This document shows positions 1 through 64,000 of a DNA stretch of 64,000 nucleotides, in pieces. This stretch comes from Thermincola ferriacetica. GTDB lineage: Bacteria; Bacillota; Thermincolia; Thermincolales; Thermincolaceae. The position numbers and the translations under genes are program-made. The notes beneath the pieces were generated by a model, which worked only from the letters and a program-made list of their open reading frames with translations, was not told where the DNA came from and made no database searches. The DNA is taken from positions 124,001 to 188,000 of the forward strand of contig NZ_LGTE01000001.1 of assembly GCF_001263415.1 (NCBI RefSeq). Direction: 5' to 3'. The stretch's first letter is position 1. Every line of letters starts with the position of its first letter.

Positions 1-216
1 AAGGCTGACGGTGGTTTGGCCCGTATCGTATGGATGCCGAAGGCTCTTAAAGAGCAGCTTCGTCCTATCCTCGAAGAGAGGGCTGAAGAGGACGGCCTTG
101 GCAAGGATTTCGTAGATAAGATTGCCGATGAGACTGTCGGAGTAACCGGTGAAGAAATTCTGCCGTTCCTGGAGGAAAAAGGCCATCCGGCTCTTACCAT
201 GCCTCCGTTACTCTAA
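1..216 (+). CDS. acsB: acetyl-CoA synthase (CODH/ACS beta subunit), 3' end only
   Basis: The reading frame is open from base 1 and ends in TAA at 214-216, so this is the last 71 codons of a gene that starts upstream of the window. The residues (ARIVWMPKALKEQL, then a Glu/Lys-rich helix and a final HPALTMP) match the C-terminal end of AcsB, the Ni-Fe-S subunit that joins methyl, CO and CoA into acetyl-CoA. The A-cluster cysteines lie outside the window, so the call rests on the tail and on the acsC-acsD-acsE genes that follow on the same strand. An apparent TTG start at 16 is not a real start. Confidence 0.9.
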   Translation, partial: KADGGLARIVWMPKALKEQLRPILEERAEEDGLGKDFVDKIADETVGVTGEEILPFLEEKGHPALTMPPLL

Positions 217-260
217 ATGAGATGTAAAAATGGGTATGAGGATGCAAAAAAAGTTCTAGA

Positions 261-291
261 TTGATGTGGCCACTTACTGTGGTCACATCAA
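261..291 (+). other. intercistronic hairpin between acsB and acsC
   Basis: TTGATGTGGCCAC (261-273) pairs with GTGGTCACATCAA (279-291) through 13 positions, one of them a G-T wobble, around a 5-base loop. It is followed by mixed AT sequence and not a T-run, so an mRNA-processing or stabilising hairpin seems likelier than a full terminator. It could adjust the ratio of AcsB to the corrinoid protein subunits. Confidence 0.6.
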
Positions 292-340
292 TCAAGTTAT
301 AAATTAATTAAATTAATTATAAAAGAAAGGAGATTGGGGA

Positions 341-1669
341 ATGGGTTTAACAGGTTTAGAAATTTTCAAACAACTACCCAAGAAGAATTGTAAGGAATGT
401 GGCCAGCCAACTTGTTTAGCATTTGCTATGCAATTGGCTGCCGGTAAGGCAAGCTTGGACGCTTGTCCTTATGTAAGTGATGCTGCTAGGGAAGCATTGG
501 ATTCTGCTTCGGCTCCGCCTGTTGCTTTAATTAAAATAGGCGTTGGTGAAAAGGCAATCGAGCTCGGTAATGAAACCGTACTGTTCAGGCATGATAAGAG
601 ATTTGAACATCCTACCGCGATCACCATTCGGGTTAGCGACAACGAAGATGTAAAAGCTAAAGTGGAAAAGATCAATAAATTAGTATTTGACCGTGTTGGT
701 CAAATTCATGAAGTTAGTATGGTTGCTATTACCAATGATTCCGGTGACGCAGCCAAGTTTGCGGAAGCCGTAAAAACAGCCCAGGATAATACTGCATATC
801 CTTTAATGCTGGTAACTTCCGATGTTGCTGCCATGGAAAAAGCCCTTGAGGTTGCAGGAGCTAACAAGCCGCTGGTTTACGCTGCTGATGCCAACAACTA
901 TGAGGCTATGACCAATCTGGCCAAGAAGTATGAAGCTCCGCTGGTAGTTAAGGGAACCGACCTTAATAACCTGGCCGAAGTTGTTGAAAAAGTTGTTGCT
1001 CTTGGCTACAAAAACCTTATGCTGGATTCCGGCGCAACCGAGATTTCCAGAATGGTTGCTGACCAGGTTCAAATCAGAAGGTCTGCGCTGAAACTGTTCC
1101 GTCCTTTCGGTTATCCGACTGTTGCATTTGCAACCAATGATGACCCGATGATGGAAGCTATGAATGCAGCTACTTTGATTGCAAAGTATGCCGCTGTTGT
1201 AGTGGTTAACAGTGCTGAACCAGAACACATACTGCCTCTCATTACATTACGTTTGAACATATACACCGACCCGCAGAAACCGATTGCTGTGGAGTCCAAG
1301 ATTTACGAAATCCTCAATCCGGGTCCTGATGCACCTGTACTTATCACAACAAACTTCTCACTCAGTTACTTCTGTGTTGCCGGTGATACTGAAGCTGCAA
1401 GAATGCCAGCTTATATTATCCCCGTTGATACTGACGGTATCTCCGTACTTACTGCTTGGGCTGCCGGTAAGTTTACTCCGGAAAGCATCGCTGATACCAT
1501 TAAGAAACTTGGCATTATGGAAAAAGTTAATCACAACAAGATTATTATCCCTGGTGGCGTAGCGGTATTAAGTGGTAAGACTGCTGAACTGACCGGTTGC
1601 GAAGTAATTGTTGGACCTCGTGAGTCTGCCGGACTGCCTTCCTTCTTCAAACAAAGGTGGAATAAGTAG
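341..1669 (+). CDS. acsC: corrinoid iron-sulfur protein, large (gamma) subunit
   Basis: 442 residues, the usual length. AcsC carries the methyl group as methyl-cobamide from methyl-THF to acetyl-CoA synthase in the cytoplasm. The N-terminal [4Fe-4S] site that reductively reactivates the cobamide is visible as C17-x2-C20-x4-C25-x16-C42. The rest is the TIM-barrel and C-terminal cobamide-binding region; the segment near residues 335-380 (LITTNFSLSYFCVAGD) is the typical conserved stretch. The ATG at 341 has AAAGGAG at 327-333. It sits between acsB and acsD on the same strand, in an operon. Nothing is missing or truncated. Confidence 0.97.
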   Translation: MGLTGLEIFKQLPKKNCKECGQPTCLAFAMQLAAGKASLDACPYVSDAAREALDSASAPPVALIKIGVGEKAIELGNETVLFRHDKRFEHPTAITIRVSDNEDVKAKVEKINKLVFDRVGQIHEVSMVAITNDSGDAAKFAEAVKTAQDNTAYPLMLVTSDVAAMEKALEVAGANKPLVYAADANNYEAMTNLAKKYEAPLVVKGTDLNNLAEVVEKVVALGYKNLMLDSGATEISRMVADQVQIRRSALKLFRPFGYPTVAFATNDDPMMEAMNAATLIAKYAAVVVVNSAEPEHILPLITLRLNIYTDPQKPIAVESKIYEILNPGPDAPVLITTNFSLSYFCVAGDTEAARMPAYIIPVDTDGISVLTAWAAGKFTPESIADTIKKLGIMEKVNHNKIIIPGGVAVLSGKTAELTGCEVIVGPRESAGLPSFFKQRWNK

Positions 1670-1805
1670 TAAAATAGCTTCTGGTTAAAATGGTCTTGAC
1701 GCCGAATATTTAAAGAGAAAATTTGGCGCAAGAAATGTAACGGGAGAGATTTTGTTCGGAAACCGAGAGTATAAATTATTAAAAATGGCGAAAGGAGCGG
1801 GAGAA

Positions 1806-2750
1806 ATGGCTGTAAATATAGTTAAGGAAAGATGGACCAGTAAGGTAGCAGAACTTACTATTGGTACTGGTCCGAATGCAGTTAAGGTTGGAGGTGAAAC
1901 TACACTTCCATACCTGCAATTTGAAGGAGAATTACCAAATAAGTCTCTGGTAGCTTTGGAAGTTTTCGATATGGCACCCCAAGATTGGCCTGAATTATTA
2001 ACATCCGCTTTTGCAGATGTACTTAACGACCCGGTTGCTTGGGCCAAAAAATGTGTGGAATTAGGCGCCGGCGCAGTAGCATTAAGATTGATGAGTGCTC
2101 ATCCTGACTGGAAAAATGCTTCCGGTGAAGAGGTTGCTAAAACAGCTAAGGCTGTTGCCGATGCTATTGATGTACCTCTGATTGTTATCGGCTGCGGTGT
2201 GGAAGAAAAAGACGGCGAAATCCTTCCCGTTGTCGCAGACGCATTATCTGGCAAGGCTTGCCTGATTGGTTGCGTAACTCCTGAAAACTATAAGACCATT
2301 ACAGCCGCTGCCATTGGTGCGGGACATAGCCTTATAGCTTCCTCTCCGTTGGACATTAACCTTGCCAAGCAGTTAAATATCCTGCTGAATGAAATGGCTA
2401 TGCCGTTAGACAGGATTGCGATTGACCCGTTGGTTGGCGCTCTTGGATACGGTATTGAATATGCTTACTCCATTATGGAACGTGCCCGTATGGGAGCTCT
2501 TACCGGTGACAAGATGCTGGCTATGCCAATTTGCTCCTTCGTAGGTCAGGAAGCTTGGAAGAGCAAGGAAGCAAAAGATCCCGATGTTGCTGAGTGGGGT
2601 CCGATCCATGACCGCGCTATTCTGTGGGAAGCTATAACAGCATCTACTTTTGCTGTTGCCGGTAGTTCCATTATGATTATGCGCCATCCCGAGGCAATGA
2701 AACTCTTCTATGCTTGGGAAAACGAAATGAGGAAGTCCAACGCTTATTAA
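1806..2750 (+). CDS. acsD: corrinoid iron-sulfur protein, small (beta) subunit
   Basis: 314 residues when started at ATG 1806, which has AAAGGAG at 1791-1797 with 8-base spacing; the frame is open further upstream (to 1752) but without a ribosome site. AcsD forms the heterodimer with AcsC and holds the cobamide in its TIM-barrel. The sequence (VKVGGETTLPYLQFEG near the N-terminus, then GAGAVALRLMSAHPDW) is typical of the family. A GC-rich imperfect hairpin lies in the acsC-acsD gap near 1695-1730. Same operon as acsC and acsE. Confidence 0.96.
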   Translation: MAVNIVKERWTSKVAELTIGTGPNAVKVGGETTLPYLQFEGELPNKSLVALEVFDMAPQDWPELLTSAFADVLNDPVAWAKKCVELGAGAVALRLMSAHPDWKNASGEEVAKTAKAVADAIDVPLIVIGCGVEEKDGEILPVVADALSGKACLIGCVTPENYKTITAAAIGAGHSLIASSPLDINLAKQLNILLNEMAMPLDRIAIDPLVGALGYGIEYAYSIMERARMGALTGDKMLAMPICSFVGQEAWKSKEAKDPDVAEWGPIHDRAILWEAITASTFAVAGSSIMIMRHPEAMKLFYAWENEMRKSNAY

Positions 2751-2778
2751 TATAAAGAAAAAGGAGGCATGAAAATTA

Positions 2779-3576
2779 ATGTTTGAAATTATCGGTGAAA
2801 GAATTAACGGTCTTTTCACAGACATTCGTGAGGCCATTGCCAACAAAGACCCGAAACCTATTCAGCAGTGGGCTGTAAAGCAGGCTGAGAAGGGCGCTGC
2901 CTGGTTGGACATTAATACCGGGCCTATTTCCAGTAAAGAGGAACAAGCTGAAGTAATGGAATGGTTAGTAAAGACTGCCCAGGAAGCCGTTGACCTTCCC
3001 TGTGCTATCGATACTACTAACCCCTTGGCTATGGAAGCAGGGCTCAAGGTTCATAAGGGTAAAGCCATGATTAACTCCACAACGGCAGAACAGGCTAAAA
3101 TGGAAGTATTTTTTCCCATGGCAGCCAAATATAATGCGGCTCTGGTAGCACTGGCTATGAATGAGAAAGGTGTTCCCAAGAGCGCCGAAGACCGTACAGC
3201 GCTTGCTATGGAATTAGTTGCTATGGCTGATGCATACGGGATACCCTTCCAGGATCTGTACATAGATCCCCTTGTATTGCCTGTAAACGTTGCTCAGGAG
3301 CACGCTCCGGAAGCTTTGGAGGCTCTCCGCCAGGTTAAGCTTCTCTCCAACCCGGCTCCCAAAACCACTGTTGGCTTGAGCAACATTTCCCAGAAGGCTC
3401 CTAACCGTCCGCTGATCAACCGTACTTTCCTGGCTATGGCAATGGTCTGCGGTTTGGATTCCGCTATTATGGATGCTGATGATGATGACCTGGTAGATAC
3501 CGCAGCTACTGCCAGCATCATTCTGAATCAGTCTATTTACTGCGATTCCTACCTTAAGATTTTTAGACAGAAATAG
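2779..3576 (+). CDS. acsE: 5-methyltetrahydrofolate:corrinoid iron-sulfur protein methyltransferase
   Basis: 265 residues, close to the usual 262. It moves the methyl group from methyl-THF to Co(I) of AcsCD, linking the methyl branch to acetyl-CoA synthesis. It is a pterin-binding TIM barrel: the N-terminal IIGERING, WLDINTGP (about residues 39-46) and DTTNPLAMEAG motifs are all present. GGAGG at 2763-2767 is 11 bases before the ATG. Lies 28 bp after acsD and ends the acs part of the cluster, followed by a strong hairpin. Confidence 0.96.
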   Translation: MFEIIGERINGLFTDIREAIANKDPKPIQQWAVKQAEKGAAWLDINTGPISSKEEQAEVMEWLVKTAQEAVDLPCAIDTTNPLAMEAGLKVHKGKAMINSTTAEQAKMEVFFPMAAKYNAALVALAMNEKGVPKSAEDRTALAMELVAMADAYGIPFQDLYIDPLVLPVNVAQEHAPEALEALRQVKLLSNPAPKTTVGLSNISQKAPNRPLINRTFLAMAMVCGLDSAIMDADDDDLVDTAATASIILNQSIYCDSYLKIFRQK

Positions 3577-3596
3577 ATAAAACTGTTACAAGATAA

Positions 3597-3630
3597 TTTA
3601 GAGAGCTCCCTCTTAAGGGAGCTCTCTAAA
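3597..3630 (+). terminator. perfect 14-bp hairpin after acsE
   Basis: TTTAGAGAGCTCCC (3597-3610) is exactly reversed and complemented at 3617-3630 around TCTTAA. The downstream sequence (ATTAAGTTCTCTC) is not a clean T-run. It may be a partial terminator or an RNase barrier separating acsBCDE from the hdrA-metF block, which starts 31 bases later with its own AGGAGGGG ribosome site. Confidence 0.6.
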
Positions 3631-3661
3631 ATTAAGTTCTCTCTTTAGGAGGGGAGCTTAA

Positions 3662-5344
3662 ATGGGGAACAAAGCAAGAGTGGGTGTTTTTCTCTGTGGC
3701 TGTAAGGAGGTTATTACCGATACTGTAAATTTTGGCCGGATAATTGCCGAAATTAAAAAGACTTCCTTCGTTCAGTACATACGGGAAAGCCAGCACCTTT
3801 GCGCCTGCCTTGAGGGTGAACTTATGGCTGCGGAAATTAAAAAATACCGATTAAACCGCATCGTTGTAGTTGGTTGTTCAGGTCCCCGGCAGGAGAAATT
3901 TTTTACATCTATTTTGGAGAAAGTTGGCCTTAATTTACATTTTTTTACTATGGTTAATCTGAGGGAAGAATGCAGTTTAGTACATCCGAAAAGCGTTCAG
4001 GCGACCGCAAAAGCGTTGCGGCAAGTAAAAAGGGGTATTGCCCGGTTAGTTAAAATGGATGAAGTATCTTGTGAAGTAGTTAAGGTTAACCGGACTGTCC
4101 TGATTATCGGCGGTGGGATAGCCGGAATAGAAACAGCTCTGGAAGTAGCGGCCAAGGGGTTAAAAGTGATTATTATAGAACGAGAAGAGTTTCCTGGCGG
4201 TAACCTAACAAAGATTAATTCAGTATATGGAATAGATTCAAAACCTTCTGAAATTTTGAAAGAAAAATTAGCTTTATTAAAGGCTAATTCTGACATAAAT
4301 TTGATGACATCTACCAAAGTGATTGATATTGACGGTAATATTGGTAATTTCACTGTTTATCTGGAAAACGAGGGACAGGAATTTTCTGTTAAGGTTGGTT
4401 CCATTGTAGTGGCCACCGGGTTACAAACCATTTTCTGTTCCGTTAAGTATGGTTTAGGAATTGCCGATAATTTACTGGGGCTAGCGAAGTTAGAGCATTA
4501 TTTATTACAGGGAAAAGATTTCACGAAAAAGAAAATATCTTTCGTTATTGGTAAAACGGGCGAAAATTTCAATTTACCTTTTATTGTGGCTCTGAAAAAT
4601 GCCTTATATCTGAAGACGAGATTCGATGCAGAAATATATGTATTTTACTCTAATATTAAGGTTGCCGGCGATAACTGGGAGGCTTTATATACCGAAGCAA
4701 GGGATGCCGGAATCAGATTTTATAAATTTACAGAAAAGCTTAATATAACCGTTGATAACGGAGAAGTGACTATCAGTTATGAGGATCCTTTGCTGGCCGC
4801 TAAGATTCCCGGAAATTACAGGATTGTATGTGATCTTGCCATACTGCCTGAAGAAATTGTACCCTCGGACGGAACGGAAGAACTGGCCGGGATGCTGGAC
4901 ATCGAACTGGGGCCCGACTATTTTCTGGGGCCTGATAATGTTCATCTTTTTTCGGAGTATACAAGCAGGGAGGGCATATACCTGGCAGGCAGTTGTCAGA
5001 AGCCCAGCCTCCTTCCGGAAATTATGATACAGGCTAAAACAGTGGCTGCAGATATATATAAGAAATTGAGAACGGAAGAGGTTAAAGTTGAATATATGCA
5101 ACCCTATGTAGATGCTTCAAAATGCGTGGTATGTCTAACCTGTTATCGCTGCTGTCCCCATAAAGCCATTACCATTGCATACGATCGGCAGTTCAATAAC
5201 TTGTATAGATCTGCGGCACAGGTAAATCCTCTTGCTTGCCGGCGCTGCGGAATATGTGCTGCGGAGTGTCCGGCTAAAGCCATTCATTTACCCGGTTATA
5301 CTGATTTGCAAATTTTGGCCCAACTGGATGCCCTGGAGGTCTAA
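3662..5344 (+). CDS. HdrA-like FAD/iron-sulfur oxidoreductase
   Basis: 560 residues. Related to HdrA, the flavin subunit of heterodisulfide-reductase-type complexes. An N-terminal cysteine-containing region (FLCGCKE, HLCACLEG, VVGCSGPRQ; residues 1-140) precedes a dinucleotide-binding fold (VLIIGGGIAGIE near 148-159, then an FPGGN flavin motif). Two C-terminal ferredoxin sites follow: CVVCLTCYRCCP (about 488-499) and CRRCGICAAECP (about 525-536). AGGAGGGG at 3647-3654 precedes the ATG. With MvhD, MetV and MetF downstream, it probably feeds or draws electrons from methylene-THF reductase, as in the Moorella MetFV-HdrABC-MvhD complex. No hdrB or hdrC lies in this block. Confidence 0.85.
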   Translation: MGNKARVGVFLCGCKEVITDTVNFGRIIAEIKKTSFVQYIRESQHLCACLEGELMAAEIKKYRLNRIVVVGCSGPRQEKFFTSILEKVGLNLHFFTMVNLREECSLVHPKSVQATAKALRQVKRGIARLVKMDEVSCEVVKVNRTVLIIGGGIAGIETALEVAAKGLKVIIIEREEFPGGNLTKINSVYGIDSKPSEILKEKLALLKANSDINLMTSTKVIDIDGNIGNFTVYLENEGQEFSVKVGSIVVATGLQTIFCSVKYGLGIADNLLGLAKLEHYLLQGKDFTKKKISFVIGKTGENFNLPFIVALKNALYLKTRFDAEIYVFYSNIKVAGDNWEALYTEARDAGIRFYKFTEKLNITVDNGEVTISYEDPLLAAKIPGNYRIVCDLAILPEEIVPSDGTEELAGMLDIELGPDYFLGPDNVHLFSEYTSREGIYLAGSCQKPSLLPEIMIQAKTVAADIYKKLRTEEVKVEYMQPYVDASKCVVCLTCYRCCPHKAITIAYDRQFNNLYRSAAQVNPLACRRCGICAAECPAKAIHLPGYTDLQILAQLDALEV

Positions 5345-5346
5345 CT

Positions 5347-5772
5347 ATGAATAACCAGAACAGCTTTGAGCCAAAACTTGTTGTTTTTTGTTGTGAGAAT
5401 TCGGGTCTTTTGGCGGCGGAGCAGGCAGGTAAAATGCAGTTATGCTATCCTGACAGAGTAGATTTGATAAAATTGCCGTGCGCTGGAAAAATAGATGTTA
5501 TATATTTTTTGAAGGCCTTGGAAAAAGGGGCTGACGGAGCTATTTTACTGGCGTGTCACCAGGAAAATTGTAGATTCCTTAAAGGCAATTCCCGAGCGGG
5601 TCAACGCGTTGTGCAGGTTAAAAAAATGCTTAAGGAAATCGGTATTGAAGAAGAACGGGTTGGCATTTATTATATCGCTGGAAATATGGGCCACGAGTTT
5701 GTAGAGATAGTCCGGGGAATGTATGACAGGCTTAGGGAGATGGGGCCAAATCCCGGGAAGGTGATAAAATGA
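5347..5772 (+). CDS. MvhD/FlpD-family iron-sulfur subunit
   Basis: 141 residues, the normal size for the MvhD (FlpD) family, which passes electrons between HdrA and a partner enzyme using a [2Fe-2S] cluster. The conserved cysteines are at residues 15-16 (FCCENSG), in LPCAGKID and in LACHQENC. The gene starts 2 bp after the HdrA-like stop and ends by a 4-bp ATGA overlap with metV, so the three are translationally coupled. The substrate partner is inferred from context to be MetVF. Confidence 0.9.
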   Translation: MNNQNSFEPKLVVFCCENSGLLAAEQAGKMQLCYPDRVDLIKLPCAGKIDVIYFLKALEKGADGAILLACHQENCRFLKGNSRAGQRVVQVKKMLKEIGIEEERVGIYYIAGNMGHEFVEIVRGMYDRLREMGPNPGKVIK

Positions 5773-6452
5773 TTGTTGCCGAACGAAAACCCATTGAAGA
5801 AATTCTGAAAGTCGTTAACAGCCACGGGAAAGTATTGATTTTAGGATGTCGTGGTTGTGTTACAGTATGTTCAGCCGGCGGGGAAAAGGAAGTTAGCATT
5901 CTTGGTTCCCAGTTAAATCTGGCCTGTAACAAAGAAAAACGCCGTGTAGAGTTTTTTGAAAAGACTGTAGAGCGGCAGTGCGACTTTGAGTACCTGGCTG
6001 GTTTGCGGCATGAGGCGAAAGAAGCGGAGGCAATTCTGTCTATGGCCTGCGGAGTGGGTGTGCAGCTATGTGCCGAGTATTTCAGGAATAAACATGTTTA
6101 TCCGGCTCTTAATACTAAATTTTTAGGTGCCAATATTGCTTTAGGTAAGTGGGAGGAAAGGTGTCAGGCATGCGGAGATTGCGTGTTGGGACAAACAGGC
6201 GGCATTTGCCCGGTTTCTCGTTGTTCGAAAAGCTTGTTTAACGGGCCTTGCGGTGGATCGCAGCATGGCAAGTGCGAAGTGGGGAAGGGCGAAATTGAAT
6301 GTGGTTGGGCCCTGATTATAGAACGCCTTACCCGCTTGAGGAAACTGGATAACCTGAAGGAAATAATGGGCATGAAAAACTGGCGTTTTAGTCGTGATGG
6401 CGGCCCGAGAAAGCTGGTAAGGGAGGAATTATACCTTGAAGGCAGGAAGTAG
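5769..6452 (+). CDS. metV: MetV, zinc/iron-sulfur partner of methylenetetrahydrofolate reductase
   Basis: 227 residues. It matches the methylene-THF reductase C-terminal-like family that partners MetF in acetogens. The cysteine-rich region around residues 132-178 is the hallmark: CQACGDCVLGQTGGICP, then NGPCGGSQHGKCE and ECGWA. The ATG overlaps the mvhD stop (ATGA), and its 3' end overlaps metF by 17 bases. Known role in the family: structural and electron-transfer subunit of the reductase. The exact cluster content cannot be read from sequence. Confidence 0.9.
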   Translation: MIVAERKPIEEILKVVNSHGKVLILGCRGCVTVCSAGGEKEVSILGSQLNLACNKEKRRVEFFEKTVERQCDFEYLAGLRHEAKEAEAILSMACGVGVQLCAEYFRNKHVYPALNTKFLGANIALGKWEERCQACGDCVLGQTGGICPVSRCSKSLFNGPCGGSQHGKCEVGKGEIECGWALIIERLTRLRKLDNLKEIMGMKNWRFSRDGGPRKLVREELYLEGRK

Positions 6453-7356
6453 ACTGGAAAAGGTATTAAATGCCGGTCATTTTGCTGTTACCGGTGAAAT
6501 AAATCCTCCCCAAAATGCCGAAGGCAAAGTCATTGCTCATCACGGCGAAATGCTCAGAGATTATTGTGATGCAATAAACCTTGCTGATAACCAAACTGCC
6601 GTGGTACGCCTATCCAGTATCGCTTCAGGCATTGTTTTACAGCAAATGGGCATCGAGCCGAACATTCATATTGTAGCCAGGGACAGGAACCGCATAGCTA
6701 TCCAGAGTGATGTTCTGGGAGCGGCGGCTTTTGGGATTAAGAATGTTCTCTGCCTGTCCGGAGACCACCAGACCTTGGGTAACCATCCTACTGCTAAAAA
6801 CGTCTATGATATAGATTCGATTCAGATGTTAAAAATGCTGGACGGCATGAGAAAAGGCTATTTTGCTAACGGTGAAGAAATTAAGGGCCCACGGCCGGAA
6901 CTTTTCCTGGGCTGTGCAGCTAACCCTTTTGGCGATCCTTTTGAGTACCGTGTATTGCGCTTGGCCAAAAAGATTGAAGCAGGAGCAGATTTTGTACAAA
7001 CCCAGAGTATTTTTGATATGGAAAGGTTTGAAAGATGGATGGAAATAGTCAGGGCTGCAGGGCTGCATAAAAAGGTTAAAATTCTGGCTGGGGTAACCCC
7101 TCTAAGGTCCTGGAAGGCCGCTGATTTTATCAAAAATAAGGTGGCCGGAATGATTGTTGACGACAGACTCATTGAACGGCTTAAGGCTGCGAAGGACCCA
7201 CAGGAAGAAGGCATCAAGATATGCGTGGAGCAAATAAATTACCTGAAGACCATGGAAGGTATTGCCGGAGTGCACATAATGGCTGTTGCCTGGGAAGAAA
7301 TTATTCCTGAGATTGTTAAGAGGGCCAACCTCTATCCAAGACCTCAAATAAATTAA
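6436..7356 (+). CDS. metF: methylenetetrahydrofolate reductase
   Basis: 306 residues, a compact TIM-barrel MetF. It reduces methylene-THF to methyl-THF, the last step of the methyl branch. Visible features are the N-terminal VTGEINPP, the flavin region CLSGDHQTLGNHP and the FVQTQSIFD strand. The start is TTG at 6436 with GGGAGG at 6421-6426; the gene begins inside the end of metV. Co-transcription with metV, mvhD and an HdrA-like gene suggests the electron donor is not simply NADH. The flanking HdrA-like genes on both sides are unusual. Confidence 0.95.
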   Translation: MKAGSRLEKVLNAGHFAVTGEINPPQNAEGKVIAHHGEMLRDYCDAINLADNQTAVVRLSSIASGIVLQQMGIEPNIHIVARDRNRIAIQSDVLGAAAFGIKNVLCLSGDHQTLGNHPTAKNVYDIDSIQMLKMLDGMRKGYFANGEEIKGPRPELFLGCAANPFGDPFEYRVLRLAKKIEAGADFVQTQSIFDMERFERWMEIVRAAGLHKKVKILAGVTPLRSWKAADFIKNKVAGMIVDDRLIERLKAAKDPQEEGIKICVEQINYLKTMEGIAGVHIMAVAWEEIIPEIVKRANLYPRPQIN

Positions 7357-7383
7357 CCCTATGTTTGGCGGAGGAGAAATACT

Positions 7384-8424
7384 TTGCATAACAAACGAGT
7401 TCTTGTTATTGGCGGCGGTACCGCTGGGATGGCTGCTGCATTAGAAGCTGCCGACCAGGGACTTTTGGTATTTCTGGTAGAAAAAAATAGGGATATGGGC
7501 GGCTGGGCCTATACTTACTGTTGTAAAGCCACAGAAAAATGTAATAAGTGCGGGACCTGCTTGGTGCTGCAGTTAAAAGGACATGTTGAAAGACACCCAC
7601 TGATTACCGTTTTTTGCAATAGCCATGTTATAGGAATGACCGGCAGGGCAGGAGCCTATACGGTGCAAATAGGAACAGAACAGGGGGAAATAAAACTTGA
7701 CGTGGCTGCCATAATACTGGCTACCGGATTTAAACCTTTTAATGCAGCATTAAAAGGAGAGTTTCACTATGGCAAACACCCTAATGTAGTTACTGCACTG
7801 GAATTAGAGCAAACTTTAAGGACAAAAGGCTCAGTGGTACGAGCCTTTGGTGAAGTCAGAAAGATAGGGTTTATCCAGTGTGTCGGCAGCAGGGATTTGG
7901 CATTGGGCAATAACTATTGTTCCAGGGTGTGTTGCATGTATGCCGCCAAGCTGGCCAAACTCTTACGGGCGGAACTACCCCAAGCGGAAATATCGATTTT
8001 CTTTATGGATTTGCAGACCTTTGGTAAAGGGTTTGATGATTTCATTAAATCTTGCAGGTCAGATGACAAAATCCATTTTATCAGGGGAATTCCGGCCAAG
8101 ATTTTCAGTTTCCCCTATGACAGGTTAACTGTAAGGTATGCTGATTCAATAACGGGTGAAGCTATTGAAGAAAAATTTGATATCATAATCCTTTCGTCGG
8201 CTATCTTGCCGGGTGAAGATACGGCAAAACTGGCCGAAATTTTTGGTCTGGAAACTGATGAACATGGTTTCTTTGCCGTGAACCCGTTAAATCCTGTTGC
8301 TACAAATAAAGAAGCGGTTTTTGTTGCCGGAACGTGCGAGTCTCCCAAAGATATACCGGGGAGTATTGAACAGGGAAAGGCAGCTGCCGGCGCTGTAGTT
8401 GATTTTCTTTGTTCCACATTATGA
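7384..8424 (+). CDS. short HdrA-like FAD protein
   Basis: 346 residues from TTG 7384, with GGAGGAG at 7370-7376. It begins with a dinucleotide fold (VLVIGGGTAGMAAALEA, residues 6-22) and a FAD motif DMGGWA, followed by a cysteine cluster CCKATEKCNKCGTC (about 44-57) and FIQCVGSRD plus CSRVCCMYAAKLAK in the middle. This is the flavin core of HdrA without the N-terminal domain and without C-terminal ferredoxins. It ends the operon, 27 bp after metF. It probably contributes a second flavin centre to the reductase complex; that is inference. Confidence 0.8.
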   Translation: MHNKRVLVIGGGTAGMAAALEAADQGLLVFLVEKNRDMGGWAYTYCCKATEKCNKCGTCLVLQLKGHVERHPLITVFCNSHVIGMTGRAGAYTVQIGTEQGEIKLDVAAIILATGFKPFNAALKGEFHYGKHPNVVTALELEQTLRTKGSVVRAFGEVRKIGFIQCVGSRDLALGNNYCSRVCCMYAAKLAKLLRAELPQAEISIFFMDLQTFGKGFDDFIKSCRSDDKIHFIRGIPAKIFSFPYDRLTVRYADSITGEAIEEKFDIIILSSAILPGEDTAKLAEIFGLETDEHGFFAVNPLNPVATNKEAVFVAGTCESPKDIPGSIEQGKAAAGAVVDFLCSTL

Positions 8425-8449
8425 ACAGCGAAACATTGTTCGCTTTATA

Positions 8450-8531
8450 GCCCAAATCACCGTCTCGATTGAATGGCCATCCATGGCTCACAGTCGCTCG
8501 GCCTTCCATGGCCTCTGCCGGTGATTTGGGC
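8450..8531. repeat. 82-bp inverted-repeat element after the metF operon
   Basis: GCCCAAATCACCG (8450-8462) is perfectly inverted at 8519-8531. The 56-base interior holds two CCATGGC copies and further short palindromes. A smaller stem AGCGAA/TTCGCT (8427-8444) lies just upstream. There is no T-run and no open frame. It could be a miniature element, a structured 3' end or a remnant; only one copy was noticed in the window. Confidence 0.6.
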
Positions 8532-8638
8532 CATTCCGCTTACAAAGGTTTTTGGTACAAAATTTATGAACAGTTCGCCAACACCTTTGCTGAACTATTT
8601 TCCACAGGCTGCAGGCAATATATCTCGGCCTGTAATCG

Positions 8639-8848
8639 CTAATCCACTTTGGGTATGCAGATCTTACTGCCTATTTGGAGATTGCGGGGGTCCACATCAG
8701 GATTTGCCGCAAGAAGTTTTTTTAATGGAATATTCAATTTTTTGGCGATCAAGTATAATGTATCTCCGGGGCTAACCTCCCAGTAAATGCCGCTCGGGCA
8801 GGGCACAGAATGTTTAAATGGAAATTTGCGAAAACTTAACATGGACAT
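8639..8848 (-). CDS. small LysM-domain protein
   Basis: 69 residues from ATG 8848, which has GAAGGGAAG upstream; the frame is open to 8908 but the longer form lacks a ribosome site. The C-terminal 45 residues form one LysM module (YWEVSPGDTLYLIAKKLNIP, ending LQIGSKICIP), a peptidoglycan/chitin-type binding fold. The N-terminus has no clear signal peptide, which is common for spore-associated LysM proteins. Divergent from the membrane peptidase gene at 8879, with only about 30 bp between starts. Function beyond wall or spore-coat binding is unknown. Confidence 0.8.
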   Translation of the reverse strand: MSMLSFRKFPFKHSVPCPSGIYWEVSPGDTLYLIAKKLNIPLKKLLAANPDVDPRNLQIGSKICIPKVD

Positions 8849-8878
8849 CTTAATCTTCCCTTCTTTTTGTAATATTTT

Positions 8879-9319
8879 ATGTTCCGGAGTGTGGCCAACG
8901 TGCATCATTTTGTTTATAATCTTATAATTATTGGGGCAGCCTTTGTTTTATTTTTAATAGGGTCAACCTTTTTACATGAGCTGTCTCACTATGTGGCCGC
9001 CAGGTTGGCGGGTTTTAAAATAGTTGGTTATCAGCTTTGGACAATTCCCTTCAAGCGCCGAGGATATGTTGATGTATTTATCAGCAGACATACTAAAAAG
9101 CTTATGCTGAAGAAAGGATTTATGCACGGTTCAGGTTTAATGGTACACCTCATCATTTTAATTATAGCTTTATTCGCTGCCTATCATAGCTCTGTAAGCT
9201 GGGGAAGAGCTGGATGGTTGACCGGCGCCTTTGTTAACGCTTATCTGTTTCTGCTTAACCTGATTCCCGAGGAATCTGACGGCCGGAAATTAATAGCCCT
9301 GTTTAAGGCCAGGGCATAA
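8879..9319 (+). CDS. site-2-protease-like (M50) membrane metallopeptidase
   Basis: 146 residues, short for the family. The zinc motif HELSH is at residues 33-37 inside a first membrane helix, and the third-ligand motif NLIPEESDG (127-135) sits near the C-terminus, the order expected for M50 proteases. Hydrophobic segments lie at about 12-32, 85-103 and 112-130. The start is uncertain: ATG 8879 has no ribosome site, while GTG 8900 has CCGGAG upstream and would remove 7 residues. Substrate unknown. Confidence 0.65.
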   Translation: MFRSVANVHHFVYNLIIIGAAFVLFLIGSTFLHELSHYVAARLAGFKIVGYQLWTIPFKRRGYVDVFISRHTKKLMLKKGFMHGSGLMVHLIILIIALFAAYHSSVSWGRAGWLTGAFVNAYLFLLNLIPEESDGRKLIALFKARA

Positions 9320-9349
9320 AACAAGGCATTGGAGGGGAGGTACTTTTCT

Positions 9350-10048
9350 TTGCAGGGGATTATATTTGATTTTGATGATACACTGGTTGAGACAACCATT
9401 TATTTTGACCAGGCCAAGGAAAAATTTGCGGCAAAAATGAAAGAACTGGGTTTTCCTATCCCAGAGGCGTTGGATACTTTAAACAAGTTTGATATTCGGA
9501 ATGTTCTCAACTGCGGTGGGTTTTTAAAAGAATGTTTTCCTAAAGCATTGGTTGAAACATACGAGTATTACTGTTCTCTTCATAATTTGAAGGCCTGCCG
9601 AACAACGGCTGCTTGGCTGGAACAGCTTGGTTGGAAGGTATTTGATGCCCCTGTGGTTCTCATTGATGGAGCAGAGAAAGTGGTAAAGGAACTGGCACGT
9701 GATTATCGGCTGTTTTTGGCTACCAAAGGCGAACCGGAAACGCAGGTTAAACGCCTAAAGGCAACAGGGTTGGCGCAATATTTTGAAAAAGTTTATGTGG
9801 TTCCGGATAAAACTCCCGTCGAGTATAAGAGAATTGCGGCGGAAAACAGACTTGAACCTGCGCAGTCCTGGGTAGTGGGGAACAGTATGAAAGGTGATAT
9901 TAACCCAGGCTTAAAGGTGGGGTTTAACTGTATTCATGTTTACCACCGACATACATGGGATTTTGAAGAAGAACCGCCAGTCGGGGACTTCGTATCTGTC
10001 CAAAGCCTTGAAGAGATACCAGATATTATAAAGAATGGCGAAAAATAA
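9350..10048 (+). CDS. HAD-superfamily hydrolase
   Basis: 232 residues from TTG 9350, placed 9 bases after GGAGGGGAGG (9331-9340). The HAD nucleophile motif is at the very start (FDFDDT, D7-x-D9-x-T11), motif II lies in FLATKG, and the acidic motif in VVGNSMKGDINPG. A helical cap lies between. Predicted phosphatase of unknown substrate. It ends at a stem-loop that overlaps the convergent sspH gene. Confidence 0.85.
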   Translation: MQGIIFDFDDTLVETTIYFDQAKEKFAAKMKELGFPIPEALDTLNKFDIRNVLNCGGFLKECFPKALVETYEYYCSLHNLKACRTTAAWLEQLGWKVFDAPVVLIDGAEKVVKELARDYRLFLATKGEPETQVKRLKATGLAQYFEKVYVVPDKTPVEYKRIAAENRLEPAQSWVVGNSMKGDINPGLKVGFNCIHVYHRHTWDFEEEPPVGDFVSVQSLEEIPDIIKNGEK

Positions 10049-10053
10049 AACAC

Positions 10054-10099
10054 AACCGTCCTAGTGTTTCTCTGTTAACTGCCGCACAGGGACGGTTTT
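10054..10099 (+). terminator. terminator of the HAD gene, overlapping sspH
   Basis: AACCGTCC (10054-10061) pairs with GGACGGTT (10090-10097), followed by TTT. The 28-base loop and the 3' arm lie within the coding region of the convergent sspH gene, so the same DNA serves both as a 3' signal and as codons. Confidence 0.55.
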
Positions 10100-10243
10100 T
10101 ACAGGTTCCGCAAAAACATCGGAAGAAATCACTGCTGTTTGTTGTTCGGGATTTAAGCCTTCAATCCATACTGGGGCGCCGTTATACCTTACGTCAATCA
10201 TTTCCGGTGAATTGACTATTTCTTCTGCGCGTTTATAATCCAT
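10061..10243 (-). CDS. sspH: small acid-soluble spore protein, H type
   Basis: 60 residues. It begins MDYKRAEEIVNSPEMIDV and contains the hallmark YNGAPVWIE, ending in VPVRQL, all typical of SspH-family SASPs, which accumulate in the forespore. AAAAGGAG lies upstream of the ATG at 10243. A candidate forespore sigma-G promoter lies at 10288-10317. This is direct evidence that the organism makes endospores. Confidence 0.92.
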   Translation of the reverse strand: MDYKRAEEIVNSPEMIDVRYNGAPVWIEGLNPEQQTAVISSDVFAEPVKTVPVRQLTEKH

Positions 10244-10287
10244 AGTACCTCGTCTCCTTTTACATTTTTTATTACAATATTTGTTCT

Positions 10288-10317
10288 TATATTGCCACAG
10301 AGAAATATCTATTATTC
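10288..10317 (-). promoter_or_regulatory. candidate sigma-G (forespore) promoter of sspH
   Basis: On the minus strand, GAATA (10317-10313) is followed after 18 bases by CAATATA (10294-10288). The Bacillus sigma-G pattern is GHATR-N18-CATAHTA, so the -35 and spacing fit and the -10 matches at 5 of 7 positions. It lies 45 bases before the start codon of a protein made only in the forespore. Confidence 0.5.
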
Positions 10318-10369
10318 ATTTGTTCACCGGCTTAAGAATTGAGGATAAACTTTCACGCAGTAATCGCCA

Positions 10370-10981
10370 TTAGCGCCAGCACCTTTTCTTTTTCAGGTAG
10401 TAGCCGATGAGAGTTATTGCAATGGCGATAATAATGAAAATATCTGCTTCATGGAACCAAAGGCGAATGCGCTCCCAGTGCTCTCCCATTTTGTACCCCG
10501 CATAGACCAGGGCCACGGACCATGGTAAAGAGCCAAGAAATGTATAAAGGAGAAATTTGGTAAAATTCATTTTGCCTATACCGCAGGGTAATGAGATAAA
10601 AGTGCGAATAATGGGGAGTAGCCGGGTAAAAAAGGCTGTGGCTTCGCCGTATTTGGCAAACCATGTTTCTGCTTTTTTTAGGTCTTGCGGGGAAATAAAA
10701 AAATACTTGCCAAACCTGGTGATAAAAGGACGTCCGCCAACCCGGCCCACCAGATAGGCCAGGGCAGAACCCGCTGTTCCGCCCATAGTTCCTGCTAATA
10801 CGGTCCCCCAAAAGGATAGTTTTCCGGTGGAAACCAGGTAACCGCCGAAAGGTAATATAATTTCGCTGGGAATAGGTATACAGGCGCTTTCCAGGGCCAT
10901 ACCTATACCAATGCCCCAATAATGCATTTTGACAATGGCCAGAATGACTAATTTAAAAAAATCTGATAAAATTTCAGTCAT
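10370..10981 (-). CDS. DedA-family membrane protein
   Basis: 203 residues. It has the family signature: the amphipathic N-terminal LESACIPIPSEIILPFGGYL, a central GR-x-G region (YLVGRVGGRPFI), FFTRLLPIIRTFISLPCG and several membrane helices. DedA proteins act in membrane homeostasis, probably as lipid scramblases or carriers. AGGAGG precedes the ATG at 10981. It lies 24 bp downstream of the 11006-11431 gene, so the two are probably co-transcribed. Confidence 0.92.
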   Translation of the reverse strand: MTEILSDFFKLVILAIVKMHYWGIGIGMALESACIPIPSEIILPFGGYLVSTGKLSFWGTVLAGTMGGTAGSALAYLVGRVGGRPFITRFGKYFFISPQDLKKAETWFAKYGEATAFFTRLLPIIRTFISLPCGIGKMNFTKFLLYTFLGSLPWSVALVYAGYKMGEHWERIRLWFHEADIFIIIAIAITLIGYYLKKKRCWR

Positions 10982-11005
10982 TTGTGCCTCCTGGTTATAT
11001 TGAAT

Positions 11006-11431
11006 TTAGTCAACCGGGAATAGTTTGCCGTTAATTTTCGCTTTACGATACAAGACGTGTCTTTTCAGCGACTTCTGTAACTGGTCGAAATCGGGGTTTA
11101 AGTTAATCTGGCTGACACACCTTGCCCAGTAGTCTTCAAACGGGGTGAGGGCGCGGGCTAATGCGTAGTAAGCGTGGTGGCCTTTTTCCGTCAGCTTGAT
11201 GGTTTTTCTGTCCATCAATTCTCCTTGTATAAGTTCTTCTATGATTGATTGCAGAGAAAAACTGTAAACTCCCGAAGCAGTGCGGATAAAATCGTAAAAC
11301 CCAATATCGTGTTTTTCCAGATTATTGGCAGAGGCCAGGTACAGCAAAGTATGAATAGATTTAAAGGATGGGAAGTTAAATTGTGTAACCAACCGCATAA
11401 TCAGGATGTGTTGAACTGTAAAATGTGCCAT
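11006..11431 (-). CDS. uncharacterised protein, possible winged-helix fold
   Basis: 141 residues, GGAGGG before the ATG. I do not recognise a named family. The sequence has the feel of a winged helix: a helical N-terminus, a short YSFSLQSIIEELIQ helix and a wing-like KTIKLTEKGHHAYYAL that resembles the end of PadR/YwgA-type regulators. No membrane segment. It precedes dedA in the same operon and diverges from the SAM-riboswitch operon. Confidence 0.6.
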   Translation of the reverse strand: MAHFTVQHILIMRLVTQFNFPSFKSIHTLLYLASANNLEKHDIGFYDFIRTASGVYSFSLQSIIEELIQGELMDRKTIKLTEKGHHAYYALARALTPFEDYWARCVSQINLNPDFDQLQKSLKRHVLYRKAKINGKLFPVD

Positions 11432-11522
11432 CTTACCCTCCGGATACGCTGTGCGGTAATAAAATCATTCTTTATTACTTAGATTAATATTAGCCCATAT
11501 CCTCTTGAATTACAAAAAATGA

Positions 11523-11551
11523 TTGACATTTAATATAATAGTTGCTAACAT
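11523..11551 (+). promoter_or_regulatory. sigma-A promoter of the SAM-riboswitch operon
   Basis: TTGACA (11523-11528), a 17-base spacer and TAACAT (11546-11551). The predicted start near 11558 lies about 20 bases before riboswitch helix P1. Confidence 0.8.
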
Positions 11552-11578
11552 AAATTTAAAACAGCTAAATATTTTAGT

Positions 11579-11686
11579 CTCTTATCAAGAGAGGTGGAGG
11601 GACTGGCCCAATGAAACCCGGCAACAACGTCTGAAGAGACGGAATGTGCCAATTCCTGCAGAAGTTCGGCTTCTGGCAGATAAGAG
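11579..11686 (+). ncRNA. SAM-I (S-box) riboswitch aptamer
   Basis: Helix P1 is exact: CTCTTATC (11579-11586) with GATAAGAG (11679-11686). Between them are the conserved S-box pieces: AGAGGTGGAGGGACTGGCCC, then ATGAAACCCGGCAAC, and the late GTGCCAATTCCTGC segment before P4. The expression platform can be read directly. The 3' strand of P1 plus AAGAGG can pair with CCTCTT (11708-11713) as an antiterminator; when SAM locks P1, that CCTCTTTT is free to form the terminator. High SAM should therefore switch off the operon at 11826-14237. Confidence 0.96.
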
Positions 11687-11707
11687 GATGTATAACTGAA
11701 GTTATAA

Positions 11708-11736
11708 CCTCTTTTTGACCAGAAAAGAGGTTTTTT
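11708..11736 (+). terminator. riboswitch-controlled intrinsic terminator
   Basis: CCTCTTTT (11708-11715) pairs with AAAAGAGG (11723-11730), followed by six Ts. The competing antiterminator pairs 11682-11687 plus TATAAC with 11703-11713. Confidence 0.88.
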
Positions 11737-11825
11737 ATGTTTAGGGAATTTTGCTTTGAGGGAAAGTTTCCTTGAGGTTTTGATAGAAACTTTTGTTATT
11801 TTTCGCTAAATTAGGAGGGAAGGAA

Positions 11826-13022
11826 ATGGGTATTAAGCGGACCTATGACGAGATTAATGAAAAAATAAAAGCCGGTAAGGTGGTAGTTGTTACAGCAGAG
11901 GAAGTTATTTCTATGGTTGAAGAGCAGGGCGTGCAGAAAGTAGCTGAGGAAGTGGATGTAGTTACTACAGGGACCTTTGGGCCCATGTGTTCTTCCGGAG
12001 CCTTTTTTAATTTTGGTCACCCGAAACCCAGGATTAAGATGCAGAAAGTTTGGATGAATGGAGTTCCTGCCTATACAGGTATTGCTGCAGTCGATGCATA
12101 CCTGGGGGTAAACGAACTTCCAGAATATGATCCCCTGAACAGCAATCACCCGGGCGAATTTCGGTATGGCGGCGGACATGTTATTGAGGACCTGCTTCTG
12201 GGTAAGAAAATTAAATTTGAAGCTATCGGCTACGGTACTGATTGTTATCCCAGAAAAAAGATTGAGACTTATATAACCCTTGACGATATAAATGAAGCGA
12301 CTCTTTTTAATCCGCGCAATGCTTACCAGAACTACAATTGTGCCGTAAACCTTTCTGATAGGACCATTTATACATATATGGGAGTTTTAAAGCCTAACCT
12401 GGGTAATGCCCATTACTGCAGCGCCGGTCAGCTTAGCCCTTTGTTAAATGACCCATACTACCGGACCATCGGTATTGGAACAAGAATTTTCCTTGGGGGC
12501 GGTATTGGCTATGTGGCCTGGCACGGTACTCAGCATAATCCCTGTGTGCCCCGTGGCGAAAATGGCGTGCCTTTGGGTGGAGCGGGGACCATCGCTGTCA
12601 TTGGCGACCTGAAGCAAATGGATGCCCGCTGGCTAAGAGGTACGAGTTTCCTCGGTTATGGCTCTACTCTTACGGTGGGATTGGGTATTCCTATCCCCAT
12701 ACTTGATGAGGATATGCTGCGTTTTACGGCGGTGAAGGATGAGGACATTTTCTGTCCGATAGTGGACTATAGCGAAGCCTACCCACAGGGAACGGGAGAA
12801 ATTCTCGGCCGGGTAAGTTACGCTCAGTTGAAGTCAGGCAAGATAGAAATCAACGGGAAAGAAGTCCCCACAGCGCCCCTTTCCAGTTATCCGAAAGCCC
12901 GGGAAATAGCTAATATTTTAAAAGACTGGATCAAACAGGGTAAATTTACTTTGACGGAGCCCGTGCAAAGCCTGCCGGGAGCAGATTCCGGCATCCAGTC
13001 CAAACCTTTGAAAGAAGTGTAG
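11826..13022 (+). CDS. homocysteine biosynthesis protein (HcyBio/DUF39)
   Basis: 398 residues from ATG 11826 (GGAGGGAAGG at 11814-11823). Belongs to the DUF39/COG1900 family, implicated in methanogens in making homocysteine from aspartate semialdehyde and sulfide without the usual acyl-homoserine route. Conserved cysteine regions are visible: GTFGPMCSSGAFFNFGHP (about residues 50-67) and NYNCAVNLSDRTIYTYMG. It is followed by a NIL-ferredoxin gene, its known partner. The SAM-I riboswitch in its leader independently supports a methionine-pathway role. Mechanism and active site are not settled. Confidence 0.9.
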   Translation: MGIKRTYDEINEKIKAGKVVVVTAEEVISMVEEQGVQKVAEEVDVVTTGTFGPMCSSGAFFNFGHPKPRIKMQKVWMNGVPAYTGIAAVDAYLGVNELPEYDPLNSNHPGEFRYGGGHVIEDLLLGKKIKFEAIGYGTDCYPRKKIETYITLDDINEATLFNPRNAYQNYNCAVNLSDRTIYTYMGVLKPNLGNAHYCSAGQLSPLLNDPYYRTIGIGTRIFLGGGIGYVAWHGTQHNPCVPRGENGVPLGGAGTIAVIGDLKQMDARWLRGTSFLGYGSTLTVGLGIPIPILDEDMLRFTAVKDEDIFCPIVDYSEAYPQGTGEILGRVSYAQLKSGKIEINGKEVPTAPLSSYPKAREIANILKDWIKQGKFTLTEPVQSLPGADSGIQSKPLKEV

Positions 13023-13068
13023 GCGTAGGCGCGGCGTTCGAATGTGAATTAGAAAGGAGTGCGGAAAA

Positions 13069-13482
13069 TTGACAAAGAGGATAGTCCTGAGGTTTCCTTC
13101 TCAGATTGTAGATAAACCTTTATTGTACCATCTGGTCAAGGATTTCGGTTTGATGGTTAATGTGCTGAAAGCAAATGTTAACCCCCGTAAGGAAGGGTTT
13201 ATGGTTATGGAACTATCGGGTGAAACATCCAGCTACGACCAGGGAATTGATTTTTTGAAAAAGCAGGGTGTTACCGTAGAAAAATTGGCGGAAGATATTG
13301 TCCGCGATGTTGACAGATGTACTCATTGTGGTCACTGCACCAGTTTATGCCCTGTGGGCGCCCTTTATATAATCAGGCCCTCCATGGAAGTGGCTTTTGA
13401 TGAAGAAAAGTGCATAGTATGCGGTTTGTGTCTCAAGGCGTGCCCGGTGAAAGCTATCGAACTTAATTTTAACGGCAGGTAA
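13069..13482 (+). CDS. NIL-domain ferredoxin, partner of HcyBio
   Basis: 137 residues from TTG 13069 (AAAGGAG at 13052-13058). The N-terminal 75 residues form a NIL/ACT-like domain, otherwise found on methionine ABC transporters. The C-terminal half is a two-cluster ferredoxin: CTHCGHCTSLCP (about 84-95) and CIVCGLCLKACP (about 114-125). Predicted to supply electrons for homocysteine formation and perhaps to sense methionine through the NIL domain. Second gene of the riboswitch operon. Confidence 0.92.
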   Translation: MTKRIVLRFPSQIVDKPLLYHLVKDFGLMVNVLKANVNPRKEGFMVMELSGETSSYDQGIDFLKKQGVTVEKLAEDIVRDVDRCTHCGHCTSLCPVGALYIIRPSMEVAFDEEKCIVCGLCLKACPVKAIELNFNGR

Positions 13483-13496
13483 CAGGAAGGTAAATT

Positions 13497-14237
13497 ATGT
13501 ATGTAGACCGTACTTACCGTGAAACGTTTTCCGCCAAGGACCTGGTCCCATTCCGGGTCGTCATTAAGGATAGCGACATGATGATTTTGGTGGATAAGGA
13601 AAGTTATGTTCCCGAGTTGCCTAAAAAAGCCGAACAAATAACCAGGTTTTACCGCACCCAATTAGAAGATTACATTATGCGCGACCCCATTTTCAAAACA
13701 ACTCTCGAACCGCATTTAGCTTATGAAGATGCGCCGCCCATAGCCTTGGAAATGGTAAAGGCGGGCAACTCCTGCGGAGTGGGCCCAATGGCAGCCGTGG
13801 CAGGAGCCATGGCCGAGCGGGTGGGCAGAGCCTTACTGAAGAAGGTAAAAGAAGTAATAGTTGAAAACGGTGGCGACTTGTTTTTATGTATTAAAAAGCC
13901 CAGAATCGTCGGAATATTTGCAGGTCAGTCGCCTTTTTCCGATAAGTTGGCCTTGAAAGTTTACCCTGGGGAAAGTCCCCTGGGCTTGTGTACTTCTTCG
14001 GGAACCGTTGGCCCATCCCTGAGTTTTGGTAAAGCTGATGCCGTGGTAATTGCTGCCCCTTCGGCGGCTTTGGCAGACGCTGCGGCCACTGCTGTCGGCA
14101 ACCTGATCCAAACGAAAGACGATGTGGTAAAAGGCGTTGAAGCCGCCAAACGAATTAAAGGAGTAACCGGGGTTCTGGTGATAAAAGACGACCGGTTATC
14201 GGCCTGGGGAGATATAGAAATAGTGCCCAGGGCCTAA
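13497..14237 (+). CDS. UPF0280 family protein (ApbE-like)
   Basis: 246 residues. It shares the YVDRTYRE start and the central GPMAAVAGAMAE motif of the UPF0280 family, distantly related to the flavin transferase ApbE; VENGGDLFL and the later SSGTVGPSLSFGKADAVVIA segment fit as well. AGGAAGG precedes ATG 13497. It lies 15 bp after the NIL-ferredoxin and ends at a terminator, so it is the last gene of the SAM-controlled operon. Role in homocysteine synthesis is likely by association; flavinylation of a partner is a possibility. Confidence 0.88.
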   Translation: MYVDRTYRETFSAKDLVPFRVVIKDSDMMILVDKESYVPELPKKAEQITRFYRTQLEDYIMRDPIFKTTLEPHLAYEDAPPIALEMVKAGNSCGVGPMAAVAGAMAERVGRALLKKVKEVIVENGGDLFLCIKKPRIVGIFAGQSPFSDKLALKVYPGESPLGLCTSSGTVGPSLSFGKADAVVIAAPSAALADAAATAVGNLIQTKDDVVKGVEAAKRIKGVTGVLVIKDDRLSAWGDIEIVPRA

Positions 14238-14239
14238 CA

Positions 14240-14266
14240 AAGGGGCTGTCTCGACAGCCCCTTTTT
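14240..14266 (+). terminator. intrinsic terminator of the HcyBio operon
   Basis: AAGGGGCTGTC and GACAGCCCCTT flank a short TC loop and run into five Ts. It also lies just beyond the end of the convergent ddl gene. Confidence 0.9.
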
Positions 14267-14275
14267 GTGAGCGTG

Positions 14276-15373
14276 TTATTCGGAGTATACGGTTTTGTTT
14301 CTGTTTTTATCCTGATGACGTTCGATGGCCAGTTCAATTAGCCGGTCTAACAGCTTATCATAGGGTAGACCGGTGGCAGCCCATAATTTGGGGTACATGC
14401 TGATTTCTGTAAAACCGGGCAGGGTGTTAATCTCGTTGATTAAAATTTCCCCGGTATCCTTTTTTATAAAGAAGTCAACGCGGGAAAGCCCGGCTCCATC
14501 GATCGCCTTAAAGGCCTTGACGGCCAATTTTCTTACTTCGTTCATAGTTTTATCATCCAAAGGGGCCGGAATTTTCAATTCCGAAGTCCCGCTGATATAT
14601 TTGGCCTCGTAGTCATAAAAGTCATTACAGGGGACAATTTCTCCGGCAATGGAGGCTTCCGGTTCGTCGTTGCCGAGAACGGCTACTTCAATTTCCCGGC
14701 CATTGATATTTTCTTCCACTACAACCTTGCGGTCGTAAAGACACGCCAGGTGCATGGCTTTTACAAGCTCATCCCTGTTGGCTGCTTTGGAAATACCTAC
14801 ACTGGAACCCAAATTTGCCGGTTTTACAAATACGGGATAACCGAGAGCGGTTTCTATTTTGTTGCATATAGGGTCTTGGTCTTTTTCCCATTCCTTGCGG
14901 AGAAATGTCAGGTATTTTCCCTGGGGAAGGTTATGTTGGGCAAACATGGCTTTCATCATGGCTTTGTCCATGCCTACCGAGGATGCGGCAACTCCACAGC
15001 CCACATAGGGGATATTGGCTAATTCCAAGAGTCCTTGCAGTGTGCCGTCTTCGCCGAAGGTACCGTGTAAAACCGGTAAAACCACATCCACAGATTCGCG
15101 GGTAAAGAAAATTTGGCCCGGCTCTTTTTCCTGTAAGTTAACCAGGTTATCCCCCGTGGGGTCGGCCAGGATGGCTGCTTCGCATTTGATGTTGCTGTCA
15201 AATGTATTAAGTGAGGATAGAATGTACCATTTTCCTTCCCGGGATATTTTTATGGGAATTATCTCATACTTTTCCTTGTTTAAAGCCTGCAAAACAGAAT
15301 TGGCCGAGGCAAGGGATACTTCATGCTCGCCCGATTTACCGCCGAAAATTACTGCTACTCTGTTTTTTTTCAT
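14276..15373 (-). CDS. ddl: D-alanine--D-alanine ligase
   Basis: 365 residues. ATP-grasp enzyme making the D-Ala-D-Ala of peptidoglycan. N-terminal VAVIFGGKSGEHEVSLAS, the GTFGEDGTLQGLLE loop, PVFVKPANLGSSVGI and the metal-binding INEINTLPGFTEISMYP are all present. Ribosome site AAGGAGG lies 8 bases before ATG 15373. A stand-alone gene, convergent with the UPF0280 operon. The VanA/DdlB sub-type is not decided here. Confidence 0.95.
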   Translation of the reverse strand: MKKNRVAVIFGGKSGEHEVSLASANSVLQALNKEKYEIIPIKISREGKWYILSSLNTFDSNIKCEAAILADPTGDNLVNLQEKEPGQIFFTRESVDVVLPVLHGTFGEDGTLQGLLELANIPYVGCGVAASSVGMDKAMMKAMFAQHNLPQGKYLTFLRKEWEKDQDPICNKIETALGYPVFVKPANLGSSVGISKAANRDELVKAMHLACLYDRKVVVEENINGREIEVAVLGNDEPEASIAGEIVPCNDFYDYEAKYISGTSELKIPAPLDDKTMNEVRKLAVKAFKAIDGAGLSRVDFFIKKDTGEILINEINTLPGFTEISMYPKLWAATGLPYDKLLDRLIELAIERHQDKNRNKTVYSE

Positions 15374-15555
15374 CGGATGACCTCCTTAATTTAATCCGCC
15401 GGTGAGCCACTGGTGTCTACAAGATATGATTTATTCAACAAGAGTCGGTTTATTCCTCTGTGGTTTCCTAAAATCACAAACTTTTCATCCAATATTAATT
15501 ATATGATACAAAGGCTTTTGGCGGGAGGCGGAATGACATAATATATCTTTTTCCT

Positions 15556-15584
15556 TTGAAAGACAGGGTTTTTTATGCTAAAAT
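15556..15584 (+). promoter_or_regulatory. promoter of yebC
   Basis: TTGAAA (15556-15561), 17 bases, TAAAAT (15579-15584). It places the transcript start near 15591, after the upstream-most possible start codon and before ATG 15619, so it supports the shorter YebC. Confidence 0.75.
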
Positions 15585-15618
15585 AATTTCGGCTAATTCA
15601 GAAAGAGGAGGATTGGAT

Positions 15619-16371
15619 ATGGCCGGTCATTCTAAATGGGCTAACATTAAACATAGAAAAGCCAAGCAGGATGCTCAGAAAGGCAAAATTTTTACCAAGC
15701 TGGGTAAAGAATTAATTGTTGCTGTAAAGCAGGGCGGGGGTGACCCCGAAGCCAATCCCAGGTTGAAAGCGGTAATTCAGAAGTGCCGGGAAGCTAACAT
15801 GCCCATGGACAATATTAACCGGACCATTGCCAAGGCTACCGGGGAATTGGCCGGTGTAAATTACGAGGAAATTGTCTATGAAGGCTATGGTCCCGGCGGT
15901 GTGGCCGTTCTGCTTAATGTCACTACCGATAACCGGAACAGGACAGCAGGAGAAATTCGCCACCTTTTCTCTAAACACGGGGGTAACTTGGGTGAATCGG
16001 GTTGTGTGGCCTGGATGTTTGAAAACAAGGGTTTAATTACCCTGAATAAAGAAGAAGTGACTATGGACGGAGACGATTTAATGCTGCTCGTGTTGGATGC
16101 CGGAGCGGAAGATATGAAAGAAGAGGACGATATGATAGAGATTATCACTGCTCCGGAAGACCTGCACAAGGTTAAAGAAGTCCTGACAGCCCAGGGGTTG
16201 AAACCTGAGGTAGCCGAGTTAACCATGCTGCCAAAGAGTACGGTGGCCGTACAAGGCGACGAAGCCGTAAAGATGATGAAATTGATGGATTTATTGGAAG
16301 ACCATGATGATGTACAGGCAGTCTATGCCAACTTCGAGATTTCTGACGAGCAAATGGAAATGATCGGGTAG
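15619..16371 (+). CDS. yebC: YebC/PmpR-family protein
   Basis: 250 residues from ATG 15619 (AGAGGAGG at 15604-15611). Starts with the invariant [19 protein letters not shown] and contains [12 protein letters not shown] and [12 protein letters not shown]. The family includes DNA-binding regulators and, as recently shown, factors that help ribosomes through proline-rich or other stalling sequences. It stands before bofC-like and ruvCAB, as in many Firmicutes. Confidence 0.95.
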
Positions 16372-16452
16372 TTTGATTACTTCCTCATGAATAATTTCCC
16401 TCCTTTCTGGCAATACTTATTAGTCAACAAGAGTATTGAAAGGAGGGGTAAG

Positions 16453-17082
16453 ATGAGGCAAGGGAGTTGGCAAAAGAAACTGGCTGTTGCGCTGGGGATT
16501 CTGTTTGTTTTAAGTTTTACAGCCTGTTATGCCTTTTTTGACGGATGGCTGCCGGGCATATATACTTCGGAGTCTGCAGCCAAAAAACCGGTGGAAAGGA
16601 AACCGCGTATCAAGGCCGATACCAGGATAGCCAAAGCGCTGGTTTTTGCGTGCAATGATAAAGTTTATACTACCATACCCACAACCAGCAAATATATAGG
16701 CATGGATTTTGAGGCCCTGGCGAAGGAGTTTCCCCCCGAAGAGGGTTGGGAAATAGATGATTCTGTGCCAAACGAACTTATTATTACCCGGCACGAAAAC
16801 AAGGTCTGTCCTTATCATAGAGAATTCAGGCATTTAGGGATAGATGAAGGTTTCCTGGCCATTTATGAGGGCCCCCTTGGTTACAACGATAAGGTTTTGC
16901 AACGGGAAAACGTAGCCGTTTACCTGCTGCCTCCTGAAATCCAGGAAGACTTGAACATGGCAATGAATTATAACCAACAGGACCCCGATACCCAGGCCAG
17001 GTTAAAAAGCCAGTTGGAATTTGAAGATGAGAATAAATTGAGCGCCGTGCTGGAGAACTTTGATGAATATAAAGAAGAATAA
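16453..17082 (+). CDS. BofC-like sporulation protein
   Basis: 209 residues from ATG 16453 (AAGGAGGGG). A single N-terminal membrane or signal segment (about 9-30) precedes an extracytoplasmic region. The C-terminal half contains DEGFLAIYEGPLGYNDKVLQ, which fits the BofC C-terminal domain; in Bacillus BofC restrains the SpoIVB checkpoint protease. The gene order (bofC-like then ruvC-ruvA-ruvB) parallels Bacillus bofC-csbX-ruvAB, which supports the call. The N-terminal half is divergent. Confidence 0.7.
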   Translation: MRQGSWQKKLAVALGILFVLSFTACYAFFDGWLPGIYTSESAAKKPVERKPRIKADTRIAKALVFACNDKVYTTIPTTSKYIGMDFEALAKEFPPEEGWEIDDSVPNELIITRHENKVCPYHREFRHLGIDEGFLAIYEGPLGYNDKVLQRENVAVYLLPPEIQEDLNMAMNYNQQDPDTQARLKSQLEFEDENKLSAVLENFDEYKEE

Positions 17083-17113
17083 TAAATAGGGTTTGCGTTG
17101 CAAACCTTCCTTT

Positions 17114-17141
17114 AAACCCCCGAGCGAAGCGACGGGGTTTT
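17114..17141 (+). terminator. terminator after the BofC-like gene
   Basis: AAACCCC (17114-17120) pairs with GGGGTTT (17134-17140) and runs on with T. A second small stem, GGTTTGC/GCAAACC (17089-17106), lies directly before it. Confidence 0.65.
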
Positions 17142-17166
17142 GATTCTGTTAATATGAACTTTGTTA

Positions 17167-17195
17167 TTGACAGTATATCGGGCAGAGTTTAAAAT
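17167..17195 (+). promoter_or_regulatory. strong sigma-A promoter of the small ferredoxin
   Basis: TTGACA (17167-17172), 17 bases, TAAAAT (17190-17195). Transcription should start near 17202, on the edge of the palindromic operator. Confidence 0.85.
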
Positions 17196-17203
17196 ATGAA
17201 TAG

Positions 17204-17220
17204 ATACCCCAACGGGGTAT
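17204..17220. promoter_or_regulatory. CsoR/CstR-like operator
   Basis: A perfect 17-bp palindrome, ATACCCC-AAC-GGGGTAT, lies 8 bases after the -10. The form TACCCC-N3-GGGGTA resembles the operators of the CsoR/RcnR/CstR family (copper, nickel or persulfide sensors). A second copy of this architecture lies at 62654-62668 upstream of the large FAD/Fe-S oxidoreductase. No gene for such a repressor is in the window. Confidence 0.65.
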
Positions 17221-17243
17221 AAAGATTGGGGAGGGAGATTCTG

Positions 17244-17435
17244 ATGGACAACAGAAGAGCTGTAATTGATGCGGAGAAATGCGATAGATCGCCGTGGTGC
17301 CCGGTAAAAAGGGTGTGCCCGGCCAATGCCGTCGAACGGGAGGATGATAACGACCCGTATTTTGTGAATGCTTATTGCCAGGGTTGCGGTAAATGTGTCC
17401 AGTACTGCCCGAGACGTGCTGTTTCCATGGTTTAG
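17244..17435 (+). CDS. small two-cluster ferredoxin-like protein
   Basis: 63 residues from ATG 17244 (GGGAGGGAG at 17228-17236). It has two cysteine groups: C-x5-C-x5-CP in KCDRSPWCPVKRVCP, and a standard C-x2-C-x2-C-x3-CP in CQGCGKCVQYCP. The first group is not a canonical ferredoxin spacing and lacks one ligand position. Expressed alone from a strong promoter with a CsoR/CstR-like operator, and followed by strong hairpins. Likely a small electron carrier or metal-handling ferredoxin whose expression answers to metal or sulfur stress; that role is inference. Confidence 0.8.
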   Translation: MDNRRAVIDAEKCDRSPWCPVKRVCPANAVEREDDNDPYFVNAYCQGCGKCVQYCPRRAVSMV

Positions 17436-17476
17436 TTAACAAATAGTTCCGCTCCAATATTTCTAAGCCAGTCTAT

Positions 17477-17519
17477 TGGAGGGGTAGGTGGGCTCACCGC
17501 TACCCCACCCACCCCTCCA
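17477..17519 (+). other. GC-rich region with two alternative hairpins
   Basis: TGGAGGGGTAGGTGGG (17477-17492) can pair with the outer arm ending at 17519 (CCCACCCACCCCTCCA), or its GGGGTAG can pair with the inner CTACCCC (17500-17506) around a GTG/CAC inner stem. The two structures exclude each other. No T-run follows. The gap 17436-17752 also holds a small stem CCGGAGC/GCTCCGG (17539-17555) and a terminator, and no gene. Confidence 0.55.
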
Positions 17520-17595
17520 TAAAAAACGGCGGATTGAACCGGAGCCCCGCTCCGGAAACGTTTACTTTCCCCGAATATTTTAGGTCGATAGCCTC

Positions 17596-17630
17596 AGAGG
17601 GTAAATGAGCTGTAATATACCCTCTTTTTT
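17596..17630 (+). terminator. intrinsic terminator upstream of ruvC
   Basis: AGAGGGTA (17596-17603) pairs perfectly with TACCCTCT (17618-17625) and is followed by T residues. Its 3' half (GTAATATACCCTCTTTTTT) is repeated exactly at 59492-59510, where the 5' arm is missing. Confidence 0.85.
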
Positions 17631-17752
17631 CTTTGCGGTAATATAAACCACTAATTATCTAGGCTACCAATATTATACTCGGTTTCCTTTTCTGTTGGGG
17701 GGAGGATAATGTTAGGAAGGTGTCGAAATAGGTTTTTAGGGAGGTTATGCAT

Positions 17753-18253
17753 GTGTTGATATTAGGCGTGGACCCTGGAACAGCTATTACGGGCTATGGA
17801 CTGGTCAGGGTTCAGGGTAACAAACTGGATGCCGTTTCTTACGGTTGTATCCGTACAGATGCAGGGTTGCCTTTACATCAAAGACTACAGAAAATTAATT
17901 CGGAAATATCCAGGTTAATAAGGGAGTTCAAGCCAACTCATTTTGCCATAGAAGAACTTTTTTTCAACAAAAACACACGTACGGCCCTTTCCGTGGGGCA
18001 GGCAAGAGGTGTGGCTTTATTGGCTGCCGCCAACGCCGGCCTGGAAATTGCAGAATACACGCCGCTGCAGGTGAAACAGGCAGTGGTTGGCTACGGGCGG
18101 GCTGATAAAAACCAGGTGCAGTACATGGTCAAAACAATTCTTTGTTTGCCGGAAATACCGAAACCTGATGATACTGCCGACGCTTTGGCTGTAGCAATTT
18201 GTCACAGCCATTTTTATAAGATGGAAGATATTTTCCTGATAAGGGGAAAATAA
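17753..18253 (+). CDS. ruvC: Holliday junction resolvase RuvC
   Basis: 166 residues from GTG 17753. This start is preferred because AGGGAGG (17738-17744) is 8 bases away; ATG 17747 would leave only 2 bases. It cuts four-way junctions. The four acidic catalytic positions are visible: D in ILGVDPG, E in FAIEELFF, and the two acids of PDDTADALAVA. First gene of ruvCAB. Lacks nothing. Confidence 0.95.
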   Translation: MLILGVDPGTAITGYGLVRVQGNKLDAVSYGCIRTDAGLPLHQRLQKINSEISRLIREFKPTHFAIEELFFNKNTRTALSVGQARGVALLAAANAGLEIAEYTPLQVKQAVVGYGRADKNQVQYMVKTILCLPEIPKPDDTADALAVAICHSHFYKMEDIFLIRGK

Positions 18254-18268
18254 GATGAAGGGGAAAAT

Positions 18269-18871
18269 ATGATGATATCTTTTTTAAGAGGAGAACTGAA
18301 TTATATTGGCGAAGACTACATAATCATTGATGTGCACGGGGTTGGATACAAGGTTTATGTTCCGGCGTCGTTTATCGGTAAACTCCCTGCCTGCGGCCAG
18401 CCGGTAACAGTATTTACCCATTTATATGTCCGGGAAGATGTTATGCAGCTATACGGTTTTCCGGATAGAGAAGAATTGGAGCTTTTTGAAGTTCTCCTCC
18501 AGGTTTCCGGAATAGGACCAAAGGTAGCTGTTTCCGTTCTTTCTGCTGTACCCGCCTCTTCTTTTAAGCAGGCTATTGTAAATGAACAGGTAGGAGTACT
18601 TACGCAGGTCCCGGGGATAGGTAAGAAAACAGCCCAGCGGATGATATTGGAATTAAAAGATAAATTAGGTAAATTGCCGGGAAGAGGTCAGGCCCCGCCT
18701 GTTTCTGCTAATTTTGCTCCCAACACCGAGGAGGCAGTTCAGGCCCTGATAGCTTTGGGCTATGCCCCCAATGAGGCCAGAAAGGCTGTCAACAAAGTAG
18801 TTAACACTCATCCTGAGCTGGGAGTGGAAGAGTCCATAAAGAAAGCCTTGCTGGAATTGGCCAGGTTCTAA
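18269..18871 (+). CDS. ruvA: Holliday junction branch migration protein RuvA
   Basis: 200 residues. It tetramerises on the junction and recruits RuvB. It has the N-terminal OB domain (MISFLRGELNYIGEDYIIID), two helix-hairpin-helix motifs (VSGIGPKVAVSVLS and VPGIGKKTAQRMILELKDKL) and the C-terminal RuvB-binding domain (EAVQALIALGYAPNEA). ATG 18269 or the adjacent ATG 18272 may be used. It lies 15 bp after ruvC and 15 bp before ruvB. Confidence 0.96.
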   Translation: MMISFLRGELNYIGEDYIIIDVHGVGYKVYVPASFIGKLPACGQPVTVFTHLYVREDVMQLYGFPDREELELFEVLLQVSGIGPKVAVSVLSAVPASSFKQAIVNEQVGVLTQVPGIGKKTAQRMILELKDKLGKLPGRGQAPPVSANFAPNTEEAVQALIALGYAPNEARKAVNKVVNTHPELGVEESIKKALLELARF

Positions 18872-18886
18872 ATAAGGGGGAAAAGC

Positions 18887-19915
18887 ATGGAAGAAAGAAT
18901 CGTTTCCACCAAACCGAGAGAGGAAGATATGGAAGGGGATTACAGTCTAAGGCCCCGCAGAATTTCGGAATACATTGGCCAGCAAAAGGTCAAGGAAAAT
19001 CTCCGGGTCTTTGTGGAGGCTGCCAAACAAAGGTCGGAATCGTTGGACCATGTGTTGCTTTTCGGGCCTCCCGGGCTGGGAAAAACAACTCTTGCGCATA
19101 TTATTGCCAACGAAATGGGTGTCAATATAAGGATTACATCGGGACCGGCCATTGAAAGGCCCGGCGACCTGGCTGCCATTTTGACCAATTTAAGCCAGGG
19201 TGATATTTTATTTATAGATGAGATTCACCGTTTAAACCGAAGTGTGGAGGAAGTTCTTTACCCGGCTATGGAAGACTATGCCCTGGATATTATTATTGGT
19301 AAGGGCCCCAGCGCCCGGTCCTTACGCATTGACCTGCCCAAGTTTACCCTCATCGGGGCTACCACCAGGGCCGGTATGCTGACGTCACCTTTAAGAGATA
19401 GGTTCGGGGTTATTTTAAGGCTGGAATTTTATACTGCTGAGGAATTGATGGAAATAGTGCGGCGTGCGGCTGCCATATTGCAGGTAACCATTGATGACGA
19501 AGGCGCTTACGAAATAGCCCGCCGTTCCAGGGGTACCCCCAGGGTGGCCAACCGTTTGCTGAAACGGGTGCGGGATTTTGCCCAGGTAAAAGCCAACGGG
19601 CATGTTTCCAAGGAAGTTGCCGACATGGCGCTAAATTCGCTGGACGTTGATTTTTTGGGGCTCGACAGCATTGACCGTAGGTTGCTGACGACTATTATTG
19701 ATAAATTTGGGGGCGGTCCTGTCGGCCTTGATACTTTAGCGGCTTCTATCGGTGAAGAAGCCGATACTATAGAAGATGTGGTGGAACCCTTTTTATTGCA
19801 GTTGGGATTCCTCAACCGGACCCCCAGGGGGCGACAGGCCACGCCATTAGCCTATAAGCATTTAGGCAGGACCTGTGCAGAGGAAGTGGCCAAGCAGACA
19901 GAATTATGGAGTTAG
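18887..19915 (+). CDS. ruvB: Holliday junction branch migration ATPase RuvB
   Basis: 342 residues. AAA+ motor of RuvAB. Walker [12 protein letters not shown] (about residue 61), Walker B DEIHR (about 110), sensor 1 [18 protein letters not shown] and the C-terminal winged helix ([21 protein letters not shown]) are all present. Last gene of ruvCAB. Confidence 0.97.
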
Positions 19916-19974
19916 TAGTTTTAGATTGTATTGGTATATAATTTTAAGGAAAAAATAAGCTTTGGTGGTGTTGC

Positions 19975-20502
19975 ATGAATATACTGTTACATATATGCTG
20001 CGGGCCCTGTTCCATATATCCGGTTAAAAAATTACGGGAGGAACAGCACCGGGTTAGGGGGTATTTTTATAATCCGAATATCCACCCTTATACGGAGTGG
20101 AAAAAACGGTTGGATACCCTTAAAGAGTATGCAGAAAAAATAGATTTGCCGTTAATAGTTGATGAAAATTATGAATTAGAAGACTTTTTACAACAAGTTG
20201 TATACCGGGAAAAAAACCGCTGCCGTATATGTTATTACATGCGGCTTTTGCGGGCGGCTAAAATAGCGAAAAAAGGCAAGTTTGATGCTTTTACCACTAC
20301 TTTGCTGGTAAGTCCTTTTCAAAAACACGAAATGATCAAGGAGATTGGTGAAGAGGTTGCGGAGAAAACCGGTATACCTTTTTATTATCAGGACTTTCGG
20401 CCCGGGTTTAAGGAAGCCACGGCCGCGTCCAAAGAAATGCAGATGTACCGGCAGCAATATTGTGGATGTATTTTCAGTGAAAAGGAACGCTATTGCCGAT
20501 AG
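19975..20502 (+). CDS. queH: epoxyqueuosine reductase QueH
   Basis: 175 residues. QueH performs the last step of queuosine synthesis, reducing epoxyqueuosine in tRNA, as a non-homologous replacement for QueG. The iron-sulfur/metal cysteines are visible: HICCGPCS near the start, CRICYYMRL in the middle and YCGCIFSE near the end. queA and tgt of the same pathway lie at 24.4 and 36.1 kb. Confidence 0.93.
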   Translation: MNILLHICCGPCSIYPVKKLREEQHRVRGYFYNPNIHPYTEWKKRLDTLKEYAEKIDLPLIVDENYELEDFLQQVVYREKNRCRICYYMRLLRAAKIAKKGKFDAFTTTLLVSPFQKHEMIKEIGEEVAEKTGIPFYYQDFRPGFKEATAASKEMQMYRQQYCGCIFSEKERYCR

Positions 20503-20513
20503 GAGGTTTTTTT

Positions 20514-20735
20514 ATGGAATTTGGAAATATGGGCCGCCTAATGATGCTGATTGGCGCATTTTTGCTTCTTTTTGGCGCTTTGATTACCTTTGGCAGCAGG
20601 TTTATTCCTTTTGGCAGACTACCCGGGGATATTTTTTATCAAAAAGGGAACTTTTCCTTCTATTTTCCCATCGTTACCAGTATAGTACTAAGTATCCTGT
20701 TAACATTGATTCTAAACTTGTTAGCAAGAAAATAA
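20514..20735 (+). CDS. small DUF2905-family membrane protein
   Basis: 73 residues from ATG 20514 with AGGAGG at 20501-20506. Two hydrophobic segments (about 7-27 and 48-70) flank FIPFGRLPGDIFYQKGNFSF, the conserved core of DUF2905, found widely near ruv/que genes in Firmicutes. Function unknown. Lies 11 bp after queH. Confidence 0.85.
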   Translation: MEFGNMGRLMMLIGAFLLLFGALITFGSRFIPFGRLPGDIFYQKGNFSFYFPIVTSIVLSILLTLILNLLARK

Positions 20736-20809
20736 AATTTATTTTTTCAAACCCTTAAAAAAGAAATTACATTGCCGAAGACTATAATATCGGGGAGGTG
20801 TAAACCACC

Positions 20810-21568
20810 ATGGGGTTTCTCTTCCGAAATTCTTCTGACAAGGGGGAAAGTTCCGATTATAAAACACTGGTCCGGGAAGCCAAAAACGGTAACCACTTTG
20901 CTCGGGAACGGTTAATCAAAAGGTACTCCCCATTTGTATTGAAGATAACCTCGAAAGTATGCGGCAGATTTGTGCATATGGGAGAGGATGACGAAGTAAG
21001 TATAGGTCTAATGGCTTTCAATGAAGCTATTGACTGTTATGATGATAATAAAAACATGTCTTTTCTCAGTTTTGCCGAGACGGTCATCAAACGAAGGCTG
21101 GTAGATTATTTCCGAAAGGAACAGCAAAACAAAAACGCGGTTCCTTTATCGAGTTTTGAAACTGAGGATGAAGACGAATCGGAGGGTACTCTTTACCACA
21201 TAGAGGCAAAACGATCCCAGGAAGTTTATCAACAGGCATCTTTGGCTGCAGAAAGAAAAGAAGAAATATTTATTTATAACCAGAAACTGCAGGAATTTGG
21301 GTTAACCTTTGCGGAACTGGTAAAGATTTCACCGAAACACGAAGATGCCCGGGTGCGGGCTATAGAGGTGGCGCACCTGATTTCCAGGGATGAAGAAATA
21401 AAGGAATACCTGCTTAGAAAAAAAGAGCTGCCTTTGAAAACTATTGAACAAAGGGTCGATATAAGCAGAAAGACACTGGAAAGACAGCGTAAATACATAA
21501 TTGCCGTGGCATTGATTTTAATCAATGATTTTGCGCATTTGAAACAGTATGTGGAAAAGGCTGTGTAG
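20810..21568 (+). CDS. sigI: RNA polymerase sigma factor SigI
   Basis: 252 residues. A SigI-type sigma-70 relative: the region-2 equivalent contains FLSFAETVIKRRLVDYFRKEQ, and the C-terminal helix-turn-helix LKTIEQRVDISRKTLERQRKYIIAVALI. In Bacillus and clostridia SigI responds to heat or polysaccharide through the membrane anti-sigma factor RsgI, encoded here directly downstream. GGGGAGGTG precedes ATG 20810. A TATAAT lies at 20783-20788. Confidence 0.93.
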   Translation: MGFLFRNSSDKGESSDYKTLVREAKNGNHFARERLIKRYSPFVLKITSKVCGRFVHMGEDDEVSIGLMAFNEAIDCYDDNKNMSFLSFAETVIKRRLVDYFRKEQQNKNAVPLSSFETEDEDESEGTLYHIEAKRSQEVYQQASLAAERKEEIFIYNQKLQEFGLTFAELVKISPKHEDARVRAIEVAHLISRDEEIKEYLLRKKELPLKTIEQRVDISRKTLERQRKYIIAVALILINDFAHLKQYVEKAV

Positions 21569-21580
21569 AAAGGAGGGGAC

Positions 21581-22744
21581 ATGATGAACAGAATGACGGG
21601 AGTTGTTTTGGAACAGGAAGGTACACATGTGATTGTATTGACTTCGACGGGTGAATTTAAGCGTATAAGGTGTCGGGGAAGGCTGCCGGAAATAGGCGAA
21701 GAAATATTCTTAAAAACCAATACGTATAGACCCTTTGTAACAAAATTTTCCTGGATTGCAGCTGCCGCCGCCATTCTGGTCTTGGCCCTGATGTCTCCTT
21801 TCGCTGCTATGGTAAATCAACCACCAGAAAAAGCTGTTGCCTGGATAACCGTTGATATAAATCCCAGCCTGGAGCTTACCATAAGCAACAGAGAACGTAT
21901 AATCAGCGCCATTGGTCTTAACAATGACGGGCGGAAACTGCTGAAACGGGTTGACATTATAGGTATGAAACCTGAAGAAGCTCTCATTGCATTGACCGAT
22001 GAGGCCACCAATATGGGTTATATCAAGCAGGCAAAGGAGAATAACGTGGTCATTTCGGTGGCCAGTGCCGATAAGGGTTTTAACAGCCAGGAACTTGAAC
22101 AAAAACTGGTGGCAGCCACCCAGGACGTGCTGTCAGAGAAGCGAATGGCAGCAGTTGTACAGACTGTGAAGGTAACGCCGGAATTTCGTGAAAAAGCCAA
22201 AAAGAAAGAAATCTCTACTGGAAAATATGCGGTACTGATAGAAGCTGTTAATTCCGGTATATTGATCAGCGAAGATGAAATAAAAGACAACAGTATAACC
22301 GACGCTATCAAAAAGGCTGGTGGCAAACCGGAAGAAATATTGCAAAAAGCCCATGAAGAGAAAATAGAGCAATTGCCGGAAAAAGAAAAGAAATACTTGA
22401 TGATTGCCGGCCGGATCGACAGAAACAGGAGCAGCAAGGAGGAGCAGGGTAAAGATAAACCTGCTGCAGCAGAAGACGGTAAAAATACCTCCGGAAATAA
22501 TGAAGACCAGACACTTACGAAAGATAATCCTGCCCGGGAAAATGACACTGAAAAACCGGGTAACGAACAGGGGAACAGTGGCGCCAAACCGGCGGAACAA
22601 AATGAAAAGCCTGCTGCCGGCGGGCCGGGAACCCAGAAACCCGCTGATACCGGTAATTCGACGAATAATGATTCTCAACGGGAGACCAACACGACCATCA
22701 TTATCGACAACAATACAAGAAACCGTGATAACAGCATGAATTAG
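21581..22744 (+). CDS. rsgI: anti-sigma factor RsgI
   Basis: 387 residues from ATG 21581; ATG 21584 has better spacing to GGAGG. The cytoplasmic N-terminal anti-sigma domain (MTGVVLEQEGTHVIVLTSTG) is followed by one membrane helix (about 58-78) and an external domain containing VDINPSLELTI. The Asn-Pro bond there (about residue 94) corresponds to the known autoproteolytic site of RsgI proteins. The C-terminal 120 residues are low-complexity, rich in N, E, K, G and P, with no carbohydrate-binding module, unlike clostridial RsgIs. Coupled to sigI with a 12-bp gap. Confidence 0.92.
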   Translation: MMNRMTGVVLEQEGTHVIVLTSTGEFKRIRCRGRLPEIGEEIFLKTNTYRPFVTKFSWIAAAAAILVLALMSPFAAMVNQPPEKAVAWITVDINPSLELTISNRERIISAIGLNNDGRKLLKRVDIIGMKPEEALIALTDEATNMGYIKQAKENNVVISVASADKGFNSQELEQKLVAATQDVLSEKRMAAVVQTVKVTPEFREKAKKKEISTGKYAVLIEAVNSGILISEDEIKDNSITDAIKKAGGKPEEILQKAHEEKIEQLPEKEKKYLMIAGRIDRNRSSKEEQGKDKPAAAEDGKNTSGNNEDQTLTKDNPARENDTEKPGNEQGNSGAKPAEQNEKPAAGGPGTQKPADTGNSTNNDSQRETNTTIIIDNNTRNRDNSMN

Positions 22745-22748
22745 GCCT

Positions 22749-22797
22749 AAGGAGCTGCTTAAATAGGGCAGCTCTTCGTTATTTATGTTTTTTCTAG
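22749..22797 (+). terminator. stem-loop after rsgI
   Basis: AAGGAGCTGC (22749-22758) pairs with GGCAGCTCTT-type sequence (22767-22777) and is followed by a broken T-rich stretch. Confidence 0.5.
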
Positions 22798-22877
22798 GAT
22801 TTTGCTAAAACAGGGAGGAAGGGCGTTGCTTTTTGTCGAACTCCTATTGGCAACAATTTTCCAAGAGGAGGACTGAA

Positions 22878-24356
22878 ATGCTGCCGATGTCCAAGGCTCT
22901 AAAGTATGCCATCAAAAAAGGAACAATTGCTCTGGCCCTGATGTTATGTGCTTCATTCCTATCAGGAAATACCGGTTCTGCGGAAGCTGCGATACCGAAA
23001 ACAATCAGGATAGGTGTTATTGCCAGTACAGGCAAAGCTGCTTATAAAAACGCCGGGATCGTTAAATTTACGGTGCAGGGAAATTACCAGGTCATAGATG
23101 CAGGCGCTTTGCCTCCATTGAATGTCTTGGGTGATATGGAAGAAGGCTCTTCGTGGCAGGTAGCTTACCTGACTACCGGAATTCAGGTTATCCGGGACGG
23201 ACAGCCGTTAATCATTACGCCCGGGCCGATAGTCATACAGGAAAAATCCCATTCCGGCAGCAACCTGGTTGTTTTGCAGAGTTATACGCCTAACGGCAGT
23301 AGTGAAACAGCCATAAATAAAAGATACCGCGGGAACATGGAGTTTAAGCTCGGTTCCGGCTATTTAACTGGTATTAACGACTTGCCTTTGGAAGAATATT
23401 TATATGGTGTTGTACCTAGAGAAATGAGCAATAACTGGCCGATTGAAGCGCTGAAGGCGCAGGCCCTGGCGGCCAGAACTTATGCTGTTGTCAATTACAA
23501 TAAAAGAATTGCTCTTGGTTTCAACCTGCTGGATACCCCCGATGATCAGGTTTACGGCGGCTATGACAGCGAGGGGGCGCAGGCTACTCAGGCTGTGCAG
23601 GAGACGCAGGGGGAAATTATCACTTACCGGGGGGAACCAATTTCTGCTGTTTACCATTCTAATAGCGGTGGACATACGGAAGATAACGAAAATGTCTGGT
23701 CCGGACCGGCGCTGCCTTACCTGAGAGGGAAACCGGACCCATATAGTCTGAAAGGCAAGTTTGGCAGTTGGACCTATGAAACTGTTGCTACGGGAACCGA
23801 TGCTTTGGGCAGGCTTGGAGTGCAGGATAAGTTGCGGCAGATTGACCCCAATTTCGGTACGTTGGCAGACATTGAACTCATTAAGTACCCTTCCGGCCGG
23901 GTGAAAAAGATAGTAATTACTGATTCAATGGGTTATACTATTGAAAAAACGGGTAGTGAGTTTGGCAAGCTATTTAACCCAAGTTTTTATACTTATTTAA
24001 ATGAGCAAAGTTTTATGTCCAACTTTTTCAGTGTGGAATTCCTGCAGCAAAATTCCTTGACAGTTGTGGATGCAGCGGGGAATACCAGGTCTGTAACAGG
24101 CCAGTCAGGCCTGATGGCAGTAAGCGGGGATGGGACAGTCAGTTCCCTGGACGGCGGTTCCGCAGGCGTTTATGGGACTGATGGAACCAACACTGTTAAG
24201 TTAACCGTCTTTCCTGAGCAGATTGTTTTCAAGGGCCACGGCTGGGGGCATGGAGTGGGTATGTCCCAGTGGGGCGCTTACCAGATGGCGAAAGAAGGAA
24301 AGACATATAGGGATATAATCACCTTTTATTATACCGGAGTGGAAATAAGCAAATAA
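22878..24356 (+). CDS. SpoIID/LytB-domain secreted protein
   Basis: 492 residues from ATG 22878 (AGAGGAGGA at 22864-22872). An N-terminal signal segment (about 12-34, ending AEA) precedes the body. The SpoIID domain ([31 protein letters not shown], in parts) and the [15 protein letters not shown] motif are present, as is the C-terminal [19 protein letters not shown]. SpoIID is a lytic transglycosylase for engulfment; SpoIID-like paralogues such as LytB modify amidases. Position after sigI-rsgI rather than in the spoIID-spoIIID region suggests a paralogue. Confidence 0.88.
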
Positions 24357-24381
24357 ATTATGCATAACAGAAAGGAATATT

Positions 24382-25407
24382 ATGAAAGTCGCTGATTTCG
24401 ATTTTGAACTGCCGGAAGAGCTTATCGCCCAGGAACCGGTTGAGCCAAGAGACCACTCACGGTTGCTGGTTGTGAACAGGGATAACGGGAATATCGAACA
24501 TAAAAGGTTTTATAATTGTATCGATTATATAGAGCCGGGAGACGTGCTGGTGGTCAATAATACCAGGGTTCTTCCGGCCCGGTTGTTTGGGGAGAAAAAA
24601 GGCAGCGGTGCGAAAATCGAATTTGTCCTGCTAAAAAGGATTGACCGGGACAAGTGGGAGGTGCTGGTCAAGCCGGGTAAGCGGGTCAAGCCCGGTACCG
24701 TAATCTTCTTCGGCGGTGGATTACTGGAAGCCTTTGTTCTGCAAACTACGGAATCAGGGGGACGGTTAGTGGAATTTAGATACGAAGGTATTTTTGAAGA
24801 ACTGCTGGACAGGTTTGGTCAGATGCCGTTGCCGCCTTATATTAAAAAGCAGCTCGATGATCGGGAACGTTATCAGACGGTCTATGCCAGGGCAAGCGGT
24901 TCCGCTGCCGCCCCTACGGCCGGACTCCATTTTACTGAGGAACTGTTAAAAAAAATGCATGAAAAGGGCGTAGTTATTGCCGAAGTTATGCTGCACGTGG
25001 GTCTGGGTACCTTTCGGCCTGTGAAGGTAGATAACGTGGAAGACCACCGGATGCATGCCGAGTATTATGAAATAAATGAAGAAACAGCTAACCTGATTAA
25101 CAGACAGCGGGACCGGGGTCATAAAATTATCGCTGTCGGGACGACCAGTTGCCGGGCGCTGGAAACTGCTGCGGATTCTTCGGGTAATTTAAAACCTGGC
25201 TGCGGCTGGACAGATATATTTATTTATCCGGGGTACCGGTTTAAAGCCGTCGACAGGTTAATCACCAATTTTCACCTGCCCAGGTCAACACTGATTATGC
25301 TGGTCAGCGCTTTTGCGGGCAAGGATTTGATTATGAGGGCATATCAGGAGGCCATAGCCGAAAAATACAGGTTTTTCAGTTTTGGCGATGCCATGATGAT
25401 TTTATGA
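24382..25407 (+). CDS. queA: S-adenosylmethionine:tRNA ribosyltransferase-isomerase
   Basis: 341 residues. It transfers the ribosyl of SAM to preQ1 in tRNA. N-terminal [24 protein letters not shown], the [10 protein letters not shown] motif and [12 protein letters not shown] are all typical, as is the C-terminal [17 protein letters not shown]. It precedes an exporter gene rather than tgt, which lies at 36 kb. Confidence 0.96.
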
Positions 25408-25424
25408 AGAAGGAGAAATCTTCC

Positions 25425-26369
25425 ATGACGAAAAAACGTTTTTGGCCTTTCGCGGCAATAACCTTGGTTATGATTTTCTGGGGGCTGTCCTTTTTAAGCA
25501 TTAAGGTATCAGTTGCGGCCCTGGGTCCGATGAGCCTGGCCCTAAGCAGGTTTGCAATTGCTTCTTTGTTGTTGTTTACCTTTCTTAAAATCAGGGAACC
25601 CGGGACCAGATTGGAACGCAAGGATACTTTATTGATGGCAGTTTCCGGAATTATAGGTATCACCGTTTATTTCTTTTTTGAAAACAACGGAGTCAAGCTG
25701 ACTGCCGCTTCTACTGCTTCGATTATAATCGGTACCATACCGCTGTTAACAATTCTGGCTGATTTTATTTTTTGCGGTAATCGGGTCACCTGGTCCAAAG
25801 GATTTGGCGTGGCCATGTCCGTTATCGGGGTATACCTGATAGTTAAAGAAAGTGGAGATTTAAGTTTTGCTTCCCGGCATTTTATCGGCAACCTGATGAT
25901 GTTTGGCGCCGCTTTTTCCTGGGTATTTTATAGTTTGCTCACACGGCCGTTGGGCCAGCGTTATTCCCGTCTGGCTGTTACTACATACCAGACTTTATTC
26001 GGTACGGCTGCTATTGTGCCTTTTGCCTTGTTTGAAACTAATGAATGGGACGCCCTCAACTGGGTTGTGGTTGGCAACGTTCTTTTTCTAGGGTTTTTCT
26101 GCTCGGCACTGGGTTACTATTTTTACGTTTATGCCATGGGGGAACTGGGGGTAGATATTTCTTCCCTTTTTATTAACCTTATACCGGTTGTTACGGTAGT
26201 CAGTAGTTATTTTATTTTGGGAGAAAAAATAACCTCCACCCAGATGATTGGTGGAGGGATTATTGTTTTAGCCGTGTATTTTGCCGATTTGAGTAATTGG
26301 CTGAAAAAAGATGACCGGAGGAAACAAACAGGACAGAAAACTAATCCCATCGAAAACGTAAAAGCATAA
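25425..26369 (+). CDS. EamA-family (DMT) transporter
   Basis: 314 residues from ATG 25425, which has AAGGAG at 25410-25415; an ATGA overlap start at 25404 lacks a ribosome site. Ten hydrophobic helices in two EamA repeats (MIFWGLSFLSIKVSV at the start of the first, SWVFYSLLTRPLG at the start of the second). Drug/metabolite exporter, substrate unknown. It faces a second EamA gene with only 2 bp between stops. Confidence 0.9.
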   Translation: MTKKRFWPFAAITLVMIFWGLSFLSIKVSVAALGPMSLALSRFAIASLLLFTFLKIREPGTRLERKDTLLMAVSGIIGITVYFFFENNGVKLTAASTASIIIGTIPLLTILADFIFCGNRVTWSKGFGVAMSVIGVYLIVKESGDLSFASRHFIGNLMMFGAAFSWVFYSLLTRPLGQRYSRLAVTTYQTLFGTAAIVPFALFETNEWDALNWVVVGNVLFLGFFCSALGYYFYVYAMGELGVDISSLFINLIPVVTVVSSYFILGEKITSTQMIGGGIIVLAVYFADLSNWLKKDDRRKQTGQKTNPIENVKA

Positions 26370-26371
26370 GG

Positions 26372-27292
26372 TTATGTTTTAAGATTGTTTTCAGCCGCTT
26401 CTTCCGGAATCCTTTCGTTACTTTTTTCATGACCGCCCAGTTCTGCAGCTAACATTCCCGCCAGGATAAAAACTGCCCCGATTCCTTGTCGGAGGGTGAA
26501 AGATTCACCACCGATGAAATAAGCAAAAATAGCGGCAAAAACGGGTTCCATAGTAAAGATAATGGCGGTATGGGTAGGAGAGGTATACTTTTGGGTCCAG
26601 GTCTGTACAAAGAAGGCCAGGGCGGTAGCAAAAACTGCCGTGATCAAAATAGCGCGCCATACCTGTGCATTAAAAGCTTCCGCCGTTGGAGCTGTCTCTT
26701 TGATCAGAGCTGCAACAAAACTTGCTAATGCCACGGTACCGATTTGTACTGTGGCCAAAATAAAGGCATCGTGGTCCGGGGAATATTTTCCTACCAACAA
26801 AATATGCAGCGCATAAGAAAAGGCACAAAACAGCACCAGCAGATCACCGTAGTTAAAAGTAAGGGTGGCATTAATGGTCAGAAGCCCCAGTCCTACTGTT
26901 GCGCTGATAATGCCCAGGGCTGAAATTATGCCAGGGGGTTTCTTCTGAATAAAAGTAACAGTGACGGGGACAATGACAACGGATAAGCCGGTAATGAAAC
27001 CCGCATTGGAAGCGGTGGTATACTGTAGGCCAAAGGTCTGGAAGGAGTATCCGGCAAAAAGCGCCAGGCCAATCAGGATACCTTTCCATAAAGTGGACCG
27101 AGTAGTTTGGACGATACGTTTATTGGTGATGAGCAACATTAATAAGGTGGCTATACCAAAGCGGATAGCCAGAAAATAAAAAGGCTCCACACGAGTGATG
27201 GCTTCTTTAACGGATACAAAAGTTGCCCCCCATACGGCGGTAACAAATACAAGGGCTAAATCTGCCAAAAGTTGGTTTTTTCTGCTGTTCAT
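26372..27292 (-). CDS. EamA-family (DMT) transporter
   Basis: 306 residues from ATG 27292, with AAGGAGG upstream; the frame is open to 27322 without a ribosome site. Ten predicted helices with the repeat signature VTAVWGATFVSVKEAI at the N-terminus and FSYALHILLVGKYS at the start of the second half. Related only distantly to its convergent neighbour. Substrate unknown. Confidence 0.9.
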   Translation of the reverse strand: MNSRKNQLLADLALVFVTAVWGATFVSVKEAITRVEPFYFLAIRFGIATLLMLLITNKRIVQTTRSTLWKGILIGLALFAGYSFQTFGLQYTTASNAGFITGLSVVIVPVTVTFIQKKPPGIISALGIISATVGLGLLTINATLTFNYGDLLVLFCAFSYALHILLVGKYSPDHDAFILATVQIGTVALASFVAALIKETAPTAEAFNAQVWRAILITAVFATALAFFVQTWTQKYTSPTHTAIIFTMEPVFAAIFAYFIGGESFTLRQGIGAVFILAGMLAAELGGHEKSNERIPEEAAENNLKT

Positions 27293-27320
27293 GTCTGCCT
27301 CCTTAGAAAAGTACGTATCC

Positions 27321-27349
27321 ATTGTTGCATATTAGCTGCCATGTGTCAA
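27321..27349 (-). promoter_or_regulatory. candidate promoter of the minus-strand EamA gene
   Basis: On the minus strand TTGACA (27349-27344) is followed after 17 bases by AACAAT (27326-27321), a weak -10. The ATG lies 29 bases downstream. Confidence 0.45.
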
Positions 27350-27514
27350 CAATCAGAGACAACAAGCTGGAAACTACTTCGGTGAAAATTTATGCTACGA
27401 AATTTCGAGAAAAAATAACACCGCAAGCAGGATTTTTGAGCTTTAGAACGAATTAGAATTAGCAATTTATTGTTGCAAGAAAATGAATTTTTTAAACAAT
27501 GAAGGAGGCCTAAT

Positions 27515-28300
27515 ATGAAAAAGTACCTGAAAATTTTTGTCTTGAGTATCCTTGCGCTGAGTTTGCTTTTTGCTGTAGGATGCGGTACAAAAGCAACTAC
27601 GGAAGAGGGCAAGGGGGAAGATGTAAAAACCTATAAAGTTGGTACCGATGCTGCTTACGCACCCTTTGAATCTGTTGACCCCAGCGGCAAAATTGTTGGT
27701 TTTGATATCGACGTATTAAGCGCTATAGCAGAAGCTGAAGGATTTAAAGTTGAATTTATCAATACCAAATGGGACGGTATTTTGGCCAACTTAGCCACGA
27801 ATAAAATGGACATTATTGTTTCCGCAGTTACAATCGATGATGAACGTAAAAAAGAGGTTGATTTCAGTGACCCCTATTTTGAGTCAACCAATTACATTTT
27901 GGTTCCCAAAGATTCACCTATAAAATCTATGGTTGACCTAAAAGGGAAAAAAGTTGCCGTACAGCAGGGTACTACAGGTGATATGGCTATCACCAAGTTC
28001 CTTGGCAAGAATTACGATGGTATTAAGCGTTTCGGTGGCAATCCGGAAGCGTTTCTTGAGCTGAAGAATGGCCGGGTTGATGCTGCAGTTGCCGATTCAG
28101 GGGTTGTCGTAGAGTATGTAAAAGCCAATCCTGATCAAAACTTGAAGATTGTAAAAGACGAGAAGTTCCCGAAAGAATATTATGGTATCGCTGTTAAGAA
28201 AGGCAACACTGAACTTTTAGAGAAGATAAACAGTGGTTTAAAGAAGATTAAGGAAAACGGCGAATACGATAGGATTTATAAAAAATGGGGCTTTCAGTAG
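27515..28300 (+). CDS. amino-acid ABC transporter substrate-binding lipoprotein
   Basis: 261 residues. A lipoprotein signal ends in LFAVGC (lipidated C23). The family-3 solute-binding fold follows (YKVGTDAAYAPFESVDPSGKIVGFDIDVLSAIAE), the class that carries basic amino acids or glutamine. AAGGAGG lies before ATG 27515. First gene of a binding protein-permease-ATPase operon. Exact ligand is not decided. Confidence 0.93.
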   Translation: MKKYLKIFVLSILALSLLFAVGCGTKATTEEGKGEDVKTYKVGTDAAYAPFESVDPSGKIVGFDIDVLSAIAEAEGFKVEFINTKWDGILANLATNKMDIIVSAVTIDDERKKEVDFSDPYFESTNYILVPKDSPIKSMVDLKGKKVAVQQGTTGDMAITKFLGKNYDGIKRFGGNPEAFLELKNGRVDAAVADSGVVVEYVKANPDQNLKIVKDEKFPKEYYGIAVKKGNTELLEKINSGLKKIKENGEYDRIYKKWGFQ

Positions 28301-28327
28301 AATTAACACCTTTAGTTAATTATGATG

Positions 28328-28360
28328 GCGTGGTGCTTAGCCGGCATCACGCTGTTTTTG
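28328..28360 (+). terminator. intercistronic attenuator between binding protein and permease
   Basis: GCGTGGTGC (28328-28336) pairs with GCATCACGC (28344-28352, one wobble) and is followed by TGTTTTTG. Such a partial terminator would give excess binding protein over permease. Confidence 0.7.
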
Positions 28361-28387
28361 TGAAGATTGAAAGGAGAGCTTAGGGGA

Positions 28388-29074
28388 ATGTTCACAATCG
28401 GAGCAATAAGATACGACATTATTATAGAATATTTGCCTATGTTGCTAAAGGTAGGAGTATTGACCACCCTTGAGCTGACCATTATTTCTGTTACGGTGGG
28501 CACAATCCTGGGATTGTTTATCAGCCTCCTGAGATTATCTAAATTTCGTCCTTTTTCTATTTTCGGATCTGTATATGTTGACTTTTTTCGGGGCACACCT
28601 TTGCTGGTACAGATCTTCATGATTCATTTTGCCATTTTGCCATTGATAATTCCCGGTCAATACCCAAACATTATTTCCGGTTTGGTAGCGTTAAGTCTCA
28701 ACAGCGCTGCCTATGTTGCCGAGATTTTTCGGGCGGGTATTCAGTCTATTGACCGCGGGCAGATGGAAGCTGCCAGGTCATTAGGGATGACCCACGGTCA
28801 AGCAATGCGCTATGTAATTATTCCCCAGGCATTTAAGAGGGTTATTCCTGCCTTGGGTAACGAGTTTATAGCCATGTTAAAAGACTCATCGCTGGTTTCC
28901 GCAATTTCTGTACAGGAATTAGCTATGACAGGTACTATAATTGCCAATCGGACTTACCGGCCTTTCGAACCATGGATTGTTGTAGCTATTTTGTACCTGA
29001 TTATGACATTGGCCCTTTCACAAATTGTAGCTTACCTGGAAAGGAGGTTTGGCAAGAGTGATACACGTTCGTAA
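28388..29074 (+). CDS. amino-acid ABC transporter permease
   Basis: 228 residues from ATG 28388 (AGGAGAG upstream). Polar amino-acid permease family of the HisMQ type: five helices, N-terminal [29 protein letters not shown], and the cytoplasmic EAA loop ([24 protein letters not shown]). It overlaps the ATPase gene by 17 bases. Confidence 0.94.
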
Positions 29075-29777
29075 CCTCCACAAAAGTTTTGGTAAACTGG
29101 AAGTTTTAAAAGGGGTTAACTGCCATATCAGACCTAATGAGGTGGTAGTAGTCATTGGCCCCAGCGGGTCAGGCAAAAGCACCTTTTTAAGATGTCTTAA
29201 CCTGCTGGAAGTGCCAACCAGCGGTGAAATAATTGTAGATGGCCATAATTTAACCGACCCGCATCTAAACATCAATAAAGTAAGGGAAGAAGTAGGGATG
29301 GTGTTTCAGCATTTCAACCTTTTTCCCCATATGACGGCGCTGCAAAATGTGGCTTTGGCCCTTGAAAAGGTACGGAAAATGTCTAAAGAACAGGCCGAGG
29401 CCATGGCTTTGGAAATGCTTGAGCGGGTAGGGTTGAAAGATAAGGCGTCCAATTATCCGGCCCAGTTATCAGGCGGCCAGCAGCAGAGGGTGGCCATCGC
29501 CAGGGCTTTAGCTATGAAGCCTAAAGTTATGCTTTTTGACGAACCGACTTCCGCTCTTGACCCGGAAATGGTCGGGGAAGTTTTGGCGGTAATGAAGGAA
29601 TTAGCCCACCAGATGACAATGGTAGTAGTATCCCATGAGATGGGTTTTGCCCGGGAGGTAGGGGATAGGGTAATTTTCATGGATGAAGGGAAAATGCTGG
29701 AAGAGGGTACACCTCAACAGATATTTAACAATCCCCAGCACGAAAGAACAAAAGCATTCCTCAGTAAGATTTTATAA
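29058..29777 (+). CDS. amino-acid ABC transporter ATP-binding protein
   Basis: 239 residues from GTG 29058, 10 bases after AAGGAGG; TTG 29049 would lie too close to it. GlnQ/HisP type. Walker [10 protein letters not shown], signature LSGGQQQR, Walker [14 protein letters not shown] and the switch histidine in [10 protein letters not shown] are present. Last gene of the uptake operon. Confidence 0.95.
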
Positions 29778-29790
29778 TGACGAAAGACGA

Positions 29791-29822
29791 ACGGGGCTGT
29801 CCCAATAAGAGGACAGCCCCGT
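29791..29822. terminator. bidirectional stem-loop between convergent genes
   Basis: A perfect 12-bp stem, ACGGGGCTGTCC with GGACAGCCCCGT, around CAATAAGA. It separates the ABC operon from the minus-strand PduL fusion; the T-run is short on both strands. Confidence 0.75.
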
Positions 29823-29826
29823 TATT

Positions 29827-31065
29827 CTAACCTAAAACTTCAGCCAGGTCATGGAATGCTTTTTCCAGTGTTTTGGTGTTTAGGCTGGCATCAACCATTA
29901 AAGGCTTAAACATTAAAAGGACTTCTTCGGCAAATTTAAATTTCTCTTCTGGATAGAATTTAGTGTCAACAGGAATGGCGCCCAAATTGAGGAAGAAGGA
30001 TTTCCTGTTGTCCATATCCTTACCGCAGGTTTTTCTTACCTCCAGTAAAACACCTTCTATATCGGGGTGTTCTTTTTCCAGTATTGATGTAACTTTATGA
30101 TACAGGAAGCTACCGATACCCCTGTTGCGGAATTCCGGGGTAATGCCTATATTTTCAACATAACCGAGATTTGCATCAGCCAGGTAATAGAAGGTGGCAA
30201 TCCCCACTACTTTGTCTTCGGCCAGCGCAGTTAACAGATAAAACTTATGGGGAGCGATCTTATTGGGATTGAGCAGCTTTTCCACAATCAGCCGCTGCAT
30301 GGCATAAGGGTATTCAAAGACGTTGCGCAGTAGGCGCAGGCCTTCTTGGGTAGCATAATCATGCGGTTTTTTGCCCCGAATGAACTTGATATTGTCCACA
30401 CCTAATTCGACGATGTTACCGTAATTATCTTTTATAATGATTTCTTTGTGCTTAATCATAGCCAGGTCGCCGGTGTCCACAAAAGCAGCGTTGGCTTCAT
30501 CTGTATCGATATGAAATTCTGTTTCGCCCGTTTCGGTGATTCTTACCAGTACATCATGATAGCAGACGACTTTGGTGCCTTTAATTAACACACTGACTTT
30601 TTCCCTATCAGAGATTTCCAGCAAATCAGCTTTGCTTTTGGCCATGTGAATATGAGCGCGGGGAACAATGACGCCTTTTTCGATTATTACCGGTCCCCTG
30701 GGTCCCATAAGAACTACGCCGGGCGTGCCTTCCAAGTCTCCTGAATCTCTAATGACCGGCTCAACGCCAATTCTTACTGCATCTGTACGGCTTAGCTCTA
30801 CCTGAGTCTCTTCCCGGGCCGGTCCAACAATACGCACCCGTTCCAATACGCCTTTTGAACCGATAACATTGACCGTTTCCTTGGCTGCAAAGTTTCCACG
30901 TTGGGCTAAGTCTTTGGCTACTGTAAGTTCATAGCCCGGTCCAAACAGTTTTTCTATATCCTGTTTGGATAAATGGACGTGGTGATTTGATACGCCAATG
31001 GGGACTAACCACTTATTTTCCTTTTTGAAATCTACTTTTCTAGGGTCAACTTGAAAGCTCAGCAT
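29827..31065 (-). CDS. PduL-type phosphotransacylase fused to a GNAT acetyltransferase
   Basis: 412 residues from ATG 31065 (GGGGGAGG upstream). Residues about 15-215 are a PduL domain (phosphate acyltransferase), with its zinc-binding histidines in GVSNHHVHLS and VPRAHIHMAK. About 245-390 are a GNAT domain (VENIGITPEFRNRGIGSFLYHKV, the acetyl-CoA-binding motif). PduL enzymes convert acetyl-CoA to acetyl phosphate in some acetogens, so this could be the phosphotransacetylase of the pathway encoded at 0-8 kb. The added acetyltransferase is unusual and its acceptor unknown. Monocistronic. Confidence 0.85.
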   Translation of the reverse strand: MLSFQVDPRKVDFKKENKWLVPIGVSNHHVHLSKQDIEKLFGPGYELTVAKDLAQRGNFAAKETVNVIGSKGVLERVRIVGPAREETQVELSRTDAVRIGVEPVIRDSGDLEGTPGVVLMGPRGPVIIEKGVIVPRAHIHMAKSKADLLEISDREKVSVLIKGTKVVCYHDVLVRITETGETEFHIDTDEANAAFVDTGDLAMIKHKEIIIKDNYGNIVELGVDNIKFIRGKKPHDYATQEGLRLLRNVFEYPYAMQRLIVEKLLNPNKIAPHKFYLLTALAEDKVVGIATFYYLADANLGYVENIGITPEFRNRGIGSFLYHKVTSILEKEHPDIEGVLLEVRKTCGKDMDNRKSFFLNLGAIPVDTKFYPEEKFKFAEEVLLMFKPLMVDASLNTKTLEKAFHDLAEVLG

Positions 31066-31200
31066 TTTGTCCTGCCTCCCCCAATAAAGCAAATAAAATG
31101 TCTAAATTCCTGTACACATAAAAATTATAGCAGGCAAGGGGCTGGTAGGACAATGAGCTAATCTTTTCTGTTTCGGCATTTTTTGACACTTTTCGCTATA

Positions 31201-31245
31201 TTTCACTTGATTTCACAGGTTTTCGTTTGTTCACAAATTCACAAA
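31201..31245 (+). repeat. cluster of four TTCAC repeats upstream of the haem kinase
   Basis: TTCAC occurs at 31202, 31212, 31230 and 31238 on the plus strand, the first two as TTTCAC ten bases apart, the last two as TTCACAAAT eight bases apart. They lie in the 331-base gap (31066-31396) upstream of the kinase, which holds no other gene. Possible regulator binding sites. Confidence 0.4.
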
Positions 31246-31356
31246 TTGGCCGGAATTGTCTTAATTTATGGATTATTTTCTAAAATATTTCCTGGTTTCC
31301 TTAATTTTTAATAGTTAAAACGTACGATTTATTCGTTAACCGGCAGGAATCGACAA

Positions 31357-31385
31357 TTGATATGGTTAAGTAAAATAAATATTAT
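31357..31385 (+). promoter_or_regulatory. promoter of the haem-kinase operon
   Basis: TTGATA (31357-31362), 17 bases, TATTAT (31380-31385). The predicted transcript start (about 31392) is only 5-14 bases from GTG 31397/31406, implying a leaderless or nearly leaderless message, which agrees with the lack of a good ribosome site. Confidence 0.6.
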
Positions 31386-31396
31386 GGACAAAAGAA

Positions 31397-33040
31397 GTGG
31401 TATCTGTGGGAGCAAATACTAAAGTGGGCACAAAACTGGTCCGCAGCACCAGTCTGGTGTTGTTTTTCATGATGGGCATAGGCATTATATGGAATATATA
31501 TAGCCAAACGAAACAAGCTCGTATAGAGCTGCTGGAACAGGGCCGTGTTTTGGCTGCTCAGGTTTTGGCTGTACGCAGAGTAATGGCTGAAAATCAACAT
31601 AAAATCAATTACGACGCCCAGGGTCACTTTGAGTTTAAGCATCTGAACCCTGCGTCCGTTATCCAGCAGGTTGACAGGGTTTTTAATGCTTCCACGCGAT
31701 ACCGGATTCGCCAGGTGAGTCTGCACCCCAGGCTCTTGGAAAATAAACCCGATAGTTATGAAAGAGAACAGCTTTTGTTATTTGCGCGAAATAGGGACGC
31801 TAAGGAATCATGGGGAGAAACAGTTATTAACGGACAACGTTATTTCCGTTATATGGTGCCTCTGTACGTGGACTCGTCGTGCTTGCAGTGCCACGGTGAA
31901 CCCCAGGGCGAATTGGATATCAGCGGCCATCCCAAAGAGGGGTATAAGGTCGGTGACCTGGCCGGTGCTCTTACCATCAGTATACCAATGGAATTGATGA
32001 AAGCAAATCTCAATAAGTCGATTCTGGAAAGTGTATTCCTTACTGTACTGATAGTCTTTTTCACTGCCTGCGTGATTACGTTCCTTACCAGGCGCTTTAT
32101 CACGATACCTATCAGTAAGCTGACCGGTTTTGCTCAGGAGCTTGGTCGGGGTAACCTTACTGCGCAACCGGAATACTACAAAAGTTATGGTGAAATCAAG
32201 GAGCTAACAGAGCGGTTCACTGACATGGCCCATAAACTGCATGATATTTACGAACAGTTAGAAAGCAAAGTTGCTGAACGGACAGCGGAACTGGCGGCCG
32301 CTAACAAGGAATTGGCGGAAATAAGCCAGTATAAAACGGAATTTTTGGCAAATATGAGTCATGAACTGCGCACCCCACTGACAGCTATTTTAGCCTTTAC
32401 GGAAGAATTGCTGACGAAAAGCATGGGAGAATTAAATGCGGAGCAAGAGGAGTATTTAAAAGATATAAGGGACAGCGGGCGGCAACTGCTGAATCTGATT
32501 AATGACTTACTTGACCTGTCGAAAATAGAATCAGGGAAAATGGCCCTTAATTTAACGGAGGTAAATGTAGGGAAAGCAGTCCGTGGGGTGGAAAAACTTT
32601 TACGGCCCCTGGCTCAGCAAAAGAATATAGAGATGCAGTCTGCCATAACGGGTACCAATATGATAATTGCTGATGAAGAAAAGGTCCGCCAGGTTATCCG
32701 CAATTTACTCGGTAATGCTATTAAGTTTACTCCCGCCGGCGGCCGCATTGAATTATATGTAAGAGATACTGACCGACCTGATGAAGGAGTCCTGTTGACC
32801 GTGAAAGATTCAGGCCCCGGAATTCCGGCAAAAGACCGCGCGCGTATTTTCGATTCCTTTTACCAGGGACACCGGGGACGGAACAAAGAATATGGCGGTA
32901 CCGGTTTGGGCCTGGCGTTGGTGAAAAGAATTGTGGAAATGCATTTAGGGGAAATTACCCTGGAGTCGACAGAAGGCCAGGGTTCCGCTTTTACGGTATA
33001 TCTTCCGGCTTATCCGCCGTATGATGATAACCTTGAATAA
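31397..33040 (+). CDS. membrane histidine kinase with haem-binding sensor domain
   Basis: 547 residues. One membrane helix (about 16-36) precedes an extracytoplasmic DUF3365/Tll0287-like domain, which contains a c-type haem site CLQCH (about residues 162-166). A second helix (about 210-230), a HAMP region and a coiled coil (AERTAELAAANKELAEI) follow. The kinase core has MSHELRTPLTAI (phospho-His, about 320), then the G1/G2 boxes DSGPGIP and GGTGLGLAL. GTG 31397 or GTG 31406 starts. Next gene is the response regulator, then nrfHA, so it likely senses redox or nitrogen oxides for nitrite reduction. Confidence 0.9.
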   Translation: MVSVGANTKVGTKLVRSTSLVLFFMMGIGIIWNIYSQTKQARIELLEQGRVLAAQVLAVRRVMAENQHKINYDAQGHFEFKHLNPASVIQQVDRVFNASTRYRIRQVSLHPRLLENKPDSYEREQLLLFARNRDAKESWGETVINGQRYFRYMVPLYVDSSCLQCHGEPQGELDISGHPKEGYKVGDLAGALTISIPMELMKANLNKSILESVFLTVLIVFFTACVITFLTRRFITIPISKLTGFAQELGRGNLTAQPEYYKSYGEIKELTERFTDMAHKLHDIYEQLESKVAERTAELAAANKELAEISQYKTEFLANMSHELRTPLTAILAFTEELLTKSMGELNAEQEEYLKDIRDSGRQLLNLINDLLDLSKIESGKMALNLTEVNVGKAVRGVEKLLRPLAQQKNIEMQSAITGTNMIIADEEKVRQVIRNLLGNAIKFTPAGGRIELYVRDTDRPDEGVLLTVKDSGPGIPAKDRARIFDSFYQGHRGRNKEYGGTGLGLALVKRIVEMHLGEITLESTEGQGSAFTVYLPAYPPYDDNLE

Positions 33041-33053
33041 AGAGGTGGAGTGA

Positions 33054-33752
33054 ATGGAAAGAAAGAAAATCCTCATTGCCGACGACGAACCGAAAATCTT
33101 AAAATTCCTGGCCGGTTTTTTACAACGGGAAGGTTTTGCAGTGGCCACCGCCGCTAACGGTTTTGATGCCCTGGCGGAATTTAACCGCTGGCAGCCGGAT
33201 TTGCTGGTGCTTGACGTCATGATGCCAAAAATGGACGGTTATGAAGTATGTCGGAAAATACGTGAGCAGAGTAATGTCCCTATTATTTTTCTTACTGCCA
33301 AAAACGAGACCTTCGATAAAATTATGGGTTTAACATTAGGCAGTGACGATTACCTGACCAAACCTTTTGACAGCGCCGAGTTATTGCTCAGGATAAGGGC
33401 TATTTTGCGACGGGTGGCTGATAATAGCAGTGTTGAAAATAAAGATGTTATCAAAGTACCCGGTCTAGTGATAAACAGGGCAACCAGGACGGTGGAATTT
33501 GAGGGCAAGGAGATTGAACTGACACCAAAAGAGTTTGACCTGTTATGGTTGTTGGCCAGCCACCCGAATCAGGTCTTTACCCGCGACCAGTTGATATACC
33601 AGATATGGGATACGGAATACTGCGAAGACACCGGTATCGTCACCACACTGGTGAAAAGGTTGAGGGAAAAGATTGAACTTGATACAGCCAATCCCCGGTA
33701 TATTAAAACAATCAGGGGAGTAGGGTACAAATTTGGCGTCAAACCTTGTTGA
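33054..33752 (+). CDS. OmpR-family response regulator
   Basis: 232 residues. Receiver domain with phospho-acceptor D in LLVLDVMMPKMDG (about 52), conserved T in IIFLTAKN and K in DYLTKPF. The C-terminal winged helix ends with VGYKFGV. Partner of the haem kinase (13-bp gap). It is the best candidate to bind the 11-bp-spaced repeat at 33791-33829, upstream of nrfH. Confidence 0.93.
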   Translation: MERKKILIADDEPKILKFLAGFLQREGFAVATAANGFDALAEFNRWQPDLLVLDVMMPKMDGYEVCRKIREQSNVPIIFLTAKNETFDKIMGLTLGSDDYLTKPFDSAELLLRIRAILRRVADNSSVENKDVIKVPGLVINRATRTVEFEGKEIELTPKEFDLLWLLASHPNQVFTRDQLIYQIWDTEYCEDTGIVTTLVKRLREKIELDTANPRYIKTIRGVGYKFGVKPC

Positions 33753-33758
33753 TATTAG

Positions 33759-33791
33759 AAGGGCTGCCTAAAAGGCAGTCCTTTTGTTTTT
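33759..33791 (+). terminator. terminator of the haem two-component operon
   Basis: AAGGGCTGCC pairs with GGCAGTCCTT (one wobble) around TAAAA and runs into TTTTGTTTTT. It overlaps the first base of the direct repeat of the nrf promoter. Confidence 0.8.
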
Positions 33792-33845
33792 GTCACAAAA
33801 ATGTCATCCTAGCGTCATTTCAAAATCATTTTATCCCAATAGAAT
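33791..33845 (+). promoter_or_regulatory. nrfH promoter with four in-phase TCA(C/T) repeats
   Basis: TGTCAC (33791), TGTCAT (33802), CGTCAT (33813) and AATCAT (33824) follow each other at exactly 11-bp intervals. That spacing is the hallmark of tandem binding by OmpR/PhoB-type regulators. A -10 TAGAAT lies at 33840-33845, with no -35 consensus; the last repeats cover the -35 position, as in activator-dependent promoters. NrfH starts 45 bases downstream. Confidence 0.7.
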
Positions 33846-33889
33846 GAAGATAAAAGGGCGTAAGAATTTAGAAGAAAGGAGGGTCTGGT

Positions 33890-34333
33890 ATGGAAAAAAG
33901 GGTTTCAAAAATAATTATTACAGTCGGTTTAATTGTGGGTATGATGAGTTTTCTTTTTGTTGTTACCGATGCGGCTATAAGTTATTCCGACAACCCGGAG
34001 TTTTGTATTAACTGCCATTCTATGGATGAAGCTTATATGACATACCAGCATTCAACCCACAAACAGTTTAAGTGCACTGATTGCCATGCTCCTCACTCTT
34101 ACTTGGCAAAAGTTGCATTTAAGACCAAATCAGGATTGCGAGACCTTTATGTCACTACTTTGGGGGAGATTCCGCCGGTAATTAAAGCTACCGACAAAAG
34201 TAAGGAAATTATTAAAGAGAACTGTATCAGGTGCCATCTGTCCACGGTAGAAAACACAGAAATGGGCGAAGGGCGGTTTTGTAGCGACTGCCACCGACAG
34301 TTACCCCATAAAAAAGTTGAAAAAAATATTTAA
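33890..34333 (+). CDS. nrfH: cytochrome c nitrite reductase small subunit NrfH
   Basis: 147 residues, NapC/NirT type. One N-terminal membrane anchor (about 7-28) and four c-haem sites: CINCH (about 39), CTDCH (62), CIRCH (111) and CSDCH (131). It takes electrons from menaquinol and delivers them to NrfA on the outside of the membrane. GAAAGGAGGG precedes ATG 33890. It is followed by nrfA after 82 bp. Confidence 0.95.
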   Translation: MEKRVSKIIITVGLIVGMMSFLFVVTDAAISYSDNPEFCINCHSMDEAYMTYQHSTHKQFKCTDCHAPHSYLAKVAFKTKSGLRDLYVTTLGEIPPVIKATDKSKEIIKENCIRCHLSTVENTEMGEGRFCSDCHRQLPHKKVEKNI

Positions 34334-34415
34334 AAATATAACTCTATAGAAGGTTGGAACGAACAGGAGAAGTTGCAGATTTTTAGTTACTAATTCAGGG
34401 AGGAAGGTGTTCAAA

Positions 34416-35660
34416 ATGAAAAACAGCCGGTCAATAGGCCTGCTAATTATAGTTTTTTTGGCCTTATCAGTATTTGTTATCGGTTGTTCAGGTAATACCA
34501 AAGCAACCTCTGCCAAATCGAGCATTGGTGAAAACGAATTTGATCCTGCTGTCTGGGGTAAATATTATCCGCTGCAGTATGAAAGTTACCTGAAAAACAA
34601 CGAAGGCGCCAAAACAGAGTTTGGCGGTTCGGTGAAAGAGTCCAAATTCATTGCCGAGCCGGAAATAGTAGAGCTTTTTAAAGGGTATGGATTTAGCAAG
34701 GAATATAATGAAGACCGCGGGCATACCTACGCTTTAAAGGACCTTTTAAACAGCAAACGGGTTGGCCCCAAGACGCCCGGGTCCTGTTTGTCATGTAAAA
34801 CCCCAACTGCTCCTGTACTTATGCAGCAGATGGGAGCGGCTTATTATACCACCCCGGTAATAGAATTGGCTAAAAAAGCAAAGCATGCTATTGCCTGCGC
34901 TGACTGCCATGACCCTAAAACCATGCAACTCAGGGTAACCAGGCCCGCCTTCATCCAAGCCATGAAGGCCAGGGGAATAGATGTGAACAAGGCTTCGAAA
35001 AAGGAAATGCGCAGCTATGTTTGCGGGCAGTGCCATGTAGAATACTACTTCCAGACGGATACCAAGGAAGTTATATACCCGTGGGCAAACGGTATTGAAC
35101 CGGCCCAAATTGAGGAATATTACGATAAAATAAACTTTTCTGATTGGGAACACCCCGATTCCAAGGCCAAAATGAGAAAAGTCCAGCATCCTGAGTTTGA
35201 AACATGGAGTACCGGTGTGCACGGCTCGGCCGGGGTAAGCTGTTCTGACTGCCACATGCCATACATGGTCAAGGACGGCAAAAAATACTCGTCTCATTGG
35301 TGGACCAGCCCCCTGAAAACTATTGATATATCATGTCAGGTATGCCACCAGCAGGATGCCAAATGGCTTAAAGAACGTGTGCATAATACCCAAATCAGAA
35401 CTTTCAATATGCAGACCAGAGCAGCCAAGACCCTGGTACAGGCTCATGAGGCCATAAAAACGGCTTTTGCTAACCCGAAAGCAGATTTAAACAAACTGAA
35501 AAAAGCCCAGACAATGGTAGTTAAAGCGCAATGGTATTGGGATTGGGTAGCTGCTGAAAACAGCCGCGGTTTCCACAATCCAGTCCAGGCCCTTGATTCT
35601 CTTGGCCAGGCCATAGATTATGCCTACCAGGCCATTGAACTGGCCCGCAGTGCATATTAA
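34416..35660 (+). CDS. nrfA: ammonia-forming cytochrome c nitrite reductase NrfA
   Basis: 414 residues from ATG 34416 (GGGAGGAAGG upstream). Lipoprotein-type signal ending VIGC, so the enzyme is probably anchored outside the cell. The catalytic haem has the lysine-ligated site CLSCK (about 124-128), followed by CADCH (161), CGQCH (203), CSDCH (276) and CQVCH (307): five haems. QCHVEYYF and HGSAGVSCSDCHMP are active-site segments. It reduces nitrite to ammonium with six electrons. Confidence 0.96.
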   Translation: MKNSRSIGLLIIVFLALSVFVIGCSGNTKATSAKSSIGENEFDPAVWGKYYPLQYESYLKNNEGAKTEFGGSVKESKFIAEPEIVELFKGYGFSKEYNEDRGHTYALKDLLNSKRVGPKTPGSCLSCKTPTAPVLMQQMGAAYYTTPVIELAKKAKHAIACADCHDPKTMQLRVTRPAFIQAMKARGIDVNKASKKEMRSYVCGQCHVEYYFQTDTKEVIYPWANGIEPAQIEEYYDKINFSDWEHPDSKAKMRKVQHPEFETWSTGVHGSAGVSCSDCHMPYMVKDGKKYSSHWWTSPLKTIDISCQVCHQQDAKWLKERVHNTQIRTFNMQTRAAKTLVQAHEAIKTAFANPKADLNKLKKAQTMVVKAQWYWDWVAAENSRGFHNPVQALDSLGQAIDYAYQAIELARSAY

Positions 35661-35728
35661 AAACCGGTGGCTGGCAGGTATTCGGTCATAGAGATCAATC
35701 TCCGCAGTATTGCTTTACGCCGCCAGCC

Positions 35729-35953
35729 ATGTACCCATGGCCCAGCCGAAAAACGTCTCAGAATTACTCCTTCGTATTCATGCCTGTAGTCATTGGCGCA
35801 ATCATCCTGGTAGCTATAGCGCTACTGATTCATAACACGGGCGGGCAGAGAAGGTACCCGATGCGCAGAGGTGTTTCCGCAAGGGTTCCTGTTGCAGCAG
35901 AAGTAGGTATAGAAGGCCAGAGTAGATTTAACTTAAAGGAAAAGGATTTATAA
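35729..35953 (+). CDS. possible small single-helix membrane protein
   Basis: 74 residues with one hydrophobic segment (about 18-39) and a basic, Arg-rich region after it. No ribosome site precedes ATG 35729 and no family is recognised. The start of the segment, ATG 35780, is also without a site. It may be a chance frame between nrfA and the terminator at 35976; listed for completeness. Confidence 0.35.
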   Translation: MYPWPSRKTSQNYSFVFMPVVIGAIILVAIALLIHNTGGQRRYPMRRGVSARVPVAAEVGIEGQSRFNLKEKDL

Positions 35954-35975
35954 AAAATGACATAAAGAGGAAACG

Positions 35976-36007
35976 GGCCGACAGAAGAAAATGTCGGCCA
36001 ATTTTTT
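35976..36007 (+). terminator. terminator downstream of nrfA
   Basis: GGCCGACA (35976-35983) pairs perfectly with TGTCGGCC (35992-35999) and runs into ATTTTTTC. Confidence 0.88.
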
Positions 36008-36035
36008 CGACGCCTGTAGCCCAAAGCAGTTTTAT

Positions 36036-37256
<1,221 letters not shown>

Positions 37257-37326
37257 AATCTTTAGAGGTTTTTTCCGCTTTTAAGCAGAATAAAGAGTTG
37301 AGACGAAAAACTAGGGAGGCGTGTAA

Positions 37327-37599
37327 ATGAAAGATTTTGGACCAATACTTTATCTTATAGCCCTGTTAGCTATTTTTTATTTTATGATTATCAGACCCCA
37401 GCAACAGAGACAGAAAAAACACCAGCAGTTAATCAACAGCCTGCAGGAAAATACGGAGGTAACTACAATAGGCGGTATTCTGGGTACAATTGTTAAAGTA
37501 AAGGACAAGACCGTGATTTTAAAAATTGCTGATAACGTAAAAATAGAAATTCTAAAAACAGCCATTGCCTACCGCAATGACAAGGAAGAAAAGAAATAA
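37327..37599 (+). CDS. yajC: preprotein translocase subunit YajC
   Basis: 90 residues. One N-terminal membrane helix (about 5-22) is followed by the signature FYFMIIRPQQQRQKKHQQLI and a small cytoplasmic domain. It accompanies SecDF. GGGAGGCG lies before ATG 37327. Confidence 0.95.
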   Translation: MKDFGPILYLIALLAIFYFMIIRPQQQRQKKHQQLINSLQENTEVTTIGGILGTIVKVKDKTVILKIADNVKIEILKTAIAYRNDKEEKK

Positions 37600-37637
37600 A
37601 ACAGTTGGCGTCGGGTCATGCCCGGGCCAACTGTTTT
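37599..37637 (+). terminator. terminator after yajC
   Basis: AAAACAGTTGG (37599-37609) pairs with CCAACTGTTTT (37627-37637), with an internal CGGG/CCCG stem. The T-run is part of the stem. Confidence 0.75.
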
Positions 37638-37699
37638 CGAATGTAAGGAGTATGCAAAGTATAGAATAAGATATATTCATTTGAAAAGGAGGACCGGGT

Positions 37700-38359
37700 T
37701 TGATTACACTTGCAGACGTAAAAAAGGATCCAGTGGTGGATACTTTTATCCGCAAGGGAAATGAATATTTAGGTGTCATGGGCTTTACGGAACATGGTTA
37801 CAGGCATATTAATCTGATATCCAGCATTGCCCGGCATGTGCTGGAAAAACTAAATTATTCAAAGCGGGAAGCTGAATTAGCCGCGATAGCAGGTTACATG
37901 CATGATCTGGGGAATGTTATCAGCCGGTATGACCACGGGCAGTCAGGCGCCACCATAGCTTTTTATGTTTTAACCAGGATGGGCATGCCTCCCGATGAAG
38001 TAGCCACGATAATTTCTGCCATTGGCAACCACGAGGAAGAATATGGCCATCCCGTCAACAGCGTTGCGGCAGCCCTGATTCTGGCTGATAAGTCCGACGT
38101 GCATCGTTCCAGGGTAAGGAACCAGGACTTTGCCACTTTTGATATCCACGACCGGGTAAACTATGCGGTAGAGCATTCTTTTTTAAGGGTAAACACTGAA
38201 AAGCGGACAATTACCATGGAACTGACCATTGACATAGATATTGTACCTATCATGGAATATTTTGAAATATTTTTAAGCCGGATGATATTGTGCCGCAGGG
38301 CAGCGGATTTTCTGAATGCGAGTTTCGAGTTGGAGATTAACGGGGCCCGTTTGTTATAG
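37700..38359 (+). CDS. HD-domain phosphohydrolase
   Basis: 219 residues from TTG 37700, preceded by AAAGGAGGAC. The HD metal site is visible: H near HGYRHINLIS, YMHDLGNVI (HD pair), and H-x-D in AIGNHEEEYGHP. It belongs to the HD-GYP/KD-type phosphohydrolases, substrate unknown (nucleotides or cyclic dinucleotides are possible). It stands between yajC and secD, where such a gene is often found in this group. Confidence 0.88.
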   Translation: MITLADVKKDPVVDTFIRKGNEYLGVMGFTEHGYRHINLISSIARHVLEKLNYSKREAELAAIAGYMHDLGNVISRYDHGQSGATIAFYVLTRMGMPPDEVATIISAIGNHEEEYGHPVNSVAAALILADKSDVHRSRVRNQDFATFDIHDRVNYAVEHSFLRVNTEKRTITMELTIDIDIVPIMEYFEIFLSRMILCRRAADFLNASFELEINGARLL

Positions 38360-38364
38360 ATTCA

Positions 38365-38393
38365 TTGACACATCTAATGAGCAGTTATATAAT
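38365..38393 (+). promoter_or_regulatory. exact-consensus sigma-A promoter for secDF
   Basis: TTGACA (38365-38370), 17 bases, TATAAT (38388-38393): both hexamers match consensus at every base. It lies 6 bases after the HD-gene stop. Confidence 0.9.
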
Positions 38394-38424
38394 AGACCCT
38401 AGGGGTTTTCTGCCTCTGGGGTCT
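38394..38424 (+). other. palindrome/hairpin at the secDF transcription start
   Basis: AGACCC-AGGGG pairs with CCTCT-GGGTCT around TTTTCTG, 11 bp with two bulges, immediately after the -10. It covers the predicted start point (about 38400), so it may be an operator or a 5' structure, or a terminator of the preceding HD gene (TTTATAT follows). Confidence 0.55.
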
Positions 38425-38478
38425 TTATATATGGTTTCCGTAATTTGTAAAAGGAGCCAAAGCGAGGGAGGTTAAACA

Positions 38479-39717
38479 ATGCGAACCAAAAGTCTCATAT
38501 CCCTGTTGTTAACGATTGCACTCATAGCTGTTTCAGGGTACCTATTAATTCATTTTAAAGTTTTCCAAAAGCACATTAATCTCGGACTTGACCTGCAAGG
38601 TGGTCTTCATGTGGTAATGGAGGCTGTTGACACTCCGGAGGCTCCGGTTACTGATGACTCCCTTGACAGGGTGAAGGCTGTCATTGAACGACGGGTTAAT
38701 GAAACAGGGGTCAAAGAACCCATCATACAAAGAGAAGGAAAAAGAAGACTTATTGTGGAATTGGCCGGTATTAAAAACCCAGATGCGGCTATTGATTTAA
38801 TCGGTAAAACAGCGGTTTTGCAGTTTAAAACATCCGACGGTAAGGTGGTAGTATCCGGCAGTGATCTGAAGGATGCTCAGGCGGCAAAAAACCCTACTAC
38901 GGGAGAAATTTATGTAGCATTGGAATTTAACAAGGAAGGTACCAAAAAATTTGCCGACGTAACATCTGAACTGGTACAAAAATACAGTGAGAGCGACCCA
39001 AGGAGAAGAATCGGCATTTACCTTGACCAGCAACAACTGCAAAATCCTGTGGTCAGGGAGCCCATTCCTAATGGACGAGCCCAGATAAACGGCTATAACA
39101 CACTGGAAGAAGCAGCCAAAATGGCAGTTCTCCTTCGCTCGGGTGCGCTTCCTGTGAAGATGGAAAAAGTTTATACCCAAACCGTTGGTCCTACCCTGGG
39201 CGCCGATTCCTTGGCTAAGTCCACTAAGGCCGGTATTGTTGGTATTATCGCCATTTTAATCTTTATGATTGCCTATTACCGGATACCGGGTCTGATTGCT
39301 AATGTGGCTCTTGCCGCTTATGCCTTGATAGTGTTAGGTCTTTTTGCTGCGTTGCAGGCTACCCTGACGCTGCCCGGCATTGCCGGATTCCTCTTGTCAA
39401 TAGGGATGGCCGTAGATGCTAACATCATTATATTTGAACGGGTTAAAGAAGAGCTGCGGGAAGGCAACTCCCTGCGCCGGTCTATTGAATCCGGGTTTTC
39501 CAGGGCCTTCTGGACCGTATTCGATTCCAACGTAACTACGCTGATTGCCGCGGCTATCCTGTATTATTTCGGTACAGGCGCTATTCGCGGGTTTGCCATA
39601 ACGTTAAGCATCGGTATTTTGGCGAGTATGTTTACGGCAATTACCCTGACCCGGTTCATGCTAAGAAACCTGGCCGATTCGAAACTCATAACCAACAAGA
39701 AATTATACGGTGCGTAG
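38479..39717 (+). CDS. secD: protein translocase subunit SecD
   Basis: 412 residues, short Gram-positive form. N-terminal helix, then LGLDLQGGLHVVMEA and the periplasmic P1 domain, followed by five helices ending with FAITLSIGILASMFTAITLTR. SecD and SecF use the proton gradient to pull proteins across the membrane. GGGAGG precedes ATG 38479. Stop is 12 bp before secF. Confidence 0.96.
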   Translation: MRTKSLISLLLTIALIAVSGYLLIHFKVFQKHINLGLDLQGGLHVVMEAVDTPEAPVTDDSLDRVKAVIERRVNETGVKEPIIQREGKRRLIVELAGIKNPDAAIDLIGKTAVLQFKTSDGKVVVSGSDLKDAQAAKNPTTGEIYVALEFNKEGTKKFADVTSELVQKYSESDPRRRIGIYLDQQQLQNPVVREPIPNGRAQINGYNTLEEAAKMAVLLRSGALPVKMEKVYTQTVGPTLGADSLAKSTKAGIVGIIAILIFMIAYYRIPGLIANVALAAYALIVLGLFAALQATLTLPGIAGFLLSIGMAVDANIIIFERVKEELREGNSLRRSIESGFSRAFWTVFDSNVTTLIAAAILYYFGTGAIRGFAITLSIGILASMFTAITLTRFMLRNLADSKLITNKKLYGA

Positions 39718-39729
39718 GGGGTGGCTCGG

Positions 39730-40632
39730 ATGACACTGGATATTATCGGAAAAAGGAAAATCTGGTTCGCGATTTCATTAATTATTATATTGGCCGGTAT
39801 TGCTTCAATGATCATCAAGACCTTTACTCTTGGAGCGCCCCTTAACCTGGGAATAGACTTTACCGGTGGCAACATTATTACTGTTTCCTTTACTAAAAAC
39901 GTTTCTGTCTCCGATGTGAGACAGGCACTGGACAAACTAGACCTGGGTAACAGTGTTATTCAAAAGACGGCAACAGGGGAATTTATCATCAGGACTAAAC
40001 CCTTGACCGACAAGGAATATAAACAGGTTCTGGATGCCTTCAAAAACGATGTGGCGCCTTATCAGGAAGGTAAACTGAGCCGCAATGAAGTGAAGCCTGT
40101 CATAGGAAAAGAACTGACTTTAAATGCTATTTGGGCTTTAGCTATTGCTTCGGTATTAATGGTGATTTACATCACTTTTCGGTTTGAATTTAAATTTGGT
40201 ATTGCGGCTATTATAGCTTTGTTACATGACGTTTTTGTAACTATGGGTATCTTCTCCATCTTCTGGTGGGAAGTAGACAGCGCTTTTGTTGCCGCTATTC
40301 TGACCATCATTGGTTATTCCATCAATGATACCATCGTTATTTTTGACCGGATCAGGGAAAACCTGCACCGTAAGAAAAAGGACGAGAACTTTGAGGAACT
40401 GGTCAACAAAAGTATCATGCAGACCATGGCCAGGTCTATCAATACCGTTCTCACCGTTATTATCGTCCTGGTTGCTCTGTTGATTTTCGGAGGTTCTACA
40501 ATCCGTTACTTCACGCTGGCTATGCTCATTGGTGTCATTAGTGGGGCCTATTCCTCAATATTTAACGCCAGCCCGTTATGGGTGGAATTTAAGTATTGGG
40601 AACAACGCCGGCGTAAATTGGCCAAGACCTAA
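39730..40632 (+). CDS. secF: protein translocase subunit SecF
   Basis: 300 residues from ATG 39730 (GGGGG 8 bases upstream); GTG 39721 would give 3 more. Conserved LGIDFTGGNIITV at the start of the periplasmic loop, then five helices with IGYSINDTIVIFDRIRENL. Partner of SecD in the same transcript, ended by a terminator at 40648. Confidence 0.96.
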   Translation: MTLDIIGKRKIWFAISLIIILAGIASMIIKTFTLGAPLNLGIDFTGGNIITVSFTKNVSVSDVRQALDKLDLGNSVIQKTATGEFIIRTKPLTDKEYKQVLDAFKNDVAPYQEGKLSRNEVKPVIGKELTLNAIWALAIASVLMVIYITFRFEFKFGIAAIIALLHDVFVTMGIFSIFWWEVDSAFVAAILTIIGYSINDTIVIFDRIRENLHRKKKDENFEELVNKSIMQTMARSINTVLTVIIVLVALLIFGGSTIRYFTLAMLIGVISGAYSSIFNASPLWVEFKYWEQRRRKLAKT

Positions 40633-40647
40633 AGCAAATCTAATAAT

Positions 40648-40695
40648 GGCCCGACCGCACTGACCGTTAACCGGTCACGAGCGGCTGGGCTTTTT
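40648..40695 (+). terminator. terminator of secDF
   Basis: GGCCCGACCGC pairs with GCGGCTGGGCT (outer stem), with TGACCG/CGGTCA inside, then TTTTT. Confidence 0.88.
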
Positions 40696-40772
40696 GTTTA
40701 ACAAAAAAGGAATAACTAACCGGAAGTCGAAATCATTATAATGGAGTGTTTTTCCAAGAGAATAGCCTTTAC

Positions 40773-40796
40773 GCTTCGCGCCGGCGAAGCATTTTT
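40773..40796 (+). terminator. hairpin upstream of recJ-recQ
   Basis: GCTTCGC (40773-40779) pairs with GCGAAGC (40784-40790), followed by ATTTTT. It lies 33 bases before the fusion gene and may attenuate its expression. The same stem sequence is used in the terminator at 53742-53769. Confidence 0.65.
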
Positions 40797-40828
40797 CTTA
40801 AGTCGATAGGTGAAATTGGGGAGGAAAA

Positions 40829-43800
40829 ATGGAGCATTATAAAACGATCTGGTCTTTTCACAATAACAACACTTTTATCCAGGAACTTTTGGCCCGCCGG
40901 TTAGGTATTTCTAAAATAACGGCCCAAATTTTAGCTAACAGGGGCATCTGTTCTGTTGAGGAAGCCCGGACTTTCCTTTTCGGTTCTCTGGAAGACCTGT
41001 ACGACCCCTTGCAGATGCACGGCATGGAGGAGGCAGTACAGCGAATAAAGCAGGCTATCAAAGAAAATCAGCGTATTTTGGTGTATGGTGACTACGATGT
41101 GGACGGCATAACCAGTACGGTATTACTGCTTGACACTCTTGAATTTCTGGGCGCTGCTTGTGACTTTTACATACCGCACCGGCTGACAGAAGGCTACGGG
41201 TTAAATATAAATAGCCTGAAAACGATTAAGGAACAAGGTTTCAATTTAGTTATTACTGTTGATTGTGGAATATCTTCCGCTGATGAAGTGTCCTGGGCCC
41301 GGGACAACGGATTGGAGATTATTATTACTGACCACCATGAGCCGCCGGAACATATCCCGCAGGCTTATGCCGTGATCAACCCCAAACAGGCCTGGTGTAC
41401 ATACCCTTTTAAAGAATTGGCCGGCGTGGGCGTGGCCTTTAAACTTGCCCAGGCGCTTTTACGGGCCCATGAAAAAGAATACTTGGCCCCCAAATTGCTG
41501 GACCTTGTAGCTTTAGGCACGGTAGCTGATATGGTTCCGCTAGTCGGGGAAAACAGGATTACTACTAAGCAGGGTCTGCAATTAATTAATGCCGGCCATC
41601 GGGAAGGACTGGCAGCCCTGATTGAGGTGGCCGGTCTGGCGGACCAAAGCATTGATTCTGAGCAGATTTCCTTTGCTCTTGCGCCCAGGCTAAATGCCGT
41701 GGGCAGAATTGACCATGCAGCTAAAGGTGTAAGGTTACTGCGGGAAAAAAACAGGGAAAAGGCTGTCAGTATCGCCAAAGCGCTGGACAGGGCCAACAAG
41801 GAAAGACAGGCCATTGAAAATCTTATTTTTACGGAGGCTGTGGAAATTATCGAAAGTAATAGTCTTTTAGACAACAAAGCGTTTGTTTTGGCTCGGCCTG
41901 ACTGGCACCTGGGAATAGTCGGGATTGTTGCTTCCAAATTGGTTAACAGGTACTGTCGGCCGGTGATTTTGTTGTCTGTGAACGGCGAGGTTGCTAAAGG
42001 TTCAGCCAGAAGCATACCGGGCTTCAACTTGTTTGCGGCCCTGCAGTCGTGCGAGGCGTTTTTAAAGAAATATGGAGGCCACAGCCAAGCTGCCGGTTTA
42101 ACTTTGAACGTTGATGATATTTCTGCTTTTACCGCTGCTTTCAATGAAATTGTAGATCAACAGATTACTGCAGAGCATATGGCCGAAACGCTCCCAATTG
42201 ATGGAGAAATCTCTTTCAAGGATGTGACCTTTGATTTATATAACCAACTGGTGGCGTTGGAACCTTTCGGGTTTGGCAACCCGACGCCGCTCTTTGCTTG
42301 CCGTCAGGCGGATATTATTGATTGTCGGAAGGTCGGTAGCGATGGTAAGCACCTGAAAATGAAAATAATGAACGAAAAGCTGCTGATGGAAGCTATTGGT
42401 TTTAATTTATCGGCATGCAAAAATTCAATAAATTTCGCAGACAAAATAGATATAGTTTTTGAACTGAAGAAAAATGACTGGAACGGCAGGTCCAACCTGC
42501 AGTTAAACGTCAGGGCCATAAAACAGGCAGGTTCTCCCGACAATCCTTTTAGAGCCAGCTCCCCATCCGCAGAACAGGAGACGCCGAAAAGCTTTCTTGA
42601 CGAGCTGTTTGACCATGCGGCAGAGTACCTTGTTGACGACTACTACCGCAATATTGGTGAAAAGGAAGAGTTTTATACTAAAGTTGTCGGTGTTAGTTTT
42701 GATAATAGGCAGGAAATTGTGGCCAGGCTGAGAGAAGGAGAAAAATTGTTCCTGGTCCGGGAACACAATAACCCGCATGACCCAAATGCAGTGCGGGTTG
42801 AAAACAGGAGCGGGGAACAGGTAGGATATCTCAATGCCCGTTTAGCCAAACATTTTGCGCCGTTGCTGGATAAAGGGGAACAATACCTGACCCTGGTTTC
42901 CAATGTAACCGGCGGACAGGATAAAAACTACGGGCTGAATATTATTATTCAAAAGGTTCAGGATAAATCTTTTGCTGAGAAACGGGCTATTCTTGCAGAC
43001 ATCAGGAAACGCCTAAAATCCTTGGACGAAAAAAAATTGTTGGAAGCTGTCCGGGGAGCACTCCTGGGGCCTTACCCCTATCGGGAGTCGCAGCTTGCGG
43101 CTTTGCAGAGCCTTTTGGAAGGTAACAATACCTTGGCTATTTTTGGAACGGGCAGAGGTAAATCCGCTGTCTTTCAATCCATGGCTGTGTATAAAGCTAT
43201 TAAAGAAGATGCTCTGACTATCATAGTTTATCCTCTGCGCGCTCTGGTTAATGACCAATATGAAGCCATGTTAAACAAACTTTCAGCGCTGGGCATGCGC
43301 ATTTATAAGGGCAACGGCACCCTCAGCGCCGGCGAAAGGGCGATGCTTTTTGCCGTATTGGAGGCCGGTGATATAGATATTTTGTTAACTACGCCTGAGT
43401 TTTTGTCTTTCCACATGGAAAAAATCTTGGCCATGCCCAAAAAAATAGGACTGTTTGTGGTGGACGAAAGCCATCATATCAGCATGTCTTCGTTGTCCCA
43501 CCGGCCTGCATACAAACGTATTTCCCATATAGCGGAAGGCCTGGGCCGGCCTCTTACTCTTGCCGTTACCGCAACAGCCAACGATGAAGTTGCGCAGGAA
43601 ATAATTGCTGTGCTGGCAATTAACCAAGTGGTCATCGACCCATATGTGAGGAAAAACTTACAGTTAATAGATAAACGAGGGATTGAGGATAAAAGCGCTT
43701 ATATTAAACAGGTGCTGGCCACCGGCGGAAAAACGATTATCTATGTTAACAGCCGTCTGAAAGCTGTTGAACTGGCCCTGATGCTAAGGGAAGCTAATCC

Positions 43801-44530
43801 TCATCTAGCCGATAAAATTGCCTATTACCATGCCGGACTGAAGAATGAGCACCGGCATACAATTGAAAAAATGTTTAAGGAAGGCGAGCTTCTGGCTATT
43901 GTGGCAACTTCTGCCTTTGGTGAAGGAATTGACATCCCTGATGTACGGCATGTAGTATTGTACCACCTGAATTTCAATTTTACCGAGTTTAACCAGCAGA
44001 GCGGCCGGGCCGGTCGCGACGGGGGTACAAGCCATATTCACCTCCTTTGTGGGCCAAAGGATATCAGGATTAACGAATTTATCCTGGAATTGGCGGCGCC
44101 GGGGCGGGATTTTCTGGCTGCGCTTTATACAGCGCTGCAGCAGTTGAAAAATGATTGGGGAGAAATCAGGTTAACCAACAAAGAAATTGCTCACAAAATG
44201 GAAAAGGCGGGGATGCGCCTGGCCAAGGACAGTTCTGTATCCTGCGGTCTGGGCATACTGGAAGAATTAGGACTTATACGCCGGGAATCGGTCGGAAGAG
44301 AAAGGCAAATATTTGTCAACCCGCCGCCGGGAAATAAAATAAACCTGGAGAACTCGTTGCGATTTCTTGAGGGACAGGAAGAGAAAGCGGCTTTTCAGGA
44401 ATTTCAGCAGGCGTTTTTTGACGCTTCATCAGAAGAACTGCTCAATCAGGTAAACCGGGCGATTTTTCCGAGTAAATATGCAACAAATTCCGGAATTGAA
44501 GGGCAGATGCTCAATAGCACATTGGGATAA
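40829..44530 (+). CDS. RecJ-HIRAN-RecQ-like fusion (exonuclease plus helicase)
   Basis: 1233 residues, one uninterrupted frame, GGGGAGG before ATG 40829. Residues 1-570 form a complete single-strand-specific exonuclease RecJ: DYDVDG (about 88), DHHEPP (about 168), the GGHSQAAG motif and the C-terminal OB fold. About 614-700 form a HIRAN domain (GVSFDNRQEIVARL, NPHDPNAVRVENRSGEQVGYL). About 750-1233 form a RecQ-like superfamily 2 helicase: GTGRGKS (773), DESHH (877), motif VI QQSGRAGRDGG (about 1055). No separate recJ or recQ is nearby. RecQ and RecJ act together in end resection in other bacteria; here they are one protein. The zinc and HRDC parts of RecQ were not seen. Confidence 0.85.
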   Translation: MEHYKTIWSFHNNNTFIQELLARRLGISKITAQILANRGICSVEEARTFLFGSLEDLYDPLQMHGMEEAVQRIKQAIKENQRILVYGDYDVDGITSTVLLLDTLEFLGAACDFYIPHRLTEGYGLNINSLKTIKEQGFNLVITVDCGISSADEVSWARDNGLEIIITDHHEPPEHIPQAYAVINPKQAWCTYPFKELAGVGVAFKLAQALLRAHEKEYLAPKLLDLVALGTVADMVPLVGENRITTKQGLQLINAGHREGLAALIEVAGLADQSIDSEQISFALAPRLNAVGRIDHAAKGVRLLREKNREKAVSIAKALDRANKERQAIENLIFTEAVEIIESNSLLDNKAFVLARPDWHLGIVGIVASKLVNRYCRPVILLSVNGEVAKGSARSIPGFNLFAALQSCEAFLKKYGGHSQAAGLTLNVDDISAFTAAFNEIVDQQITAEHMAETLPIDGEISFKDVTFDLYNQLVALEPFGFGNPTPLFACRQADIIDCRKVGSDGKHLKMKIMNEKLLMEAIGFNLSACKNSINFADKIDIVFELKKNDWNGRSNLQLNVRAIKQAGSPDNPFRASSPSAEQETPKSFLDELFDHAAEYLVDDYYRNIGEKEEFYTKVVGVSFDNRQEIVARLREGEKLFLVREHNNPHDPNAVRVENRSGEQVGYLNARLAKHFAPLLDKGEQYLTLVSNVTGGQDKNYGLNIIIQKVQDKSFAEKRAILADIRKRLKSLDEKKLLEAVRGALLGPYPYRESQLAALQSLLEGNNTLAIFGTGRGKSAVFQSMAVYKAIKEDALTIIVYPLRALVNDQYEAMLNKLSALGMRIYKGNGTLSAGERAMLFAVLEAGDIDILLTTPEFLSFHMEKILAMPKKIGLFVVDESHHISMSSLSHRPAYKRISHIAEGLGRPLTLAVTATANDEVAQEIIAVLAINQVVIDPYVRKNLQLIDKRGIEDKSAYIKQVLATGGKTIIYVNSRLKAVELALMLREANPHLADKIAYYHAGLKNEHRHTIEKMFKEGELLAIVATSAFGEGIDIPDVRHVVLYHLNFNFTEFNQQSGRAGRDGGTSHIHLLCGPKDIRINEFILELAAPGRDFLAALYTALQQLKNDWGEIRLTNKEIAHKMEKAGMRLAKDSSVSCGLGILEELGLIRRESVGRERQIFVNPPPGNKINLENSLRFLEGQEEKAAFQEFQQAFFDASSEELLNQVNRAIFPSKYATNSGIEGQMLNSTLG

Positions 44531-44599
44531 ATTTATGTTATAATAAATAATTAGGTAATCACGGCGAAAAGTGAACTCTCAGACGGAGATGATGGCTTT

Positions 44600-46768
44600 A
44601 TGGGCCTGGATAAACTTTTGGCAAAAATAAAACAGTACAACCCTCAAGTTGATGAAAAATTTATTGAAGAAACATACAGGTTTGCGGAAAAGGCCCACGA
44701 AGGTCAGACCAGGATTTCGGGGGAACCTTACATTATACATCCGCTCAGTGTTGCGCACATTCTGGCTGATTTAGAACTGGATGTTGTTACCATCGCGGCC
44801 GGATTATTGCACGATGTCGTTGAAGACACGGATAGTCCTCTAGAAACCATTGAGGAGAAATTCGGAGTTGAAATTGCCCTGCTTGTTGACGGCGTTACCA
44901 AGTTAAGCCGTATTTCATATAAAAACAAGATGGAACAACAGGTTGAAAACCTGCGCAAAATGTTTTTGGCCATGGCTAAAGACATTCGGGTTATATTGAT
45001 AAAATTGGCTGACCGCCTTCATAATATGCGCACACTCAAACATCTGGCGGAACCCAAGCAAAAGGAAATATCCGAAGAGACCCTTGAGATATTTGCGCCA
45101 TTGGCCCACCGGCTCGGTATTTTCAAAATAAAGTGGGAACTTGAAGACCTGGCCCTCAGGTACCTGGAGCCTAAGAAATATTACGAACTGGTTGACGGTA
45201 TTGCCCAAAAACGGGCAGAGCGGGAAGAATATATCGCCCGGGTGACCCAAATATTGGCGGAAAAGCTTGAAAACGTCGGGATAAAAGCCGATATCCAGGG
45301 CAGGCCGAAACATTTTTACAGTATTTATAAAAAAATGCTGGAGCAACAGAAGGAACTGGCAGAAATTTATGATTTACTGGCGGTACGGGTTATTGTCGAT
45401 ACAGTAAAAGACTGCTATGGCGCTCTCGGTATCATTCATACCCTTTGGAAGCCCATACCGGGGCGTTTCAAGGATTACATTGCCATGCCCAAGTCAAATA
45501 TGTACCAGTCACTGCATACAACGGTTATCGGTCCGAACGGCGAACCTTTTGAAATTCAGATCCGGACCTGGGAAATGCACCGCACCGCCGAATACGGTAT
45601 CGCGGCTCACTGGAGGTATAAAGAAGGTGGTGGCCGTGGCGATGAAGAATTCGAGAATAAGCTGGCCTGGTTGCGGCAATTGTTGGAATGGCAGAATGAT
45701 ATGCGTGACGCCAGGGAATTTATGGAGACTCTTAAGATAGACCTGTTTTCCGACGCAGTATTTGTATTCACTCCCAAAGGCGATGTTGTAGAACTGCCTG
45801 CCGGCGCAATACCTATAGACTTTGCTTACCGTATTCACACACAGGTAGGTCACCGCTGTATCGGCGCCAAAGTAAACGGCAAGATAGTGCCTCTTGATTA
45901 TAAGCTGGCCAATGGCGATATAGTGGAAATATTGACGCAGAAGCAGGCAGCCGGGCCCAGCAGGGACTGGCTGAATATAGTAAAAACTTCGGAAGCCAGG
46001 AGTAAAATTCGGGCCTGGTTTAAAAAAGAAAAAAGAGAGGAAAATATCATCAAGGGGCGGGATGCCCTTGAAAAGGAAGTTAAAAAAGCAGGTTACGATG
46101 TAGCAGAATTTTTAAAGCCTGAAAGACTATCAGAGCTTCCGCGGAAATTTAATCTCGTCACCCTTGATGATTTATACGCCTCCCTGGGTAATGGGGTTTT
46201 TACTCCCCAGCAGGTTATAGCCAAACTGAAGGATGAACAGCAGAAGCAGGGTAAGAACGTCAAGATAGAGGAATTATTAAAGAAAGAGCATTCCAAAAAG
46301 AAGAAAGCGTCAAGCCAGGGGATTAAGGTAGAAGGGCAGCAGGATGTTATGATCCGCCTGGCCCGGTGCTGCAATCCTGTACCCGGCGACCCCATCATTG
46401 GCTATATTACCAGGGGACGGGGAGTTTCAGTGCACAGGAAAGACTGTCGAAACCTTGTCAACCACAGCCTGAGTGAAGGCGAACGGATGATTCAGGTTAG
46501 TTGGGACGATACAGACAGGGGTTCTTATCATGTGCATTTGGAAATATCAGCTATGGACCGGGCCGGTCTGCTTACAGATGTTATGCTCATTTTGTCTGAA
46601 ATGAGAATAAGCGCTGATTGGGTGAATGCCCGGGGGACTAAAAACAAACAGGCTACCATTGATCTGGTGCTGGAAATCGGCAGCCTCGAGCAATTGGAAA
46701 ACATTATGAGCAAAATTCGCCGCGTGAAAGATGTTTACGATGTTTGGCGGGTCACTCCAAAGGTTTAA
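44600..46768 (+). CDS. rel: bifunctional (p)ppGpp synthetase/hydrolase (Rel)
   Basis: 722 residues. N-terminal hydrolase HD domain (LLHDVVEDTDSPLETIE), synthetase domain (RFKDYIAMPKSNMYQSLHTTVIGPNGEPFEIQIRT), TGS (VFVFTPKGDVVELPAGAIPIDFAYRIHTQVGH) and ACT domains in the usual order. Makes and destroys the stringent alarmones. GGAG 11 bases before ATG 44600. It follows the recJ fusion, as recJ-relA do in many Firmicutes, and precedes dtd. Confidence 0.97.
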   Translation: MGLDKLLAKIKQYNPQVDEKFIEETYRFAEKAHEGQTRISGEPYIIHPLSVAHILADLELDVVTIAAGLLHDVVEDTDSPLETIEEKFGVEIALLVDGVTKLSRISYKNKMEQQVENLRKMFLAMAKDIRVILIKLADRLHNMRTLKHLAEPKQKEISEETLEIFAPLAHRLGIFKIKWELEDLALRYLEPKKYYELVDGIAQKRAEREEYIARVTQILAEKLENVGIKADIQGRPKHFYSIYKKMLEQQKELAEIYDLLAVRVIVDTVKDCYGALGIIHTLWKPIPGRFKDYIAMPKSNMYQSLHTTVIGPNGEPFEIQIRTWEMHRTAEYGIAAHWRYKEGGGRGDEEFENKLAWLRQLLEWQNDMRDAREFMETLKIDLFSDAVFVFTPKGDVVELPAGAIPIDFAYRIHTQVGHRCIGAKVNGKIVPLDYKLANGDIVEILTQKQAAGPSRDWLNIVKTSEARSKIRAWFKKEKREENIIKGRDALEKEVKKAGYDVAEFLKPERLSELPRKFNLVTLDDLYASLGNGVFTPQQVIAKLKDEQQKQGKNVKIEELLKKEHSKKKKASSQGIKVEGQQDVMIRLARCCNPVPGDPIIGYITRGRGVSVHRKDCRNLVNHSLSEGERMIQVSWDDTDRGSYHVHLEISAMDRAGLLTDVMLILSEMRISADWVNARGTKNKQATIDLVLEIGSLEQLENIMSKIRRVKDVYDVWRVTPKV

Positions 46769-47184
46769 CCCGTGACCGGTAACCGGTAACCCGGTAACGG
46801 CTACTGTCACTATATGGTGGAAATCCAGCTATAAAGCATACTTTTTTAAACCACAGAGTCCACAGAGATTAAGTTTCAAAAGTTAAGTTTCCGGCTTCTC
46901 CGGTCATTGAATTTCAAATGCTTTCTTTGTTATTTTCCTGTTTACTCTTTTCTCAATGTTTCCTCAGTGTTCTTCGTGCCCTCTGTGGTGATTTTTTTAA
47001 AACTACAAAGTACGCCGAGGAAAAAGAAGATTTTAGTGTAATAAATTCTCTGTGGTAAACGATTTCCGCCCGTAGCTTCGGAGCAACGATTGTTTCACTA
47101 CTAAAGTGGTAATCAAAAAATACATTGAAATCAACAGCCACGGGTTACCGGGGTTACCGGTAATAAAGAAGCAGGAGGAGAACT
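46769..47184. repeat. 416-bp non-coding region bounded by inverted GGTAAC repeats
   Basis: The left end (46775-46800) has GACCGGTAACCGGTAACCC followed by GGTAACGG. The right end (47139-47163) carries the reverse complement type, CACGGGTTACCGGGG followed by TTACCGGTAAT. The interior contains CACAGAG/CTCTGTG motifs (near 46853, 46870, 46981, 47049) like those seen repeatedly in bacterial intergenic elements. A minus-strand open frame (46953-47141) appears to be such repeat sequence read by chance. It could be a decayed mobile or MITE-like element between rel and dtd. Confidence 0.6.
47080..47113 (+). repeat. small structured repeat, copy A
   Basis: GGAGCAACGATTGTTTCACT followed by ACTAAAGTGG. 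The last part can form CACT-ACTAA-AGTG. A second copy at 56141-56171 has CACC-ACTAC-GGTG, a compensatory T-A to C-G change. Confidence 0.55.
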
Positions 47185-47634
47185 GTGAGAGCAGTAGTTC
47201 AAAGGGTTACGCATGGAAAAGTAACGGTTAATTCGGAAGTTGTCGGCGCAATAGGCCAAGGTTTAGTAGTATTATTGGGTGTCGGTAATGGCGATACTGT
47301 AGAAGATGCCCGGTATATGGCTGACAAAATTGTTAACTTACGCATTTTTGAAGATGCCGGCGGCAAGATGAACCTGTCCCTGCTGGATATTGCGGGAGAG
47401 GTCCTGGCCGTTTCACAATTTACTTTATACGGAGACTGCAGAAAGGGCAGAAGGCCGGGGTTTGCGGAGGCCGCTCCACCAGCGGAAGCAGAAAAACTTT
47501 ATTTAAAATTTGTAGATTTCGTTCAGGGTTATGGGGTTAAGGTAGAGCAGGGAAGGTTTAGAACCCATATGGTAGTTGATATCCAAAATGACGGTCCGGT
47601 AACCCTGCTGCTGGACAGTAAAAAGAATTTTTAA
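47185..47634 (+). CDS. dtd: D-aminoacyl-tRNA deacylase
   Basis: 149 residues from GTG 47185 (AGGAGGAG upstream). It frees tRNA mischarged with D-amino acids. [32 protein letters not shown] and the Gly-Pro motif [11 protein letters not shown] are diagnostic. In Firmicutes dtd typically follows relA, as here. Confidence 0.96.
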
Positions 47635-47685
47635 AAACATTGACCGGGCCGATTGGCCGGAGACCACTGATTAAGGAGGACACAT

Positions 47686-48306
47686 ATGAATATCAAAAGT
47701 ATGGCCGTGGGGCCTATGGGGGCAAATTGTTATATCGTCAACTGCGAGGAGACAAAAGAGGCGGCTGTCATTGATCCCGGCGGAGATGCTGCGAAAATTA
47801 TATCTTACCTCAACAATCAGGGTTTACAGTTAAAATATATCATTAACACTCATGGGCATATAGACCATATCGCTGCCAATGAGGAGTTAAAGGAAAAGAC
47901 AGGCGCTGAACTGCTGATACATACGCAGGATGCGGCTATGCTGGAAAACCCCAATTTGAATCTTTCGGCTTTTATGGGTGTGCCTGTTAGACAGCAGCCG
48001 GCAGACCGTTTGTTGAATGATGGTGACGAAATCGAGATAGGTAATGTAAAACTAAAGGTTATCCATACTCCTGGGCACACCAGGGGAGGTATCTGTCTCC
48101 TGGCCGGAGACGTAGTCTTTACCGGCGATACGCTTTTTGCCGGTTCCATTGGGAGAACCGATTTTCCCGGCGGTTCCTTTGACGAAATTATCAGGTCCAT
48201 TAAGACCAAATTAATGACCCTACCCGACGATACGGAAGTGTACCCCGGGCATATGGGGAAATCCAGTATCGGGCAGGAGAAAAAGTATAATCCATTTCTT
48301 GCCTAA
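47686..48306 (+). CDS. metallo-beta-lactamase-fold hydrolase (glyoxalase II-like)
   Basis: 206 residues. Zinc motif THGHIDHI (HxHxDH, about 57-64), HTPGHTRGGICLL, FTGDTLFAGSIGRTDFPGG and final GHMGKSSIGQEK are conserved for the YcbL/glyoxalase II-like group. Downstream of rel-dtd, as in many Firmicutes. Exact thioester substrate unknown. Confidence 0.92.
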   Translation: MNIKSMAVGPMGANCYIVNCEETKEAAVIDPGGDAAKIISYLNNQGLQLKYIINTHGHIDHIAANEELKEKTGAELLIHTQDAAMLENPNLNLSAFMGVPVRQQPADRLLNDGDEIEIGNVKLKVIHTPGHTRGGICLLAGDVVFTGDTLFAGSIGRTDFPGGSFDEIIRSIKTKLMTLPDDTEVYPGHMGKSSIGQEKKYNPFLA

Positions 48307-48325
48307 TGCCCTTTTTGCATATTTT

Positions 48326-48363
48326 ACGCAGAAAAATTATCAATAAACTTAATTTTCCTGCGT
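48326..48363 (+). terminator. AT-rich hairpin after the hydrolase gene
   Basis: ACGCAGAAAAATT (48326-48338) pairs with AATTTTCCTGCGT (48351-48363), one mismatch. No T-run follows. Confidence 0.5.
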
Positions 48364-48448
48364 TAAATCCCCCTAAAATTGAACAGAATAGTCAATAGAC
48401 CTAGCAGTTAAACAATTTTACACGGCAATGATAATAGGGGGAAATAAG

Positions 48449-49300
48449 ATGCAGAAAAAAAATTTGGTCCTGATTATTGGGGTTCTGGCTTTTGGATTTA
48501 TTTTGGGGTTAAATGTTCGCTGGTTTGACCAAAAGGAGTTTATTAATGAAAACCGTTTTTCCCTGCCAAATTCGGTACAACGGAAACCTGAACCGGTTTC
48601 ACCTACCCAAAGGGTGCCCGAGGGTTGGGGGTTTGTAAAATCCCGGGACGGTAAAACACCGGAAATAACTGTTCGCCAAAAACAGTTGATTAAAAAATAC
48701 GGTGCCCTTTTTGTCGGCAATACCGGCAAAAAACAGGTTACTCTGACTTTCGACATGGGTTACGAAAAAGAAGGATTAACTCCTGCTATGCTGGATACTC
48801 TGAAAAAACATAATGTTAAAGCCAGTTTCTTTGTTACTGCTCACTGGCTGAGATCAAATCGGGAGTTGGCTAAAAGAATGGTGGCCGAAGGCCATTTATT
48901 AGGCAATCATACCTGTTCCCACAAAAGCCTACCTACCCTCAGTGAAGAAAAAATAAAAGCCGAGATTCGCGGCTGGGAGAATGTGGCCAAAGAAGTAACA
49001 GGTAGCCTGCCAAAATATAAATACATGCGACCGCCGATGGGGGAATACAGTGAAAAAAGTCTCAGGGTAACTCAGGAACTAGGGTATACCACTGCTTTCT
49101 GGAGTATCGCTATGCGCGACTGGATGCCGATGGGAGGCGCCCATAAAGCTGTTGAGGGAGTGGTAAACTATCTGCACAATGGAGCAGTAGTTCTCCTCCA
49201 TGGCAACTCCGAAGAGGTTGTCCAGGGGCTGGAACAAATTATTTTACAGACCAGGGCTAAGGGTTTTAAAATTGTTCCTATTTATGAAATAGATAAATAA
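48449..49300 (+). CDS. polysaccharide deacetylase (PdaA-like)
   Basis: 283 residues from ATG 48449 (GGGGGA at 48437-48442). One N-terminal membrane or signal segment (about 5-22). NodB-type deacetylase: TLTFDMGYE, GHLLGNHTCSHKSL (metal histidines) and RPPMGEYS. The TFDMGYE form and the length match the spore-cortex muramic-delta-lactam enzyme PdaA, which would fit a spore former. Stand-alone gene. Confidence 0.88.
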   Translation: MQKKNLVLIIGVLAFGFILGLNVRWFDQKEFINENRFSLPNSVQRKPEPVSPTQRVPEGWGFVKSRDGKTPEITVRQKQLIKKYGALFVGNTGKKQVTLTFDMGYEKEGLTPAMLDTLKKHNVKASFFVTAHWLRSNRELAKRMVAEGHLLGNHTCSHKSLPTLSEEKIKAEIRGWENVAKEVTGSLPKYKYMRPPMGEYSEKSLRVTQELGYTTAFWSIAMRDWMPMGGAHKAVEGVVNYLHNGAVVLLHGNSEEVVQGLEQIILQTRAKGFKIVPIYEIDK

Positions 49301-49381
49301 TGGTCTGTCTATGCTAGTCCCCCTATCTATAGTATAATAATTTAAAATAATTAGGTTTGCTTTATTACAGGGGAGAGGCTT

Positions 49382-49855
49382 ATGTTGAGAAAAACATTGA
49401 TTCTTACAATATTTTTCTGCTTCGTGTTTTTAATCGGATGTGGAAGCAGCCAGACTGCCAAAGATGTTGAGCAGGTTATCAACGATGCTTTTAAGGCCCG
49501 GGCGGAAGCTGTTTTTAAATATCAGGATAAACAGCCTTTAACAAAATATTTCAGTCCGGAAGCGCTGCAGCAGAGTAAAGGGTTGTTGGATTGGTCGCCA
49601 AAGGGACAGTGGGATAATGTCAAGGATTTAAAGTATTCCTATTCCATAAGAATAGAAAACTTAAAGATCAGCGGTAAACAGGCCAGGGCGGAAGTATACG
49701 AAACTGCGGTGGTGTCATGGGATTATATAGATCCGGGCAGAGTAAAAGGCACCGATTTTGCGAAAGAAGATGCTTGGGCCAACCGGCGCCATGACATAGT
49801 GGTAAACCAGGAACCCGACGGTCGTTGGGTTATTGTGCAAGATTTAATACGATAA
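49382..49855 (+). CDS. lipoprotein of unknown function
   Basis: 157 residues. Lipobox at the end of the signal segment (FLIGC, lipidated Cys about 20). The rest looks like an NTF2/cystatin-type alpha-beta domain, similar in layout to secreted Firmicute proteins that carry a helix followed by a curved sheet; no catalytic motif stands out. A TATAAT lies at 49333-49338. Single gene followed by a terminator. Confidence 0.75.
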   Translation: MLRKTLILTIFFCFVFLIGCGSSQTAKDVEQVINDAFKARAEAVFKYQDKQPLTKYFSPEALQQSKGLLDWSPKGQWDNVKDLKYSYSIRIENLKISGKQARAEVYETAVVSWDYIDPGRVKGTDFAKEDAWANRRHDIVVNQEPDGRWVIVQDLIR

Positions 49856-49861
49856 TGCTAT

Positions 49862-49887
49862 AGGGCGCCTAAAAAGCGCCCTGTTTT
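49862..49887 (+). terminator. terminator of the lipoprotein gene
   Basis: AGGGCGC (49862-49868) pairs with GCGCCCT (49876-49882), followed by GTTTT. Confidence 0.88.
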
Positions 49888-49965
49888 GCTTAGGAGTTAA
49901 AATAACAGTTTTTTGGACAAACGGATTTTCATGGGTATGCATTAATGGTATAATGAAGTATCGAA

Positions 49966-49997
49966 AAATAAAAAAACACTGCAATAATTTGCAGTGT
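49966..49997 (-). terminator. terminator of tRNA-Trp
   Basis: On the minus strand ACACTGCA (49997-49990) pairs with TGCAGTGT (49983-49976) and is followed by seven or more Ts. It lies 10 bases after the tRNA 3' end. Confidence 0.88.
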
Positions 49998-50007
49998 ATG
50001 TTTTTTA

Positions 50008-50083
50008 TGGCAGGGGAGACAGGACTCGAACCCGCAACCAACGGTTTTGGAGACCGCTACTCTACCAATTGAGCTACTCCCCT
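50008..50083 (-). tRNA. tRNA-Trp (anticodon CCA)
   Basis: 76 bases, encoded CCA end. Acceptor AGGGGAG pairs with CTCCCCT. The D-loop starts AGCTCAATTGGTAGAG; the anticodon loop CTCCAAA gives CCA between stems CGGT and ACCG; the T-arm contains GGTTCGAGTCC. Its own promoter and terminator are visible, so it is transcribed alone. Confidence 0.96.
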
Positions 50084-50102
50084 GTATCTTGTTGCATTAA
50101 AT

Positions 50103-50131
50103 AGTATAACCAAAAAGATGGCATTCGTCAA
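50103..50131 (-). promoter_or_regulatory. promoter of tRNA-Trp
   Basis: On the minus strand TTGACG (50131-50126), 17 bases, TATACT (50108-50103), 19 bases before the mature tRNA. Confidence 0.85.
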
Positions 50132-50166
50132 TAGAAAAACACTGACAAATCTTGGGGAGAAAACTG

Positions 50167-51000
50167 ATGGCTGTTGATTTACACATTCATACCAGCGCTT
50201 CTGACGGAAATATCAGCCCTGCGGAGGTTGTTGACCTGGCGGTACAAGCAGGTCTAAAAACAATTGCTTTTGCCGACCATGAAAATACGGCCGGATATAC
50301 TGCAGTGAAGGATATGGCAGAGGGTAAAGGACTGGAAATTATACCTGCCCTTGAGCTGCAGACCTGGCATAAAAACAAAGAAATCCATATTTTGGGATAT
50401 TTTATTGATGTAAACGATATTAATTTTCAAAAACGCTTAACCGAACTGCGAAAGGATAAAAACCGGTGTGCCATGGCCATGGTGGAAAAAATTCGCCGTT
50501 GTGGTTTTGACATAGAATGGGATGAAGTAGAAAGACTTAGTTGTTTTGGCGGGCCTATATCAAAAGGGCATATCATGCAGGTTTTAAAATTAAAGGGCTA
50601 CATTAAAACCAGGGAAGATGCCGCTAGGATATTGGGATTATATTTTAACCAGGAAGGAAAAGCCTACAGTTGTTATAATTTCCCTTCTGCCGAGGCGGTA
50701 GATTTAATTAAATCAGCAAGGGGAATTCCTATCCTGGCTCATCCGGGGTTAATAGGAGACGATAATCTGGTATTGGATCTCATTAAAATGGGCATATCGG
50801 GTCTGGAAGTGTATTATAATTATTTTGGGCCCAACAAGAATAACTATATAGCCAAATATGAGAAAATGGCTTTAGACCATGGTCTGCTGATGACAGGCGG
50901 AAGCGATTACCATGGTACCATTACTCCGGTGGTTTTGGGCGAGACAGAAATACCCGATGCGGTAGTAGCATCATTAAAAGAAAGTAAGAAGCTTTTTTAA
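50167..51000 (+). CDS. PHP-domain phosphoesterase
   Basis: 277 residues from ATG 50167 (GGGGAGA at 50154-50160). Polymerase-and-histidinol-phosphatase metal motif DLHIHTSASDGNISP at the N-terminus, FADHENTAGY, PILAHPGLIG and SDYHG. This group includes 3',5'-nucleoside bisphosphate and oligoribonucleotide phosphatases (YciV/TrpH-like); exact substrate unknown. Confidence 0.9.
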   Translation: MAVDLHIHTSASDGNISPAEVVDLAVQAGLKTIAFADHENTAGYTAVKDMAEGKGLEIIPALELQTWHKNKEIHILGYFIDVNDINFQKRLTELRKDKNRCAMAMVEKIRRCGFDIEWDEVERLSCFGGPISKGHIMQVLKLKGYIKTREDAARILGLYFNQEGKAYSCYNFPSAEAVDLIKSARGIPILAHPGLIGDDNLVLDLIKMGISGLEVYYNYFGPNKNNYIAKYEKMALDHGLLMTGGSDYHGTITPVVLGETEIPDAVVASLKESKKLF

Positions 51001-51138
51001 GTGTTTGTTAAAAAAGGTATATTTTGGTTGAAAAAGGTATATAGAATACAAAAAAGTACGAGAATTTTGTTTCTGTTGCAGGAATTTATATCATTATGTA
51101 GAAATCTTTTAAGTGCATCGTCTATTTTAGCCCGCCTT

Positions 51139-51192
51139 CACCTTAAATTATTAAGGTGTTTGCCTTAAGCCCGTCTTAAGGCATATTTTTTT
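51139..51192 (+). terminator. two tandem hairpins with interchangeable arms
   Basis: CACCTTAA/TTAAGGTG (51139-51158) is followed by GCCTTAAG/CTTAAGGC (51162-51182) and a run of eight Ts (51185-51192). The arms share CCTTAA and TTAAGG, so first-to-last pairing is possible; this is the layout of a terminator with an alternative antiterminator. The 302-base gap 51001-51302 holds no gene; it also has a direct repeat AAAAAGGTATAT near its start. Confidence 0.65.
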
Positions 51193-51302
51193 TGCTGAAT
51201 AGAAGTTATTGAAGTAAGTTACATTAAAAAAGTCGAAATTGGTAAAATCTGAAGGAAATAGGACTGTGTGGGGAGAATACCTTTTTCAAAGAGGTGGCGT
51301 TT

Positions 51303-52304
51303 TTGAATCCGATAAAAAAGATTGTTTTTGCCCTGAGTACTATTCTTTTAATTATTATTACAGGTACCATCGGGTTTATGTACCTTGAAGGGTACAATAT
51401 ACTTGATGCTATTGCTGTCACGATAGCAACCCTGACCACCAGTACGGTGGGTTTCGGTAATTTGGTACCACATACCGTTTCCGGTAAAATCTTGACATTG
51501 ATGATTATAACACTGGGAGTTAGTTTAGTTGCTTATGTTTTTGGCAGTGTGGTAGGTATTATACTGGAAGGACAATTAAAAAACATAGTGGGGCGAACAA
51601 AAATGCTAAAAAAGATTAGTTCTCTGGAAAACCATATAATCGTTTGCGGGGCCGGGCGGGTAGGATAGCACGTTATCAGTCGGTTGGTTAAGGAAGATGT
51701 CCCCTTTGTGGTAATTGACAAGAACCCGGAAATTATTGCCAAGTTAACGGCAGAGGGCATTTTGGCTATAGAAGGAGATGCTGCGGAAGACGAGGTATTG
51801 GAAAAAGTCGGGATCAAAAAAGCCAGGGGATTAATCACGGCTCTGCCCGGTGATGCAGACAATGTTTTTGTGTCATTGACCAGTAAAGAATTAAATCCGC
51901 ACATTAAGGTTGTAGCCAGGGCGAATCATGTGGAATCTCAAAACAAGCTAATCAGAGCCGGGGCCGATAAAGTTATATCGCCGTCGGTTATAGGCGGCCG
52001 GAGAATGGCAATTTCCATGTTAAAACCGGTGAGCGTGGATTTTGTAGAAACCTTAATTCACCAGGGATTTGAGATAGAGATAGAAGAAATCGTACTTGGC
52101 AATAACTCACCTCTTGCGGGCAAATGCCTGAAGGAATCGGGTATTAAACAAAAGACCGGCGCTATGGTGGTTGCCATCAAGCGCGGTGAAGACATTATCA
52201 ACAATCCATCAGCCGACGATGTTATCATGGGGGGAGACTTATTAATAGTTTTGGGTACCAGAAGTCAGTTGGCGGAATTGGAAGCAATGGCTTCGCCGCG
52301 CTGA
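51303..52304 (+). pseudogene. potassium channel with TrkA/RCK domains, interrupted by an in-frame TAG
   Basis: One frame runs from TTG 51303 (AAAGAGGTGG upstream) to 52304 with a single TAG at 51666-51668. Read through, it gives 333 residues: a first helix, the pore TTSTVGFGNLVPHT (selectivity filter TVGFG), a second helix, the nucleotide-binding TrkA-N domain (IIVCGAGRVG, stop, HVISRLV) and a TrkA-C domain. The stop sits where relatives carry a residue directly after the GxGxxG motif. A separate downstream product from TTG 51684 would lack the first strand. Either a nonsense mutation, a sequencing error or read-through. Confidence 0.85.
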
Positions 52305-52377
52305 GAAGATTATCTTATTTAACAACAACATGGACAAAAAACATCGACAAAAAACTTTTTCAAACGAGTGGTTGAAA

Positions 52378-52944
52378 ATGAAACTGGTTTGCTTTGGCGA
52401 CAGCATTACATACGGATTTCCTTATGGCCCAGACGCTTCCTGGGTTAAATACACGGGTGAACATATCGGTCTGGAAACTGTCAATGCCGGCGAAAATGGC
52501 GATACTTCGTTTGATCTGTTGCGCCGGGTGCAAAAAGATGTCATAATGGAAAACCCCAGCTATACCTTTATAATGATAGGAACTAATGACGCCGACCTGG
52601 GCTTGGACGTTACCGCATATGCACAAAATGTTGCTAAAATCGTAGAAATGCTTGAGGGAGCAAGCATTACCACGCTGATTGGCCTACCCATTCCTTCTGC
52701 TGATTCATATCTGGAAAAAAGACTGGCGCCCTACAGGAGTTTTCTTACTGGTTTCGCCTTGCAGAAAGGGTTGAGTTACCTGGATTTTAGCCCTGTTATG
52801 CTTGATAAAAATAATAGGTGCCGGACCGAGTATTACCTGGATGAGGTTCATCCCAGCGCAGACGGTTACCGTGCCATGGGAAAATTGGCCGTTGATTTTC
52901 TGAAAAAGGCCTTACGGTCGAGTAATGGAGAAATTACACCCTAA
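52378..52944 (+). CDS. SGNH/GDSL-type hydrolase
   Basis: 188 residues from ATG 52378; the frame is open to 52330 but neither start has a strong ribosome site. The SGNH blocks are visible: GDSITYG (catalytic Ser about 8), NAGENGDTSFDLLRR, MIGTNDADLG and DEVHPSADGY (catalytic Asp-His). Esterase or lipase; substrate unknown. No signal peptide. Confidence 0.88.
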   Translation: MKLVCFGDSITYGFPYGPDASWVKYTGEHIGLETVNAGENGDTSFDLLRRVQKDVIMENPSYTFIMIGTNDADLGLDVTAYAQNVAKIVEMLEGASITTLIGLPIPSADSYLEKRLAPYRSFLTGFALQKGLSYLDFSPVMLDKNNRCRTEYYLDEVHPSADGYRAMGKLAVDFLKKALRSSNGEITP

Positions 52945-53012
52945 AAGAAGGATTTTTTACGTTTGTTGCTGAAATATATATAAAAAATACGATGCTGGAT
53001 GGTGTTGTTGGG

Positions 53013-53303
53013 ATGAAAAAATTAAATAACTATACGGAAACTGTGGTGGAACAGGTACTTAAAGAAATCCTGGCCGACAGGGATGATATCTGCAAGTGCG
53101 AAACTTGCCAGTTAGATATTATGGCCAAGGCTTTGAACAATCTGCCGCCGCAGTATTATGTTACCGACAGGGGCGAAGTCTTTTCCAAACTGCTGGCCTC
53201 TTACCTGGATACAAGAACAAAAGTGGTTACAGAAATTACGAAAGCCATCATGCAGGTTTCCCGACAACCACACCATGCTGCAAACGAAGTTGCTGACAAG
53301 TAA
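53013..53303 (+). CDS. ComFB-family protein
   Basis: 96 residues from ATG 53013; an ATG at 52992 would add 7. It matches the late-competence ComFB family: MKKLNNYTETVVEQVLKEIL, ICKCETCQLDIMAKALNNLPP (three Cys, likely a metal site) and the DTRTKVVTEITKAI tail. In other bacteria ComFB-like proteins bind cyclic-di-nucleotides. No comF or comC gene is nearby. Confidence 0.9.
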   Translation: MKKLNNYTETVVEQVLKEILADRDDICKCETCQLDIMAKALNNLPPQYYVTDRGEVFSKLLASYLDTRTKVVTEITKAIMQVSRQPHHAANEVADK

Positions 53304-53371
53304 GAACAGAAATAGGATAGGCCTACATAAAATAATATAAGAGAGCGATTTTATTTGAGGGAGGGGTCAGG

Positions 53372-53539
53372 GTGGAAGTAAGGTGTATGATGTGCGGTAA
53401 AAAAGAAAGCATCGGCAAAGATCATGTTGAATATAATAAGTTATCCAAAAATCCGAAAGCTGTATATATCTGTACCCTCTGCATGGCTCGTACCTATCAT
53501 GAAGCCAAAGAAGGCCAAAAACCCAACAAGCCAATGTAA
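53372..53539 (+). CDS. small zinc-ribbon protein (DUF2197-like)
   Basis: 55 residues from GTG 53372, with GGAGGGG 9 bases upstream. Two CxxC pairs (VRCMMCGKKE and YICTLCMAR) bracket about 30 residues, as in the DUF2197/COG4896 family of Firmicute zinc-ribbon proteins. Function unknown. Confidence 0.82.
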   Translation: MEVRCMMCGKKESIGKDHVEYNKLSKNPKAVYICTLCMARTYHEAKEGQKPNKPM

Positions 53540-53615
53540 GCCTTTGCGAATTCTTCTGTATGGTAAATTGACGAAATATTCAAAAATAACAGTTCGTCTA
53601 AAAGGGGGGAGAAGG

Positions 53616-53726
53616 TTGTTTACCAGTACACTTAGCGGATTGGTTTTTGGTGTCATTGTTACTTTTTTCTCACTTTTGGCTGTTTTGTTAATAGGGAGAG
53701 CGAATACAAAAAAGCTTAATTTTTAA
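53616..53726 (+). CDS. 36-residue membrane peptide
   Basis: TTG 53616 is preceded by GGGGGGAG at 53603-53610. The product is one hydrophobic helix (about 8-27, GLVFGVIVTFFSLLAVLLIG) ending in RANTKKLNF. It ends just before an intrinsic terminator. No family known; plausible small protein because of the good ribosome site. Confidence 0.5.
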   Translation: MFTSTLSGLVFGVIVTFFSLLAVLLIGRANTKKLNF

Positions 53727-53741
53727 TTTTAAATATCCAAC

Positions 53742-53769
53742 GCTTCGCTATAGAGCGAAGCTTTTTTTT
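53742..53769 (+). terminator. intrinsic terminator
   Basis: GCTTCGCT (53742-53749) pairs perfectly with AGCGAAGC (53754-53761), followed by eight Ts. Confidence 0.92.
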
Positions 53770-53821
53770 GTGCATGTGATTTAAGAAATTAAAAATGGCA
53801 AAAACAATAAGTTGCAGCTTT

Positions 53822-54835
53822 TTACTCTTTTGGAATAATTAATACCTGACCTACATGCAGGGTATTTGGGTTGATTATTTTATTTTCCCGCATGATTTTA
53901 TAAAAACTAAAGCCGGTACCATAGTACTTTTCGCTGATGGACCACAGGGAATCGCCTTTTTGTACAACATATGTGGCGCCGCCCTCCGGGGTAAAGGGTT
54001 TACCTGCAATGGAATCAGGCGGAACGGCAGACTCAGAAGGTATTTCGTGAGTAGACGATGAAGTGGTCCCTGGTTTTTCAGAAGATGCCTCGGAAGCTTT
54101 TTTATGGGTTAGTGTGGAGCTGTTGTCTGCTACCGGCAAAGATTTCCGGGACCCTGATTGACCTGCTTTCCTGGTTTCATCTGTGTTACTGGCGGTTATC
54201 CGGGGCCTTTCATCCTGAACAACATTATCTTCTCTTACTGGCTTTGTTAAGTCCCGGTACATGACGCTGAGCAAGCAGATGGTAAAAATAGCGGTAAAGG
54301 CTAAAATCTTTTTCAGGGCAAGTGGAATCCTACCCGGCCTGTCCTGTGGGATTGGTTTGTTTTCAATTGTATATGCAAGGTCATCGACGGCATTAATATG
54401 ATTGTCAAAGGTTTCAGCGACGGGGCATTTAAGAAAGCCGGCGTTTTCATACCGGAAAGCATTGATGCTTTGCTGTGGCGTAGAAATTAGGAAGACCTGG
54501 TTAGGATCGGTAAAGAAACGCCGATGAATTTCTTTTTCTTTATCAGAAGGTGTTTCCTTTGTTGAGAATAGGTACCAACCTATTATTTTTTTGGCGGGGA
54601 AATCGGTGCTTTTTTGTTGGTACATATCTTTCCATAAGTTGGCCGAGAATTTCACTTCCTCAACAAAATCATGGGTTATTTTTGCTGCGATAAAATCTTC
54701 AGCACAAACTGTAACATACGCATCCTGCACAGAAATGTTACCGATTAAAATTCCTCCCTGAACAATCGTTTTGTCTTTAGGGGGAGTTTGGAGAAAAGTC
54801 TTCACCTTGGGGGACAACTCTATTCGTATATCCAT
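53822..54835 (-). CDS. degenerate JAMM/MPN domain - membrane helix - LysM protein
   Basis: 337 residues from ATG 54835, with GAGGTGG upstream. Residues about 1-155 have the layout of a JAB/MPN fold: GGILIGN, then FPAKKIIGWYLFSTKETPSDKE and HRRFFTDPNQVFLIS. The JAMM zinc motif, normally GWYHSHP, is here GWYLFST, so both histidines are lost and the domain is probably not a peptidase. A membrane helix (about 177-196) leads to a polar linker rich in Ser/Glu and a C-terminal LysM (TYVVQKGDSLWSISEKYYG). Function unknown, perhaps linking the cytoplasm to the wall or spore coat. Confidence 0.7.
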   Translation of the reverse strand: MDIRIELSPKVKTFLQTPPKDKTIVQGGILIGNISVQDAYVTVCAEDFIAAKITHDFVEEVKFSANLWKDMYQQKSTDFPAKKIIGWYLFSTKETPSDKEKEIHRRFFTDPNQVFLISTPQQSINAFRYENAGFLKCPVAETFDNHINAVDDLAYTIENKPIPQDRPGRIPLALKKILAFTAIFTICLLSVMYRDLTKPVREDNVVQDERPRITASNTDETRKAGQSGSRKSLPVADNSSTLTHKKASEASSEKPGTTSSSTHEIPSESAVPPDSIAGKPFTPEGGATYVVQKGDSLWSISEKYYGTGFSFYKIMRENKIINPNTLHVGQVLIIPKE

Positions 54836-55050
54836 CGGTTCCACCTCATTGTCAATAAAGTGAAAAAGTTTTCCAATCTTAAATAACTTGTTCGAGGAAG
54901 TGCTTTTTTTTCCTGCTAAATAGATGCAAAGAGCAATATTTAATTAATAAGCAAACAGTGAATATGATTAATATGCTTTGTTATAAAGAAGGATAAAAAG
55001 ACAATTTGTAGAAATATAAAACAGATGAAATTGTCAGGGGGGCAGTGATT

Positions 55051-55215
55051 ATGTTAACGGTTACCCGGTTTCTTGTTGAGGAAAACGGACAAAGTTTGAC
55101 CGAATATGCCCTGGTATTAAGCCTTATAGTTGTTACAGTTGCAGCAGTTTTATTGTCTTTCGGTTTTCGCATTTCCAATCTGTTCAGTAATGCTTCCGCC
55201 CAAATTAACCAGTAA
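55051..55215 (+). CDS. Flp-type pilin
   Basis: 54 residues. The pre-pilin site is EENGQSLTEYALVLSLIVV: a Gly-Gln before the cleaved hydrophobic segment with Glu at position 5 (TEYALV), the signature of Flp/Fap pilins. GGGGGG lies before ATG 55051. No tad, cpaB or secretin gene is in the window, so it is an orphan here. Followed by its own terminator. Confidence 0.85.
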   Translation: MLTVTRFLVEENGQSLTEYALVLSLIVVTVAAVLLSFGFRISNLFSNASAQINQ

Positions 55216-55225
55216 AACCTTTATG

Positions 55226-55257
55226 AGCCGGATTCCTTTGGAACCCGGCTTATTTTT
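55226..55257 (+). terminator. terminator of the pilin gene
   Basis: AGCCGGATTCC pairs with GGAACCCGGCT (one mismatch) around TTT, then TATTTTTA. Confidence 0.85.
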
Positions 55258-55296
55258 AATGTTAATGAAAGCAGATTTTATTTGGGGGCAGCTTAA

Positions 55297-56133
55297 ATGT
55301 CAATTCAGTATGTTATTGACAGGCCATGCAGGTTAAAAGAGGAAATCCCTTTGAAAGAAATCTTTAAATTAAGAAAAATTAAATCAATTTTAGATGTAGT
55401 TGACCAGAGTACCTTTATGCCTGTAAGTGAAACAAAACGTTTTATTGTTGACCATTTAGAGGATGGAGTAATCAAAACAGAATCCATTACCGTTGCCGCC
55501 ATGCGCGAGTACATACTTCCCCTGCTTAAGTACAAAAATTTCTGCAACAAGTGCCCAGTCAATATTTTCCAGCGCGAATGCGGATGCTGTGGGGAAATTC
55601 AATTTCCTGTTGAAAAAGAAGTGGAGTATGTTTTATACCATACAGTTCGGTTGGTTATCGAAAACCACTGGGAGGACGCCGCCGGTTATTTTATCAAAGA
55701 ATTAGCTTGCAAAGTTATTAATACCCAGCAGATAAAACAAATGCGTAAATGTTATACGGAACCGGTAGGCAGCGGGCAGAGATACCCTGTCTATTTCGAG
55801 CTATCCGAAGGAATAGAATATTCCTGGGGCGGTAAATGGATTTTTTGCAAAAATAATTTATCGACCGATGATATATTTCAATATGCCTTTTTTTCGGGAA
55901 CATTGGGAGACCGGTCTCTGGTTATGCTGGCTTCTTTTTTCTCTTTATTTTACGATGTGGCCAAAATGGAACTGGATGATTTACGCCTGAAAGATAAAAT
56001 AATGGCCAACCGCTTCTATAATGCTGTTTATGAGTTCCAGGATTATGCTGCTGCTTTGACCAAGGCTGCCAAAAACAACTACACCTTTACAGTGGTTTGT
56101 GAATACTCGCCAAATGGGGAACAACAATTTTGA
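55297..56133 (+). CDS. uncharacterised cysteine-containing protein
   Basis: 278 residues. No family recognised. No signal or membrane segment. A metal-like cysteine group CNKCPVNIFQRECGCCG lies near residues 83-99. The rest is predicted helical. It directly follows the orphan pilin gene (81 bp), but a terminator lies between. A ribosome site GGGGGCAG lies a little far from ATG 55297. Confidence 0.7.
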   Translation: MSIQYVIDRPCRLKEEIPLKEIFKLRKIKSILDVVDQSTFMPVSETKRFIVDHLEDGVIKTESITVAAMREYILPLLKYKNFCNKCPVNIFQRECGCCGEIQFPVEKEVEYVLYHTVRLVIENHWEDAAGYFIKELACKVINTQQIKQMRKCYTEPVGSGQRYPVYFELSEGIEYSWGGKWIFCKNNLSTDDIFQYAFFSGTLGDRSLVMLASFFSLFYDVAKMELDDLRLKDKIMANRFYNAVYEFQDYAAALTKAAKNNYTFTVVCEYSPNGEQQF

Positions 56134-56140
56134 CCGCTGC

Positions 56141-56171
56141 GGAACAACGATTGTTTCACCACTACGGTGCT
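56141..56171 (+). repeat. small structured repeat, copy B
   Basis: GGAACAACGATTGTTTCACC followed by ACTACGGTGC. It shares 22 of 24 bases with 47080-47103, and its hairpin CACC-ACTAC-GGTG differs from copy A by a paired change. Lies right after the 278-residue gene. Confidence 0.55.
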
Positions 56172-56177
56172 ATAACG

Positions 56178-56210
56178 AAAAAGAACGAGGGATAACCTCG
56201 TTCTTTTTTT
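56178..56210. terminator. bidirectional terminator
   Basis: AAAGAACGAGG and CCTCGTTCTTT flank GATAA, with T-runs at the 3' end on the plus strand and As on the other side giving Ts for the minus strand. It serves the convergent genes ending at 56133 and 56248. Confidence 0.92.
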
Positions 56211-56247
56211 GTGCAAATCCTGTTTTGCTAAATAAGCTGTGATCAAA

Positions 56248-56682
56248 TTAAAGCTGGTTGGTAGTGGGCGCCGGAGCAGATGGAGGATTGCCATAGTAAA
56301 CACATCCGGCTCCGCCGCAGCCGTAGCCTCCACAGCCGAAACCTCCACCGAAACCTCTAACACCTCTGCCTCTGCCCATGCCAAGGCCAGGTACATAACC
56401 GCTTTCAATACGGGCGTTATGGTTTTGTTCCATCCACTGAATGCGGGCGTCAGCGTCTTCCTTGGTGATTTTGCCCATATCTACGTATTTTTGCAGCAAC
56501 TCTTTCCTCAATTCCAGCATCTTATCCAGGATCGGTTTAACCTGCTCGACCTGCTCTTTGGTCAGGGCTCCCGGGTAAGTGGAGGTGGTGGGAGCAGGCG
56601 TGGTGTCGGCAAATGCCACCGGAACTATCATAGCTACTAAGAGTACGGCTGCAACAGCGATAAGCATTTTTCTGGCTGTCAT
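56248..56682 (-). CDS. secreted DUF2680-type protein with Gly-rich tail
   Basis: 144 residues from ATG 56682, with AAAGGTGG upstream. Signal peptide of about 25 residues ending in AFA. The core (LTKEQVEQVKPILDKMLELRKELLQKYVDMGKITKEDADAR) matches the DUF2680 family of secreted helical Firmicute proteins. The C-terminal 45 residues are Gly/Arg rich and include a Cys-Gly-Gly segment (CGGYGCGGAGC). Divergent from the two-component genes at 56854, so probably their target. Confidence 0.85.
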   Translation of the reverse strand: MTARKMLIAVAAVLLVAMIVPVAFADTTPAPTTSTYPGALTKEQVEQVKPILDKMLELRKELLQKYVDMGKITKEDADARIQWMEQNHNARIESGYVPGLGMGRGRGVRGFGGGFGCGGYGCGGAGCVYYGNPPSAPAPTTNQL

Positions 56683-56763
56683 TTTTGTCACCACCTTTCA
56701 TGGGCTCAAGTTTTATTTCTGATTTGAGTATAACTCTTTAATTTGACAAATCTAGGACACAAA

Positions 56764-56781
56764 TGTGAACTTATTGTGAAC
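56764..56781. promoter_or_regulatory. 11-bp-spaced TGTGAAC direct repeat
   Basis: TGTGAAC at 56764-56770 and again at 56775-56781, 11 bp apart, between the divergent DUF2680 gene and the response-regulator gene. This is the arrangement expected for a pair of OmpR/PhoB-type half-sites and suggests autoregulation. Confidence 0.6.
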
Positions 56782-56853
56782 AAATGAAGTTTTTTTATTT
56801 TTCCCGGTTGAATCTGATATAATTTAATCAGACAAACTTTTGGAGGTGTAGGT

Positions 56854-57546
56854 ATGAGCAAAATACTCGTTGCTGATGACGACCCGAACGTCATTGAGCT
56901 GTTAAAGATATACCTGCAAAAGGAAGGATACGAGGTATTTTTTGCTGAGAATGGCAGGGAGGCCGTGGATAAAGCCAACAGCACAAAACCTGATCTGATT
57001 GTATTAGATTTGATGATGCCGGAAATAGATGGGCTGGAAGTATGCCGGCAAATAAGGATGCATTCCAGAGTACCAATTATTATGCTGACGGCCAAGGACG
57101 AAGATATGGATAAAATCCTTGGCCTGGAAATGGGAGCCGATGATTATATAACGAAGCCCTTTAACCCAAGGGAAGTGGTAGCAAGAATCAAGGCTGTTTT
57201 GCGCAGGGTAAGCGATATTTCCACAGATTCCGGAAAACAGCAGGTACTGAAATATAACGGCCTGGAAATAAACATTATGGATTTTACCGTCAAACTCCAA
57301 GGCCGGGAGATTCCTTTTACCCCTAAGGAACTTGAGTTACTATGGTTGCTGGCCAGTAATCCCGGCCGGGTGTATACAAGGGAGCAACTGTTGGAAAAAG
57401 TGTGGGGCTATGACTATTTTGGTGACAGCAGGACAGTAGATACTCACATAAAAAGAATCAGAAAAAAAATTGGTTCCGCTGAAGAAAGCACATCTTTTGA
57501 TATTAAGACCGTTTGGGGCGTGGGGTATAAATTTGAGGTGAGTTAA
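56854..57546 (+). CDS. OmpR-family response regulator
   Basis: 230 residues. Receiver with D in LIVLDLMMPEIDG, T in IIMLTAKDE and K in DYITKPF; winged-helix DNA-binding domain with VWGYDYFGDSRTVDTHIKRI and a WGVGYKF ending. PhoP/ResD-like. GGAGGTGTAGG before ATG 56854. Co-transcribed with the kinase 1 bp downstream. Confidence 0.95.
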   Translation: MSKILVADDDPNVIELLKIYLQKEGYEVFFAENGREAVDKANSTKPDLIVLDLMMPEIDGLEVCRQIRMHSRVPIIMLTAKDEDMDKILGLEMGADDYITKPFNPREVVARIKAVLRRVSDISTDSGKQQVLKYNGLEINIMDFTVKLQGREIPFTPKELELLWLLASNPGRVYTREQLLEKVWGYDYFGDSRTVDTHIKRIRKKIGSAEESTSFDIKTVWGVGYKFEVS

Positions 57547-57547
57547 A

Positions 57548-59344
57548 GTGAGCAAGACTTTATTTAAAAAACTGATGGTTACTCACCTGGTGGTAATATT
57601 AATAAGTATTGCCGTATTGGGCGTTTTTTTGTCGCAGTTGATGAAAAACTATTTCCTGAATACGAAGGAGGACGAACTGACTACCAAGGGACAGGAAATC
57701 AGCAGTATTACCGCCCAATACCTGAAAGGAGAACTGAATGAGGATACAACCAGGTATATAATCAACAGCCTGGAACGATTTGTTGACGCCCGTGTATGGG
57801 TGGTTGACAAGAACGGACTTATCCGCATGGTTTCCCGGGGAAGCCAGTGTGGTCGGGGCCGGATGATGATGCGGCAGGGTTTTCAACTTCCACCCGAGGA
57901 AACAAACCGGGTACTTAACGGTGAAACGGTAAAACAGGTAGGGGAGTCCCCACATTTCACCGAGCCCATGGTATCTGTAGCTGTGCCTATTGTTGACCGT
58001 GCGGCCGGCAGGCATGAGGTTATCGGGGCTGTTTTTTTACATGCCCCGGTAACGGGAGTTACAGTCACTTTGCAAAAGGTCTATACTTTTCTTATTATCG
58101 CGACACTGGTAGCCGTTATATTGGCCGGGTTACTGGCCGTTTATTTGTCCAAGGCCATTTCCAATCCTTTACATCAAATAACGGCTGCTGCCCTGGCCAT
58201 GGCCAAGGGCGATTACCAGACGCGCGTCAAAGTGCAGTCCAGTGATGAAGTGGGGGAACTGGCTGCATCTTTCAACTACATGGGTGACAAGCTTTCCGAA
58301 ACCATAGATGCCCTACACCAGGAAAAAAGCAAAATAGAATCCCTCATCATGTCATTGGGGGAAGGTGTTATTGCCACAGACAGGACGGGAACTGTGGTAC
58401 GTGTCAACACCATGGCCAGAAAACTGATGCAGTTTGCCGAGGACCCCATTGGCCGGAATATAAAGGAATGTTGTTCCGGTGGGGTCGCCGAAATTATTCA
58501 AAAGGTATTGGAAGAGGGAATCGGTAAATCGGCCACCTTAAAAAAAGAGAATATTACTGTCCTGGCCCTGGCTTCTCCTATCAAGGACAGTCGGGAAAAT
58601 ATTTCCGGCACCGTTTGCGTTCTGCAGGATATCAGTGAAGCCGAGAAACTTGAACAGATGCGTAAGGACTTTGTCAGTGATGTTTCCCATGAATTAAGAA
58701 CTCCGTTAACTGCCATCCGGGGCTACAACGAAGCGTTGTCGGACGGTACTGTTGAAGATCCGGAAATCCGCCAAAAGTATCATAATATAATAAGGGAAGA
58801 GACCCAGCGGCTGGAGAGGTTAATTCACGATTTACTGGATTTAAGCCGCCTGCAATCGGGGAAAATATCCCTTGAACTGGAACCTCTTGATGTAGGAGCA
58901 GTTATTAGGAGCACTGTTGAAAAACTGGAGCCGCAGATTAATATCAAAGGCATTGCCGTAGAGCTGGATATTCCGCAGAATATCCCCTATATCATGGGTA
59001 ATGAGGACCGGCTTGTTCAATTATTGATAATCCTTCTGGATAATGCTGTGCGTTATACCGACGCCGGTGGAAAGATTTTCGTTTCCGTAGGCGATGTGGG
59101 CCTCAAAGGTGTAGAAATAGCCATCACCGATACAGGCAAGGGGATACCCAAGGAAGATATCCCTTTCATCTGGGAGCGGTTCTATAAAGTGGATAAATCA
59201 CGTACGCGGACAGGGGCCGGCACGGGCTTGGGCTTAGCCATAGCCAGGCAGATTGTGGAACTGCATCACGGGACTATCGAGGTAGAAAGTGAATTGGGCA
59301 GGGGGACCACGTTTAAAATAGTGTTTCCCCTGGCTGAATCATGA
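57548..59344 (+). CDS. membrane histidine kinase (PhoR/ResE-like)
   Basis: 598 residues from GTG 57548, directly after the regulator. Two membrane helices (about 10-30 and 178-200) bound an external sensor domain of about 140 residues. HAMP (ISNPLHQITAAALAMAKGDY), a PAS domain (about 260-350), VSHELRTPLTAIRGY with the phospho-His, and ATP-binding boxes DTGKGIP and GAGTGLGLAI follow. Signal sensed is unknown; the neighbouring DUF2680 gene is its likely target. Confidence 0.93.
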   Translation: MSKTLFKKLMVTHLVVILISIAVLGVFLSQLMKNYFLNTKEDELTTKGQEISSITAQYLKGELNEDTTRYIINSLERFVDARVWVVDKNGLIRMVSRGSQCGRGRMMMRQGFQLPPEETNRVLNGETVKQVGESPHFTEPMVSVAVPIVDRAAGRHEVIGAVFLHAPVTGVTVTLQKVYTFLIIATLVAVILAGLLAVYLSKAISNPLHQITAAALAMAKGDYQTRVKVQSSDEVGELAASFNYMGDKLSETIDALHQEKSKIESLIMSLGEGVIATDRTGTVVRVNTMARKLMQFAEDPIGRNIKECCSGGVAEIIQKVLEEGIGKSATLKKENITVLALASPIKDSRENISGTVCVLQDISEAEKLEQMRKDFVSDVSHELRTPLTAIRGYNEALSDGTVEDPEIRQKYHNIIREETQRLERLIHDLLDLSRLQSGKISLELEPLDVGAVIRSTVEKLEPQINIKGIAVELDIPQNIPYIMGNEDRLVQLLIILLDNAVRYTDAGGKIFVSVGDVGLKGVEIAITDTGKGIPKEDIPFIWERFYKVDKSRTRTGAGTGLGLAIARQIVELHHGTIEVESELGRGTTFKIVFPLAES

Positions 59345-59407
59345 TTTGTATTAATACAGCGCCAGTCAAATTAAAAAGCAATCAGAATGGCAGGAGGGCG
59401 TATTATT

Positions 59408-59435
59408 CCGGAGCAGGACTAAAATTGTCCTCCGG
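59408..59435 (+). other. hairpin in the gap after the kinase
   Basis: CCGGAG-GGAC pairs with GTCC-TCCGG around TAAAATT, with a CA bulge. The convergent gap 59345-59524 also contains GTAATATACCCTCTTTTTT at 59492-59510, an exact copy of the 3' half of the terminator at 17596, without its 5' arm. Confidence 0.5.
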
Positions 59436-59524
59436 CCCGCGGTCCAAATAGTGGGAGCGGTTGCCGGAGGAGATTTCGTCCTTGGGCGGAAGTAATATAC
59501 CCTCTTTTTTTTTAATTTGCTATA

Positions 59525-62500
59525 TTACATAGCTTTCTTCATTGTTTTTGCGTTTTTCATATACTCGGTCATCTTCGGCGCCAGTTTGGGAGCTACCTGC
59601 GGCAGCATAGCCGGCATTATTTTCTCCATTACCTTAGGCAGCATAGTCGGGAGCTTTTCTTCCATCTGAACCGGCATATGCGGAATATACTGTTTCATCA
59701 ATTCAAGCACTTTTGGCATAAGTTTTGGCATCATTTGCGGCAGTAGCATGGGCATCAGGGTAGGAATCATTTTTTCCATCATGGCCAGGGCCGGGCCTTG
59801 TACGGGGCCGGGCAGGGATTCCATACCCTTCATCATCGGTTGCATGGAAGAAGGCATTGCCGCCATGATTTCCGGCATCATATCGGCCATCATATCCACT
59901 ATGCCATCGACGGTCATTATTTCCAGGGCTTTTTCGAAAACGCTCCACATGTACAGGGTGTATTCTGAACTGTCCTGGTATTCGTATCCCAAAGCCTCCA
60001 GGATGAAGTCGGTGAAATCAAGAATCGGCATGTCTTTGCCGGCATGTTTTGCGGAAGCACGCAGTTGTACTTCACAGCACGGACAGGTAGCTATCATGGC
60101 ATCAGCTTTTACATCAACAGCTTCCTGTACCCGCATATCGCCAAGCTTATCTGCTACTGGCGGCGCGGCAATCCTGGTCAACACACTGCCGCAGCACAAA
60201 GCATCTTCACGGTGATGCTCCATTTCAACGAATTCAACGCCGGGAATTGATTTCAACACATTCCGTGGAGCGTCATAGATGCCGCTATGGCGTCCGATAT
60301 GACAGGAATCGTGCCAGGTCAGCCGTTTATTGACCGGCTTTTTAAATTTCAGTTTACCCTCTTTAATCAGTTCTTCCGTTTTTTCAGAGATGTGTTTTAG
60401 TTTAAATTCATAAGGGTAACCGAGCTTTTTCGCCCAAATGGGATACTGGTGGGCAAAGGCCATATAACAGCCGGGGCAGGAAATAACAATTTCTTTGACC
60501 CCGCGTTTGAGCAACCCTTCAATGTTATTTCTGAAGATAAACTCAAAGGTGTCCAGTTTACCAGCCACCAGCATTGGCGTTCCGCAGCAGCCCTCGTCTT
60601 TGCCCAGAGTGGTAAATTCCACGCCGGCTTCTTTAAGGATTCTGGCAGCGCCTACCGCCGTATTTGTGGTAACCAGGGAGGCGGTGCAACCGGCCCAGTA
60701 AGCTATTTCAGCCTTATCCTTAATTTCGATATCTTTCGGTATCCACGCATCCCTTTCATTTCTCCGGCCGGCCCAGATGTTCAGGTCACTTTCCACGCTG
60801 GCAGCCATCATTTCAAAACCGTTATAGGTGGAGAAGCCCATGTCGTTAACCAGCATAGGCCTGAAGGCATCCCAAAGTTCCATAATGGGCAGGTTAACCT
60901 GACAAACAGGGTTGCAGCGTTTACAGGTAGTACACATAAGGAACATATCCACTGTTTTTTGGTCCAACTGCAGGTTTCCTTTCAGATATTCTCTCAGGAT
61001 ATACCACTTGCCCCGTGGTGTTGAGCTTTCCCAGCCAAAGCCCATGTTCAAGGTACAGGTATCCACACAGTACCCACACTGGGCGCAGGCAAAGGAAGCG
61101 CGCGCCATAACTTCGGCTAAACGTTTTTTTACTTTGGGTTTATCGCTTAAAAACTTTTCCGCAATGTTCAATAACGGTTCGGTGGCCCTGGCTGCTTTCA
61201 TGGCAGTCCTCAGAAGAACGGGGTTGCCTGTGGAGGAAAGAACCTTACCGGGGTTAAAGATATTATCAGGGTCAACGGCTTTTTTATATGCTGACATTTT
61301 TTCGAATACATCTTTACCCAGGGCTTCTTCCGCTTCATCGGTAAAGTATAAACCGGTGGAGTAAGTGCGACCTCCGTGAGCCTTGGCAATCTCCATCATA
61401 ACAAGAGATTTCGCAAAACCGATGTTGTAAGCGGCGGTCCTTTCATCACCGGTCAGGAAGGCTAACAGGGTAACGCTGTCTTTTTTTACCAGACTACCTT
61501 CGATGGAAATGCCTTCAAGTTTTTTACCCGCTTCCTCCACCACATCGGCGATGGTATCTAAAGGAATGATAGCCTCACTCGGTATCAGGGACGGGCCCAG
61601 GTTTTTCACGCGCATGGTATAGAAGCGCTCAGACCATTCATGTTGGGCTACCTTATCCGGCAGTATTTCTCCGCCTGAACTGTTAAGAATGGAAACAAGC
61701 TTGTCAGCTACCATGCTTTCTCGGGAACCAGGGTAGACGACCATAAGCAGGTGTTTGCCGTGTGGTGGGTGAGTAATTTCCCTGTTGTTTTCTGCATGAA
61801 CGCCTTCAATGTTATATTGGGAGGCAGTTTCCACCGCATCGACTTTATTCTTAATGAAATCGGCTGTGGTAAAGCTGATATGCCACACAGGGAGGGAAGC
61901 CGCCGTAATTTCTTTAATGGTTGCCACTAACCGGCGGAAATCATCGAAGGCGGCGAGAATAAGTTTTTCTTCCGACAAGTCACGGACAGGGAGAGTAACT
62001 TCGACGATAAATCCGGTGATGCCCTCGGCCTGGTTAATTAGCGCAATTTCCTCGCCTTTAAATGTTTTTACCTCGCCGGAAGGGATGACCACTTTGGCTT
62101 CGACAATGTTATCACCGATAAATCCGTACTCGAAGCTGCCTATACCGGAGCCGCCCTGCGCGAGCCAGCCACCAACAGTGGCGCCGGGGGCGCTGGAAGG
62201 ATAGAGCCTGAGGGAAAGGCCTTCTTTTTGCAGCTCTTGCTCAAGTTTTTCCCAGATTACGCCAGGTTGCACAGTAACGGTTTTCTTTTCCTTATTTATA
62301 CCAAGAACCTTATTCATCCTGGTGAAGGCCACAACAATACCGCCCTTAATCGGGATAACTCCGCCGTAGCCGCTGGTAGCAGCGCCGCGGGGAACTAAAG
62401 GAATCTTCTTTTCCCGGGCGTAGCGAACCAACTCCACAATTTCTTCAGTTGAAACAGGTTGTACAACGGCATCGGCAGTTTTCAGGACCATCTTTTCGAC

Positions 62501-62599
62501 TGCTGCGGGTAGGTTAGCCACGTCGTGGGAATAGAGCGTCCTTTCTACAAGATCGAAAGATACTCTTCCGGGAAAAATTTTTTCCAGCCTGCTTTTCAT
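59525..62599 (-). CDS. FAD-linked oxidase / (Fe-S) fusion with methionine-proline-rich tail
   Basis: 1024 residues from ATG 62599 (AAGGAGG 8 bases upstream); the open frame to 62653 would start inside the operator. Residues about 45-470 are a PCMH-type FAD oxidase (GlcD/Ldh-like: VPRGAATSGYGGVIP, PGATVGGWLAQGGSGIGS). About 535-610 are ferredoxin-like sites (CAQCGYCVDTC, CTTCKRCNPVC). About 650-890 are two HdrD-type CCG domains (EGCCGTPML, DALCCGSVL, CPCCEVQLRA). The last 130 residues (895-1024) hold about 30 Met with Pro every fourth position. Predicted to oxidise a hydroxy acid such as lactate or glycolate; the tail function is unknown. Confidence 0.88.
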   Translation of the reverse strand: MKSRLEKIFPGRVSFDLVERTLYSHDVANLPAAVEKMVLKTADAVVQPVSTEEIVELVRYAREKKIPLVPRGAATSGYGGVIPIKGGIVVAFTRMNKVLGINKEKKTVTVQPGVIWEKLEQELQKEGLSLRLYPSSAPGATVGGWLAQGGSGIGSFEYGFIGDNIVEAKVVIPSGEVKTFKGEEIALINQAEGITGFIVEVTLPVRDLSEEKLILAAFDDFRRLVATIKEITAASLPVWHISFTTADFIKNKVDAVETASQYNIEGVHAENNREITHPPHGKHLLMVVYPGSRESMVADKLVSILNSSGGEILPDKVAQHEWSERFYTMRVKNLGPSLIPSEAIIPLDTIADVVEEAGKKLEGISIEGSLVKKDSVTLLAFLTGDERTAAYNIGFAKSLVMMEIAKAHGGRTYSTGLYFTDEAEEALGKDVFEKMSAYKKAVDPDNIFNPGKVLSSTGNPVLLRTAMKAARATEPLLNIAEKFLSDKPKVKKRLAEVMARASFACAQCGYCVDTCTLNMGFGWESSTPRGKWYILREYLKGNLQLDQKTVDMFLMCTTCKRCNPVCQVNLPIMELWDAFRPMLVNDMGFSTYNGFEMMAASVESDLNIWAGRRNERDAWIPKDIEIKDKAEIAYWAGCTASLVTTNTAVGAARILKEAGVEFTTLGKDEGCCGTPMLVAGKLDTFEFIFRNNIEGLLKRGVKEIVISCPGCYMAFAHQYPIWAKKLGYPYEFKLKHISEKTEELIKEGKLKFKKPVNKRLTWHDSCHIGRHSGIYDAPRNVLKSIPGVEFVEMEHHREDALCCGSVLTRIAAPPVADKLGDMRVQEAVDVKADAMIATCPCCEVQLRASAKHAGKDMPILDFTDFILEALGYEYQDSSEYTLYMWSVFEKALEIMTVDGIVDMMADMMPEIMAAMPSSMQPMMKGMESLPGPVQGPALAMMEKMIPTLMPMLLPQMMPKLMPKVLELMKQYIPHMPVQMEEKLPTMLPKVMEKIMPAMLPQVAPKLAPKMTEYMKNAKTMKKAM

Positions 62600-62653
62600 G
62601 AGAAAGACCTCCTTAAGTATGATCAAATATAACAATAAAAATTTATATACCAT

Positions 62654-62668
62654 TACCCCCTTGGGGTA
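62654..62668. promoter_or_regulatory. CsoR/CstR-like operator
   Basis: TACCCC-CTT-GGGGTA, a 15-bp palindrome with the same 6-3-6 layout as 17204-17220. It starts 5 bases after the -10 of the minus-strand promoter, so it covers the transcription start. Confidence 0.65.
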
Positions 62669-62673
62669 TTTCT

Positions 62674-62702
62674 ATTATAATGCAAATACAAAAAATATGC
62701 AA
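62674..62702 (-). promoter_or_regulatory. promoter of the FAD/Fe-S fusion
   Basis: On the minus strand TTGCAT (62702-62697), 17 bases, TATAAT (62679-62674). The ATG lies 75 bases downstream. The rest of the gap 62703-62887 is AT-rich; it holds only a short open frame at 62824 overlapping the next gene. Confidence 0.78.
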
Positions 62703-62887
62703 CACTTTTAGAAAGGAAGATTTTATTCCCTTGACTTGATAAATAAAGTAAAAAAGAAATAAATACCAAAAATATTACTGTTAAGAAAAATTTGGTCTTG
62801 TTTTTAAGGAGAAGAGGAATAAGATGAAAAATGTCGAAAATAAGTCACTAATCAGTATAACAGTAGATTTGCTTTGGAGGGGTTTGA

Positions 62888-63370
62888 TTGAAACAGACCA
62901 AGTTATTCAGCGCTATTGTTTTTCTTCTGGAGCTAGGTACTATGCTCTATTTTATTCCACTGTTGATTTACCTGGCTGAGTTCAGTTTCGGTATTCCGGC
63001 GATAGGTTTTCTGGTTGGTGTTTTAGCCATCGTTCACTATTATATTTACAGGTGGTATCATAACAGGGGTTCTTTGGTTTATTTCGGCTTATCCATCACC
63101 GGCGGCGCCCTTGCCGCAGCTCTGACCATGTTTTTTGACTTGTTTAAGAAGGTGTTTTTCCCGGCAATTTACCTCTCCGAGTACAGCCATATATTTTTGC
63201 CAAAGATCACTGTGACCGATGTTTCAGCAGTGTATTACTACTTCGTCTTTTTGACTGGCATTGTTTATGTGGCGGTTTTACGGATTATCCTTACGAAAAT
63301 ATGCGGGCTTTTGGGCGTGGAAAATTGCCCGATTAAAAAAATATGTGGTTCTGACCGCCAGGGCATTTAA
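62888..63370 (+). CDS. uncharacterised membrane protein
   Basis: 160 residues from TTG 62888 (TGGAGGGG at 62875-62882). Four hydrophobic segments (about 7-29, 33-52, 63-82 and 115-137), short polar loops, a cysteine pair near the C-terminus (KICGLLGVENCPIKKICG). No family recognised. It precedes another small membrane protein at 63485 on the same strand. Confidence 0.7.
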   Translation: MKQTKLFSAIVFLLELGTMLYFIPLLIYLAEFSFGIPAIGFLVGVLAIVHYYIYRWYHNRGSLVYFGLSITGGALAAALTMFFDLFKKVFFPAIYLSEYSHIFLPKITVTDVSAVYYYFVFLTGIVYVAVLRIILTKICGLLGVENCPIKKICGSDRQGI

Positions 63371-63484
63371 TACGCAAAGTTTAAGGAGAAATTTACGGAA
63401 TTCGCAAATAAAGCGACAAATATCTGTCCCGGTTTGAATAACTTTCACCTTTCTACAAAAAATATTGGTTGGAAGGTGAATTGG

Positions 63485-63937
63485 ATGGAGGATCGATTAA
63501 TAGCAGGGGGAGTTGCCGGACTCGCCGGGTCTCTGGTAATGGTCGGGCTGGATTACCTGGTGAATTTGATCCCAGGTGTATCGACAAATCTGTTACTTGC
63601 TGCTTCTGCCATAGTTTCAACAGATGTTGAACTGGGCACTGTAACGGGAAATGTAACAGGGTTTATCATACATTTGATTTGTGGCTCCATCCTGGGAGTG
63701 ATATTTATTTTTTTGTTGGAAATCACGAAATACCGTTTTGTCTTGCTGAAGGGATTTTTATTTGGTATTGGTGCATGGTTTATAGTATGTGGTATGATTG
63801 CCAGGTTGTTAAACCTACCCATCAAGGACAAGTTTATTGATAATCTTTTTATGCTGCTTATCCATATATCTTTTGGCCTGACCACTGCCTTTGTTATAAA
63901 AAATTACGTTAAATACAGTGTGCGGGAAACTGAATAA
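63485..63937 (+). CDS. uncharacterised membrane protein
   Basis: 150 residues from ATG 63485 (GGAAGGTG upstream); the frame is open to 63434 without a better site. Four hydrophobic segments (about 5-25, 52-80, 90-112 and 125-143). Opening GGVAGLAGSLVMVGLDYLVN resembles small integral proteins of the YqhR kind, but I do not assign a family. Ends 63 bases before the window edge. Confidence 0.65.
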   Translation: MEDRLIAGGVAGLAGSLVMVGLDYLVNLIPGVSTNLLLAASAIVSTDVELGTVTGNVTGFIIHLICGSILGVIFIFLLEITKYRFVLLKGFLFGIGAWFIVCGMIARLLNLPIKDKFIDNLFMLLIHISFGLTTAFVIKNYVKYSVRETE

Positions 63938-64000
63938 GTTTTCAAAAAATTTTTTAAATATCTTGCAGGACTTGATTATTTGTTGTAGAATTAAATACGT

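What the first reader, a model, noticed from the sequence alone, without database searches (positions are those of the whole stretch)
40829..44530. Single-chain RecJ-HIRAN-RecQ-like machine
One 1233-residue frame joins a complete RecJ exonuclease, a HIRAN domain and a RecQ-like helicase. RecQ (unwinding) and RecJ (5' to 3' degradation) normally work as separate proteins in recombination and replication restart. HIRAN, known to grip 3' DNA ends in eukaryotic HLTF, sits between them and could feed ends from one engine to the other. If real, it is a processive end-resection enzyme.
Basis: partly seen in the sequence, partly recalled or inferred. Interest (0 to 1): 0.75.

Follow-up and report, generated by a model that had tools for sequence, protein, structure and literature searches.

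The report
RecJ nuclease fused to HIRAN helicase
One bacterial gene joins a DNA-chewing enzyme (RecJ), a DNA-end-gripping domain (HIRAN) and a complete DNA-unwinding motor; the join is real and old, and the small end-piece of unknown origin on the RecJ of many other bacteria, including Staphylococcus aureus, appears to be the worn-down stump of this same motor.

Summary
Window 40829-44530 (+) is one 1233-aa frame with complete RecJ (DHH-DHHA1-OB), a HIRAN domain (E 1e-16) and an intact two-lobe helicase. It is not an assembly join: the same single-frame protein lies at the same locus (secD-secF-recJ-relA) in 22 of 299 sampled genomes of the phylum, in ten families, and in Coriobacteriia. The motor is a sister family of RecQ, not RecQ: below the curated cut-off, without RecQ's aromatic loop and zinc cysteines. 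This genome lacks separate recJ and recQ; addA is present.

Decay intermediates exist. Mirror image: Eremiobacterota keep only the HIRAN-helicase, in the recJ slot, and lack RecJ.

Likely mechanism (inferred): HIRAN captures a 3' end, the motor unwinds, RecJ degrades the displaced 5' strand. Activity untested. Not found in the literature searched.

The parts
40829..44530 (+). RecJ-HIRAN-helicase single-chain gene (1233 aa)
   Evidence: ortholog open frames of about 1170-1270 aa in 22 of 299 phylum genomes
40818..40824 (+). Shine-Dalgarno sequence GGGGAGG
   Evidence: sequence
41072..41521 (+). DHH nuclease domain (residues 82-231); motifs GDYDVDG, VDCG, TDHH, ADMVP intact
41876..42154 (+). DHHA1 domain (350-442); GSARS and GGHxxAAG motifs intact
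42197..42514 (+). RecJ OB-fold domain (457-562)
42524..42592 (+). Variable linker, the fusion junction (566-588); low model confidence at 576-586
   Evidence: standalone helicases share the sequence that follows it
42653..42955 (+). HIRAN domain (about 609-709; Pfam match 614-685); N648, D651, R627, Q628 invariant in 20 of 20; 624 F/Y, 650 H/F/Y
43085..43594 (+). Motor lobe 1, RecA1/DEAD (753-922); Walker A GTGRGKS 773-779, DESH 879-882, TAT 914-916
43691..44023 (+). Motor lobe 2, RecA2/Helicase_C (955-1065); motif VI QQSGRAGRDG
44096..44428 (+). Winged-helix-like tail (1090-1200) with K-x-D/N-L-x-x-S signature; homologous to the C-terminal half of the ordinary RecJ C-terminal domain
38479..40632 (+). 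secD (38479-39717) and secF (39721-40632), conserved upstream neighbours of recJ
44600..46768 (+). relA/spoT-like gene, conserved downstream neighbour
   Evidence: name from own reading of the sequence

Best explanation
The gene is the genome's only recJ. It encodes an intact, ancient RecJ nuclease/HIRAN-helicase fusion. Shown: domains, intact catalytic motifs, strong conservation of the helicase half, recJ locus, recurrence across phyla. Shown by sequence homology: the C-terminal domain of ordinary RecJ in Bacillota and in the Eremiobacterota phylum matches motor lobe 2 plus tail of this helicase. Inferred from trees and intermediates: the full fusion is the older state and was reduced many times, either losing HIRAN and lobe 1 (ordinary RecJ with a stub) or losing RecJ (Eremiobacterota). 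Inferred mechanism: HIRAN takes hold of a 3' DNA end at a gap, break or stalled fork; the RecQ-related motor loads on that strand and unwinds 3'->5'; RecJ degrades the displaced 5'-ended strand 5'->3'. The product would be a 3' single strand for RecA, or a trimmed nascent lagging strand at a blocked fork. It would thus do in one chain what RecQ and RecJ do as separate proteins elsewhere, beside AddAB. My confidence by part: fusion real 0.99; stub homology 0.95; direction (fusion reduced to stub) 0.85; coupled resection mechanism 0.6.
For: Frame and domains. Motifs intact in relatives: 23, 24. Helicase more conserved than RecJ in 189 of 190 pairs (53.2 against 45.0% mean), HIRAN 50.8%. Same locus secD-secF-recJ-(apt)-relA: 21, 97. 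Distribution: 10, 15, 33, 35. One clade for fused helicases with RecQ far outside: 78. HIRAN matches HLTF: 34; invariant pocket-side residues: 82. Stub homology: hhalign 99.2%, E 1.5e-19, against lobe 2 + tail but 0.2% against lobe 1 and 0.1% against HIRAN (63); reversed and column-shuffled nulls at most 0.3%; each half matches only its counterpart; the stub profile finds S. aureus RecJ 8y30 603-754 at 1.9e-9; one protein matches both ssDNA-exonuc_C and, weakly, Helicase_C (68); independent set from the Eremiobacterota phylum 99.5%, E 2.4e-22. Intermediates: motor dead in G145b and G283, remnants in G011, G020, G015, G024. Reduced forms nested among fused ones; one clade for intact fused RecJs rejected, p-AU 3.9e-6. 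Tail is the helicase's own, since standalone helicases carry it. Mirror image: 83, 85, 93, 97.
Against: No activity was measured; motor polarity and HIRAN 3'-end binding are inferred from relatives. The motor lacks RecQ's aromatic-rich loop and zinc domain, which matter for unwinding in RecQ (own knowledge), so it may be a translocase and not an unwinding helicase. Relative placement of the domains is uncertain (pTM 0.54). AddA is present in this genome, and true RecQ coexists with the fusion in 10 of 24 genomes, so the fusion does not simply replace RecQ. Deep branches of the RecJ tree are weak and horizontal transfer is possible. HIRAN was lost in G199 while the motor stayed intact, so HIRAN is not strictly required.
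Confidence: 0.65

Rival explanations
1. Fork remodeller: HIRAN plus motor act mainly as an HLTF/RecG-like dsDNA translocase that reverses stalled forks, and RecJ trims the nascent lagging strand or the regressed arm. Unwinding for break resection is left to AddAB.
For: HIRAN in HLTF drives fork reversal (PMC4666394). RecQ's aromatic loop and zinc domain are missing. AddA is present. A conceptual parallel, archaeal HAN (a RecJ relative) with Hef helicase, works at stalled forks (PMC5717133).
Against: The motor is nearest to RecQ by sequence and fold, not to SWI2/SNF2 or RecG.
Confidence: 0.25
2. The two halves work independently and the fusion serves only co-expression or co-recruitment.
For: The linker is variable in length and sequence. 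Each half survives alone in other lineages. G145 carries a motor-dead fused copy and an intact separate HIRAN-helicase.
Against: The fusion is kept intact at one locus across ten families and a second phylum. RecJ and helicase identities rise and fall together (r = 0.90), though shared ancestry alone would also give this.
Confidence: 0.12
3. Direction reversed: ordinary RecJ with a RecA2-like plus winged-helix domain is ancestral, and lobe 1 and HIRAN were added later to build the helicase.
For: Ordinary RecJ with this domain is widespread; counts of changes on an unrooted tree cannot tell gain from loss.
Against: The standalone HIRAN-helicase has lobe 1, lobe 2 and the same tail, and both lobes are homologous to RecQ. 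Remnants of lobe 1 or HIRAN are seen in some ordinary RecJs (G011, G020; G315).
Confidence: 0.08
4. Anti-phage defence protein rather than housekeeping repair.
For: PADLOC helicase models (DpdF and others) match the motor, and HIRAN matches a candidate defence family.
Against: Housekeeping locus secDF-recJ-relA; the only recJ in the genome; the family is not found in phage or plasmid records beyond RecQ-level similarity.
Confidence: 0.03

Closest known systems
RecJ of Bacillota (TIGR00644; S. aureus RecJ, PDB 8y30)
   Same: DHH-DHHA1-OB nuclease core, all motifs, gene locus; its C-terminal domain is homologous to lobe 2 + tail of this protein
   Different: Has no HIRAN, no motor lobe 1, no ATPase motifs
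RecQ family helicases (TIGR00614/TIGR01389; PDB 1oyw, 4tmu)
   Same: Nearest motor by sequence and fold; winged-helix region after the motor; works with RecJ in known pathways
   Different: Fused motors fall below the curated cut-off; they have no aromatic-rich loop, zinc cysteines or HRDC, and they carry HIRAN
HLTF/Rad5 (HIRAN + SWI2/SNF2 motor + RING)
   Same: HIRAN domain N-terminal to an SF2 motor
   Different: Different SF2 motor family, no nuclease, RING ubiquitin ligase absent here
D. radiodurans RecJ with RecQ and SSB (eLife 14294)
   Same: Functional parallel: helicase stimulates RecJ resection; RecJ C-terminal domain binds partners (SSB-Ct)
   Different: Helicase supplied in trans, no direct RecJ-RecQ contact found; its C-terminal domain was not detected by the stub profile
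Archaeal HAN nuclease with Hef helicase (PMC5717133)
   Same: RecJ-superfamily nuclease paired with an SF2 helicase
   Different: Two separate proteins; HAN is 3'->5'; no HIRAN
WRN (exonuclease + RecQ helicase in one chain)
   Same: Nuclease and RecQ-type motor in one polypeptide
   Different: DEDD 3'->5' exonuclease, true RecQ core with zinc/RQC, no HIRAN (own knowledge for WRN)

Membership tests
RecJ (TIGR00644) | Score above curated cut-off; DHH, DHHA1 and OB domains with metal and DNA motifs | tested here: met
   583.7 bits against 396.9; motifs intact; Pfam domains
RecJ (TIGR00644) | 5'->3' single-strand exonuclease activity | not testable with these tools
   Needs biochemistry
HIRAN domain (PF08797) | Profile match above gathering score | tested here: met
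   60.7 bits against 24.7; family profile finds HLTF HIRAN at 3.5e-11
HIRAN domain (PF08797) | 3'-end ssDNA pocket: aromatic pair (HLTF Y72, Y93) with conserved polar residues | tested here: inconclusive
   N648, D651 invariant; 650 H/F/Y aligned to Y93; 624 F/Y set against Y72 by hand only
RecQ family (TIGR00614) | Score above curated cut-off 219.8 bits | tested here: not met
   188.8 bits; 141-210 bits in the fused relatives
RecQ family (TIGR00614) | Aromatic-rich loop DEAHCxSQWGHDFRPxY | tested here: not met
   DESHHISMSSLSHRPAY; absent in all fused proteins, present in 5 of 5 RecQ controls
RecQ family (TIGR00614) | Zinc-binding cysteines and HRDC | tested here: not met
   1 Cys after residue 1080 and no fixed number in relatives; no HRDC or RecQ zinc domain in the Pfam scan
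SF2 helicase core | Walker A/B, motifs III-VI in two RecA lobes | tested here: met
   AlphaFold model pLDDT 84 with RecQ cores as best Foldseek matches
HLTF/Rad5 | SWI2/SNF2 motor and RING domain | tested here: not met
   Neither in the Pfam scan
Ordinary RecJ C-terminal domain (PF10141 ssDNA-exonuc_C) as helicase stub | Profile homology to lobe 2 + tail, specific and above nulls | tested here: met

The most novel reading that the evidence does not exclude
RecJ of several bacterial phyla descends from a single-chain nuclease-helicase. The domain on the end of ordinary RecJ is a dead helicase stump, Eremiobacterota are the reciprocal case (motor kept in the recJ slot, nuclease lost), and the intact ancestral machine survives in lineages such as this one as a dedicated HIRAN-guided 5'-strand resection enzyme.
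Probability: 0.6. Interest if true: 0.8.

Novelty: new variant of a known kind. Interest (0 to 1): 0.7.

Why it matters
RecJ and RecQ are textbook partners, yet no direct contact was found in Deinococcus (eLife 14294). A natural single-chain version makes the coupling of unwinding and 5'-strand degradation directly testable with one protein and point mutants. It would give prokaryotic HIRAN domains, called uncharacterized in 2024 (PMC11090510), a concrete role. [quoted passage not shown] Finally, it points to Eremiobacterota as bacteria that do without RecJ.

Tried and rejected
Assembly or frameshift join: rejected, conserved single frame in many genomes. Mobile or phage origin of the fused gene: no HIRAN-helicase in phage or plasmid records, only RecQ-level hits under 36% in the rows listed. 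Defence role: only generic helicase matches. RecQ membership: fails. RecJ remnant at the N-terminus of Eremiobacterota helicases: none detected. Homology of Deinococcus/Thermus RecJ C-terminal domains to the stub: not detected with the stub profile. Literature for the fusion: no paper with both 'HIRAN domain' and RecJ; two hits for RecJ-RecQ-fusion terms, judged irrelevant from title and abstract; nothing for PF10141. The 2006 HIRAN paper was cited by papers read here but was not itself read, so an earlier mention there cannot be excluded. A first script for reading loci failed twice on file handling and was redone. A survey centred on Coriobacteriia could not be run.
Full report
THE OBSERVATION. 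Window 40829-44530 (+) is a single open frame of 1233 aa with an ATG and a good ribosome-binding site. Pfam finds DHH, DHHA1, RecJ_OB, HIRAN, DEAD and Helicase_C in that order, each above its cut-off. NCBIfam names the N-terminal half RecJ (583.7 bits, cut-off 396.9); the C-terminal half is RecQ-like but below the RecQ-family cut-off. The genome (3.18 Mb, 99.9% complete, 78 contigs) holds no second RecJ and no true RecQ; its other hits to the protein are helicases at about 25% identity. AddA is present.

NOT AN ARTEFACT. In the order, 9 of 10 genomes match, 8 of them with the full-length single frame; the ninth match runs into a contig end. In 299 genomes of the phylum, 22 carry an open frame of about 1170-1270 aa that matches at 41% or more over HIRAN+helicase (in one case over the helicase alone), in ten families. 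Where the flanks were read they sit in the standard recJ neighbourhood secD-secF-recJ-(apt)-relA-dtd. A scan of species genomes returned 80 loci: 59 RecJ-HIRAN-helicase fusions (Bacillota including Thermincola, Peptococcaceae, Orenia and Anaerospora; Actinomycetota of class Coriobacteriia) and 21 frames with HIRAN-helicase only, chiefly Eremiobacterota; a few of these start at a contig edge and may be cut fusions.

BOTH HALVES LOOK ALIVE. All RecJ motifs are kept in 23 of 23 aligned members, and all helicase motifs in 21 of 23. Among 20 intact members the helicase is more conserved than RecJ in 189 of 190 pairs (53.2 against 45.0% mean) and HIRAN in 162 of 190. HIRAN has invariant R627, Q628, N648, D651; position 650, aligned to HLTF Y93, is always H/F/Y, and 624, set by hand against Y72, is F/Y. 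The model of the C-terminal part is good (pLDDT 84; best PDB matches are RecQ cores). Full length gives pLDDT 85 but pTM 0.54, so the arrangement of the domains is not known.

WHAT THE MOTOR IS. On a helicase tree the fused motors of Bacillota and Coriobacteriia form one clade (support 90; it also holds the one standalone copy of genome G145), Eremiobacterota standalone motors are its sister (96, starred), and RecQ lies far outside. RecQ's aromatic-rich loop, zinc cysteines and HRDC are missing. HIRAN and the tail with its K-x-D-L-x-x-S and INRPIYP signatures also occur in the standalone helicases, so both belong to the helicase; the join lies in the variable stretch at residues 566-588.

THE UNEXPECTED PART. 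Many ordinary RecJs have a C-terminal domain of 200-300 aa after the OB fold. The HIRAN-helicase profile found remnants there: G011 (9e-36), G020 (3e-31, with a weak HIRAN), G015 (2e-30, lobe 2 only), G078, G024, G099. With G015, G024 and the long forms left out, an alignment of 11 ordinary RecJ C-terminal domains matches lobe 2 + tail of the fused motor at 99.2% probability, E 1.5e-19, and not lobe 1 or HIRAN. Reversed and column-shuffled nulls give at most 0.3%; each half matches only its counterpart (80.6% and 98.8%). The same profile finds the C-terminal domain of S. aureus RecJ, PDB 8y30, at 1.9e-9. One RecJ (L147) matches Pfam ssDNA-exonuc_C (1e-4, just below its curated score) and, weakly, Helicase_C (0.05); another (L152) matches ssDNA-exonuc_C at 2e-27. 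A second, independent set of RecJs from the phylum of Eremiobacterota gives 99.5%, E 2.4e-22. The homology is therefore well supported; the lobe-2 half is the weaker link in the Bacillota set and stronger in the second set (96.8%).

DIRECTION. The standalone helicase and RecQ both have two lobes, so a lobe-2 + tail piece at the same place in RecJ is most simply what remains after loss. Intermediates exist: HIRAN lost and motor intact (G199), motor without Walker A (G145b, G283), both lobes decayed (G011), lobe 2 only (G015). On the RecJ-core tree reduced forms nest among fused ones, and one clade for intact fused RecJs is rejected (p-AU 3.9e-6). The fused motors fall in one clade, so one fusion with many losses fits best. 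Caveats: deep branches are weak, the tree is unrooted, and horizontal transfer is not excluded.

MIRROR IMAGE. In every Eremiobacterota locus where the upstream DNA is held, the standalone HIRAN-helicase directly follows secD-secF, the slot that recJ fills elsewhere. RecJ was not found in 11 of 11 of those genomes by protein or by the TIGR00644 model, which rang in 13 of 14 controls. In 58 genomes of that phylum, 20 have the helicase, 28 have RecJ, none has both at E 1e-30 (Fisher p 2e-8, from counts; the genomes are related, so this p overstates independence, and completeness is not stated for them).

MECHANISM. Known for relatives: RecJ resects 5' ends of ssDNA, and RecQ, a 3'->5' helicase, stimulates it (eLife 14294); HLTF HIRAN binds 3' ssDNA ends and is needed for fork reversal (PMC4666394). 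The most likely reading is that HIRAN holds the 3' end, the motor advances on that strand, and RecJ removes the displaced 5' strand. The steps are inferred. A fork-remodelling version is the main rival, since RecQ's strand-separation elements are missing.

NOVELTY. RecJ, HIRAN and RecQ-type motors are each known. I found no description of the fusion or of the helicase origin of the RecJ C-terminal domain in the library searched; most subscription papers are not in it, and the 2006 HIRAN paper was not read. I file this as a new variant of a known kind.

Noticed in passing
L047:8343-10289 (genome G145): Standalone 648-aa HIRAN-helicase that falls inside the fused clade of the helicase tree, about 1.6 kb upstream of an SSB gene; the same genome has a fused RecJ whose motor is dead, plus a separate ordinary RecJ. 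Looks like a secondary release of the motor.
   Followed up: partly
L135, L113, L121, L142 and other Eremiobacterota loci: HIRAN-helicase directly after secD-secF in genomes that lack any detectable RecJ, a nearly universal bacterial nuclease.
   Followed up: yes
L171 and L172 (G145, G283): Both genomes whose fused motor has decayed carry a second, divergent ordinary RecJ, and these two second copies group together (100, starred) on the RecJ tree.
   Followed up: partly
window 11579-11686 (+): SAM riboswitch (96.9 bits) upstream of the 409-aa ORF at 11793.
   Followed up: no
window 50011-50083 (-): tRNA gene found by Rfam scan.
   Followed up: no
window 59525-62653 (-): 1042-aa frame that reads like a FAD-linked oxidase joined to an Fe-S (CCG-domain) reductase half, with a long methionine-rich tail; by eye only.
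   Followed up: no
window 341-8424 (+): Cluster that by eye looks like corrinoid/methyltransferase and heterodisulfide-reductase-like genes of acetyl-CoA pathway type.
   Followed up: no
L097, L104: Some Eremiobacterota HIRAN-helicase frames have about 200 extra N-terminal residues without a Pfam match; the start may be misplaced over secF.
   Followed up: partly
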